DNA of 39,559 bases, from the IMG/VR virus record IMGVR_UViG_3300048928_000409, positions 1-39,559 of that record; one strand, 5' to 3'. The stretch comes from a virus. A program made the position numbers and the translations under genes. How positions within the stretch are numbered: position 1 is the first letter of the stretch; each line of letters opens with the position of its first letter. Shown here in pieces: positions 1 through 39,559 of this stretch. The notes beneath the pieces are model-generated. The model worked only from the letters and a program-made list of their open reading frames with translations, was not told the DNA's origin and made no database searches.

Positions 1-65
1 CTTATGGTCTCGACTCTCCGCCGATGCAGCGGCCTTGCGGATCGCGCCAGTTTCCCATTGCTCGA

Positions 66-250
66 TCAGCGCTGCGCCATCTTCTGCATGAAGCGCTCGA
101 GATCAATGATGGCCCGTTCATGTTTGCCTTCACCGATCAGGCCATGATCGTCGCTACAGGAAACATTGAAGTGGAGCGCCCTGCCGGCCACTTCGGTAAG
201 TTCGATCGATGCCGTGACGATCCGGCCAGGCGTTGCGGACGTGTGGGCCA
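66..250 (-). pseudogene. C-terminal fragment of a hotdog-fold thioesterase
   Basis: About 55 residues at the end of this minus-strand frame resemble the C-terminal half of FlK-type hotdog thioesterases: an H..SATPG stretch, then ELTEV.GR.L.F.V and finally IGEGKHER with an ERF near the terminus, ending in TGA at 66-68. The family is normally about 130 residues with its catalytic residues in the N-terminal half, which is missing. The fragment continues directly from the start of a phage large terminase in another frame, so it probably marks where a deletion joined prophage to chromosomal DNA. The family call rests on motif memory only. The last ~65 bases of the window to the left may hold the end of another minus-strand gene, but too little is visible to name it. 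Confidence 0.4.
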
Positions 251-363
251 GCGACAATCTTTCCGGCGACAACGTCCAGCGCGTACCTGGTCCCTCGGTC
301 ATTCGGAACCGAAGAACTCGTCTTCCTCCTTTTTGCTGCCATGGTCTCCACGATTGCGTTCAT
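230..363 (-). pseudogene. 5' fragment of phage terminase large subunit (Terminase_1 type)
   Basis: The first ~45 codons carry the signature opening of HK97/lambdoid large terminases: RYALDVVAGKIVAGPHVR, which in intact proteins leads into the ATPase domain. Here it stops matching near position 230-250 and no Walker A motif follows; the frame ends at 154. It follows and overlaps the P27-type small terminase, the normal gene order. Start may be ATG 363 or the internal ATG 342. The packaging ATPase is therefore destroyed and this packaging module cannot be functional. It is unrelated to the intact P2-type terminase at 15847-17703. Confidence 0.6.
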
Positions 364-700
364 CGGTCAGGCCGAGCTCGGCCATGTAGGCGCGCATCTG
401 GCCGTGCTTCGACGCCGGGAACCCGGTGGGATTGAACTGGAATTCCTTCCACAGTTCGCAGAAGGCGATGGCGGCGGGCTCTCGCGAACCGTCCAGCCAG
501 CCGGCCGGATCAATATACCGTTTCCATGCAGTCGCGGCGGCGCCCTTCACCGACGCGGGCTTTTTCAACTTGCCGAAGGCCTCAACCGCTGCCTCGGTCG
601 CCTCCACAGCCTTGTCGCTTTCGCCGTGGCGGGTGGCTCGATGCGTCCCGTCGACGAGGCGGAGCTTGGCCGGTTTCGGCTTCGCGCCGCGGGTCGCCAT
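299..700 (-). CDS. phage terminase small subunit, P27 family
   Basis: A 133-residue protein that would recognise phage DNA and recruit the large terminase for packaging. The N-terminus MATRGAKPKPAKLRLVDGTHR is typical of P27-family small terminases (a G.KP.P..L.. opening), followed by a helical region and an acidic C-terminus. I chose ATG 700 because GAGAGG lies six bases upstream; a TTG at 718 would add six residues. It sits between an HNH gene and the broken large terminase, a standard HNH-TerS-TerL order of cohesive-end siphophages and HK97-like prophages. Complete itself, but probably without a working partner. Confidence 0.75.
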   Translation of the reverse strand: MATRGAKPKPAKLRLVDGTHRATRHGESDKAVEATEAAVEAFGKLKKPASVKGAAATAWKRYIDPAGWLDGSREPAAIAFCELWKEFQFNPTGFPASKHGQMRAYMAELGLTDERNRGDHGSKKEEDEFFGSE

Positions 701-821
701 ATTAGGCCTCTCAGACAATCAATCTGGTTTTGTGCGAAATTTGGTTCGGTAGCGGTACTGAGGGGCGACCCCCCGAATATTCAGAATACCCCCCGTCACC
801 TGAACATTCAGCCTCGAACGG

Positions 822-1115
822 TCATTCCTGAACCGGCCAGCCGTCGATGCCGATTTCAATCCGGGCCGTTCCGCCAGCGTCTTCGATGGTCTTCGCATCG
901 TGGCAGGGCTTGCACAGCGCCTGAAGGTTGCCCTCATCATCCGTGCCGCCTTTGGCTTTCGGCACGATGTGGTCGACCTGATTGGCGGCAGTGACGATCC
1001 CTTTGGGCAGGCAGCGTTGGCACAGGTGCTTGTCGCGGGCGAGGATGCGCACCCTGAGCTTGTCCCAGGCTTTGCCGTAACCACGCGCGTGTCGCGATTG
1101 CCGGGACCATGCCAT
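822..1115 (-). CDS. phage HNH endonuclease
   Basis: A 97-residue HNH nuclease. The zinc/metal-binding core is visible: CQRC, then QVDHIVPKAKGG, then NLQALCKPCHDAKT, matching the C..C / DH / N / C..C..H pattern. In HK97-like phages a small HNH protein encoded beside the terminase assists cos cleavage during packaging. ATG 1115 gives a protein beginning MAWSRQSRHARGYG, the usual N-terminus of this group (ARGYG..W..LR); an alternative upstream start at 1184 would add 23 residues of less typical sequence. A 121-base gap separates it from the small terminase. Confidence 0.8.
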   Translation of the reverse strand: MAWSRQSRHARGYGKAWDKLRVRILARDKHLCQRCLPKGIVTAANQVDHIVPKAKGGTDDEGNLQALCKPCHDAKTIEDAGGTARIEIGIDGWPVQE

Positions 1116-1207
1116 TGCTAGAAAACCTATTAGATGGAGCGTCCAGCCGGGACTAAACCGCCTCGCTTGCCAAAAAGAGGCCAATTCTCATCGAAACAGA
1201 CAAATAG

Positions 1208-1238
1208 TTGACGTTAAAGATAGAGGGTGTGTTAAGAT
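1208..1238 (+). promoter_or_regulatory. possible sigma70-type promoter
   Basis: TTGACG at 1208-1213 and TAAGAT at 1233-1238 are separated by 19 bases, a poor but usable spacing, in the AT-richer gap before the gene at 1309. An inverted repeat AACGAGG (1248-1254) / CCTCGTT (1280-1286) lies in the predicted leader. Weak evidence from consensus match only. Confidence 0.3.
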
Positions 1239-1308
1239 AAAAAATCGAACGAGGCATCAACCAGTAAAATATAACTTGCCCTCGTTACTCCGATATGGAG
1301 ACTAAACC

Positions 1309-1899
1309 ATGGACCTCAACGAGTTGCTTTATCAGCACCAGCTCGCGCTTATCAACGCAAGAGCTTCTCAGCCCGGCGAGACTCGGGAAGCGTATTCCAG
1401 GATCGTAGCCCATTATGCTGCAAGGCTGCACGCTTATCGCAGTCGAAGCGATATTCAGCAGTACTCGGAAAATGTGGTCGAGGATGAGCTGAGCTCACCT
1501 CTACCTCACTATTCCGTCACCCCTGATGAAGCAGGGCTCTCACTCGAGGAAGTTGAAATGATCAGTCTTGCCGCTGCCCGACATGACGGAACCACGGAAG
1601 AGCGGAAGGTCCTGGCGTTGGAAATGATCGCCGATCAACTACTGCTCATCCATGCCGACCTGCTGGCTATCGATGCCCACTCTCAGCAAAAGATTACTGA
1701 GCAAATTGGTTCGCCGGATCTAAACTCCGCACAAGAGGTGGACGGCTGGGAAAACGAGGGAGGGCACTTGAATATCCCTGCTTCTGAGCTGCCGCTTGGA
1801 GTGACTAGAAAGACCGTGAGCGTCTATTCCGTGGGCCCGTACGAGTACTCAGATCTCGCCTCTGCGCTAGCGGAGGCGGCGAGGCAGCGTCTTCACTGA
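1309..1899 (+). CDS. hypothetical protein, 196 aa
   Basis: Not recognised as a named family. It opens MDLNELLYQHQLALINA, followed by a predicted helical, acidic region (an NVVEDELSSP segment, then SLEEVEMISLAAARHDG...ALEMIADQLL). No signal peptide or membrane segment is visible. GGAG lies about eight bases before the ATG. It stands alone between the HNH gene on the other strand and two hairpins. Short, soluble MDLNELL-type proteins occur in sphingomonads as single genes in accessory regions; that comparison is from memory. Confidence 0.6.
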   Translation: MDLNELLYQHQLALINARASQPGETREAYSRIVAHYAARLHAYRSRSDIQQYSENVVEDELSSPLPHYSVTPDEAGLSLEEVEMISLAAARHDGTTEERKVLALEMIADQLLLIHADLLAIDAHSQQKITEQIGSPDLNSAQEVDGWENEGGHLNIPASELPLGVTRKTVSVYSVGPYEYSDLASALAEAARQRLH

Positions 1900-1924
1900 G
1901 CAATTTCTAGCTGAACGGCTTCAA

Positions 1925-1984
1925 TCTAACGCCCTACCGTTAGACGATGGCCGCTTGTAGGTTTACCCCCGATCCGGGGAAAAC
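1925..1984 (+). terminator. two tandem hairpins after the 1309-1899 gene
   Basis: The first hairpin has arms TCTAACG (1925-1931) and CGTTAGA (1938-1944) around a 6-base loop. The second pairs GTTT.CCCC (from 1961) with GGGG.AAAC (to 1984). Neither has a long T-run, though CTGTTT follows the second. Position 25 bases after a stop codon fits transcription termination. Confidence 0.35.
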
Positions 1985-2036
1985 TGTTTCGCTATCGAAA
2001 TGGATGGCGCCGCCGCAAGGCTCAGGCCTTTGGCGC

Positions 2037-2109
2037 GCCCGACGGCAGGGCTCGAACCTGCGACCTCTGATCCTAGGAACAGCGCTCTGACCAACTGAGC
2101 TACGCCGAC
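2037..2109 (-). tRNA. degenerate tRNA-like gene (possible tRNA-Arg CCT relic)
   Basis: Reading the minus strand there is a canonical D-arm (TAGCTCAGTTGGTCAGAGC) and T-arm (GCAGG-TTCGAGC-CCTGC) with correct spacing. The acceptor stem pairs at six of seven positions only with wobbles. The anticodon stem CTGTT/ATCAG has one mismatch and leaves a 6-base loop CCTAGG instead of seven, so the anticodon cannot be assigned; CCT would fit if one base was lost. A GCCA follows a few bases downstream instead of a direct CCA. Best read as a tRNA pseudogene or a phage-borne damaged tRNA. Confidence 0.5.
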
Positions 2110-2235
2110 GCACGATGACCCTCGTTTAAACCTAGGGTCAGATGCAGCGACGCCCGCTCACCTTTCGGCTGCGGGCGCACTGAATTCCAACCGTATCTAC
2201 TTGCCCCGTTTCCGTGCCCAGCGCAACCCTTATCT

Positions 2236-2289
2236 CGATGTTACGGAGAGTGACATTTTCATTGACACCGATGTTACGGAGAGTTACAT
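2236..2289. repeat. two 21-bp direct repeats in the toxin-antitoxin promoter
   Basis: CGATGTTACGGAGAGTGACAT (2236-2256) and CGATGTTACGGAGAGTTACAT (2269-2289) differ at one base and are 33 bp apart, three helical turns. Each contains a near-palindrome TGTTAC-N5-GT(T/G)ACA. Position directly before the toxin start suggests operator sites for the XRE antitoxin. Confidence 0.6.
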
Positions 2290-2290
2290 C
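2262..2290 (+). promoter_or_regulatory. promoter of the toxin-antitoxin operon
   Basis: A perfect TTGACA (2262-2267) is followed after 17 bases by TACATC (2285-2290). The second direct repeat lies over the spacer and -10, so a bound repressor would block RNA polymerase. The start ATG is at 2298, so the leader would be only a few bases. Confidence 0.5.
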
Positions 2291-2297
2291 TCTGCTC

Positions 2298-2546
2298 ATG
2301 AAGCCGATCCAGTACGCCCGCTCAGCCCTCAAGACGCTCCGCTCGATGCCCGCCAACATGTCGGCTCGGATCGTGTCGAAGGTCGAGGCTTACGCCGCAG
2401 AACCGGCTTCGCAGGCGAACAACGTCAAGGCTCTCAAGGGCAGCGACGATATCCGCCTTCGGGTAGGCGACTGGCGGGTTATCATGAACGACGGCGTCGT
2501 GCTGACCGTGACGAAGATTGGCCCACGCGGTAGCATTTACGAATGA
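2298..2546 (+). CDS. RelE/HigB-type toxin
   Basis: An 82-residue basic protein of the RelE/ParE fold, expected to cleave mRNA on the ribosome. Visible signatures are the N-terminal helices (MKPIQYARSALKTLRSM), the NVKALKG..DIRLRVGDWRVI strand pattern with the core RVGDWRVI motif, and the C-terminal VTKIGPRGSIYE. I used ATG 2298, which gives the normal family length; longer in-frame starts run through the operator repeats. Its TGA overlaps the upstream end of the antitoxin ribosome binding region. Toxin-first order is typical of HigBA-like systems. Confidence 0.85.
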   Translation: MKPIQYARSALKTLRSMPANMSARIVSKVEAYAAEPASQANNVKALKGSDDIRLRVGDWRVIMNDGVVLTVTKIGPRGSIYE

Positions 2547-2557
2547 TGGAGGCTCAC

Positions 2558-2899
2558 ATGGGTGAGATGGTTTCGATACCGATCGAAGAGTACAAGGCGC
2601 TCCAGGAGGCGGCGGAAGATCTGGCGGACATCCGCGCTTCCGCGCGCGTGAAGGCGGCCGTGGAGCACGGCGACGATGAGTACGTGCCCGCCGAACTGGT
2701 CAATCGCATCCTCGCGGGCGAAAGCCCTCTGCGGGTCTGGCGTGAATATCGCGGCCTGACGCAGCTAGCGCTATCGGAAGCGGCTGGCGTCAGCCGTGCT
2801 CAGATCGCGCAGATCGAGGGCGGCAAGCAGGTGGGCTCGGTCCAGACCCTCAAGAGCCTGGCCGAGCATCTGGGTATCACGGTTGACGATCTGATCTGA
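2558..2899 (+). CDS. XRE-family antitoxin
   Basis: A 113-residue antitoxin and autorepressor. The N-terminal half (VSIPIEEYKALQEAAEDLADIRA) is the toxin-neutralising part; the C-terminal half is a Cro/C1 helix-turn-helix (VWREYRGLTQLALSEAAGVSRAQIAQIEGGKQ...LKSLAEHLGITVDDLI). ATG 2558 has GGAGG five bases upstream; an earlier ATG at 2543 overlaps the toxin stop. It probably binds the direct repeats at 2236-2289. Its 3' end overlaps the convergent gene ending at 2877 by 23 bases. Confidence 0.85.
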   Translation: MGEMVSIPIEEYKALQEAAEDLADIRASARVKAAVEHGDDEYVPAELVNRILAGESPLRVWREYRGLTQLALSEAAGVSRAQIAQIEGGKQVGSVQTLKSLAEHLGITVDDLI

Positions 2900-3557
2900 T
2901 TCCGGACCGGGAGAGGTACGGCCCGACCGCCTCGACCAGCAGGCGCAGGCCGGTGAAGAACTCGTCCCGGATGATCTGCCGGTGCGAGCCCGACTTCGGG
3001 ACCAGCTTGACGATCGAGCGCGGCTTGCGCTTGCCCTTGCCTATGTCGATCCAGTCGACCTCGCGGCTACCGAACCGCTTCATCGCGGCTTCGGAGAACG
3101 TCAGGTCCATGAGCGCCACATCGCGCAATGTGTGCACCAAGGCGCCCAGTTGGCGCTCGATGCCCAGCAAGGTGCTTGCGCCGAACGCGCGCGCCTCGAT
3201 GGCAGAGATCGCGCCGTGTGAGCCAGCCGCACCGCGCGGCCGCACGTCCAGCGCGCACTTGGTCTCGGACATCTCGCTTGCGTCGAACGCCGCACGGTAG
3301 CAGCGCAGCGCCTTGAGCTGCTCGGTGCCGATGTCATCCATCGTTTCGAAGCGCGGTTGTTTCCGGAAGGCCTTGCCGATGGTCATGCGGCCTTTCGCCT
3401 TCACGTCAACGATGTCCTGCTCGACGTAGACCGCATGCTCGCGCTGCTCTGGTGTGGGCGCGAACGGATCAACCTTCGCGGGCTTGGTAGACGTTGGGCG
3501 GCTGGCGCGGCGCTTGGTCTGCGCTGCCATGGCTGCAATAGTTTCGTTCTTAGGCAT
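2877..3557 (-). CDS. hypothetical phage protein (DUF6456-like?)
   Basis: A 226-residue basic protein with a lysine/arginine-rich N-terminus (TKRRASRPTSTKPAK), then a helical domain whose layout (LKALRCYRAAFDASEM ... AIEARAFGASTLLGIERQLGALVHTLRDVALMDLTFSE) resembles the DUF6456-type C-terminal region of alphaproteobacterial regulators; this is a loose comparison. ATG 3557 overlaps the stop of the preceding gene by eight bases, so the start is well set by coupling. A phage regulatory role is possible. It ends inside the last codons of the converging antitoxin, which suggests the toxin-antitoxin cassette was inserted next to it. Confidence 0.55.
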   Translation of the reverse strand: MPKNETIAAMAAQTKRRASRPTSTKPAKVDPFAPTPEQREHAVYVEQDIVDVKAKGRMTIGKAFRKQPRFETMDDIGTEQLKALRCYRAAFDASEMSETKCALDVRPRGAAGSHGAISAIEARAFGASTLLGIERQLGALVHTLRDVALMDLTFSEAAMKRFGSREVDWIDIGKGKRKPRSIVKLVPKSGSHRQIIRDEFFTGLRLLVEAVGPYLSRSGIRSDRQP

Positions 3558-3717
3558 TTGTGTCGTCCAGTTCTCGCGCGAGGCGGCGGAGGCGGTTCTC
3601 AATTTCATCCCGATTTTCGAAGTAGCGCTCGGGCATGCGCCAGTCAGGCCGAAGGCGGCGCACGTCGCGCGCGATGGCGCGTAGCATCGCAGCGGGCCTG
3701 AGGTGGAGGGGCTTCAT
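3550..3717 (-). CDS. small basic hypothetical protein, 55 aa
   Basis: It begins MKPLHLRPAAMLRAIARDVRRLRP and ends ENRLRRLARELDDTNA, so it is arginine-rich and probably helical. The ATG overlaps the upstream gene's TGA (ATGA) and its stop overlaps the next start by eight bases. This gapless coupling on both sides is the main evidence that it is real. No function can be assigned. Confidence 0.6.
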   Translation of the reverse strand: MKPLHLRPAAMLRAIARDVRRLRPDWRMPERYFENRDEIENRLRRLARELDDTNA

Positions 3718-3887
3718 GTCCTGCCCTTCATCGCATCGCGCGCGAGGCCTTCGTGCAGGTCGGGATATTCACCCGCCTTCCACCGGCGGATCAGTTCGTC
3801 TCGAGACATACCATTCGCGACATCTCCTAAAAATTTGCCGTTGCCCAAGCCCACGGGGTTGGACACGGTGAACAGATCAGGCGGCAT
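3714..3887 (-). CDS. small hypothetical protein, 57 aa
   Basis: It starts MPPDLFTVSNPVGLGNGKF and contains MSRDELIRRWKAGEYPD, a pattern suggestive of a helical DNA- or protein-binding piece. Its ATG overlaps the end of the primase frame by 11 bases and its TGA overlaps the next ATG, so it is the first of three translationally coupled genes downstream of the primase. Function unknown. Confidence 0.55.
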   Translation of the reverse strand: MPPDLFTVSNPVGLGNGKFLGDVANGMSRDELIRRWKAGEYPDLHEGLARDAMKGRT

Positions 3888-4460
3888 CGGCGTCTCCCCA
3901 GTCCATCCCCGGCGTCTGCGGGATATGCACCTCGGCTTTGACCCGGTTCCGAACGACCAGCCGGTGAGCGAGTGAGTAGGCCGACGCCTGACCGCCGAAT
4001 GCGTGGTCGTTATCGCCAAACACCAGGACCTCGCCGACGCCAGCGGGAGGAACCCATTTTTCAAGACTGCCGGAATTCAGCGCTGCCCACACCGGAACGC
4101 GGAAGCGTTTGGCGGCCCTTATGGCCGTTTCGATGCCCTCAGCGATTCCGATCCGCTCGCCGTTCGCCGGGTAAAGCCTGACCGCTGATCCCGGCGGCAA
4201 CGTTCCCTGCATCATCGCCCTGGGATTCTCGATGTCGGCCTTTCCATGCGGGCCGAGGAAGGTCCGGTGAATGTTCGTGGGCTTGCCGCTGGCGTCCACG
4301 ACAACAGCGAGCAACGCCGGAAGAAAGCCGCCGCCATTCGGCACCGGGCAGCGCTCATGGAAGCGCAAGCAGTCAGGCAGGCGAGACGGGAGGGCATCGC
4401 GCCCGGCCAAGTATAGCGAAGCCAGATCGTCACCCGTCAACGCGGTAGATCCATTCCAGA
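3877..4460 (-). pseudogene. C-terminal part of a Toprim-domain phage/plasmid primase
   Basis: About 195 residues match the end of DUF7146-Toprim primases: a YLAGRDAL linker, LRFHERCPVPNG, LPALLAVVVDASGKPTNIHRT, then the Toprim motifs IAEGIETAIRA (catalytic Glu) and LVFGDNDHAFGG (the Asp pair), ending PGMDWGDADAA. Such proteins make replication primers. The upstream zinc-binding and catalytic N-terminal part is absent: beyond ~4460 the same open frame is only the antisense of a ParB-like gene on the other strand. The open frame to 5154 is therefore misleading. The truncation meets the truncated ParB gene head to head. Confidence 0.65.
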
Positions 4461-5160
4461 GACGATTGAGCCGCTCGACCTGATCAAGCGCATCGCGACC
4501 GGCTGGGACTGGCGTATGTGCCTTCCACTGGTCGTGTCGAAGCGGGACGATGGATCCCTGTGGGTGATCGACGGCCAGCACCGCCTGGCGGCTGCCAAGC
4601 TCCGCGGGGACATCCCGTTCCTGCCGTGCTGCGTCGGCGTGTTCGGCAGCGTCGCCGACGAGGCTGCGATGTTCGTCGCCATGAACCGGGCGCGCAAGCC
4701 GATGAACCGGCTCGACGACTTCCATGCGGCGCTGGCCGCATCTGATGCCGAGGCGATCGAAATCCAAGATCTGGTGTCCGAGGCGGGGCTGACGATCAGC
4801 CGAAACACCTCCTCGACGGCATGGAAGCCCGGTGAAATTGCCTTTACCGCGTCGATCGCGAGCACCCTTCGGAAGCACGGCCGCCAGATTGCGTCCGCAG
4901 CGCTGACGAACATCGCAGAGGCATTTTCCGGCCAGAGGGTTGTCCATTCGGGCTCGATTTTCCTCGGCCTGGTCAAAGTGCTCGTGTCGCCCCCCGTGGG
5001 CTTCGATCCAGACCGCATGTTCCAGGCGCTGATGCGGTACTCCGCCGAGGACTGGGGCACGTTTCTCACCGGGCTGAAGGGCGGGGACACCCGCGCCGCC
5101 GCGATCCGTGATGCCCTTCTGATGGCCTATGACGAGACGCCGGAGGTCGCGCATGTCTGA
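4417..5160 (+). pseudogene. N-terminally truncated ParB/Srx-fold protein
   Basis: The readable frame begins after a stop at 4414-4416 with SIPETIEPLDLIKRIATGWDW, then PLVVSKRDDGSLWVIDGQHRLAAA, the ParB-N signature (DGQHR), and VAMNRARKPMN. Family members have an additional N-terminal strand and a YQR motif before this point, which are missing. There is no plausible start before ATG 4516, which lies inside the domain. The C-terminal helical part is intact and its stop overlaps the next gene. Such proteins are phage- or plasmid-borne nuclease/CTPase-like regulators; the exact role is unknown. Confidence 0.6.
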
Positions 5161-5592
5161 CGCTCAAAACTCACGTTCATGGACCAAGCACTTCGGGCTT
5201 CCCCAAGTCCCAATCGTGATCATGAACCCCGAGGCGGCCGTTCAGATCAAAGAGGATGGCGTGCGCGGCCGCTGCCGTGTTGCAAAGGCATGCGATGTGG
5301 ACTGGGAGCGGGTCACGCACTGGCGGTGGGATAAACAACCCGACGCTGGTGAGGCCGAACCGAAACAGCCTGAACAAATGTCCTACAAGGAATGCGTTGC
5401 CGAGCGTCAGAGAATCAAGGCCGAGCTGACCCGTATGCAAGCCGCACTCAGCGCGGCAAAGCGCTCGCAGGACAATCTCGCCATCGACAACTGGGGGCAC
5501 CGTATCCAAGCCCTGACCCAGCGAGCTTCCACAGCATCGCGCGCGACCTGCGCGAGCTTCGCCAACTTGCGAGGAGCACTCGTGAACGCTGA
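5153..5592 (+). pseudogene. frameshifted hypothetical phage protein
   Basis: ATG 5153 overlaps the ParB stop. The first ~125 codons give MSDAQNSRSWTKHFGLPQ..., a possible HTH (RVAKACDVDWERVTHWRWD) and a coiled segment (ECVAERQRIKAELTRMQAALSAAKRSQDNLAIDNWGHRI). Near 5515-5540 the sensible reading moves to another frame, which ends in ARDLRELRQLARSTRER and TGA 5590-5592, overlapping the next GTG start by 11 bases. Without the shift the frame fuses into the downstream AlpA protein. Either a real frameshift mutation or a sequencing error. Function unknown. Confidence 0.45.
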
Positions 5593-5923
5593 CGCAGATA
5601 GAAACGATCGCCTGCTCCGGATGTCTGAGGTCACGGCCATGACCGGGCTGAGCAAGGCCATGATCTACAGGCTTATCAGCCAGCAGCGCTTCCCTGCGCA
5701 GTACAAGCCGGGAGGGTTTGCCAGCCGCTGGCGCGAGGTTGAAATCATCGCCTGGCGCGAATCACAGCGGAAGGACAGCCGGCCTCCAAATCTAGCGGCG
5801 GCCGACATTAAGGTGACTGCAAACATGTATGCCAGCACCCGGGCACGAGATGGAACCAGCCTAGATCGCTACGCAATATGTCCTAGGCGCGGGGTCAGAA
5901 ACGGCAGGGACGCTAAACGGTAA
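5582..5923 (+). CDS. AlpA-type DNA-binding regulator (first copy)
   Basis: The N-terminal ~60 residues are an AlpA/excisionase-type winged HTH: RLLRMSEVTAMTGLSKAMIYRLI, FPAQYKPGG, SRWREVEIIAW. Such proteins activate or direct excision of integrated elements. GTG 5582 has GAGGAG six bases upstream, which supports an independent start even though the frame is open upstream. The ~50 residues after the domain (from DSRPPNLAAA) are unlike any AlpA tail, so the original stop may be lost. It is clearly related to the second copy at 8094-8285. Confidence 0.65.
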   Translation: MNADADRNDRLLRMSEVTAMTGLSKAMIYRLISQQRFPAQYKPGGFASRWREVEIIAWRESQRKDSRPPNLAAADIKVTANMYASTRARDGTSLDRYAICPRRGVRNGRDAKR

Positions 5924-5992
5924 CTGCCGCCGAAACATTCCGATAGCTTGGCTCGCATGTTCACCGGACAGGGTTGCGGCCGACGCCCTCGA

Positions 5993-6607
5993 CTAAGCTA
6001 GAGAATCGGGAGTCGAGTTTTCAAACCAATCCTTAAGGCCTTCAAGAAAGAGCAAACTTTTCCCTCCTAAGGTTGGCCTCTCGGCGGATGCAAAATGGCC
6101 TTCCAGTGCTGCAACTATATGCCAAAGAGTTCCGCTGATGCTGACGAAAGCCATGCGCTGCACCCAGCCTTCGACAAACAACCATTTGAACACGTCGACA
6201 CCAGAGCCAGCGCCTCCATAATCGAAGGTTGCTTCAGCCAAGTCGTCAATTCCACTTCCCTCTTGTGAGCGTGTCAGGATTGATGGATCGAACCACAATA
6301 GCGCCGGAGTTATTGTGCCTGTCTCATTCACGGCCAGCCCCATAGCTAGACGAACTCTGTCTTGGTCTTGCTTGATCACCTGAACGGCTCGCTCGGGCGT
6401 TAGTCCGAGTTGCAGCATCTGAAATGCGATCGCGATAATTAGGATTTGGTGAGGCCGGTACTCAGCGGCCTTCCCCCTGCCAGGGTTGATCCCCTCCACA
6501 AGCGCAAGGCGCTGCAAATGCTGGAATCTCCCCAGCAGCGCTGAGCGTCGCTGCTCTGGCACTTCCATTGCGTCGGCAAGCAGCGCGATCACCTGTGCGC
6601 GGGGCAT
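5993..6607 (-). CDS. MerR-like HTH transcriptional regulator, hypothetical
   Basis: A 204-residue protein whose N-terminal ~85 residues look like a DNA-binding domain: RAQVIALLADAMEV, LLGRFQHLQRLALVEG and a helix with LGLTPERAVQVIK, similar in layout to MerR-type regulators. The C-terminal half has no recognisable domain. I prefer ATG 6607; a TTG at 6682 would extend into the operator. It is divergent from the HTH gene at 6731 across a region rich in dyads, so it is likely the regulator of that region and of itself. Confidence 0.55.
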   Translation of the reverse strand: MPRAQVIALLADAMEVPEQRRSALLGRFQHLQRLALVEGINPGRGKAAEYRPHQILIIAIAFQMLQLGLTPERAVQVIKQDQDRVRLAMGLAVNETGTITPALLWFDPSILTRSQEGSGIDDLAEATFDYGGAGSGVDVFKWLFVEGWVQRMAFVSISGTLWHIVAALEGHFASAERPTLGGKSLLFLEGLKDWFENSTPDSLA

Positions 6608-6628
6608 GCTAAAGTCCACAGCCGAGAT

Positions 6629-6721
6629 CCTTCCAGCGCAAAATTGTTTTTCGCCCTTGCCACTGGGCGGAAACCATGACAACCCATGTTTCTAGCGCAA
6701 CACTGTTGTTACGCTGGAAGG
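6629..6721. promoter_or_regulatory. divergent operator region with nested dyads
   Basis: A perfect 10-bp inverted repeat CCTTCCAGCG (6629-6638) / CGCTGGAAGG (6712-6721) bounds the divergent gap. Each arm carries a local dyad: GCG.AAAA...TTTT.CGC at 6636-6654 and AGCGCAACA...TGTTG...CGCT at 6694-6715. The arrangement suggests two operators with a cooperative or looping repressor. Confidence 0.55.
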
Positions 6722-6730
6722 AGTAACGAA

Positions 6731-6913
6731 ATGCTTAACGCGGATTTGATCGCGGGAGCGAACGCTGCCGCTAGCTACTCGGGCCTTACGCCCCGGGCCA
6801 TCTATCACCTCGTCGAGCAGGGGCATCTCCCGGTGATCCGCAAAGGCAAGCGTCTCTATTTTCGCAAAAGCGAACTGGAAGCCGCCTTCCGATCTGATGC
6901 GGCGAACAACTAA
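6731..6913 (+). CDS. excisionase/HTH_17-type DNA-binding protein
   Basis: A 60-residue single-domain protein: AASYSGLTPRAIYHLVEQGHLPVIRKGKRLYFRKSELEAAF is a textbook helix-turn-helix of the HTH_17/excisionase type, with the wing reading KGKRLYF. It may act as an excisionase (directionality factor) for the integrase at 8282 or as a Cro-like regulator. ATG 6731 has GGAAGGAG six bases upstream, which rules out the longer upstream frame. Divergent from the regulator at 5993-6607. Confidence 0.75.
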   Translation: MLNADLIAGANAAASYSGLTPRAIYHLVEQGHLPVIRKGKRLYFRKSELEAAFRSDAANN

Positions 6914-6921
6914 GGAAATGG

Positions 6922-6956
6922 CGGTCGAGGAGACGGTTGCCGCCGTCCGCCTCGAC
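6922..6956 (+). terminator. hairpin between 6731-6913 and 6980-7327
   Basis: GGTCGAGG (6922-6929) pairs perfectly with CCTCGACC (6949-6956), with further internal pairing (GACGG/CCGTC). TTGTTC follows. It could be a terminator or attenuator limiting readthrough into the BRO operon. Confidence 0.45.
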
Positions 6957-6979
6957 CTTGTTCAACCAGGAGACGCCCG

Positions 6980-7327
6980 ATGAACATGACAGACATAACA
7001 GCGGGATGCGCGATTGTCGCCCCGGAATTGCTCAAGAGCATCGCTCTGGACGCTGCCAGCGGCGTCGTTGCGAGCGAATACATCGCCAGCTTGGCTGAGG
7101 CCATCCTACTGGCCCTCGACGCCATCGCGAACGAAGATCGTGCGCGGCAGCGCCATATTATGACGCCAGCCGGAAAGATCGACCTTGGCCCGGCCAGCAG
7201 TATGCCGGAATGGGCGACGATTCATTCGCTTCTGAACCTTCTGCGCGATCAGGCGAAGGTCTGCGGCGATCTGATGGATCGGATCGACATCGGCGCGATG
7301 AAAGCCTCGGCAGGAGAAAAACTGTGA
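6980..7327 (+). CDS. hypothetical protein, 115 aa
   Basis: Not recognised. Mostly helical and Ala/Leu-rich (VASEYIASLAEAILLALDAIANED...), with a C-terminal LLNLLRDQAKVCGDLMDRID segment. AGGAG lies upstream of ATG 6980. Its TGA overlaps the GTG start of the BRO gene, so the two are coupled. A small phage early protein is the likely class. Confidence 0.6.
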   Translation: MNMTDITAGCAIVAPELLKSIALDAASGVVASEYIASLAEAILLALDAIANEDRARQRHIMTPAGKIDLGPASSMPEWATIHSLLNLLRDQAKVCGDLMDRIDIGAMKASAGEKL

Positions 7328-8097
7328 ACGCTGTCTCGACCTTGGTCTTCGAGGGAAGCCAGATTCGCTCCGTTGTCATCGACGGCGAGCCGGGTTTCGT
7401 GGGCAAGGATGTCTGCGAACGGCTGGGCTACACCAACCCGAACAAAGCTATGAAGGACCACTGCAAGGGGGTAACGAAACGATACCCCCTTCAGACGGCA
7501 GGCGGCATCCAGCAGGCACGCATCTTGTTCATGCCGGACGTCCTTCGCCTCATCACTGGCAGCGCTCTGCCGGATGCGGAGCGTATGGAGCGCTGGATGT
7601 TCGAGGAGGTGCTCCCGGCCGTCATCAAGACCGGCTCGTACACCTCGGACGGCATGGTCACAAATTTCGGCCCAGCCGCCCGATCGACATTGGGCGGGAT
7701 CGTCAAGCGCGTCACGCACGCCGAGATTGAGGAGGCATTCGACCAAGTGCTTCCTGCCCTCGTGGAGCCGTTGTTGGATCGCCTGATCAGCGAGCGCTTG
7801 ATGTCCGGCCGGGCCAAGGTGATTGAGGGCATCAGCGCGTTGGAAGTTGCCGAGATGGCGGGCTATACCAAGGGGAAACGCCCTCGCGGTCTGATCCAGT
7901 TCATCACCCACAGACTGAAGCGCTACCACCTCGATCGTGGTGTCATTCCACCTCTGACACCGCAAGGATCGTCGAAGGTGTCGGTCTACATCGAGACTAT
8001 AGCGAGGCGTTGGCTGATCGAGGGCGGTCGCAAGGCAATCGAGATGTATGTCGCCGAAAAGCGCGGCCAAGGTCGTCTGAGGCTGGTGGAACAGTGA
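7324..8097 (+). CDS. BRO-N domain phage antirepressor
   Basis: A 257-residue protein with a BRO-N domain in residues ~8-105: VFEGSQIRSVVIDGEPGFVGKDVCERLGYTNPNKAM...HCKGV.KRYPL...I.MPDVLRLI..S.LPDAERMERWMFEEVLPAVIKTGSY. Such proteins act as antirepressors or DNA-binding regulators in phages. The C-terminal half (EGISALEVAEMAGYTKGKRPRGLIQFITHRLKRY...GRKAIEMYVAEKRGQGRL) resembles a second HTH-like region. GTG 7324 overlaps the previous stop, and its own TGA overlaps the next GTG, forming a three-gene unit. Confidence 0.85.
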   Translation: MNAVSTLVFEGSQIRSVVIDGEPGFVGKDVCERLGYTNPNKAMKDHCKGVTKRYPLQTAGGIQQARILFMPDVLRLITGSALPDAERMERWMFEEVLPAVIKTGSYTSDGMVTNFGPAARSTLGGIVKRVTHAEIEEAFDQVLPALVEPLLDRLISERLMSGRAKVIEGISALEVAEMAGYTKGKRPRGLIQFITHRLKRYHLDRGVIPPLTPQGSSKVSVYIETIARRWLIEGGRKAIEMYVAEKRGQGRLRLVEQ

Positions 8098-8285
8098 GCG
8101 ACCTGCCCGACAGACTAATTCGCATCTCGGAAGTCATCGAGATAGTCGGCTATTGCAAGGCGATGATCTATCGAAAAATTCGCCAAGGCACCTTCCCGGC
8201 TCCATACAAGCCGGGAGGCTCCTCGTCGCGCTGGAGTCTTCAGGAGGTGACAGCTTGGGTCGCCAACGTGAAGGGTGAGGCCTAA
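8094..8285 (+). CDS. AlpA-type DNA-binding regulator (second copy)
   Basis: A 63-residue AlpA family protein of normal length: RLIRISEVIEIVGYCKAMIYRKI, TFPAPYKPGG, SRWSLQEVTAWVANVK. GTG 8094 overlaps the BRO stop (GTGA). It shares KAMIYR, FPA.YKPGG and SRW with the copy at 5582-5923. Its TAA overlaps the stop of the convergent integrase, which puts it in the usual place for an excisionase or integrase-control protein. Confidence 0.8.
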   Translation: MSDLPDRLIRISEVIEIVGYCKAMIYRKIRQGTFPAPYKPGGSSSRWSLQEVTAWVANVKGEA

Positions 8286-9586
8286 TCGGCAGGATTGCCG
8301 ACTGATCTGCGCATGGGCTGACCGATGAACGACTGAGGTTCGCTGAAACCGTCCAGCAGCATGTCGGCCCATTCCTGCGCAAGCTCCCGGCGGCGGGGCA
8401 TGAAAGCCGCGCGATTGTACGCGCTTTCCACCTTATCCTTGGGGACGTGCGCCAGCATCAGATCGATGATCGCGCGGTCCCCGCCCCTCCCAGCCGCATC
8501 CGCGCGTTCATTCATGATCGTAGAAAACGCCGCGCGGAAACCGTGGGGCACATGGCGCTGATAATAACCCGACCTGATAAGCATCGCCCTGAGCGTATTT
8601 TCCGAGATGGGCTTGTGCAGATGCCGTTCGCTAGGGAACATCAGGTCGAGGTTGCCAGTCAGCGGACGGAGGGCGCGCAGGACCGCGACAGCTTGCTTCG
8701 AAAGCGGCACCAGATGGTCGCCGCCGACCTCAGCCTTACGATCCTCATCGCCTTTCATGCGAGCAGCCGGGATCCGCCATGTAGGCTCGTCGCCGTCGAG
8801 GCCCTCGATCTCCTGCCACCGCGCGTGGCGTAGCTCGCCGGGTCGGACAACAGTCAGCGCCAGCAGCCGAAGAGCCAGTTTTGTGCCCGCACGGCTCCGC
8901 TCCGCCTCGCATGCGGCGAGCATCGTGCGCATGCTTTCCAAATCGGTCAGGGCCGGCTGGCGACGGGCGCGAGGCTTAGGGCTGAGGGCCTTACCCAAGC
9001 TGGCCGCCGGATCGGCGGTCGCGATACCAGCCGCAATGGCATAGACGAACACCGCAGATATCCGCTGGCGTAGCCGGTGCGCGGTTTCAACGGCGCCTCG
9101 CTTTTCGACGATCGTCAGCAAATCCAAAAGGCGCGGCGCATCGATAGCCGTGATTGGAAGCGCTCCGATGGCTCCAAACACGTTTTCCTCCAGACTGTCC
9201 CACACCTTGGTCGCGTGACGCGGAGCCCACGTCCCCTTCTTCTTGTCATACCACGCCTGCGCCACGGCTTTGAAGGTGTTGCCCGATTCGGATGCCTTCG
9301 CATGGGCTGCCAGCCTGCGCTCGGTTGCTGGGTCGCGGCCGTCGATCAGCATCGACTTTGCGTCATCGCGCCTGCGTCTTGCATCGACGAGCGTCACTGC
9401 GGGGTATGGACCGAACGTCAACGTCTTTTGCTGGGGCTTGCCAGCGGCGTTCCGTCCGAAAGTGTAGTTCATCCGCCAATGCTTACCGCCAGCGGGAGAG
9501 ACGTGGAGGTAGAGCTGATTCGCGTCGGCCAGCTTGTAAGCCTTATCGCGCGGCCTGGCGGCCTTCACCTTTGCGTCTGTGAGCAC
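8282..9586 (-). CDS. int: P4-type tyrosine integrase
   Basis: A 434-residue site-specific recombinase with the N-terminal DUF4102 arm-binding domain (VLTDAKVKAARPRDKAYKLAD...LYLHVSPAGGKHWR), a SAM-like core-binding domain and the catalytic domain. Catalytic residues visible are Arg in TVVRPGELRHARW, the HGFRAAFSTIMNE box, His in LAHVPKDKVESAYNRA and the nucleophile Tyr in the same segment. GTG 9586 has GAGG five bases upstream and gives the family start; longer upstream starts run through operator palindromes. Such integrases usually insert at tRNA 3' ends. It appears intact. Confidence 0.9.
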   Translation of the reverse strand: MLTDAKVKAARPRDKAYKLADANQLYLHVSPAGGKHWRMNYTFGRNAAGKPQQKTLTFGPYPAVTLVDARRRRDDAKSMLIDGRDPATERRLAAHAKASESGNTFKAVAQAWYDKKKGTWAPRHATKVWDSLEENVFGAIGALPITAIDAPRLLDLLTIVEKRGAVETAHRLRQRISAVFVYAIAAGIATADPAASLGKALSPKPRARRQPALTDLESMRTMLAACEAERSRAGTKLALRLLALTVVRPGELRHARWQEIEGLDGDEPTWRIPAARMKGDEDRKAEVGGDHLVPLSKQAVAVLRALRPLTGNLDLMFPSERHLHKPISENTLRAMLIRSGYYQRHVPHGFRAAFSTIMNERADAAGRGGDRAIIDLMLAHVPKDKVESAYNRAAFMPRRRELAQEWADMLLDGFSEPQSFIGQPMRRSVGNPAD

Positions 9587-9597
9587 ATCAACCTCGA

Positions 9598-9647
9598 TAC
9601 CATGCCTGCCATGGTAGATACCATGGAATATGCCCTGCGACATGGTA
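9598..9647. promoter_or_regulatory. palindromic operator upstream of the integrase
   Basis: Four half-sites alternate: TACCATG (9598), CATGGTA (9610), TACCATG (9619), CATGGTA (9641). They form TACCATG-N5-CATGGTA and the perfect CCATGGTA-GA-TACCATGG (9609-9626). Placed at the integrase start, they are likely binding sites for an integrase regulator or for integrase itself. Confidence 0.55.
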
Positions 9648-9749
9648 GACGCGAATAGACTGCCATACCCAAAGCCCGACCGATTACGCGCCAAAATTGG
9701 CAGAAATCAAGGCTCTGTAGACTGATATATCCCGCGATGTAATGGGAAG

Positions 9750-9775
9750 TGGTAGCGGAGGAGCGCTCTGGTCTA
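9750..9775. other. possible attachment-site core (tRNA 3'-end-like)
   Basis: On the minus strand this stretch ends in CTCCTCCGCTACCA, which looks like the acceptor end plus CCA of a tRNA gene without a T-arm. It lies 165 bases upstream of the P4-type integrase, where an att site is expected. No second copy exists in the window, so this is weak. Confidence 0.2.
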
Positions 9776-10170
9776 GAACAGACCCTCCGGCGCATCAGGC
9801 TTTGAAGCCAACCTCCTCGTACTGGCATGATTTGCGACCCTAGCTGTCCAGAAATGGGGCACTTGCCGAAAGAGGGGCCACTACATCTTTCTTTTCGCTC
9901 ATCGCTGTGAGACCAAATCGATGCCGGCGCTGAAGCACCCTGTGGCTAGGTCCAGCAGAAGCCTTACCGGTGAATGTCGGGTGGACAAGATTCGCGCTCT
10001 GGTTGGATGACCGCTCTCCGGATCCCCACATGCCAAACCGACACTGACAAAGCCAGGACGTCATGGCGATGTTGGGCCGATACACCTGCTAACGACGGCA
10101 AATTCGTTAAGCGGGGGCCAGTTCCGCAACCCTAGGTGGTCGCGGGCGCCCGTGGCCCTGGGGATCAAAA
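9776..10170. other. non-coding stretch after the integrase module
   Basis: No convincing gene on either strand. An 81-codon minus-strand frame (9840-10085) has no recognisable protein character. The stretch may include degraded element ends. Confidence 0.4.
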
Positions 10171-10266
10171 ATGCCCAAGGTTACGAAAACGGTGACGGTC
10201 GAAATGAAGATCGACGTCGCAGCAATCGTTCAAGCGATAGCGGTGATATTGCTTCTTCTGACTTAA
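10171..10266 (+). CDS. hydrophobic micropeptide, 31 aa
   Basis: It reads MPKVTKTVTVEMKID followed by AAIVQAIAVILLLLT, a short charged N-terminus with a hydrophobic C-terminal helix likely to insert in the inner membrane. GGGGA lies six bases before the ATG and a strong terminator begins five bases after the stop, so the unit looks like a complete gene. Such peptides can be regulatory or toxic small membrane proteins; no family is recognised. Confidence 0.5.
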   Translation: MPKVTKTVTVEMKIDVAAIVQAIAVILLLLT

Positions 10267-10271
10267 TCCGA

Positions 10272-10302
10272 CCCGGCGGGGGTAGCTCCTCCGCCGGGTT
10301 TT
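10272..10302 (+). terminator. Rho-independent terminator
   Basis: CCCGGCGG (10272-10279) pairs with CCGCCGGG (10291-10298), followed by TTTT. It directly follows the micropeptide gene. Confidence 0.8.
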
Positions 10303-10348
10303 CCGAGAATATCTTCCGCATTCAATAAAATATCGGTGCTAGATCTCT

Positions 10349-11149
10349 ATGGGACAACGGAAAGATAGACGGCGTCGCTTTTTTGCCGAGCATCCGTTCT
10401 GCTGCTTTTGTGGTGGGGATGTACCGGCAACGTCAGTAGATCATGTACCCAACAGAGCGAGCTTTCCAAAGCGGGAAGGGCCAGAGGGATACGAATTTCC
10501 GGCCTGCACGGCCTGCCAGACCGACACACGCCTGGACGAGATTGCGTTCTCCTGCATGGTTTATTTCAATAACCACGACAAGTCTCTTTTCGACGAGCAA
10601 GGTTTTACCCGACTGATTCAGGGATTGAAAAACAATCTCCCCCACATGAACGAATTTCAGGATCTATCCCCAAACCAGAAGCGCCGCGCGCTAGCGCATT
10701 TTGGAATAGAGCGTCCTCACGGAACGCCGCTCGCCGAAGTAGGCTTGGTTACGGTACACCCTGAGTTTAACATGCGAACGAAAAGGTACTTGTGTAAGCT
10801 AGCAAGAGCACTCTTTTACAAGCACGTGGGACGCCCAGCAAAATCTTCGTCGATAGCGTGGTCGTCATGGGCGCAAGGCCAAGCCACGAACAGCCACAAA
10901 GCTCTCGAACAATGGCTGGCTATCACTCCCATCCATGTTCAAGGCACTAGGTCGAATTTCGATTTTGGTGATCGCTTCCGATACCGGATCAATTATTCCG
11001 ATGAGTTGGAAGTGTTCGTGGCGGCAGGCCAATTTGGAGAAGGCCTGATCTTCTATCTTTCCCTAGCGTCGGAGGAGATCGCGGCGAACCTGAATAAGGA
11101 TGCGTTTGAGTTTGGCGCAGAGCGCAGCGTATCGCCTTCTGCGACTTGA
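10349..11149 (+). CDS. HNH-type endonuclease domain protein, 266 aa
   Basis: Residues 18-56 carry a zinc-HNH-like core: CCFCGG (Cys18/19/21), TSVDHVP (Asp31-His32), then EGYEFPACTACQ (Cys53, Cys56). The C-terminal ~200 residues are of unknown fold, helical then strand-rich. It is a likely nuclease; target unknown. It converges with the proteasome-like gene at 11235-12152 with an 85-base gap. Its AT content is somewhat higher than that of the phage structural genes. Function as cargo, perhaps in defence, is only inferred. Confidence 0.65.
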   Translation: MGQRKDRRRRFFAEHPFCCFCGGDVPATSVDHVPNRASFPKREGPEGYEFPACTACQTDTRLDEIAFSCMVYFNNHDKSLFDEQGFTRLIQGLKNNLPHMNEFQDLSPNQKRRALAHFGIERPHGTPLAEVGLVTVHPEFNMRTKRYLCKLARALFYKHVGRPAKSSSIAWSSWAQGQATNSHKALEQWLAITPIHVQGTRSNFDFGDRFRYRINYSDELEVFVAAGQFGEGLIFYLSLASEEIAANLNKDAFEFGAERSVSPSAT

Positions 11150-11234
11150 GGTTCGATCCCGAGCCGGAATCTCAACCGCTTTGGCACAATTAGCAACCCA
11201 CCGTGGATCGGTGATAATTCGGCCGAGTAGCGCA

Positions 11235-12152
11235 TCAAGAAGGCGCAGCGTCCAGCACCTTTGGCGCACCCCGGTGACAAAACCGATATTTTTTCCCGCT
11301 GCCACATGGACACTTCGCGTTTCGATGGACCTTGGGAACAGCCATGGGCGGCGCATCGTCATCCACGACCTTCAAACTCATATTCCTTATTGAAACAACA
11401 CCACCGGCATTATCGATATTCACGGCAGCGGGGAATACTATTTCACGCGAGACACTTGAATATGATCTGTTAACAATTATTGGAGATGCATCACTCCTGA
11501 TTATGATGCTATCTATATGCTTCCCAATCGTATTCCCACTTCTTGGGTCGTCAGCAATTTTCCGAACACGATTTTCCAGAATGGAAAGCATGGCTTCCGG
11601 TGGCACGTTTCTCTTTAACGCATCCCGAATTTCATCTTCATACTGACTTTCGAATGCTGCAGAATTCCCAAAGACCCCAGCCCAAGTCCATGGCTCTTTA
11701 GACGGACGTATTTCGGACGAAAAGCCAACTCGAAACCGCCCTTCTACATCACCTATATTAGTGATGTATGCAGCAATGCCTACAGGTGGTGCGACTGAGT
11801 AGTTGTATCCTGTAAACGTCAAATCAAGCCTGCGGATTGCGACCGGCAACCGGCTAATAATTGGATCAGAGAAGAAGTGGGCATTGAGATCGGCTGTTAA
11901 GCCTTCCAGCAACTCTATCGGGGAAAATGTTGTCTTTCCCCGCTGCTCAAGTCGACTGATGAGCCAAGCCGCAGTCTCGTGCCTACCGGCCAGCGCCAAA
12001 CCAGTGAAAGCGACTGTCAGACGAAATCCTGGAACGGTGAGTGAAAAGCACTTGTTATGCTCCTCCTCAATCACGTTGCCAGCGTTGGTCAGCCGGCAGT
12101 CCGAAACTTGCACGGCGTAATTGGCATTCATGGCGGTCAGTATGAGTGTCAT
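11235..12152 (-). CDS. proteasome-like Ntn-hydrolase with C-terminal SEC-C motif
   Basis: A 305-residue protein. After removal of Met the first residue is Thr (MTLILTA), with Asp at mature position 17 (VSDCRLT) and Lys at 33 (EEHNKCFSL). This is the Thr1/Asp17/Lys33 catalytic set and spacing of proteasome beta subunits, and FRLTVAFTGLALAG fits the following strand and Gly. Residues ~277-295 are a SEC-C zinc motif (CPCGSGKKYRFCH; C281, C283, C292, H293), as found at the C-terminus of SecA. It could be an N-terminal-nucleophile peptidase directed to targets by the zinc motif. No partner subunit is visible. ATG 12152 leaves Thr at position 2, as the mechanism needs. Confidence 0.6.
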   Translation of the reverse strand: MTLILTAMNANYAVQVSDCRLTNAGNVIEEEHNKCFSLTVPGFRLTVAFTGLALAGRHETAAWLISRLEQRGKTTFSPIELLEGLTADLNAHFFSDPIISRLPVAIRRLDLTFTGYNYSVAPPVGIAAYITNIGDVEGRFRVGFSSEIRPSKEPWTWAGVFGNSAAFESQYEDEIRDALKRNVPPEAMLSILENRVRKIADDPRSGNTIGKHIDSIIIRSDASPIIVNRSYSSVSREIVFPAAVNIDNAGGVVSIRNMSLKVVDDDAPPMAVPKVHRNAKCPCGSGKKYRFCHRGAPKVLDAAPS

Positions 12153-12762
12153 GAGTCCGCTTACTTCATCCCCTTTGCAAGGGGTATCGGAAAAAACGTA
12201 ACATACGTAACCTTGGCGGAAATCCGCCGTTTTTCGCGTAACCGATAGCGTAACATCAGGGTAACGAGATTACATTTTCAGAATGTAACTTTTAGGATCA
12301 GAAAACCTTAGAATTTCTGCGGGTGTTACATTTTCAAGCGGGAAAGGTTGCGGCCGATTACACCGGCGATGTAATCTGAAAAACGACGGTTTTCTGCGGG
12401 CTTCAGGCTGAAATTTGGTGTTTGGTTACGGATATTACGTTTTCCCACCCCCTCCTTCGGTCGCCGACGCGGCCAGCAAACATTTTCTCGATCGTCGATC
12501 GCCGCTCGATAGGCCTGCCAGCTGCATCAAAGTGCATCAGCACAGAGCCTGTCGTCATCGCCGCTCGGCCTAGGAAGCCAGCAATTTTCCCGGCGCAGCC
12601 GATGTGCATCAAAACCGACACGAAAAGTGCGCGGGCGAGGCGGGGGATTAAGCGCGCTTTGAGGGGGTGCAGCTTCGTGTCGGGGTTGCGCAACATTGTT
12701 ACACGTCCCGAGGCTGCCCGCTGGCAATTGACGGGCGCCTTGGCGGGGCGCACGATCGCCGC
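12153..12762. promoter_or_regulatory. non-coding region with many TTACA/TGTAA boxes
   Basis: No supported gene in about 610 bases. Between 12190 and 12450 there are about ten GTAAC/TTACA elements. Two are perfect dyads: TTACATT-N5-AATGTAA (around 12270-12288) and GATTACA-N7-TGTAATC (12356-12376). Others are single boxes, such as the GTAACATACGTAAC pair near 12198. The sequence is AT-richer than the surroundings. It could be a replication or transfer origin, or a control region for the divergent genes at 12152 and 12763. Confidence 0.45.
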
Positions 12763-13416
12763 ATGTGCAACCTGTACCGGATGACAGCGCCTGCGGACGC
12801 GGTCGCGGGATTGTTCCGAGCGACCACGGCCGCCGGGTCGAACTTCGCGGCTGAGATCTACCCCGGCTATCCCGGCCTCGTCATCGCTGACGGCGCGGTC
12901 CGCGCGATGAACTGGGGCTTCCCCCTCGTCCTCAAGAGCAAGAAGACCGACGCGCCGCTTAAGCCCAAGCCGGTGAACAATACCCGCGAGGACAAGTTGC
13001 ACACTGGCTTCTGGGTCGACAGCTTCCGCAAACGGCGTTGTCTGATCCCTGTCACCGCCTGGGCAGAGGCCGAGGGCGCGAAAGGCGCAATGACGCGCAC
13101 ATGGTACTCGCTGCCTGATCAGGACCTGTTCGCGGTCGCGGGCGTGTGGCGACCGACCGCAGAGTGGGGAGACGCCTACTCCATGGTCATGGTAGATGGC
13201 TGCGAGCAGATGGCTGACGTGCATGACCGCATGCCAACGATCCTCCGCCGAGAGGAGTGGGAGCGTTGGACGAACGGAGATCCGGATGAAGCCTTTGCAC
13301 TTTGCCGCGTCTACGACGCCCCGCTCGTGGTCGATCGCACTGACGTGCCTTGGTTCAAGAGAACCAGCCTACCACCTGCCCCACGAACGCAGCCACCATC
13401 AGCAATGCTATTATGA
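12763..13416 (+). CDS. SRAP-domain protein (YedK/HMCES family)
   Basis: A 217-residue SOS response-associated peptidase-like protein that forms a covalent crosslink with abasic sites in single-stranded DNA. Catalytic Cys2 is exposed after Met removal (MCNLYRMTAP). Other family hallmarks are MNWGFPL, NNTREDK, RRCLIPVTAWAE (the Glu) and ADVHDRMPTIL (active-site His). ATG 12763 is fixed by the need for Cys at position 2. The C-terminus (after WFKRTSL) is Pro-rich. Phages and plasmids often carry copies. Confidence 0.9.
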   Translation: MCNLYRMTAPADAVAGLFRATTAAGSNFAAEIYPGYPGLVIADGAVRAMNWGFPLVLKSKKTDAPLKPKPVNNTREDKLHTGFWVDSFRKRRCLIPVTAWAEAEGAKGAMTRTWYSLPDQDLFAVAGVWRPTAEWGDAYSMVMVDGCEQMADVHDRMPTILRREEWERWTNGDPDEAFALCRVYDAPLVVDRTDVPWFKRTSLPPAPRTQPPSAMLL

Positions 13417-13514
13417 TCATCTCGGCCTGTTTCAGCATTAGCCGGTGATCCTCTGCCACCGCCAGTGTGGCAATGCCGGATAGATCCGCACCGGACCAAA
13501 CGTCCGCGCGCCCT

Positions 13515-13895
13515 TCAGTAGCTCAGCCAGTCGAGTTCGGCCTCGTCCACGGCCTCGAACATATCGCCTTCAGCCTGGCCGACGCGAAGGCGCTGGCGGA
13601 CTGCCTCCGGATCTCCGTCTTTTGGAAAACCCCGATCGGCCATGGCACATTTCGCCAGTTCGCCGACCAGCCCCCCACGCCCAGCTTGCAGGAGCAACCA
13701 GCGACCGAATGCGCCGCGCTCAGCTGGCGATGCAGTCCGCCCGCTCGGCCTAAGGCGCGGGTCGGGTGGTGCTGGCACGAAAGCCCGGAAATCCGGCCCT
13801 TTCGTAAAATCCAAGAAGAATCCTCCTCCCCCGGCTATCCTACTGACCTCCCTGCGTAAATCCTCGAGCGTTGGCGTCAGGGGCCTCTGTTCCAT
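13515..13895 (-). CDS. conserved hypothetical protein, 126 aa
   Basis: Its C-terminal half (GRWLLLQAGRGGLVGELAKCAMADRGFPKDGDPEAVRQRL, then GDMFEAVDEAELDWLSY) has the pattern of a small protein common in sphingomonad accessory regions, distantly like YozE-type SAM-like domains; this is from memory. The N-terminal half is Gly/Pro-rich. No catalytic motif is visible. It faces away from the two small plus-strand genes that follow. Confidence 0.6.
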   Translation of the reverse strand: MEQRPLTPTLEDLRREVSRIAGGGGFFLDFTKGPDFRAFVPAPPDPRLRPSGRTASPAERGAFGRWLLLQAGRGGLVGELAKCAMADRGFPKDGDPEAVRQRLRVGQAEGDMFEAVDEAELDWLSY

Positions 13896-13992
13896 GGCTA
13901 TCCTCGCGTTCGAATCGGTAGCGCAAGCCTATCATGTTCTCTATATGTTCACATCAAGAGTCGGCGCTTTCGAGCGTGCAGGAGGACAACAG

Positions 13993-14166
13993 ATGGAACA
14001 GATTAAGGAAATCCGCCGAGCGGTAGCGAAGGCGCTGGAAACGCGCGGCCTCGATAACCGGGAGTTCCTACGGCAGATTCGTGCCGGTGAGCAGGATGAC
14101 GGCCCGTACATGACAGGCGCCCTCGCCTGCGCCGCCATGCTGACCAAGCAACCTACGCCCGGCTGA
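13993..14166 (+). CDS. small hypothetical protein, 57 aa
   Basis: It begins MEQIKEIRRAVAKALETRGLDNREFLRQIRAGEQDDGPYMTGAL. AGGAGG lies about eight bases before ATG 13993, which chooses this start over the long upstream frame. Helical, soluble, function unknown. It is followed four bases later by the zinc-ribbon gene and is probably cotranscribed with it. Confidence 0.55.
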   Translation: MEQIKEIRRAVAKALETRGLDNREFLRQIRAGEQDDGPYMTGALACAAMLTKQPTPG

Positions 14167-14170
14167 TGCC

Positions 14171-14491
14171 GTGCGCTACGCGGACGGCATGAGGATACCG
14201 ACGCGCCTGTTCGAAGCCGCTGCTTGGCAATACTCGATCAAGGTGACGTGCGCGTGCGGCCGGTCGGCCGTCTTCGACCCCCACGCGCTATGGTATCGGT
14301 TCGAGAGGAAGCGATGGGACGAGACCTTCGTCCAGGCACGAGGGCGCTTCTATTGTCGCGAATGCTGGCAGACCCAGTTCCGGAAGCTCCCGCCGGTCAA
14401 GTTCGAGATCTGCCGCGAAGTGCCTACCGTCAGCCTTCCCATGCCTGACGAGCGGGAATGGAAACGCGCGATCAATCGGTTCCGTGGATAG
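14171..14491 (+). CDS. zinc-ribbon hypothetical protein, 106 aa
   Basis: Two Cys pairs, VTCACGRSAVFDP and FYCRECWQ, form a probable zinc ribbon around a basic helix (ALWYRFERKRW). The C-terminus is KRAINRFRG. Start may be GTG 14171 or ATG 14189. The compact size and CxC/CxxC layout match small conserved sphingomonad proteins whose role is not known. Confidence 0.55.
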   Translation: MRYADGMRIPTRLFEAAAWQYSIKVTCACGRSAVFDPHALWYRFERKRWDETFVQARGRFYCRECWQTQFRKLPPVKFEICREVPTVSLPMPDEREWKRAINRFRG

Positions 14492-14512
14492 GATTACCGG
14501 ACCAGATGAGGA

Positions 14513-14758
14513 TCAGTCCTCGTAATTGGGCTCGATCGTGCAGGAGAAGCCAGGTGCAACCCGATGGAAGCCAGGCAGGATAGGAACGTCATCAAGTGGC
14601 GTAGGCGTCTGCTGGATCACGGTGAGCCACAAGCCTTCCTCGTTAGGAATTACCCCGATTTGGATGTCATCCGCCTCGGGGTAGATCGAAAGATCGAGCA
14701 TCTCGATTTCGCGGGCGTCCTCAGTGGCTACCCGCATTCTTTGAATATGGATCAGCAT
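14513..14758 (-). CDS. hypothetical protein, 81 aa
   Basis: Acidic small protein (MLDLSIYPEADDIQIGVIPNEEGLWLTVIQQTP...IEPNYED) with an alternating strand pattern. It lies just downstream of the leftward portal gene, so it may be the last gene of the P-Q transcript. No family recognised. Confidence 0.5.
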   Translation of the reverse strand: MLIHIQRMRVATEDAREIEMLDLSIYPEADDIQIGVIPNEEGLWLTVIQQTPTPLDDVPILPGFHRVAPGFSCTIEPNYED

Positions 14759-14803
14759 CGAAACAGGGTACGCGAAAGGCGCATCGGTGCAACGTTGATC
14801 TGC

Positions 14804-15850
14804 TCAGGCCACAGCCTTCACCCGCTGCCTGAAGCGCACTACCTCGGCACCCACGGCATCGTTCAATTCAAGGAACACCGACTGCAGCGGCTCGATCTCC
14901 AGTTCGAAGAACGCGTCGGTCGCCTTGGTAACATCTCCGAAGCCACCGGCGTTCGCGGGCACGATGCCCAGTAGCTGGGGCGGGACGCGGTGCGCGGCGA
15001 GCACGTCGTCGCGCGTGGTGTTCTTGATCCCGAGGAATTCGTCTTTTGCCCCGGCCTCCGCGATCGGCAGCATCTTGATCGAGTTCTCCTTGCCCTCGGG
15101 CGCGTGGACGAAAAGGTTGCGGAAATTGCCCGGCCCCTTCGACCGCTTCAGGGCATCGCGCATCTTGTCGACGTCATCGTTCGCGAAAGCGCCCGTGGCA
15201 TAGAGGATGTAGCCGGTATGGCTCCCGTTCTCGTAGTACCGGCGGCGGAACAGCGTGGCGTTCTCGTTCAACAGCGCCGATTGCAGGGCGGAGAGGTACT
15301 CGGGCAAGCCGTAGATTTCCTGATTGATGTCCGGTGCCATCAGCTGATGGACACTGCCCGGCTCGAACTCGACCTCGTCCTGCATGCTGGACACCCACCA
15401 GAAACTGCCCGGCGCCACGCCGCGCCGGGTATACTTCGCAAGGCAATGTTCGACCCGCAGGACGCCGCCGAGGCGATTACGCACCTCGCGCACATAGGCG
15501 TTGCCCATCACGAGGTAGTCCTGCACCAGACCGGCGAAGGCCTTGCGGCTCAGCAGCGACGACGGATCGAGGCTTGCCGCCAGCATGTTGCGCTTGAGGA
15601 TGATCGCGCTCGAATGATGGGGCGAGGCGCGATAGGCCCGCGCCAGGCCGTCCAACGAGATCGGCGGCTCGTACCAGCGCGAGTTGTGCCAGCATTCCAG
15701 CATGTCCAGCATCGTCGCCCGGCTGAGCACCGGCTCAGGATCTCCGAAGGTGAAGGCTTCGACCGACGACGCGCTTGAAGCCTGGACGATCGCGCCCCCG
15801 GAAGCTGCAGCCGATTCGTGCCGGCTCATCCGGCGGGTACGCTTGCTCAT
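14804..15850 (-). CDS. Q: P2-like phage portal protein (gpQ)
   Basis: A 348-residue portal of the PBSX/P2 family, forming the dodecameric ring through which DNA enters the head. Visible features: WYEPPISLDGLARAYRASPHHSSAI near residue 60, DYLVMGNAYVREVRN, the DINQEIYGLPEYLSALQSALLNENATLFRRRYYENGSH region, and the C-terminal GIVPANAGGFGDVTKA. Length matches P2 gpQ. Its ATG overlaps the terminase TGA, so P and Q form a coupled leftward operon as in P2. Confidence 0.93.
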   Translation of the reverse strand: MSKRTRRMSRHESAAASGGAIVQASSASSVEAFTFGDPEPVLSRATMLDMLECWHNSRWYEPPISLDGLARAYRASPHHSSAIILKRNMLAASLDPSSLLSRKAFAGLVQDYLVMGNAYVREVRNRLGGVLRVEHCLAKYTRRGVAPGSFWWVSSMQDEVEFEPGSVHQLMAPDINQEIYGLPEYLSALQSALLNENATLFRRRYYENGSHTGYILYATGAFANDDVDKMRDALKRSKGPGNFRNLFVHAPEGKENSIKMLPIAEAGAKDEFLGIKNTTRDDVLAAHRVPPQLLGIVPANAGGFGDVTKATDAFFELEIEPLQSVFLELNDAVGAEVVRFRQRVKAVA

Positions 15851-17703
15851 TCAACGATCTCCATCGTGCCCTTCGGCTTTTCCTTGCCGTCGAGCGGTTC
15901 ATTCATGAGGATGTGCATGGTGGCCCAGGCCAAATCGGCGTGGCCATCATTGCCGCCGCGCCCGGCCTTGTAGGTCAGGCTGCGGCCGGTGCTGGTTGCG
16001 GTTTTCTTGATCGAGACGAAGGCGGAGACGATATCGAGCAGGCAGGTGTCGAACTTCAGGCGGCCCCGGCGCACCAAGTTCTGCGCCTTCATGACCATGT
16101 AGGTCTTCAGTTCGAGCGAATACTCGATCTTCGCCACAGTGCACCCGGGCATCGCACCGGGTTTAGCCAGCAGCTGATAGACACCGGCGCCAACGCCTTT
16201 GGCGTCGATACCGAGATAGGTGCAGGTGTAGCGGCTCAGCATCGCCTTGATGAATTCGGCCTGCTGCTCGAAATCTAGCCCGCGCAGCTGGTGGCGTTCG
16301 AGGATGCGGAACGGCCCGCCCTCCACCAGCGGCGGCGCGGCAATCACCAACGCGGCGTTGTCACCGTCCTCGCTTTCCTGCGGATCATAGCCTGCCCAGA
16401 CCGAACGGTTTCCGTACGGCCGCGCGGCCTCGATGTTGAAGTCGGTCCATTCGACCAGGCTGTCGACGCCGCAGGCGATCATGTCGTTGAACTTGAACGC
16501 CGACATGCTGTCGTCGACGAAGTCGCACATGAACAGGTTGGCGAACTCGTCCGGCGCGTACTCGTCGCGCAGCTCGTCGATGTCGAACAGGTCGCAGCCG
16601 CCCGCCTCGGCGTCGAGGATGTTGACGATGTGCCGCCAGACCCGGTCCGGCCCGACGCTGCCCGCCGCCAGCGCGGCATGGCTGACGTCAATGTCGATCC
16701 GGTCTTCCTTTTTCCGGCGCTTGTTGCGGCGCTCGCCGGTCCAGTAGGGATAAGCCGGGTGCGCGACGGTGGACGGCGTCGAGAAGTAGGTTTTGCGCCA
16801 CTTCTTGTGCGTCGCCATGCCCGAGGCGACCTTGTTGAGTTCCTCGAACGAGTGGACCCAGAAGAATTCGTCGAAGTAAAAATTACCGTGCCGCCCCTGC
16901 GCGGTGCGGAAGTTCGTGCCGAGGAAGTGCAGTTCGGCTGCGGCTTCCTCTTCCGGCCGCAGGTCCGACGTGATCAGCATTGGATCGCCGCCCAGTGTCA
17001 CGCCGACCAGCTTGGCGAAGCTGACGATGTAGGACCGGAACTGGTGAGCCTGCGCCTTGGAGGCTGACAGGAATATCTGGTTCCGCCCGGTCTCGATCGC
17101 GTCAATCAGCGCCTCGAAGGCGAAGTAGTAGGTCGCGCCGATCTGGCGCGACTTCAGGATCATGCGGGTGCGCTGGCTCAGCGCATTCCACCAGGTCAGT
17201 TGGTAGTCGTAGAGGCCGTCGAGGAAGATCCGCTTCAGTTCGGCCGCCTGCTCGGCGGTGAAGTGGTTCTTTTTCGGCTTCTTGCGCGGCCCCGCGTTTC
17301 GGTTGCCGACCTTCTCGTTGAGATCGCCGCTATGTCCGCCCGGCTGCTCGTAGCGGCGGACGCGGGCAAGGCTCTCGATCTGCCGGGACAGCGCGTCCAT
17401 CTCGACGAGGTCGGCGCTAGTCTTCTTCTCCTTCGCGATCAGCGTAAGGAGGCGGATTTCCAAGCCGTCCTCGATCTTCTGGATCGACGGCGCATCGTCC
17501 CAACGGTCCCGCTGCTTCCACGCCGCGATCGTTGCGCGCGGAATCTTCCCGCCGGTGTCGCCCTTGACGCCGTGGAGTTCGAACTCGTCGGCGATCTGCG
17601 TGACGCCCCATCCGCGCCAGTACAGGCTGCGCGCATGGCGGCGCGGATCGAAGTGCCACGCGGCGGATGGCGCGCCGGGTTGGGGAAGCTGGGCATGGGT
17701 CAT
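15847..17703 (-). CDS. P: P2-like terminase large (ATPase) subunit (gpP)
   Basis: A 618-residue packaging motor. The N-terminal HTH-like region (LYWRGWGVTQIADEFELHG) is typical of P2 gpP. The Walker A-like motif is SRQIGAT, Walker B is NFYFDEFFW, and the nuclease domain starts GYDPQESEDGDNAALVI. A KEKKTSADLVEMDAL coiled part precedes the ATPase. I prefer ATG 17703 over an in-frame ATG at 17715, because 17703 lies at the same distance (45 bp) from the late-promoter dyad as two other late starts. Coupled to the portal gene by a 4-base overlap. Confidence 0.92.
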   Translation of the reverse strand: MTHAQLPQPGAPSAAWHFDPRRHARSLYWRGWGVTQIADEFELHGVKGDTGGKIPRATIAAWKQRDRWDDAPSIQKIEDGLEIRLLTLIAKEKKTSADLVEMDALSRQIESLARVRRYEQPGGHSGDLNEKVGNRNAGPRKKPKKNHFTAEQAAELKRIFLDGLYDYQLTWWNALSQRTRMILKSRQIGATYYFAFEALIDAIETGRNQIFLSASKAQAHQFRSYIVSFAKLVGVTLGGDPMLITSDLRPEEEAAAELHFLGTNFRTAQGRHGNFYFDEFFWVHSFEELNKVASGMATHKKWRKTYFSTPSTVAHPAYPYWTGERRNKRRKKEDRIDIDVSHAALAAGSVGPDRVWRHIVNILDAEAGGCDLFDIDELRDEYAPDEFANLFMCDFVDDSMSAFKFNDMIACGVDSLVEWTDFNIEAARPYGNRSVWAGYDPQESEDGDNAALVIAAPPLVEGGPFRILERHQLRGLDFEQQAEFIKAMLSRYTCTYLGIDAKGVGAGVYQLLAKPGAMPGCTVAKIEYSLELKTYMVMKAQNLVRRGRLKFDTCLLDIVSAFVSIKKTATSTGRSLTYKAGRGGNDGHADLAWATMHILMNEPLDGKEKPKGTMEIVE

Positions 17704-17747
17704 GCCGGCGACCATGCCGCCCGCAATCGCCCGCGATCACCGCCCTC

Positions 17748-17773
17748 CATTTGGCTGAGCGGCTGACCAAATG
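17748..17773. promoter_or_regulatory. Ogr-like activator site 1 (divergent P/O late promoters)
   Basis: CATTTGG-N12-CCAAATG, perfect 7-bp arms, located between divergent gpP and gpO as in P2. The same dyad with the same 12-bp gap occurs at 25666 and 32034. The P2 Ogr zinc-finger activator binds a TGT-N12-ACA dyad centred near -55. Confidence 0.75.
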
Positions 17774-17865
17774 CATGCCCTTGAGAGAGAGGGCTTTCCG
17801 CCGCTTTCTGGCTTCCGACACCGCAGCGCCCCGGCGCCGAGCATCACAGGAACCCGGAACCGACC

Positions 17866-18714
17866 ATGGCCAAGAGCAAGTTTTTCCGCGTCTTCGTCGA
17901 AGGCTTCACCGCCAGCGATGGCCGCAAGATCGAAGCCTCGTGGATCGAAGACATCGTCGCGACCTTCAACGCCGCTACGTTCACGCCGCGCATCAACTGC
18001 GAGCACATCAAGGGCTTCAGCCCTGAACCGCCGTTCAATGCTTATGGCAGCGTCACTGCGGTGAAAGCCCAGACCGACGAACTCGTGATCGACGGCGAGA
18101 CTGTGCGCCGCCGCGCGCTCTACGCGCAGATCGACCCCAACGAACAGCTGCTGAGCATCAACAAGAAGGGGCAGAAGATCTTCACCTCGGTCGAGATCTC
18201 GCCCGATTTCAGCGGCACCGGCAAAGTCGGCCTGATCGGCCTGGCCGTCACCGACAACCCCGCCTCGCTGGGAACCGAAGCCCTGTCGTTCTCCGCGCTG
18301 AAGCCGATGTTCGATGCCCGCAAGCAGCATCCCGACAACATGTTCTCTGCCGCGATCGAGACGGACATCGTGATGGAAGCCGCGCCCACGGACGGCGCTG
18401 GCGTGGCCGACGCGATCAAGGCGGGCTTCGCCAGCCTGGCCACCATGTTCAGCCGCACCGAACCCGAAAAGCCGAAGGAAGAGGCCAAGCCCAAACCGGC
18501 GAACGACAACGGCTTCGACGTTGCCGCTTTCAGCACGGCGCTCGGTGAACAGGTCGCGCTGGCGGTGAAACCCGCCAACGACGCGATCGCCGCCCTGCAG
18601 GCCGACTTCGCCGATCTCAAGTCCACCCTCGAAACCACCGAAGAGCCGGGCGACTTCAGGCGCTCCCCGGCGACCGGCGGCGGCGGCAACGCCCAGTTCC
18701 TGACCGACTGCTGA
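17866..18714 (+). CDS. O: P2-like capsid scaffold/maturation protease (gpO)
   Basis: A 282-residue scaffold with an N-terminal serine protease, needed for capsid assembly and cleavage of the capsid proteins. It opens MAKSKFFRVFVEGFTASDGR, and residues D18, H47 (NCEHIKGFSP) and S108 (IFTSVEISPDF) fall at the positions expected for the P2 gpO triad. The C-terminal half is the alpha-helical scaffold (FADLKSTLETTEEPG). An AGGAA lies upstream of the ATG, unlike the other dyad-controlled starts. First gene of the rightward head operon. Confidence 0.92.
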   Translation: MAKSKFFRVFVEGFTASDGRKIEASWIEDIVATFNAATFTPRINCEHIKGFSPEPPFNAYGSVTAVKAQTDELVIDGETVRRRALYAQIDPNEQLLSINKKGQKIFTSVEISPDFSGTGKVGLIGLAVTDNPASLGTEALSFSALKPMFDARKQHPDNMFSAAIETDIVMEAAPTDGAGVADAIKAGFASLATMFSRTEPEKPKEEAKPKPANDNGFDVAAFSTALGEQVALAVKPANDAIAALQADFADLKSTLETTEEPGDFRRSPATGGGGNAQFLTDC

Positions 18715-18756
18715 TCAGCCCCGCCCGCCCCCGACACCCACCGGAGTACCTTTCCC

Positions 18757-19809
18757 ATGCAGACTTCCACCCGCCTGCTGCTCAATGCCTTCGTCGCGCA
18801 GGTCGCGAAGCTCAACGGCCTGCCGCAGGATTTCACCGTCACCCCCGGCAAGCTCGACAAGTTCAACGTCTCGCCCGCCATCGAACAGAAGCTGCAGGCC
18901 AAGCTGCGCACGATCAGCGATTTCATGTCGCGCATCAACGTCATGCCCGTGGTCAACCAGCAGGGCGGCCGCGTCGGCGTCGGCGTGAACCGCTCGCTGG
19001 CAAGCCGTACCAACCGCGCTGCAGGCAACCGTCGCTCGCCGGGCGACGTGACTGGCTCGGATCAGATCGACAAGTACCTCTGCAACAAGACGGACTACGA
19101 CTACGCCTGGCCCTACGAACTGCTTGATGCCTGGGCGCACATGCCCGAATTCCAGCAACTGTGCCGCGATGCCGTGCTCGCCCAGAAGGCCGAGGACATC
19201 ATGTGCATCGGCTTCAATGGCGTCGATGCCGCCGTTCAGACCGATCGCGAGGAGTTCCCGCTGTTGCAGGACGTCAACTACGGTTGGCTCCACAAGATCC
19301 GTCAGTATGCGTCGAGCCGCGTCATGGCGCACGGCGCCCTGGACAACGCCAACATCTACGTCTCGGACACTGGTTCGGCTGACTACACCAACCTCGACGC
19401 GTTGGTCTTCGACGCCATCCAGACCCTGATCCACGAACGCTTCCGCACCGCGACCGATCTTGTCGTGATGGTCGGCGGCGACCTTGTCCACGACAAGTAT
19501 TTCAAGATCGTCGAGGAAGCGGGCAACACCGCCACCGAGCAGGTCGCGCGCGACGTGCTGATGTCGAGCCGGCAGCTGGGCGGTAAGCCCACCGTGCAAG
19601 TGCCCTTCTTCCCCGCTGGCAGCATCCTCGTCACCAGCTTCAAGAATCTGTCCTACTACTGGCAGATCGGCACCGCCCGACGCGCGATCCAGGACAATCC
19701 GGCGCTCGATCAGATCGATAACTTCGAGAGCATCAACGACGCCTTCATGGTCGAGGAATACGGCAAGTGCGCCCTCCTCGAAAACATCAAGATTGGTCCG
19801 AAGGCGTAA
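18757..19809 (+). CDS. N: P2-like major capsid protein (gpN)
   Basis: A 350-residue HK97-fold capsid protein, equal in length to P2 gpN family members. It has the typical N-terminus (MQTSTRLLLNAFVAQVAKLNG), the ATHMPEFQQL-like WAHMPEFQQLCRDAVLAQKAEDIMCIGFNG region and C-terminal NFESINDAFMVEEYGKCALLENI. The N-terminal ~30 residues are presumably removed by gpO. It lies 42 bases after gpO. Confidence 0.93.
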   Translation: MQTSTRLLLNAFVAQVAKLNGLPQDFTVTPGKLDKFNVSPAIEQKLQAKLRTISDFMSRINVMPVVNQQGGRVGVGVNRSLASRTNRAAGNRRSPGDVTGSDQIDKYLCNKTDYDYAWPYELLDAWAHMPEFQQLCRDAVLAQKAEDIMCIGFNGVDAAVQTDREEFPLLQDVNYGWLHKIRQYASSRVMAHGALDNANIYVSDTGSADYTNLDALVFDAIQTLIHERFRTATDLVVMVGGDLVHDKYFKIVEEAGNTATEQVARDVLMSSRQLGGKPTVQVPFFPAGSILVTSFKNLSYYWQIGTARRAIQDNPALDQIDNFESINDAFMVEEYGKCALLENIKIGPKA

Positions 19810-19851
19810 GCCTTCGGCCATCGCCCGCCCTCATCGAGCAGGAACGACATC

Positions 19852-20703
19852 ATGACACCCGCACGTCTCCATCGGGAGCGCATGGCCGCCCTTGCCGCCG
19901 CCGCTGACCCGAAGCCGGTTGTTTCCTCCGATAAGGGCGGGCACCCCTCTCCCGCGTCTGCCGACCGCACGCCCGCGATGATCTACCGCGAGCGGGCGGC
20001 GGCAACCGCCATCGTTTCCGCGCCCGCAGGCGCTGTCACGGCGGAAAACCGTGTCGCCGCCGAGATCGCGCTGCGTTTCACCCATGACCTTCGCCGTCTC
20101 AAGGAAATCCGCTCGATCGACCGGAAGATCGAGGCAAAGCGCGAAATGCTGCCCGAATACGCGGCATGGATCGAAGGCCTGCTTGCCGCCGACGCGGGCG
20201 CCGGTAAGGGCACCGTGGCCGAAGTCCTGCCGACCTGCATGGTCTGGTTCATCGACATCGGCGATTTCGCCCAGGCGCTCGATCTCGTGCCCTTCATCTT
20301 CCGCCACAACGTGTCGATGCCCGCACGCTACCAGCGCGACGCGGCGACGATCGTCGTCGAGGAAATCGCTGAGGCCGCGCTCAAGCAGCAGAACGCGGGC
20401 AATGCCTTCCCGCTCGACGTCCTCTCCCGCACCGGAGAACTCACGGCCGATCTCGATATCCACGATGAGGTCCGCGCCAAGTTGCTCAAGGCAATCGGCA
20501 TCGAACAGCTGCGCGTGTGCGAAGGCATGGTGGCCGAGGATTCCGCCGAAGGCCTGGCCGCAACCTTGGCCACCCTCCGCGAAGCCCAGCGCCTGAACGA
20601 CCGCGTCGGCGTGAAGGACCGCATCAAGCGCGCGGACAAGCTGCTGGCTGCTGTCAGCGTCGCCGCGCCCACCACAGACACCGGCGGCAATCCTGCCGCG
20701 TAA
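19852..20703 (+). CDS. M: P2-like terminase small subunit (gpM)
   Basis: A 283-residue protein, larger than usual small terminases but normal for gpM of the P2 group, which binds cos DNA and partners gpP. The N-terminal ~45 residues are Ala/Pro-rich, then LRFTHDLRRLKEIRSIDRKIEAKREMLPEYAAWIEGLL and VLPTCMVWFIDIGDFAQALDLVPFIFRHN, the conserved core. The tail is Ala/Thr-rich. It follows the capsid gene in the standard order. Confidence 0.9.
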   Translation: MTPARLHRERMAALAAAADPKPVVSSDKGGHPSPASADRTPAMIYRERAAATAIVSAPAGAVTAENRVAAEIALRFTHDLRRLKEIRSIDRKIEAKREMLPEYAAWIEGLLAADAGAGKGTVAEVLPTCMVWFIDIGDFAQALDLVPFIFRHNVSMPARYQRDAATIVVEEIAEAALKQQNAGNAFPLDVLSRTGELTADLDIHDEVRAKLLKAIGIEQLRVCEGMVAEDSAEGLAATLATLREAQRLNDRVGVKDRIKRADKLLAAVSVAAPTTDTGGNPAA

Positions 20704-20823
20704 CAAGCTCGCCCCCGGCGCTCAGGGGCGGATCGCGCGCTGCGGGAGGCTTTCGAGCCGTAGGGCCGCCAGCTGACCGGATCCCCACCCCTGTTAGCCG
20801 GGCGGCCGAAATGGAGCCCCGCG

Positions 20824-21147
20824 ATGAACATCACCCTGATCGTCCTTTTCGTTGCCACTCTCGCTTTGGGCGGGGCGTTCGCCGACATGATCCGCAATAT
20901 GTTCCGCAGGCTCGCATCTGCCGTCGCTCTAGGCATGTTGCTCGGCAAGCCGGGAAGCACCTTGTCCGACGCGATGCGGATTTCGAAGGTGGCGTGGTTC
21001 CGCGCAGTGCCGGGCAAGCACGGGCTGCTGGTCTATATGGCCTATGCGCTCGCTTTGTCGGCAATCTGGGCGTTCGCGGCCTACCATACCGGCCGCATTA
21101 TCCTGATAGTTGGCCTCGCCACTTACAGCGCCCTGATGGCCCCATGA
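20824..21147 (+). CDS. two-helix membrane protein between M and L
   Basis: A 107-residue protein with a hydrophobic N-terminal helix (ITLIVLFVATLALGGAFA) and two further hydrophobic segments near the C-terminus (LLVYMAYALALSAIWAFAA, IILIVGLATYSAL) around a basic loop. No such gene exists at this position in P2. It overlaps gpL by an ATGA, so it is cotranscribed. It may affect lysis timing, superinfection or head assembly at the membrane; none of these is shown. A 120-base gap precedes it. Confidence 0.6.
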   Translation: MNITLIVLFVATLALGGAFADMIRNMFRRLASAVALGMLLGKPGSTLSDAMRISKVAWFRAVPGKHGLLVYMAYALALSAIWAFAAYHTGRIILIVGLATYSALMAP

Positions 21148-21626
21148 CCTTCATCGCCAACCCACCGGGCGACGCGATCGACGCTCCGCCCGCTGACGAA
21201 GGCATCATCACCAACGATGGCTTCTTCCCCGACATCGCTCCCGCCGACGTACGCGCAGACGCCCGCATCTCCGCGAACGTCACCGCGCCCCGGTTGCGGG
21301 CGGCGATCCTCGGCGCCATCATGTCGGTGGAATACGACCTGCGCGCCTACGCTGCGCGGTCGATCGCTGCCGGGTACGCAACGCTCGCCGATGTGCCGTC
21401 GCCGCAGCTTGACGGCCAGAGCCAGCAGCTGATCCGCTACCACCGCGCCGTCAGCCTCTACGCCAAGGCCGAACTGGTCGAGCGCTACCGCGACTTCGAT
21501 ACGACCAGCGCTGGCGGTAACCAGGCGGACGATCTCACGCCCTCGATCGGGGAATTGCGCCGGGATGCCCTCCATGCCGTGCGCGACATCCTCGGCGCAT
21601 CGCGGACCACGGTGGACCTGCTCTGA
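21144..21626 (+). CDS. L: P2-like head completion protein (gpL)
   Basis: A 160-residue head-completion protein that closes the portal after packaging. The family core is visible: NDGFFPDIAPADVRADARISANVTAPRLRAAILGAI and the C-terminal RRDALHAVRDILGASRTTVDLL. ATG 21144 overlaps the stop of the membrane protein. Normal size for gpL. Confidence 0.9.
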   Translation: MTFIANPPGDAIDAPPADEGIITNDGFFPDIAPADVRADARISANVTAPRLRAAILGAIMSVEYDLRAYAARSIAAGYATLADVPSPQLDGQSQQLIRYHRAVSLYAKAELVERYRDFDTTSAGGNQADDLTPSIGELRRDALHAVRDILGASRTTVDLL

Positions 21627-21856
21627 TGGCCGCCGCGCAGCGCCTCCGGTCCAAACAGGGCGACACGCTCGACCAGCTGCTCTGGCGCGAAGCCGGGCTG
21701 GGACCGGGCGAACTGACGCGCGTGCTCGATGCCAACCCCGGCCTTGCCGACAGCGGAAAGGTACTTCCGCTCGGCACCGTCGTCCTGATCCCGGCGACCG
21801 CGACCACCTCCACCAGCGCGAACCGCGTGCTGCCCCTCATCCAGCTTTGGAGCTGA
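21626..21856 (+). CDS. X: P2-like tail protein X (LysM-like)
   Basis: A 76-residue tail protein with a LysM-like fold: RSKQGDTLDQLLWREAGLGPGELTRVLDANPGLAD...LPLGTVVLIP. It shares the TGATG junction with gpL. Tail X is an essential small tail protein in P2 and sits here in the expected place before the lysis cassette. Confidence 0.9.
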   Translation: MAAAQRLRSKQGDTLDQLLWREAGLGPGELTRVLDANPGLADSGKVLPLGTVVLIPATATTSTSANRVLPLIQLWS

Positions 21857-21859
21857 CAC

Positions 21860-22192
21860 ATGGAACTGCGCCCCATTTTCGAAGCCGCGGCTGAATTTCT
21901 CGGCTCGCTTTCGCCCTCGCTGATCGGCTCGGCCGTCGCCCAGGCATGGAAGCCCGGCCTCTCCTACCGCCAGCGCTTCGCCCAGTGGGCGATTGGCTCG
22001 ACGGTCAGCTATTACGCCACGCTGGCCATCGTCACGCTCACCGGATGGGGCGGCCTCGTCTCCCAGTCGATCGGCTTCGGCATCGCCCTGCTCGCCTACG
22101 ACGCCACGCCCAAGCTGGCCAAGGCCGCGATCGACACGCTCGCCAGCCTCCCGGCCCGCCTCGCCGACCGCTTCCTCCCCAAGAAGGACTGA
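21860..22192 (+). CDS. holin-like membrane protein
   Basis: A 110-residue protein with two predicted membrane helices (QWAIGSTVSYYATLAIVTLTGW and VSQSIGFGIALLAYDATPKL) and a basic C-terminus (ARLADRFLPKKD). It lies between tail X and the endolysin, the P2 holin position, so it probably forms the lesion that releases the endolysin. Sequence-level family not recognised. Confidence 0.7.
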   Translation: MELRPIFEAAAEFLGSLSPSLIGSAVAQAWKPGLSYRQRFAQWAIGSTVSYYATLAIVTLTGWGGLVSQSIGFGIALLAYDATPKLAKAAIDTLASLPARLADRFLPKKD

Positions 22193-22196
22193 CCCC

Positions 22197-22769
22197 ATGA
22201 CCGCCAAGCCGCGCCGCGCGCTCGCCAATCCTGCCGCCTTCTTCGCTTCGCTCCGCTCGGTCACTGGCGGACTCGATCAGAAGCAGGTGAACATCGTCAA
22301 TGCCATCACGGCATCCGCCGCCGCATGGCCGGTGGGCTGGCTGGCATATGCGCTCGCTACCGCTTGGCACGAGGCCCGCTTCACCCCGCAGCGCGAATGG
22401 GGCCTCGGCAAGGGCAGGCCCTACGCCGCCCCCGGCAAGTACGGTCAGCCGCAATACGGTCGCGGTCTCGTCCAGCTGACGTGGGACCGCAATTACGAGT
22501 GGGCGGACAAGGCGCTCGGCCTCAAGGGCACCCTGCTCAAGAACTTTGATCTCGCCCTCGATCCGGACCTGTCGGTGCGGATCCTCGTGCAGGGCATGGA
22601 GGAAGGCGCGTTCACCGGCCGTAGCCTCAGCAAGTACGTCTCCGACACCGGTACCCACGAACAGTTCGTGCAGGCCCGCCGCATCATCAACGGCACCGAT
22701 CGCGCCGACGACATCGCCGACATCGCGGTCAAGATTCAGGCCGCGCTGATCCGGGGCCGCTGGGCGTGA
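22197..22769 (+). CDS. GH19-like endolysin
   Basis: A 190-residue cell wall hydrolase of the chitinase-class-I (GH19) fold. ATAWHEARF contains the probable catalytic Glu, and KYGQPQYGRGLVQLTWDRNYEWADKALG is the highly conserved substrate-cleft motif of phage GH19 lysins. No signal peptide, so it should depend on the holin. The start lies 4 bases after the holin stop; the GTG of Rz overlaps its TGA. Confidence 0.88.
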   Translation: MTAKPRRALANPAAFFASLRSVTGGLDQKQVNIVNAITASAAAWPVGWLAYALATAWHEARFTPQREWGLGKGRPYAAPGKYGQPQYGRGLVQLTWDRNYEWADKALGLKGTLLKNFDLALDPDLSVRILVQGMEEGAFTGRSLSKYVSDTGTHEQFVQARRIINGTDRADDIADIAVKIQAALIRGRWA

Positions 22770-23164
22770 GTCTAGGCCTCTCCCACGTCGTCCTTGCCGG
22801 GGCGCTCACCGCGAGCGCTGCCGGCATTGGCGGTTTCTTCTACGGCACCAGCGTTGGCGCCGCGCAGGAACAGGCCGCCCAGAAGCGCGCGGACGATGCC
22901 GCCCGCGCCGAGCGAGACCGGCTGCAAGGCCAGATCGACGCCTCCACCGAGCGCAGCCAGGCCGCCGAATATGCCAGGCAGACCAACATCAGGGAAATCT
23001 ACCATGAAAGCCAGAAGGTCATTGAGCGGCCGGTGTATCGCAATGTCTGCATTGATGCTGACGGCGTCGGCCTGCTCGACCGCGCCGCGTCCGTCGCCAA
23101 CGGCGAGAGTGTCCCCGGCCCTGCTGGCACCGCCCCCCGCGCTGCCGAAGGTCCAGCGCGGTAG
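22766..23164 (+). CDS. Rz-like inner-membrane spanin
   Basis: A 132-residue protein with an N-terminal membrane anchor (HVVLAGALTASAAGIGGFFYGTSVG) followed by a charged coiled coil (QEQAAQKRADDAARAERDRLQGQIDASTERSQAAEYARQ) and the R.VYRNVCIDADGVGLLDRA motif of Rz-type proteins. GTG start overlaps the endolysin stop. It is the inner-membrane half of the spanin pair that disrupts the outer membrane at lysis. Confidence 0.8.
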   Translation: MSLGLSHVVLAGALTASAAGIGGFFYGTSVGAAQEQAAQKRADDAARAERDRLQGQIDASTERSQAAEYARQTNIREIYHESQKVIERPVYRNVCIDADGVGLLDRAASVANGESVPGPAGTAPRAAEGPAR

Positions 23165-23318
23165 CACCGGCGAGATGACCGGCGCCGACGCGCATTCCAG
23201 CCTCACCGCTCTCTATGACGTCGCCGGACAGATCCGCGCGGCCTTCATCGAATTGCAGGGACAGGTTCGCGCCATGCAGGCGCCCGGCATGGGAGGGGCC
23301 GATGCGCAAGGCAAATGA
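23004..23318 (+). CDS. Rz1-like outer-membrane lipoprotein, overlapping Rz
   Basis: In a different frame, starting inside Rz, lies a 104-residue protein with a short signal (MSALMLTASAC, lipobox-like ASAC) and a Pro-rich mature part (STAPRPSPTARVSPALLAPPPALP), both hallmarks of Rz1. ATG 23004 or 23043 could start it. It extends 154 bases past Rz with a helical tail (SSLTALYDVAGQIRAAFIELQGQVRAM), longer than usual. The nested layout strongly supports the call. Confidence 0.7.
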   Translation: MKARRSLSGRCIAMSALMLTASACSTAPRPSPTARVSPALLAPPPALPKVQRGSTGEMTGADAHSSLTALYDVAGQIRAAFIELQGQVRAMQAPGMGGADAQGK

Positions 23319-23820
23319 CCTGCGCCGCTGGCTGACAGCCTATCTGCCGGACCTGAAGGCAAACCCGGAGAACCTGAGCATCTATATCGAAGCGGGCCAG
23401 ATCAACGCCCGCCGATCGAAGACGCTGTCGTTCTCCTACAGCTATTCGCTCAAGGTAACGATTTTCGACTTCGCCGCCGATCCCGATACGCTGATGGTCC
23501 CGATCCTCGCATGGATCGAGAAAGAACAGCCGCAGCTGCTGCAGCGCTCGGACAACCAGCCTTTCGGCTTCGAAGCGCAGCCGCTCGACACCGAGAAGTT
23601 TGACATCGAGATCGCCATCGACCTGACCGAGCCGGTACTCGTGATTCCCCGGCCGGACGGCAGCGGCTACGACGTCGAACATATCCCCGAACCCAAGTTC
23701 CCTGACAGCTTCGCGGGCGTCCACGCGTCGTTCCTGCAGGGCTTCGGCAATACCGAATTGCTGGTGGAGACCGAGGATCCTGAAGCCGTGCTCACGCCTG
23801 CCGTGCCGCCCGCCGCATGA
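23302..23820 (+). CDS. R: P2-like tail completion protein (gpR)
   Basis: A 172-residue tail terminator of the P2 gpR family: MRKANDLRRWLTAYLPDLKANPENLSIYIEAGQI, SYSLKVTIFDFAADPDTLMVPILAWIEKEQPQLL and FDIEIAIDLTE. ATG 23302 gives the family start and has GGAGGGG upstream. Overlaps the end of Rz1 and, by four bases, gpS. Confidence 0.9.
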   Translation: MRKANDLRRWLTAYLPDLKANPENLSIYIEAGQINARRSKTLSFSYSYSLKVTIFDFAADPDTLMVPILAWIEKEQPQLLQRSDNQPFGFEAQPLDTEKFDIEIAIDLTEPVLVIPRPDGSGYDVEHIPEPKFPDSFAGVHASFLQGFGNTELLVETEDPEAVLTPAVPPAA

Positions 23821-24494
23821 GCGACGATCTTGCCGAACTGGAACGGGTAGCTGGCGCCCTCCTGCGCAGCCTGTCTGCGGGAGAGCAGCGCGGCCTGATG
23901 CGACGCATGGGCCGCGACCTCGCCGCCAGCCAGCGCCGCCGTGTAACCGCCCAGCATCAACCGGACGGCAGCGCCTTTGAAGCGCGGCGGGAGCGGACGC
24001 CCGCTCAGCCAGGACGCGGCCCGACCTGCTTCCTGTATCCTGCGGGGGGCGGCGGCGAACCCCGCCGCGTCCTGATGAAGAGCTTCACATGGGGCAGCGG
24101 GCATATGCTCACCGGCTTCGACATCGAGGCTGGCGCGATCCGATCGTTCGAGCGGGACAAGATCGTGAAGTGGCTCCCTGTGCCCGAGGAGCATCGCAGC
24201 GGCAGCGCCGCCCGCAAGCGCCCGGCCCGCATCCGCCGCCGCGCCATGTTCCGCCGCCTGGCCACGGCACGATTTCTGCGCAGCGGTGTAGACGATCAGG
24301 GCGTGTGGGTCGGCTTCACCGGCAAGGTCGCGCAGATCGCAAGCGTCCACCAGCACGGCTTGCGTGACAAGCCCTCGTTGAGTGCCAAGGCAGTGGCCTA
24401 TCCGAAGCGCGAGTTACTTGGCATTACTGAAGGGGAAAGTAATATGTTGCTCGACATTCTATACTCGCAACTATCCGCATCTGCCGAACTATAA
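23817..24494 (+). CDS. S: P2-like virion morphogenesis protein (gpS)
   Basis: A 225-residue tail completion protein of the gpS / phage virion morphogenesis family: LSAGEQRGLMRRMGRDLAASQRRRV..Q..PDGSAFEARR, later RRRAMFRRLATARFL and VHQHGLRDKPS. The last ~30 codons (GITEGESNMLLDILYSQLSASAEL) are AT-richer and run into the convergent SIR2-like gene with a 6-base overlap, so insertion of that gene probably replaced or kept only the 3' end. Confidence 0.85.
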   Translation: MSDDLAELERVAGALLRSLSAGEQRGLMRRMGRDLAASQRRRVTAQHQPDGSAFEARRERTPAQPGRGPTCFLYPAGGGGEPRRVLMKSFTWGSGHMLTGFDIEAGAIRSFERDKIVKWLPVPEEHRSGSAARKRPARIRRRAMFRRLATARFLRSGVDDQGVWVGFTGKVAQIASVHQHGLRDKPSLSAKAVAYPKRELLGITEGESNMLLDILYSQLSASAEL

Positions 24495-25583
24495 CAACTC
24501 CTGCATCAGGCGCATACGATGATTGCCAATCAAATCGCTACAGAGTCCGTTCTCTACGTCGATGAACCCGTCGTCCTGTGATCGAGCAGCATACTGCATG
24601 TTCAAAAAATTGGTATTGGGAGAAACAAATCGCTCCAGCTGATTTGCTATGACCACCTTGTCCGATGACGAAATTCCGTAGGTCGTAGCATGTATTCTGT
24701 GTGCTCCACGTTCGGATAGGTCCGGTGTGAGCAATTCCATATTCTGTGGCAAGAACCCAAAACCCAAAAACACTAGTGTGTGAGCTTCACCAATCGCCTT
24801 CCGCGCGCGGTCCACAACATGCGTATCAATCGATTCTGTAAAAGTTTTCAGGCCTTCGGCTATCCTCATAAGATCGGCCGATTGGTAACCAAACGGCACT
24901 TGGTAATTCTCAGTCCGGGCAAGCGGGCCGAGAGAGCCGTAAGGATGAATTATATCCACCGTTGAAAGAATATCTGCGGCGTCCTGCTCACCGATTCCAT
25001 AATAGTTTACTAGTGCCCGAAGCATCACCAGCTCAAAGCAACGATCATAATTGAATACAATAAATCGCGCGTTCCCAAAAAGCGCTTCCGGTTCGCTCGA
25101 TCGAGTTCCCATTGTGAGCATCTTCACAAAAGATGAATACCACGAACCGGCAAATTTAGCGTTCTCTAAGGGGTCGGCTTTCAAGGGACGATGGCTGCTC
25201 TTCGGAACTGCCAACGGGGATGCTGCTTCTGCATCAAGTATCGCAGCAGCTATTGCCAGCTTTCCCACTAGAATAACATCGGGATCGTCTTGATGAGTGT
25301 GGAGAAAGTTATCGATAGAAGCTGCGACAGGCATGCCTTTTCGAATTGAGTCCGCAGCCCGGCTCAGATTTGCAGCTCGTGTCGACCACGACGTACCAGC
25401 ATCTAAAAATATGGTCTGGAAAGCGTCCCATATCCTATCATTGACAATTTTTTGTCCGTAGCCGGGACTGCCATCCGTGACCAACAATTCGGCAATCCGC
25501 CCCTGCAAGCCGTCACCGGTTGGGAAATTGAAGTCGCAGCTGGCGCCTGCTCCGATCACGAAAGTCGTTGGTGTCGATAGCAT
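24489..25583 (-). CDS. SIR2-like protein, candidate anti-phage NADase (moron)
   Basis: A 364-residue SIR2-like protein. Motifs in order: nucleotide-binding TFVIGAGASCDFNFPTGDGL at the N-terminus, SIDNFL near 90, FIVFNYDRCFELVM (Asn178, equivalent to the NYD of SIR2), DIIHPYGSLG (His213, equivalent to the catalytic HGS) and TLVFLGFGFLPQNMELL. SIR2 domains of this type in Thoeris, DSR and SIR2-HerA systems cleave NAD+ to abort infection. It has no second domain. ATG 25583 is preferred to a TTG at 25586. It is AT-richer than its neighbours, opposite to the late genes, and inserted between gpS and gpJ. Confidence 0.7.
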   Translation of the reverse strand: MLSTPTTFVIGAGASCDFNFPTGDGLQGRIAELLVTDGSPGYGQKIVNDRIWDAFQTIFLDAGTSWSTRAANLSRAADSIRKGMPVAASIDNFLHTHQDDPDVILVGKLAIAAAILDAEAASPLAVPKSSHRPLKADPLENAKFAGSWYSSFVKMLTMGTRSSEPEALFGNARFIVFNYDRCFELVMLRALVNYYGIGEQDAADILSTVDIIHPYGSLGPLARTENYQVPFGYQSADLMRIAEGLKTFTESIDTHVVDRARKAIGEAHTLVFLGFGFLPQNMELLTPDLSERGAHRIHATTYGISSSDKVVIANQLERFVSPNTNFLNMQYAARSQDDGFIDVENGLCSDLIGNHRMRLMQELL

Positions 25584-25617
25584 CAATTAACATCCGCAAA
25601 ATGTTGATCGTGCTTGG

Positions 25618-25623
25618 ATTATC
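25618..25623 (-). promoter_or_regulatory. possible -10 element for the SIR2-like gene
   Basis: GATAAT read on the minus strand lies 35 bases before the ATG. No convincing -35 is seen. It would give the moron a promoter separate from the late genes. Confidence 0.25.
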
Positions 25624-25665
25624 AGGGCTGCCCGGGATTGAAAGGGTCGCAAATCGACAGTCCCG

Positions 25666-25691
25666 CATTTGGACAATCAGCTAGCCAAATG
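25666..25691. promoter_or_regulatory. Ogr-like activator site 2 (J-I-H operon)
   Basis: CATTTGG-N12-CCAAATG with perfect arms, 45 bp before the ATG of gpJ, followed by CAGCCC as at site 3. Same architecture as sites at 17748 and 32034. Confidence 0.75.
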
Positions 25692-25735
25692 CAGCCCAGT
25701 AGCGCTGCCCCCATGCTTGCCGCGACATGGGCTGC

Positions 25736-26743
25736 ATGGCCGATGCAACCTTCACCGCCGTAGACCTGTCGCGCATTCCGCTGCCTGACGCTGTCGAGGA
25801 ACTCGATTTCGAGACCCTCTTCGCGCGGGCACTTGCGCGCATGAAAGCATTGATGGCGGAAGAAGGCGTCGAGTTCGACGGCCGCGAGAGCAACCCCTCC
25901 ACCCGCGTCCTTCAGGTCTTCGCCTACGAGGTCCAGCTGCTGCTGCAGCGCCTCAACGAGGCCGTCCGCGCGGTCATGGTCGCCTATGCCGTAAAAAACG
26001 ACCTCGACAATCTCGCCGCCGGTTTCGGCGTGGTCCGCCGGACCATCACTCCCGCCGACGATGTGCTCGGCATTCCGGCCGTGATGGAAAGCGACACCGA
26101 ATTCCGCCGCCGCATCGTCCTGGCACCGGAAGGCTATTCGGTCGCCGGTCCCGAGGGCGCCTACATCTACCACGCGCTTTCCGCGCATCCCAACGTGCTC
26201 GACGCCAGCGCCACCAGCCCCGCGCCGTACGATATCCGCGCACTCGTACTGGGCGTCCTGCAAGCCAATGCCGCCAACAATGCGCTGGTGACGGCGATGA
26301 CCACCGCGCTCGACGGCGCGATCTGGCCCGGCGAAGTCATCGTCTCGCTCCTGTCCCGCGTTGATAGCGGCGCCGCCAGCGCGGATCTGATCGAAGACGT
26401 CGGCGCGTACCTGTCCAGCGAGGACATCCGCCCGCTGACCGACCATGTCATCACGCAGTCTGCCGAGATCGTTCCCTACACCGTCGAGGGCACGATCAAG
26501 ACGTTCTCCGGCCCCGATGGCGGCGTGGTCATGGATGCCGCGCTTGCCAGCGCCAAGGCCTACACTGACGAAAGCCACCGGCTCGGCCGCGACATCACCC
26601 TGTCGGGCCTGCATGCCGCGCTGCACGTCGAAGGCGTCCAGAACGTCCACCTAACCCAGCCTCCGGCCGACATCATCATTTCGCGAACGCAGGCACCGTA
26701 CTGCACCAAGATCGACGTCTCTTACGCGGGCGTTGACGAATGA
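25736..26743 (+). CDS. J: P2-like baseplate protein J
   Basis: A 335-residue baseplate wedge protein of the Baseplate_J family: LSRIPLPDAVEELDFETLFARALARMKALM, YEVQLLLQRLNEAVRAVMVAYAVKNDLDNLAAGFGV and ESDTEFRRRIVLAPEGYSVAGPEGAYIYHALSA are family hallmarks. ATG 25736 (MADATFT) fits the conserved promoter spacing; an in-frame ATG at 25727 would add three residues. No Shine-Dalgarno is evident. Overlaps gpI by four bases. Confidence 0.92.
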   Translation: MADATFTAVDLSRIPLPDAVEELDFETLFARALARMKALMAEEGVEFDGRESNPSTRVLQVFAYEVQLLLQRLNEAVRAVMVAYAVKNDLDNLAAGFGVVRRTITPADDVLGIPAVMESDTEFRRRIVLAPEGYSVAGPEGAYIYHALSAHPNVLDASATSPAPYDIRALVLGVLQANAANNALVTAMTTALDGAIWPGEVIVSLLSRVDSGAASADLIEDVGAYLSSEDIRPLTDHVITQSAEIVPYTVEGTIKTFSGPDGGVVMDAALASAKAYTDESHRLGRDITLSGLHAALHVEGVQNVHLTQPPADIIISRTQAPYCTKIDVSYAGVDE

Positions 26744-27291
26744 CCTTCGCCTCGCTCCTGCCTCCCGGCTCCACGGCATTGCAGAAGGCCCTCGAACGGG
26801 TCGGCTCCGAAATGCTGGACATCCCGCTCCTCGTCCGCGCGGTGAAGTCCGCCGACGACAGCCCGCTGCAGTTCCTGCCGTGGCTGGCGTGGGAGCGCTC
26901 GCTCGACAACTGGTCATCCGACTGGCCCGAGGCGATCCGTCGCGAGCGCGTCCGCCAGGCGATCCCGATCGCGCGGCGCAAAGGCACGGCGGCATCGGTG
27001 CGCGCCGTGGTCCAGAGCTTCGGCGGATCGGTCGCTCTGCGCGAATGGTGGCAGATGGAGCCGAAGGGCATTCCGCACACTTTCGACCTCGTGCTCAACC
27101 TCGAACAGAAGGGCGCGCCCGCCAGCGCCGCCTTCGTCGATCAGGTCATCGCCGAGGTCAGCCGCGCCAAGCCGGTGCGCAGCCACTTCACCTTCACCCA
27201 AGGCATCAACGCCGCCGCAGATGTCGGCTTGATCGCGACCGTTCGTCCCACCCTCTTCGCCCGCCTGTCCTGCACGGCACCGGCGGCCTGA
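26740..27291 (+). CDS. I: P2-like tail protein I
   Basis: A 183-residue baseplate protein of the P2 gpI family: SLLPPGSTALQKALERV, LPWLAWERSLDNWSSDWPEAIRRERVRQAIPIARRKGTAASVRAVVQSFGG, then EWWQMEPKGIPHTF. The WLAWE...W.....R...I...R.KGT motif is diagnostic. ATGA overlap with gpJ. Confidence 0.92.
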   Translation: MTFASLLPPGSTALQKALERVGSEMLDIPLLVRAVKSADDSPLQFLPWLAWERSLDNWSSDWPEAIRRERVRQAIPIARRKGTAASVRAVVQSFGGSVALREWWQMEPKGIPHTFDLVLNLEQKGAPASAAFVDQVIAEVSRAKPVRSHFTFTQGINAAADVGLIATVRPTLFARLSCTAPAA

Positions 27292-27302
27292 CCGGAGCAC
27301 CC

Positions 27303-29966
27303 ATGGCCCTCACCATTACCGTCACCAATGCGGGCCGCGCCGCGCTTGTGAACGCCGCCAACACCGGCACCGCTGCGGTCACGATCGCGCAGGTCGGCGT
27401 TTCCGGCGTCGCGGTGGCCCCCAGCACCACGGCCATCACCCTGCCCGGCGAAAGCAAGCGCATCGCCACCCTCTCGGGCGACGTGGTCGCGGACGATACG
27501 ATTCACATGATCGTCCGAGACGAAGGCACGTCGGTCTATACGGTGCGCAGCTTCGCGCTGTACCTTGCCGACGGCACCCTGTTCGCGATCTACGGCCAGG
27601 CTGATCCAATCCTCGAAAAGTCGTCGCAGGCGATCATGCTGCTCGCGATCGACGTCCAGTTCGCCGACGTCGCCGCCGCGCAGCTGACGTTCGGCGACAC
27701 GAACTTCCTCAACCCGCCCGCAACCACCGAGACGATCGGCGTTGTCGAACTGGCCACCCTTGCCGAGACCATCGCCGGTCTCGACACCTCGCGCGTCCCC
27801 GCCGCCAGAATGGTGAAGGACGCGGTGGCCTCATGGCTCGACGCGCGCTTCGGCGCGAACAATGCGGGCATCTGGCATCCGGGGAACGACGGCGCCGGTT
27901 CCGGCCTCGACGCCGACCTGCTCGACGGCCAGCAGAGCAGCTTCTATCTGAACATCCCGGCCCGGCTCGGTTACACGCCGATCCAGCAGGGAACCGGCAA
28001 CGCCCAACTGCCGAACATCGTCAAAATCGGATGGAGCGCTGCCACCCGTCTCAAGGCCACGGTGGACGCCACCGACCTCGGCAACATCGTGTTCGATGCC
28101 CACATCTCGGACGTATGGCGCGCGGCGAACGACGGCGCTGGCTCCGGCCTCGATGCTGATCTGCTCGATGGACAGGACGGCAGCTACTACACGAACATCC
28201 CGGCCCGCCTCGGCTATCAGCCCGTCAATAGGGCTGGCGATACGTTTGGCGGCACCGTCACTGTTCCGGCCCTTCGCGTCGTCGGCGGGGCCGGGCAGAA
28301 CGGGCTTTCGGGCGGCAACGGCGACGCTGCCACCTACAGCGTCTTCAACATGGCGCTCGACGTCTGGTATGGCCTCGGCCTCCGGACTTTCGACGGCTCG
28401 GTGAATGGTGTCTATGATGCCCGCTTGGGCCGATGGGACGTAAAGACCGGCTACCGCATCAATGGCGTCGATGTCTGGCACCCCGGCAACGACGGCGCCG
28501 GTTCCGGTCTCGACGCTGACCTGTTCCAGGGCAGAGACCCCAGCTATTACACCGCGATCCCCGCGCGACTTGGCTTCCAGCCTGTCCAGCAGGGCACCGG
28601 CGTCGGCCAGCTTGCTGCGAACGTCATCCGCATCGGGTGGGGCAGCAACAGCCGCGTTCGCGTCACCGTCGACAACACCGACGCGGGCAACGTCGTGTTC
28701 GACGGCCATATCGCCGACGTTTGGCGTTCCTCCAACGATGGCAGCGGCTCGGGTCTCGATGCCGACTTGCTCGATGGGCATGACAGCACCTACTACACCA
28801 ATGTCGCAGGCCATCTCGGGTTTACTCCGGTTCGCCAAGGCGGCGGCGTCAACCAGCTTTCGAACGTCATCAAGATCGGATGGAGCGGTACCCGCGTCCT
28901 CGCCACCGTGGACGCAACCGATCAGGGTCCGATTGTCTTCGACACCCATATCGCGAATGTGTGGCGGTCCACCAACGACGGCAGCGGTTCGGGCCTCGAC
29001 GCCGACTTGCTCGACGGCGTCCAAGGCGCGAACTTTGCGCGCACCGATCTCACCGGGGGCGTCGCCTTTGCTGGCGGGGTCACAGCGCCTTATCTTGGCT
29101 CGTCGGGAGACATCATCGCTGCCGGCACTGTAACCGGCGCGGCAGTGCGGATCGCGAGCGGAGCGCAGATCAATGGCTTCTTGGGCGGCGTCGGAGACGG
29201 CGCCAGCTTCACGAACTACAACCTGACGCTGGCAGTACACTGGGGTCTTGGCCTGCGGACCTATGACGGCTCGGTCAACGGTGTCTACGACGCCCGCGAG
29301 GGCCGATGGAACGTCAGGGCCAGCTATCAGGTCAACGGCATCAATGTCTGGCACGGCGGCAATGATGGCAGCGGCTCGGGACTGGATGCCGACTTACTCG
29401 ACGGAAGCGACGGGAGCTTTTACGCCAACATCCCCGCCCGTCTCGGTTTCTGGCCGGTGCGCCAGGGCGGCGGCGCCAACCAGACGACCAACACCGTCTA
29501 CATCGGATGGTCGAGCGGCTCGCGTCTGCGCGCGCAGGTCGACAGCACCGACCTTGGCCCGATCGTGTTCGATGGCCACATCGCCGACGTGTGGCGTTCC
29601 GCCAATGACGGCAGCGGGTCAGGCCTCGATGCCGACTTGCTCGATGGCCTGGAGGGTGCCGCCTACCTTCGCGACATCGGCAGCAACCTCGAACAGACCG
29701 GCTACCTGAAGCTCAGCAACGGCTTGATCCTGCAATGGGGCTGGGTCGCCAACCTGACGAATCGGGCGAACAACACGATCACGTTCCCGATCGCCTTCCC
29801 CAGCGGCGCGCTCGCAATGTGGCCTTCGCTCGGCACCGGTATCGGCATTGGTGACAGCAACTTCTCGATCGGCGCCCAGCCACTCAGCACCACACAGGGG
29901 CGGATCGCCATCGCCACCTCAAGCGGGGGGACGATCGGTTGCTACTGGTACGCCTTGGGCAAGTGA
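27303..29966 (+). CDS. repeat-rich tail fibre protein (gpH-like)
   Basis: An 887-residue receptor-binding fibre. The N-terminal ~180 residues (MALTITVTNAGRAALVNAANTGT...) are the baseplate-attachment domain of P2-type fibres. The middle contains seven copies of NDG(A/S)GSGLDADL..G, mostly followed by IPARLG(Y/F).P, an IGW..... R..ATVD strand and VFD.HI.DVWR. Two longer units carry an extra GLRT(F/Y)DGSVNGVYDAR.GRW block. The C-terminus (GYLKLSNGLILQWGW...FPIAFPSGALAMWP...WYALGK) is a gp53-like knob that likely binds the host. ATG 27303 follows gpI by 11 bases; a longer open frame upstream is the gpI antisense-free shadow. Confidence 0.88.
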   Translation: MALTITVTNAGRAALVNAANTGTAAVTIAQVGVSGVAVAPSTTAITLPGESKRIATLSGDVVADDTIHMIVRDEGTSVYTVRSFALYLADGTLFAIYGQADPILEKSSQAIMLLAIDVQFADVAAAQLTFGDTNFLNPPATTETIGVVELATLAETIAGLDTSRVPAARMVKDAVASWLDARFGANNAGIWHPGNDGAGSGLDADLLDGQQSSFYLNIPARLGYTPIQQGTGNAQLPNIVKIGWSAATRLKATVDATDLGNIVFDAHISDVWRAANDGAGSGLDADLLDGQDGSYYTNIPARLGYQPVNRAGDTFGGTVTVPALRVVGGAGQNGLSGGNGDAATYSVFNMALDVWYGLGLRTFDGSVNGVYDARLGRWDVKTGYRINGVDVWHPGNDGAGSGLDADLFQGRDPSYYTAIPARLGFQPVQQGTGVGQLAANVIRIGWGSNSRVRVTVDNTDAGNVVFDGHIADVWRSSNDGSGSGLDADLLDGHDSTYYTNVAGHLGFTPVRQGGGVNQLSNVIKIGWSGTRVLATVDATDQGPIVFDTHIANVWRSTNDGSGSGLDADLLDGVQGANFARTDLTGGVAFAGGVTAPYLGSSGDIIAAGTVTGAAVRIASGAQINGFLGGVGDGASFTNYNLTLAVHWGLGLRTYDGSVNGVYDAREGRWNVRASYQVNGINVWHGGNDGSGSGLDADLLDGSDGSFYANIPARLGFWPVRQGGGANQTTNTVYIGWSSGSRLRAQVDSTDLGPIVFDGHIADVWRSANDGSGSGLDADLLDGLEGAAYLRDIGSNLEQTGYLKLSNGLILQWGWVANLTNRANNTITFPIAFPSGALAMWPSLGTGIGIGDSNFSIGAQPLSTTQGRIAIATSSGGTIGCYWYALGK
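27885..29648 (+). repeat. tandem coding repeats in the tail fibre gene
   Basis: Repeat units begin at about 27885, 28128, 28488, 28734, 28974, 29361 and 29604. Spacings are 243, 360, 246, 240, 387 and 243 bp, so short (~81 codon) and long (~120-129 codon) units alternate as S-L-S-S-L-S. Unit boundaries are conserved at DNA level. Confidence 0.85.
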
Positions 29967-29973
29967 GGAAAAC

Positions 29974-30357
29974 ATGACCATTTTCTACAGCGCAAGCCGC
30001 GCAGGCTTCTTCGACGACGCCATTCATGACGTTGTCCCGGATGACGCCATCGCCATTTCCACCGAATATTATCGGCTGCTCATGACGGCGCAGACGGAAG
30101 GTATGCTGATCGTCGGCGGGCCTGACGGTGTTCCGATTGCGTCCGCTCGGCCCGGCCTGTCCGCCGACGAGGCGCTTGAGGTGCTGCGGGCCGAACGCAA
30201 TCGCCTGCTCACTGCGTCGGACTATACCCAGATGCCCGACGCGCCGCTGACGGACGCGCAGCGCGAGACGTGGCGCATCTATCGCCAGGCGCTCCGCGAC
30301 CTCCCTGAAACCAACTCCGATCCTGCCGCCTGTGCGTGGCCGGTCACTCCCGCCTGA
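29974..30357 (+). CDS. tail fibre assembly-type protein
   Basis: A 127-residue protein just after the fibre gene, the position of tail fibre assembly chaperones. It has AIAISTEYYRLLMTAQTEGMLIVGGPDGVPIAS...LSADEAL near the middle and a C-terminal LLTASDYTQMPDAPLTDAQRETWRIYRQALRDLPE, a motif shared with Tfa-like and other fibre-associated proteins. GAGGAAA precedes the ATG. Confidence 0.8.
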   Translation: MTIFYSASRAGFFDDAIHDVVPDDAIAISTEYYRLLMTAQTEGMLIVGGPDGVPIASARPGLSADEALEVLRAERNRLLTASDYTQMPDAPLTDAQRETWRIYRQALRDLPETNSDPAACAWPVTPA

Positions 30358-30368
30358 AAGGAACCACC

Positions 30369-30638
30369 ATGCCTGAACTGACCTACAAGATTGGCGCCTT
30401 CGACAAGGACAAGCGCGCCGTGCCCGTCACCTTCACCAGCGGCGAAGTCGTCTTCACGCGAGACGTGAACGCGGTGCTGAAGGAAGACGGCAGCTACGAC
30501 CGCACCGCAACCAAGGCGCGCGTCGCCGAAGTGGCTCCCGGCGTTGCCCACAAGATCGGTCTCGGCGTCATCAAGGTTGCTGAGCCGGAAGCGGAAATGC
30601 CCGCGACGGAAGCCGCGGATTCCGCTACTGCTGAGTAA
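30369..30638 (+). CDS. hypothetical late protein, 89 aa
   Basis: A small acidic protein (MPELTYKIGAFDKDKRAVPVTFTSGEVVFTRDVNAVLKEDGSYDR...) with an Ala/Glu-rich tail. It is 11 bases downstream of the fibre-assembly gene with AAGGA as ribosome site, so is cotranscribed. No family is recognised; probably tail-associated. Hairpins follow it. Confidence 0.6.
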   Translation: MPELTYKIGAFDKDKRAVPVTFTSGEVVFTRDVNAVLKEDGSYDRTATKARVAEVAPGVAHKIGLGVIKVAEPEAEMPATEAADSATAE

Positions 30639-30639
30639 G

Positions 30640-30791
30640 TGATCGGCGGCACTTCCCGCCGCCCAGTTCCCCCTTTACGGAAGGGGGTCTCGGATGTTCC
30701 CGCATCTCGAAACCAGCGAGCCTGCACTCGCACTCTCAGGGCAGCGCGCCTGCCCCCTCGAGCACCCTTCCGCGTCTCAGGCGCGGAAGGG
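30640..30791 (+). promoter_or_regulatory. hairpin-rich leader before the Dam-type methylase
   Basis: Three hairpins lie in the 174-base gap: GGCGG/CCGCC near 30644-30661, CCCCCTT (30669-30675)/AAGGGGG (30681-30687), and a perfect 10-bp stem CCCTTCCGCG (30765-30774)/CGCGGAAGGG (30782-30791). No T-runs follow, so attenuation or mRNA processing is as likely as termination. Confidence 0.4.
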
Positions 30792-30812
30792 ACATCGTGC
30801 AGGATCAATCAC

Positions 30813-31631
30813 ATGTCTACCCCTTTTGTTCTCGTTCGACCCGTTTCTCCCCCGGCCGGTTACATCGGCGGAAAACGGAACCTTTCCAAGCGCATCTGCG
30901 CCATTCTCGACCGCACGCCGCACACCAGCTACGCTGAGCCATTCGTGGGCATGGGCGGCATTTTCCTGCGCCGATCGCGGCGCCCGAAGGCCGAAGCGAT
31001 CAACGATATTTCCGGTGACGTGGTAGGCCTGTTCCGCTGCCTCGCCGAGCACTATCCCTACCTCGTCGACATGCTGCGCTTCCGCGTCACCAGCAGGGCC
31101 GAGTTCGAGCGGCTGCTCGGGCAGGATCCCGAACGACTGACCGACCTGCAACGCGCCGTGCGGTTCCTCTACCTCCAGCGCCTGGCATTCGGCGGCAAGG
31201 TGTCCGGCCGGACCTTCGGCGTCAGTGCCTCGACCCCGGCGCGCTTTGACGTCAGCAAGATCGAGCCGATGCTCGCCGACATCCATGACCGGCTGCAATC
31301 TGTAGTGATCGAGCGCCTGCCCTATAGCGATTTCATCCGCCGCTATGACCGCGAAGGCGCCCTGTTCTACCTCGATCCGCCCTATTGGGCCTGCGAGAAG
31401 GACTACGGCCCCGACGTCTTCACCCGCGAGGACTTCGCGGCGCTGGCTGACCAGCTAGCTGGCATCAAGGGCAAGTTCGTGATGTCGCTCAACGACAACG
31501 AGGGCGTGCGCGAGACGTTCGGCAGATTCATCGTTTCGCCGATCGACACGACATATAGCGTCGGCGCGGCGTCGCGACCGGCGCGCGAAGTGCTGATCAG
31601 CAACTTTGCGCCTGCCGCTAACGATATCTGA
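30813..31631 (+). CDS. Dam-type DNA adenine methyltransferase
   Basis: A 272-residue N6-adenine methyltransferase of the D12 class. The N-terminal PAGYIGGKRNLSKRICAIL, the SAM-binding YAEPFVGMGGIFLRR and the catalytic FYLDPPYW (DPPY) are all present, with the target-recognition region in between. Length matches Dam/D12 enzymes. AGGA precedes ATG 30813. Phage copies protect DNA from host restriction or alter expression. It separates the fibre genes from gpV. Confidence 0.9.
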   Translation: MSTPFVLVRPVSPPAGYIGGKRNLSKRICAILDRTPHTSYAEPFVGMGGIFLRRSRRPKAEAINDISGDVVGLFRCLAEHYPYLVDMLRFRVTSRAEFERLLGQDPERLTDLQRAVRFLYLQRLAFGGKVSGRTFGVSASTPARFDVSKIEPMLADIHDRLQSVVIERLPYSDFIRRYDREGALFYLDPPYWACEKDYGPDVFTREDFAALADQLAGIKGKFVMSLNDNEGVRETFGRFIVSPIDTTYSVGAASRPAREVLISNFAPAANDI

Positions 31632-31637
31632 GCAAAG

Positions 31638-31680
31638 ACTGCCCTTGCAAATGATCACCTTGGTGAAACGCAAGGGCAGT
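31638..31680. terminator. bidirectional terminator between methylase and moron
   Basis: ACTGCCCTTGC (31638-31648) pairs perfectly with GCAAGGGCAGT (31670-31680), with an inner TCACC/GGTGA stem. It lies between two convergent stop codons (31631 and 31696). Confidence 0.65.
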
Positions 31681-31695
31681 AAATTCTGTAAGCGC

Positions 31696-31935
31696 CTATT
31701 TTCCTTCCCAGCACTTCTTCGTGATCTTCTTCACAACAACACTACTGCCTACCGACAATCCACCAGTCATGTTTTTCGTTATGTCGGCAAGTTTTTGAGG
31801 AGATGCAACATGAAAATAGTTCACCCTTCCAGTATAATCCGCCTCCCTTACGGTATAAGTACTCCTGATTTCGCGGGAGTCATTATCCTCATACTGCCCG
31901 CCAGTAACATGCACTGAATAGTAATTCATCGCCAT
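31696..31935 (-). CDS. small hypothetical moron, 79 aa
   Basis: A small protein (MAMNYYSVHVTGGQYEDNDSREIRSTYTVREADYTGRVNYFHVAS...LSVGSSVVVKKITKKCWEGK), basic at its C-terminus and probably beta-rich at the start. AGGAG five bases before ATG 31935 decides the start. It is AT-richer than its neighbours, runs against the late genes and is flanked by a bidirectional terminator and the gpV promoter, the layout of a phage moron. No family recognised. Confidence 0.6.
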   Translation of the reverse strand: MAMNYYSVHVTGGQYEDNDSREIRSTYTVREADYTGRVNYFHVASPQKLADITKNMTGGLSVGSSVVVKKITKKCWEGK

Positions 31936-32033
31936 ACAAACTCCTGAAAAACCGTTTACATTATAGAGGGTTCGCTCCCCAGCCTCGATTTCTTTTGCTC
32001 CCTCCTTGCTTGTGGAAGCGAAAGTCCGCCGTT

Positions 32034-32059
32034 CATTTGGACAGGCACCTGACCAAATG
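32034..32059. promoter_or_regulatory. Ogr-like activator site 3 (V-to-D tail operon)
   Basis: CATTTGG-N12-CCAAATG with perfect arms, 43 bp before the gpV ATG. Downstream, CCATGGTCGC (from 32089) matches a stretch at the same distance before gpP. Confidence 0.75.
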
Positions 32060-32101
32060 CAGCCCCGCGAAAGCTGATCTCTCTCGCGCCATGGTCGCAC
32101 C

Positions 32102-32656
32102 ATGGCGCAGTCCAACGATCATGAGCAGCTGACCGGCGAGGTCATTCAGGTGGGCACTGTCGCGTCCATCGACCATGCCGCACGCACCTGCACCGTCCAG
32201 TTGGGCGATCTTGAAACCGGCGATCTACCGTGGGTCGCCCTGCTTGCCGGTCGCGTAAAACTCTGGTGCCCGCCCTCGGCAGGCGAACAGTGCGCCGTCC
32301 TGTCCCCGGAGGGCGATCTCGACAACGGCCTCGTCCTGCCCGGCATCTACTCCGACGCCAATTCGCCGAGCACGTCGGACCCGGACCTCTTCCAGCTCGA
32401 ATTCCCCGATGGCGCCGTCCTCTCCTACAACCACGCGAGCCACGCGCTGACCGTCACCCTGCCGGAAGGCGGCACCGCCGCGCTGACCGCGCCCGGCGGC
32501 GTCACGATCGAGGGCGACGTCGCGATCAAGGGCAACGTCTCGATCGAGGGCAAGGCCGAAGCGTCCGAGGACGTCATCGGCGACGGCATCAGCCTCAAGA
32601 GCCACAAGCACGCCGGCGTTGCCGCTGGCGCCGCCCAGAGCGGAGGCCCCGTCTGA
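32102..32656 (+). CDS. V: P2-like baseplate spike (gpV)
   Basis: A 184-residue membrane-piercing spike: the N-terminal OB fold (GEVIQVGTVASIDHAARTCTVQLGDLETGDLPW), the repeating strand region (VTIEGDVAIKGNVSIEGKAEASEDVIGDGISLKSHKHAGV) and an HKH motif near the tip that fits the metal-binding site of P2-type spikes. ATG 32102 is first in frame; the nearby ATG 32091 is out of frame. There is no Shine-Dalgarno. Confidence 0.9.
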   Translation: MAQSNDHEQLTGEVIQVGTVASIDHAARTCTVQLGDLETGDLPWVALLAGRVKLWCPPSAGEQCAVLSPEGDLDNGLVLPGIYSDANSPSTSDPDLFQLEFPDGAVLSYNHASHALTVTLPEGGTAALTAPGGVTIEGDVAIKGNVSIEGKAEASEDVIGDGISLKSHKHAGVAAGAAQSGGPV

Positions 32657-33003
32657 TGGCCGCCATGGACGAAACCACCGGCGAACTGATCGAGGGCACC
32701 GACGATATCCGCCAGTCGGTCGGAATAATCCTGCGCACCCGCATGGGCTCGTGCGTTGGCCGCCGCGAATTCGGTTCACTGGTGCCGAACCTGATCGACC
32801 AGCCCATGACCCGCGCCAACATCCTGCGGATCTACGCGGCCACCGTCATTGCCCTCACCCGCTGGGAAGACCGCATCCGCCTGGTTCAGGTCGGCCTCAT
32901 GGCCGGTGCCACGCGCGGCTCTGCCGTCGTCGTTCTCGACACCCGGCGCACCGGCTCCGCGTCGAACGCCCGCTCCCGCCTTCTCGTGCCCGTCTCTCTC
33001 TAA
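32656..33003 (+). CDS. W: P2-like baseplate protein W (gp25-like)
   Basis: A 115-residue wedge protein of the GPW/gp25 family: ELIEGTDDIRQSVGIILRTRMGSCVGRREFGSLVPNLIDQPMT is the diagnostic motif (R...G.R...PEFGS-like). TGATG junction with gpV. Completes the baseplate with J. Confidence 0.92.
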   Translation: MAAMDETTGELIEGTDDIRQSVGIILRTRMGSCVGRREFGSLVPNLIDQPMTRANILRIYAATVIALTRWEDRIRLVQVGLMAGATRGSAVVVLDTRRTGSASNARSRLLVPVSL

Positions 33004-33018
33004 CCAAGGATCCTGATC

Positions 33019-34191
33019 ATGGCCTTCAAGCACGGCATTACCCTCACCGAGATCAGCGACGGCGCCCGAACGCTTACCGCTGTCTCCACCTCCATCATCG
33101 GCCTGGTCGCCACCGGCGCCGACGCCGATGCCACCACGTTCCCGCTCGACACCCCGGCGCTCGTCACCGACATCGAGACGGCGATCGGCAAAGCAGGTAC
33201 GGACGGCACGCTGGCCAAGTCCCTGCGCGCCATCGCCGACCAGACCCGTGCGGTCGTTGTTGTCGTGCGCGTCGAGGAAGGCGTGGACGCGGCCGAAACC
33301 TCCAGCAATGTCATCGGCACCACCACGCCGGAGGGCAAGAAGACGGGCATGCAGGCCCTTCTCGATGCGAAGTCGCATCTCGGCGTGAAGCCCAAGATCC
33401 TCGGCACCCCCGGCCTCGAAACGCAGGCTGTCACCAGCGCCCTCGTCGTCATCGCCAAGAAGCTGCGCGGCTTCGCCTACGCCCGCGTCGTCGCCGATAC
33501 CGTGGCCGAAGCGTCGCTCTACCGCGCCAACTTCTCCGCGCGCGAACTGATGCTGTTGATGCCCGACTTCCTGCTGTTCGACACCGCGACCAGCACCAAT
33601 GTCACCGGCTATGCCGCCGCCTACGCCATGGGCCTGCGCGCGCTGATCGATACCCAGACCGGCCCGCACAAGACGCTCTCGAACATCGCCGTCAGCGGCG
33701 TCGTCGGTGTCAGCCAGCCCATCCGCTGGGATATTGAGGATGACACCAGCGAAGCCAACCTCCTCAACGCTTCCGAGGTCACCGCGCTGGTCCGCACCGA
33801 TGACGGCTTCCGGTTCTGGGGCAACCGCACCTGCTCGGACGATCCTCTGTTCGCCTTCGAAAGCACCGTGCGCGTCGCCCAGCTGCTCGCCGACACGGTG
33901 GTCGCGGGAATGCTCTGGGCCATCGACAAGCCGCTGAACCCGGCTCTCGCCAAGGATATCGTCGAGACCATCAACGGCTTCGGCCGTCAGCTGAAAACGC
34001 AGGGCATCGTGCTAGGCTTCAATGCCAAGTACGACGGGGCGAACAACAGCAACGCCAGCCTCCAGGCGGGCAAGCTGCGCATCGACTACGACTACACTGT
34101 GCCGCCGCCGCTCGAAGACCTCGGCTTCAACCAGCGCATCACCGACAGCTATTTCGCCGACTTCGCGAACCAGCTGGCCGAAGCGGCCTGA
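33019..34191 (+). CDS. FI: P2-like contractile tail sheath (gpFI)
   Basis: A 390-residue sheath protein: GITLTEISDGARTLTAVSTSIIGLVATGADAD at the N-terminus, DFLLFDTATSTNVTGYAAAYAMGLRALID and SNIAVSGVVGVSQPIRWDIED in the middle, and FRFWGNRTCSDDPLFAFESTVRVAQLLADTV, then INGFGRQLKTQGIVLGF. Length and motifs match P2 FI. Confidence 0.95.
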   Translation: MAFKHGITLTEISDGARTLTAVSTSIIGLVATGADADATTFPLDTPALVTDIETAIGKAGTDGTLAKSLRAIADQTRAVVVVVRVEEGVDAAETSSNVIGTTTPEGKKTGMQALLDAKSHLGVKPKILGTPGLETQAVTSALVVIAKKLRGFAYARVVADTVAEASLYRANFSARELMLLMPDFLLFDTATSTNVTGYAAAYAMGLRALIDTQTGPHKTLSNIAVSGVVGVSQPIRWDIEDDTSEANLLNASEVTALVRTDDGFRFWGNRTCSDDPLFAFESTVRVAQLLADTVVAGMLWAIDKPLNPALAKDIVETINGFGRQLKTQGIVLGFNAKYDGANNSNASLQAGKLRIDYDYTVPPPLEDLGFNQRITDSYFADFANQLAEAA

Positions 34192-34232
34192 TCCGGCCGC
34201 CCTTTCTCCCCACTCGATCATAGGAGCCCGCC

Positions 34233-34745
34233 ATGGGATTTCCCCGCGTCCTCAAGGACCAGATGCTGTTCAACGAAGGCAATGACTATCAGGGCGACGC
34301 CAAGACGGTCGGCCTGCCCAACCTCACCCGCAAGATGGAGGAGTATCGCGGCGCAGGTATGAGCGGCACCGTTTCTCTCGACATGGGCCAGGAAGCCATG
34401 GAGGCTTCCATGACCTTTGCCGGACCGATGCGCGACATCATCCGCCAGTGGGGCACGCCCACGATCGATGGCGTCTACATGCGCTACGCCGGGAACTACC
34501 AGCGCGACGACACCGCGGAAATCGATAACGTCGAAGTGATCCTGCGCGGCCGGTTCTCGGAAATCGAGTTCGGCGATCAGGAAACCGGCGAAGTCGGCGA
34601 CTTCAAGGTCACCATGGCCGTCGCTTACTACAAGCTGGTCTGGAATGGCCGCGCCGAGATCGAGATCGACCCGATCAACATGGTCGAAGTCGTCAACGGC
34701 GTGGACCTGCTCGCTGCGCGCCGCAACGCCCTCGGCATGTTCTGA
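34233..34745 (+). CDS. FII: P2-like tail tube (gpFII)
   Basis: A 170-residue tube protein: FPRVLKDQMLFNEGNDYQGDAKTVGLPNLTRKMEEYRGAGMSGTVSLDMG, ending YYKLVWNGRAEIEIDPINMVEVVNGVDLLAARRNALG. Typical size and C-terminus for FII. AGGAG precedes the ATG. Confidence 0.95.
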   Translation: MGFPRVLKDQMLFNEGNDYQGDAKTVGLPNLTRKMEEYRGAGMSGTVSLDMGQEAMEASMTFAGPMRDIIRQWGTPTIDGVYMRYAGNYQRDDTAEIDNVEVILRGRFSEIEFGDQETGEVGDFKVTMAVAYYKLVWNGRAEIEIDPINMVEVVNGVDLLAARRNALGMF

Positions 34746-34816
34746 TCCCTTGGCCCGGCCACGCGCCAGGCCGCTTCCCCTTCCCCGCCGATCTATTCTG
34801 ACATCGGAGATCCACA

Positions 34817-35167
34817 ATGACCCGTACCAAGGCCAACCTGGCCGCATCGACCGCAATCGCCACCGCCGCTACCCCGGAAGCTCGCACCGTCACGCTCGAC
34901 GCACCTTTCACGCGCGGCGAGACCAAGATCGAGACCGTGCTTGTCCGCAAGCCCAAGTCCGGCTCGCTGCGCGGCCTGTCGCTGTCGGGCCTGCTCAACC
35001 TCGAATACGGCGCGCTCGAAACGCTCCTGCCGCGCATCACCGATCCGATGCTGTCGAAACAAGATATCGCGAACCTCGATCCCGCCGACCTCACCCAGCT
35101 GGGCAGCGAGGTCATGGATTTTTTGCTGCCGAAGGGCGCGAAGCAGGATCTCTCCCAGCGGACGTAA
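34817..35167 (+). CDS. E: P2-like tail assembly chaperone (gpE)
   Basis: A 116-residue chaperone: TVTLDAPFTRGETKIETVLVRKPKSGSLRGLSLSGLLNLEYGALETLLPRITDPMLS, the usual gpE core. GGAGATC precedes the ATG. A slippery site near its 3' end allows production of the extended E+E' form. Confidence 0.9.
   Translation: MTRTKANLAASTAIATAATPEARTVTLDAPFTRGETKIETVLVRKPKSGSLRGLSLSGLLNLEYGALETLLPRITDPMLSKQDIANLDPADLTQLGSEVMDFLLPKGAKQDLSQRT
35119..35125 (+). promoter_or_regulatory. -1 programmed frameshift site (T TTT TTG)
   Basis: TTTTTTG lies in gpE with codon phase GAT-TTT-TTG, that is T TTT TTG, the heptamer used in P2 E. A -1 shift continues through FAAEGREAGSLPADVTDA into the E' frame and ends at 35316 with no stop between. 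Confidence 0.8.
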
Positions 35168-35175
35168 CCGACGCC

Positions 35176-35316
35176 ATGGCGGATATCGCCAGCGTCTTCA
35201 GCTGGCCGCCGTCCGAGATGGACGGATGGCCGATTGCCGAACTCATGATCTGGCGCGCGAAAGCCGAAAAGCGCGCCGGGTCTGCCGGCTCCTCACCGAA
35301 GCACGGGAAACGATAA
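35176..35316 (+). CDS. gpE' extension (made as E+E' fusion)
   Basis: A 46-codon frame from MADIASVFSWPPSEMDGWPIAELMIWRAKAEKRAG to TAA 35316. The W...M..M...EL..W...A pattern is the GpE' family signature. It is expressed mainly as the C-terminal part of the E+E' frameshift product, which binds the tape measure. ATG 35176 is only a family reference point. The tape measure GTG follows immediately. Confidence 0.85.
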   Translation: MADIASVFSWPPSEMDGWPIAELMIWRAKAEKRAGSAGSSPKHGKR

Positions 35317-38190
35317 GTGTCTGACAGGAATCTGCGCATTCGGGTGCTCATGGAGGGCGCCGACCGGCTCACCCGGCCGATGCGGGACGCTGCCTCGGGT
35401 TCATCCCGGCTTGCGCAGACCCTGAAGGCTACCCGCGACCAGTTGAAAGGCCTGCAGCGCGCGCAGGCCGACGTGGGCGAGTTCCGTCAGTTGAAACAGG
35501 GTATGCGCGAAAGCGAGCGGGCCATGCAGCAGGCCCGCGCCCGTGCCACCGAACTCGGCCGCGCGATGGCGGCAACGACCAATCCTACCCGTGCCATGCG
35601 GACGGAGTTCGACCGCGCCCGCCGCGAAACCGAGCGCCTGACCGCGCAGCACCGTCAGCACGAAACCCGCCTGACCGAAGTCCGCAGCCGTCTCGCGGCG
35701 GCCGGGGTCTCGACCCGCAACCTTGCTTCGGAAGAGCGCCGCCTGCGCAGTGAGATCGAGCGATCGAACGACAGCCTGCGCAATCAGGACCGCCGCCTTC
35801 AGGAGGTATCAGACCGCGAACGCCGCTTCTCCGCTGCCCGCTCACGCTTCGCGCAGGTGCAGGGTTCGGCCGCCGGTCTCGCTGCGGGCGGCGCCGCCGC
35901 GATCGGCACCGGCATGATCGTCGCAAGGCCGCTGGAAGGCGCCGCGCAGGACGCCATGGAATTCGAGTCGGTGATGACCGACATCAACCAGAAGGTGAAC
36001 CAGAGCCGCGAGGCCGGGCGCCTGATGGGTCTCGACTTGCGCAAGGCCGCGCTGGCCGTCAACCAGCTGCCTTCCGATCTGCAGAAGGGTGTGGACACCC
36101 TCACCGGCTTCGGCCTCGGCGCGCAGCAAGCCGTCGACATGATGACGCCGATCGGGCGCGCGGCCACCGCCTACAAGGCGGAAATCGACGATCTCGGCCG
36201 CGCGACCTTTGCTTCCTACGACAACCTCAAGGTTCCGATCGCCCAGACCGGCAAGGCGCTCGACGTGATGGCCCAGGCGGGCAAGAGCGGCGCCTTCGAG
36301 GTCAAGGACATGGCGCAGTACTTCCCCGAACTGACCGCCAGCATGCAGAGCCTCGGTTCCAAGGGCATCCCGGCCGTCGCGGATCTCGCCGCCGCGCTCC
36401 AGATCACGCGCAAGGGCGCGGGCGATTCCGCCGGTGCCGCGACCAATCTTCAGAACCTGCTCTCCAAGATCAACGCCGGGGACACGATCAAGAACTTCAA
36501 GAAGTTCGGCATCGACATTCCCGCCGCGATGAAAAAGGCCGCGAAGGAAGGGCGCAGCCCGATCGAGGAGATCGTCCGCCTGACCCAGAAGGCCACCGGC
36601 GGCGACCAGGCGAAGCTGTCCAGCCTGTTCGGCGACATGCAGGTGCAGCAGGCCCTCCGCCCGCTCATGTCGGCGTTTCAGGAGTACCAGAGCATCCGCG
36701 CCGAGGCGCTGAGCGCAGACGGTACGGTCAACACCGACTTCGCGGACCGCATGCTCGACGGCGCGGAGAAGGTGAAGCGGCTCCAGATCCAGTCCAAGAC
36801 GCTCGCGACCACCGTGGGCGATCAGCTGCTGCCAATGATTTCCTCGGCCGCGGATTACATGTCGTCGTGGGCTGGTAGCATCGCGGACTTCGCCCAGCGC
36901 CATCCCCAATTGACCCGCGCCCTCGCCTTCGCCACCGCGCTGTTCGCGGGGCTGTTCCTCGTTATGGGCGGCGGCGCCATCGTCCTCGCCGGGCTAGTCG
37001 CCCCGTTCGCCGTACTGTCGGCCGCCGCCACAGCGCTTGGCATCGGCATGCTGCCGCTGATCGGCACCGTCGCCGGGATCGTGCTGGGCATCGGCCTGCT
37101 CGCGGCGGCGGGCTACCTGATCTACGAGAACTGGGGCGCGATCACGACGTGGTTCAGCGGTATCTGGACCGAGATCCAAGGCTATTTCAACGGCGGCATC
37201 GCGGGGATTTCCGCCATGCTGGTCAACTTCTCCCCCATGGGTCTGCTCTATGCAGGCTTCGCCGCGCTGATGAACTGGCTGGGCATTTCCATGCCGTCGC
37301 GGCTGTCGCAGGCGGGCAGCGACCTGATGCAGGGTCTCATCAACGGCATCACCGGCCGACTGTCCGCGCTGAAATCCACGATCGTCGGCGCCGCGAACTC
37401 GGCGGTCAGCTGGTTCAAGGAGGTGCTCGGCATCCATTCGCCCTCGCGCGTCTTTGCCAGCCTGGGCGGATTCGTCATGGAAGGCCTGGACGAAGGTCTG
37501 GCCGACAACGCGGAAGCGCCCGTCCGGCGAGTTGGCGACCTATCGAACAGGATTGCTGCTGCCTTCTCGCCGGACATCTCGGCCGCGACCACACTGAAGC
37601 TGCCGCTGCGCCGCCCGTCGATCGAGCCGGACACGAATAGTGGCCGCGACCAGCGGGGGAGCGATGACATTCCTCTGCGCCCCGGCAGATCGTACATCGA
37701 CAAAGCGGGCGACGTGGTTCCTCAGTTGGCGCCAACGTCGGCAATGCCGCTGGTAGGGCGCGAGGAACCACTTTCGCCTTACATCGCACCTCGCGCCCCG
37801 GCTGACGACGGACTACGCGACAGGATTTTGGGCGCGCTGAATTCGGTGCCCGCGCTGCTGCGCGTGCCCCCGGCCCCGCTTGAAACGGACAGCCCTGAGT
37901 TCTCCGCCGATCAATCGCCCGAAAGTTTCGTGCCGAAGATCAACAATCTGTCGGCGCAAGTCCGGAGTGCTCTGATCGCGGGCGCAGCGAGCGCTACCGT
38001 GGCGGCAAGCCCGTTAGCGGCACAAACCAGCGCCACCACCAGCCCGGCACCGGTTCCGCCGTCCATCACCTACAGCATCAAGATCGAAGTCACCGACGGC
38101 GCGCAGGGCCAGGACATTGCCGACGAGGTCCGCAAGGCAATCGAGCAGATCGAGCGCGAACGGCGCGGGCGCGGCTTCGGCGACGACTGA
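35317..38190 (+). CDS. T: P2-like tail tape measure protein (gpT)
   Basis: A 957-residue tape measure setting tail length. The N-terminal ~190 residues are charged coiled coil (MSDRNLRIRVLMEGADRLTRPMRDA..., REIERSNDSLRNQDRRL-type heptads), then the TP901-type core (MEFESVMTDINQKVNQS...LQITRKGAGDSAGAATNLQNLLSKI). Hydrophobic segments occur near 525-600 (ALAFATALFAGLFLVMGGG). The tail from ~740 is Pro/Ala-rich and variable. GTG 35317 directly follows the E' stop. Confidence 0.93.
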   Translation: MSDRNLRIRVLMEGADRLTRPMRDAASGSSRLAQTLKATRDQLKGLQRAQADVGEFRQLKQGMRESERAMQQARARATELGRAMAATTNPTRAMRTEFDRARRETERLTAQHRQHETRLTEVRSRLAAAGVSTRNLASEERRLRSEIERSNDSLRNQDRRLQEVSDRERRFSAARSRFAQVQGSAAGLAAGGAAAIGTGMIVARPLEGAAQDAMEFESVMTDINQKVNQSREAGRLMGLDLRKAALAVNQLPSDLQKGVDTLTGFGLGAQQAVDMMTPIGRAATAYKAEIDDLGRATFASYDNLKVPIAQTGKALDVMAQAGKSGAFEVKDMAQYFPELTASMQSLGSKGIPAVADLAAALQITRKGAGDSAGAATNLQNLLSKINAGDTIKNFKKFGIDIPAAMKKAAKEGRSPIEEIVRLTQKATGGDQAKLSSLFGDMQVQQALRPLMSAFQEYQSIRAEALSADGTVNTDFADRMLDGAEKVKRLQIQSKTLATTVGDQLLPMISSAADYMSSWAGSIADFAQRHPQLTRALAFATALFAGLFLVMGGGAIVLAGLVAPFAVLSAAATALGIGMLPLIGTVAGIVLGIGLLAAAGYLIYENWGAITTWFSGIWTEIQGYFNGGIAGISAMLVNFSPMGLLYAGFAALMNWLGISMPSRLSQAGSDLMQGLINGITGRLSALKSTIVGAANSAVSWFKEVLGIHSPSRVFASLGGFVMEGLDEGLADNAEAPVRRVGDLSNRIAAAFSPDISAATTLKLPLRRPSIEPDTNSGRDQRGSDDIPLRPGRSYIDKAGDVVPQLAPTSAMPLVGREEPLSPYIAPRAPADDGLRDRILGALNSVPALLRVPPAPLETDSPEFSADQSPESFVPKINNLSAQVRSALIAGAASATVAASPLAAQTSATTSPAPVPPSITYSIKIEVTDGAQGQDIADEVRKAIEQIERERRGRGFGDD

Positions 38191-38201
38191 GGAATCACAC
38201 C

Positions 38202-38615
38202 ATGCATCTCCTCGCCCTTGGCATGTTCCTGTTCGAGATCGGCACGCTCGGCCCTGACGAATTGCAGCGCAAGACAGACTGGCGCCATGCCCGCTCGGGC
38301 CGCGTCGGCGCGCGCGACGCTACGCAGTTCGTCGGCCCCGGCGATGAAACGATCAGTCTTTCCGGTGCAGTCTACACCGAGATCGCGGACGGCCGCGTCT
38401 CCCTCGACGAACTTCGCGAGATGGCGGACGCGGGCGAAGCGCTGCCGCTCGTCAGCGGCAACGGCACTGTGTTCGGCAACTACGTCATCACCGCGATCGA
38501 CGAGCGCCATGCCGTGCTGATGGCGGACGGCACCCCCCGCCGGATCGACTTCGGCATCGACCTTCTCCGCGTAGATGATCCCGCGCCCACCAACTCCACG
38601 GAAGCCGCGACATGA
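38202..38615 (+). CDS. U: P2-like tail protein U
   Basis: A 137-residue protein: MHLLALGMFLFEIGTLGPDELQRKTDWRHARSGRVGARDATQFVGPGDETISLSGAVY is the gpU family core, with VFGNYVITAIDERH later. Required for tail assembly in P2. ATGA overlap with gpD. Confidence 0.93.
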   Translation: MHLLALGMFLFEIGTLGPDELQRKTDWRHARSGRVGARDATQFVGPGDETISLSGAVYTEIADGRVSLDELREMADAGEALPLVSGNGTVFGNYVITAIDERHAVLMADGTPRRIDFGIDLLRVDDPAPTNSTEAAT

Positions 38616-39439
38616 GCGAAGCCATCAACAACATGGCTGACTGGCGCGTGACGCTGGACGGCAAAGACCTGTCCGATCGCATCAATCCGCGCTTGGTCTC
38701 GCTCACCCTGTCGGAGAAGCGCGGCGACGAAGCCGATCAGCTGGACATCGTGCTGAGCGACACGGACGGCATGCTCGCGATCCCGAAGGAAGGTGCCGTG
38801 CTCAAGCTGCAGCTGGGCTGGAAACAGGGCCGCGACGTCACCGTGGGCCTGATCGACAAGGGCAGCTTCAAGGTCGACGACGTCCAGCACAGCGGCCCGC
38901 CGGATCGGATCACGATCAAGGCGCGCGCGGCGGACTTCACCAGCGCCATCCGCAACCGCCGGTCGCAGTCGTGGAAGAAGACAACGCTCGGCGCCGTCCT
39001 GCGCGATGTTGCCGGGCGAAACGGGCTGATCGCGCGCATCACCGCCTCGCTCGCCTCGATCGCGCTGCCCTCGATCAGCCAGAGCCGGGAAAGCGATATC
39101 GCCTTCCTGCGCCGCCTCGGCCGCGATCATGATGCAGTCGCGACCATCAAGGACAAGAACCTGATCTTCGCGCCAAAGGGCGCCGGGCAGACCAGCACCG
39201 GCAAGGCCCTGCCCACCCTCTCGATCACCAAGGCCAGCGGCGATGGCCACAACTGGCAGCGCCAGAAGCGCGACGGCCAGCAGGGCGTTACTGCCAGCTG
39301 GCACGACAAGAAGGCCGCCAAGCGCAAGACCTTCACCGTGGGCAAGGAAGATGGCGCGAAGAAAATCCGAAAGGTCTATCCCGACGAGGCATCCGCCAAG
39401 CGCGCCGCCGTCGCCGAGCGCGACCGCCTGAAGCGTTAG
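38612..39439 (+). CDS. D: P2-like late control/tail protein D
   Basis: A 275-residue baseplate hub protein: WRVTLDGKDLSDRINPRLVSLTLSEKRGDEADQLDIVLSDTDGMLAIPKEGAVLKLQLGWK, then ISQSRESDIAFLRRLGRDHDAVATIKDKNLIFAPKG. The gp27-like fold anchors the gpV spike. It ends the tail operon; ogr normally follows in P2 but is not seen in the remaining 120 bases. Confidence 0.95.
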   Translation: MSEAINNMADWRVTLDGKDLSDRINPRLVSLTLSEKRGDEADQLDIVLSDTDGMLAIPKEGAVLKLQLGWKQGRDVTVGLIDKGSFKVDDVQHSGPPDRITIKARAADFTSAIRNRRSQSWKKTTLGAVLRDVAGRNGLIARITASLASIALPSISQSRESDIAFLRRLGRDHDAVATIKDKNLIFAPKGAGQTSTGKALPTLSITKASGDGHNWQRQKRDGQQGVTASWHDKKAAKRKTFTVGKEDGAKKIRKVYPDEASAKRAAVAERDRLKR

Positions 39440-39470
39440 CGGTGCCAGAACCCCACTTTCACGCTGTTGA

Positions 39471-39559
39471 TTATCGGATTTCGACGTTTCTGGCGCCGCC
39501 GATGCTGACGTGAAGCATCTCGACCAGCTGCGGAACGACCTTCCAGGACAGAGCCAGGA
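39471..39559 (-). CDS. possible 3' end of a leftward gene, cut by the window edge
   Basis: A minus-strand frame reads LALSWKVVPQLVEMLHVSIGG and ends in VEIR and TAA. It looks protein-like but is only 28 codons. Identity unknown. Confidence 0.3.
   Translation of the reverse strand, partial: LALSWKVVPQLVEMLHVSIGGARNVEIR

Follow-up and report, generated by a model that had tools for sequence, protein, structure and literature searches.

Between the tail completion gene S and the baseplate gene J of a P2-like phage we find, on the minus strand, a gene for a SIR2-fold protein that has no second domain and no recurring partner gene in its family. From its fold, the conservation of its active site and the company it keeps, we consider it probable that this prophage cargo gene (a moron) encodes a self-contained SIR2-type NADase, which would protect the lysogen, and thus the prophage, by abortive infection. 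SIR2 effectors, P2 cargo genes, the fold and the mode of carriage are already known; the apparent novelty is a family of partnerless single-domain SIR2 proteins that is both coherent and widespread. Coordinates below refer to the window, i.e. the whole stretch of 39,559 nucleotides that was analysed, an IMG/VR virus record, which also contains an integrase gene (8285-9694). The relevant features are as follows.

24455-25664 (no strand): swapped cargo segment between S and J, delimited by breaks in blastn identity; the last S codons lie inside it.
24489-25583 (minus strand): stand-alone SIR2-fold protein of 364 aa, ATG at 25583, stop at 24491-24489; identified from homologues, an AlphaFold2 model and structural matches.
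25539-25553 (minus strand): GAGAS, residues 11-15, Rossmann nucleotide-binding loop; G11 and A12 in 104 of 105 sequences, G13 in 103 of 105.
25143-25478 (minus strand): helical insertion, residues ~36-147, inside the SIR2 fold; from the secondary structure of the model and regional conservation.
25305-25319 (minus strand): SIDNF motif, residues 89-93; S89 and D91 invariant in the family alignment.
25227-25265 (minus strand): GK (107-108) to E119 of the helical insertion; E119 invariant in the family alignment.
25041-25052 (minus strand): NYDR, residues 178-181, with the predicted catalytic Asn178; N, Y, D and R all at ~100%; aligns with NYDR of the NADase KomC.
24936-24947 (minus strand): HPYG, residues 213-216, with the predicted catalytic His213; H in 102 of 105 sequences, G216 in 105 of 105.
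24741-24770 (minus strand): FLGFGFLPQN, residues 272-281, second nucleotide-binding strand; G274 and N281 invariant; aligns with FIGYSLSDIN of KomC.

The ORF is flanked by S (23817-24494, plus strand; PF05069, 3e-27; phrog_26) and J (25727-26743, plus strand; PF04865, 2e-17; phrog_6), matches that, together with the ORF coordinates, bear out its earlier placement on the strand opposite to these two genes. It converges with S, and the two stops overlap by 6 bases (24489-24494). The longest reading of the frame, 24489-25586, allows a TTG start; we prefer the ATG at 25583 because homologues open with the same M-x4-T-x-F-V-x-GAGAS pattern. As already remarked in the preliminary description, the gene is AT-richer than its surroundings, with a GC content of 0.49-0.53 versus 0.62-0.70 around it. 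GC3 is 0.50 in the ORF, compared with 0.76 in S and 0.82 in J; across S, J, I and FI it ranges from 0.76 to 0.88. It is a real, foreign gene. The possible -10 element of its own, also proposed there, was not recovered: a sigma-70 scan gave no minus-strand site, and with one site in all, a plus-strand one, it stayed under the mean of 1.9 for shuffled sequence.

Late genes of the window are ordered R-S-[SIR2]-J-I-H...methyltransferase-V/W-FI-FII-T-U-D. In P2 the S-J interval contains V and W; here it does not, and both follow the methyltransferase. This DNA methyltransferase (30639-31631; phrog_56), flanked by the tail fibre and V/W, is a further insertion in the late region and is 92-96% identical in relatives. 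The large fibre ORF (26733-29966) has repeated 'NDGSGSGLDADLLDG' blocks, i.e. tail fibre repeats, and a Gp53-like C-terminus. Beyond Q, on the side of the P2 A-Q hotspot, ORFs of 266, 305 (with a SEC-C motif) and 273 aa occupy 10349-13224; two of the three have no Pfam match, and the stretch may be a second cargo site.

On its own, the window protein is hard to place. It matches no Pfam, NCBIfam or PHROG model and scores weakly against the SIR2 models of PADLOC (7e-4), tblastn with it returned no phage record, and exact peptide patterns recovered no viral or genome locus. A match to ribosomal S13 in a single-sequence search of the PDB was dismissed as chance. A plasmid search gave Rhizobium and Agrobacterium homologues that share 30-35% identity with it; two carry the annotation 'SIR2 family protein'. 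The profile built from these plasmid homologues gathered the best 80 of 217 bacterial loci and 34 loci on viral contigs. Conservation was counted in an alignment of 105 non-redundant sequences, Pfam and PADLOC matches in 95 members.

Homologues are ~28-39% identical to the window protein, with no relative above ~40% in the collections searched. Their lengths are almost all ~330-392 aa, mostly 340-370 aa, and they occur in phages of unrelated types, on plasmids and in several phyla, mostly Pseudomonadota. The window protein clusters with sphingomonad and viral-contig members (support 88-91 in a quick tree; the grouping is not starred). Pfam SIR2_2 (PF13289) matches 51 of the 95 members, at best with 2.8e-7, and PADLOC Aga_SIR2 matches 54; AbiH (PF14253) matches five, weakly (at best 2.7e-4). 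Neither Pfam model matches the window protein itself. KomC, a SIR2 NADase, is the only solved family with a good sequence-profile score (2.7e-6). We found no curated model of its own for this partnerless single-domain family in the libraries searched, and the open-licence papers searched report no test of a stand-alone family of this kind.

The GAGAS, NYD (Asn178) and HPYGS (His213) motifs are present at the residues first assigned to them. Loss of the Asn/His pair across homologues, which would have spoken against a SIR2 enzyme, was looked for and not found: N178 is present in 105/105 sequences and H213 in 102/105, with the GAG loop conserved at 98-99%. As judged from the alignment, the three exceptions at H213 (L062, L054 and L076) may be either alignment shifts (HRPYG) or true losses. 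Altogether, N178, Y179, D180, R181, Y215, G216, G274, N281, S89, D91 and E119 are essentially invariant among the 105 sequences. The only conserved cysteine columns are C182 and C348, with no conserved CxxC pair, so that the family has no zinc-binding module.

We built an AlphaFold2 model from 95 sequences, with a mean pLDDT of 91.2 and a pTM of 0.91. Its best Foldseek matches are SPARSA, SIR2-HerA, an archaeal Sir2, DSR2 and ThsA. With VIA-align, it superposes on PsSIR2 (8w9l) with Z 14.1 over 251 residues at 4.3 Å, on SIR2/HerA (8wld) with Z 13.7, on ThsA with Z 13.2 over 221 residues at 3.2 Å and on SPARSA with Z 12.7; KomC (Z ~12.2-12.5), DSR2 (12.2) and classical sirtuins (~12) follow. 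The top structural matches are thus all SIR2 proteins, and the non-SIR2 Rossmann match named beforehand as a refuting outcome did not appear among them. By its fold the protein is a SIR2 protein, and its Asn/His active-site pattern is conserved.

The structural alignments run from residue 1 to ~360 and therefore leave no second domain; all 364 residues are confidently predicted to fold as one body, in agreement with the earlier reading that no other domain is recognisable. The same reading had set aside some 150 residues as a separate sensor region, and this part is not supported by the model. What exceeds the SIR2 core is the helical insertion at ~36-147, within the fold, together with residues 301-364 at the C-terminus, which vary moderately. 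Regional conservation along the insertion is 0.25 / 0.56 / 0.24, with variable ends (36-65 and 126-147) around a conserved core (88-125). From the model, any sensor would have to lie inside the SIR2-like fold or on an oligomer surface, rather than in a separate domain.

The S-J gap serves as a cargo site and occurs in swapped and in empty states. With J as a query, we found phages 93-96% identical in this gene, and compared the DNA of six relatives that hold both flanks (L121-L124, L127 and L128). Blastn identity of ~89-95% breaks off near 24412-24454, where S has its last codons, and is regained at 25665-25685, shortly ahead of J. Between these conserved flanks the close relatives carry different cargo, as the survey of the interval suggested in the preliminary description was meant to reveal: a short membrane-like protein in L121, a lipoprotein-like gene in L122, a 280-aa unknown protein in L124 and a 124-aa one in L128. 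In L123 (3826-4827) the cargo is a lone ParA-like AAA_31 ATPase that weakly matches PDC-M28B, a PADLOC candidate (1e-7). In L127 (2813-4822) it is a protein of 669 aa whose matches, to HATPase and HSDR_N-like models, are weak and which has none in PADLOC; this is a candidate new defence gene. The more distant L130 (J 58% identical) has a minus-strand cassette of four genes (651-4507), for a Dcm-type methylase, Vsr, a HATPase protein with weak similarity to MzaB and a Methyltransf_35 protein, which looks like a compact restriction/defence system. L132 carries an acyltransferase. At the same site, L137 (4344-4886) and L138 (4341-4844) encode two proteins that are related to each other, of 180 aa and 167 aa, respectively; that of L137 has no PADLOC match. 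Most S-J cargo is antisense to the late genes, like the SIR2 ORF of the window. In three genomes of the sphingomonad order (L153, L159 and L162) S and J almost touch, only 70-111 bp apart. L140 and L141, with V and W in their S-J gap, were left out of the cargo cases.

In P2 itself, orf30 directly follows S and belongs to the three regions in which horizontal acquisition is recognised (PMC3091744). The foreign gene of the window, also directly behind S, takes the position of this orf30 locus, which lies between S and V. Its position differs from the experimentally studied P2 defence hotspots, the A-Q interval (PMC9122126) and the Z/fun locus (PMC9519451). The S-J (P2 orf30) position of sphingomonad P2-like prophages is worth mining for defence genes, because relatives carry the Dcm/Vsr cassette, GHKL-type ATPases and the ParA-like ATPase there.

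Homologues occupy other places in other prophages. In P2-like prophages they lie on the far side of the portal gene Q (L088) or beyond D (L094 and L096). The homologue of L120 follows a tail completion gene of phrog_26, to which S of the window also belongs. In an HK97-type cluster the homologue is antisense between the major head protein and the connector Ad1 (L087), and in L091 antisense directly behind the major head protein. Two follow a CI-like repressor directly and in the same direction (L007 and L096). Such carriage, antisense in head clusters or behind CI-like repressors, would fit expression in the lysogen. In five Rhizobiales (L034, L037, L040, L057 and L065) the homologue sits in one shared chromosomal housekeeping context, possibly an integration hotspot or the result of vertical inheritance.

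We clustered the genes within 7 kb of 100 loci by an all-against-all search, and no neighbour family occurred in more than 8 of the 100 loci. Together with the uniform length of the 105 sequences, this agrees with the stand-alone character first proposed for the protein. The commonest neighbour families were rejected as partners, being ABC ATPases at scattered distances or part of the shared Rhizobiales context. Same-strand ORFs ending just before the gene belong to no common family and are mostly non-genes; small 'capH' neighbour matches were set aside, as they included the prophage CI-like repressor of L007. Defence genes found next door to genomic homologues include Hachiman HamA, Type IIG RM, PDC-S05, Mad3 and MTases, in a descriptive tally from mechanical gene calling without a matched control; they are only suggestive of defence.

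On another reading the protein is an orphan effector, a SIR2 NADase triggered by a host or prophage sensor encoded separately (e.g. through a nucleotide signal, or by a DNA-bound ATPase elsewhere); it would then stand alone in its gene order but not in its function. Its closest fold matches, SIR2/HerA, KomC, SPARSA and ThsA, are indeed effector subunits with partners. We nevertheless regard this as unlikely: no linked partner emerges from the 100 loci, carriage by so many unrelated phages, plasmids and phyla favours a self-contained unit, and a SLOG sensor domain such as that of ThsA is absent by size.

A self-contained NADase would work as follows. The protein would be made in the lysogen from a promoter of its own and rest in an inactive form. 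A product of the incoming phage, or a change that it causes in the cell, would alter its assembly via the helical insertion or the C-terminal surface. The trigger would have to act on a single chain, most likely through its assembly, in line with other SIR2 immune proteins, for which multimerisation is part of activation (PMC12700824). The active form would then hydrolyse NAD+ using Asn178 and His213, and the infected cell would stop growing or die before the invader matures.

The SIR2 fold serves ADP-ribosylation (SirTM) and deacylation as well. The conserved NAD site, as read from the alignment, would suit NAD+ hydrolysis, ADP-ribose transfer or ADPR signalling and does not separate them. 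The same pocket could modify a target or make a messenger, and the invariant residues outside the catalytic pair (S89, D91, E119, R181 and N281) are compatible with such an ADP-ribosyltransferase or maker of an NAD-derived signal. The zinc module is absent, however, and the closest structural matches are NADases. SirTM proteins are linked to macrodomains (PMC12700824), yet no macrodomain gene recurs next door. Such chemistry is accordingly improbable, to about the same degree as a sensor encoded elsewhere.

A lysogenic conversion gene with a role outside defence, e.g. in stress or in the control of host metabolism, would find company at the S-J site in the acyltransferase of L132 and the lipoprotein-like gene of L122. 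Against it speak the presence of the family in many unrelated mobile elements and the SIR2_2 fold class, which is dominated by known immune effectors (PMC12700824), and we give it a small chance. A decaying or chance ORF without function, to which the unsupported promoter and the want of a relative above ~40% identity could point, is ruled out for practical purposes by family conservation, the 364-codon frame being intact and all invariant residues kept.

Defence by NAD+ destruction, the reading we favour for the window protein, invites a bolder proposal for the whole family, which we advance only tentatively. A single SIR2-like domain of 340-370 aa may both sense infection, through the helical insertion or a filament surface, and destroy NAD+; unrelated temperate phages would repeatedly carry it, expressed in the lysogen and often antisense in a cluster of virion genes. 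If true, a single domain would make up a minimal SIR2 immunity system. Characterised SIR2 effectors couple the NADase to a sensor or a partner, and a family without both makes phage sensing by a bare domain, and likewise the role of the helical insertion, directly testable.

To our knowledge, all well-studied SIR2 effectors of defence have a sensor domain or a partner, neither of which is seen in the window family. The SIR2 subunit of SIR2/HerA (Nezha; 8w9l, 8wld and 8sub) is the best structural match and is similar in size (~360-400 aa) and in its N/H pattern, but SIR2/HerA needs an adjacent HerA ATPase, whereas the window gene neighbours S and J, and its family has no HerA or other recurring partner. 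The SIR2 domain of ThsA (Thoeris) also matches; contrary to the window protein, ThsA has a C-terminal SLOG sensor and pairs with the adjacent TIR protein ThsB. DSR1 and DSR2 are single-gene SIR2 defences whose SIR2 domain matches with Z ~12, but with their large sensor region at the C-terminus they reach ~1000 aa, compared with 364 aa here. SPARSA/SIR2-APAZ joins a SIR2-APAZ fusion to a short pAgo, and the window family has neither a second domain nor a recurring neighbour. Another gene listed as stand-alone in abortive infection is AbiH, whose similarity to the family is weak. Canonical sirtuin deacylases contain a zinc module with four cysteines, which the family lacks. This module, required for deacetylation, is missing from SIR2_2 proteins, and the SIR2_2 immune sirtuins and human FAM118 are without it (PMC12700824), as is the window family. 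KomC (Kongming) has 264 aa, works with KomB and KomA and lacks the long helical insertion; it is nonetheless a small SIR2-only protein, and its GAG-S..LP, NYDR and G-[FY]-[SF]..N blocks are common to the window family.
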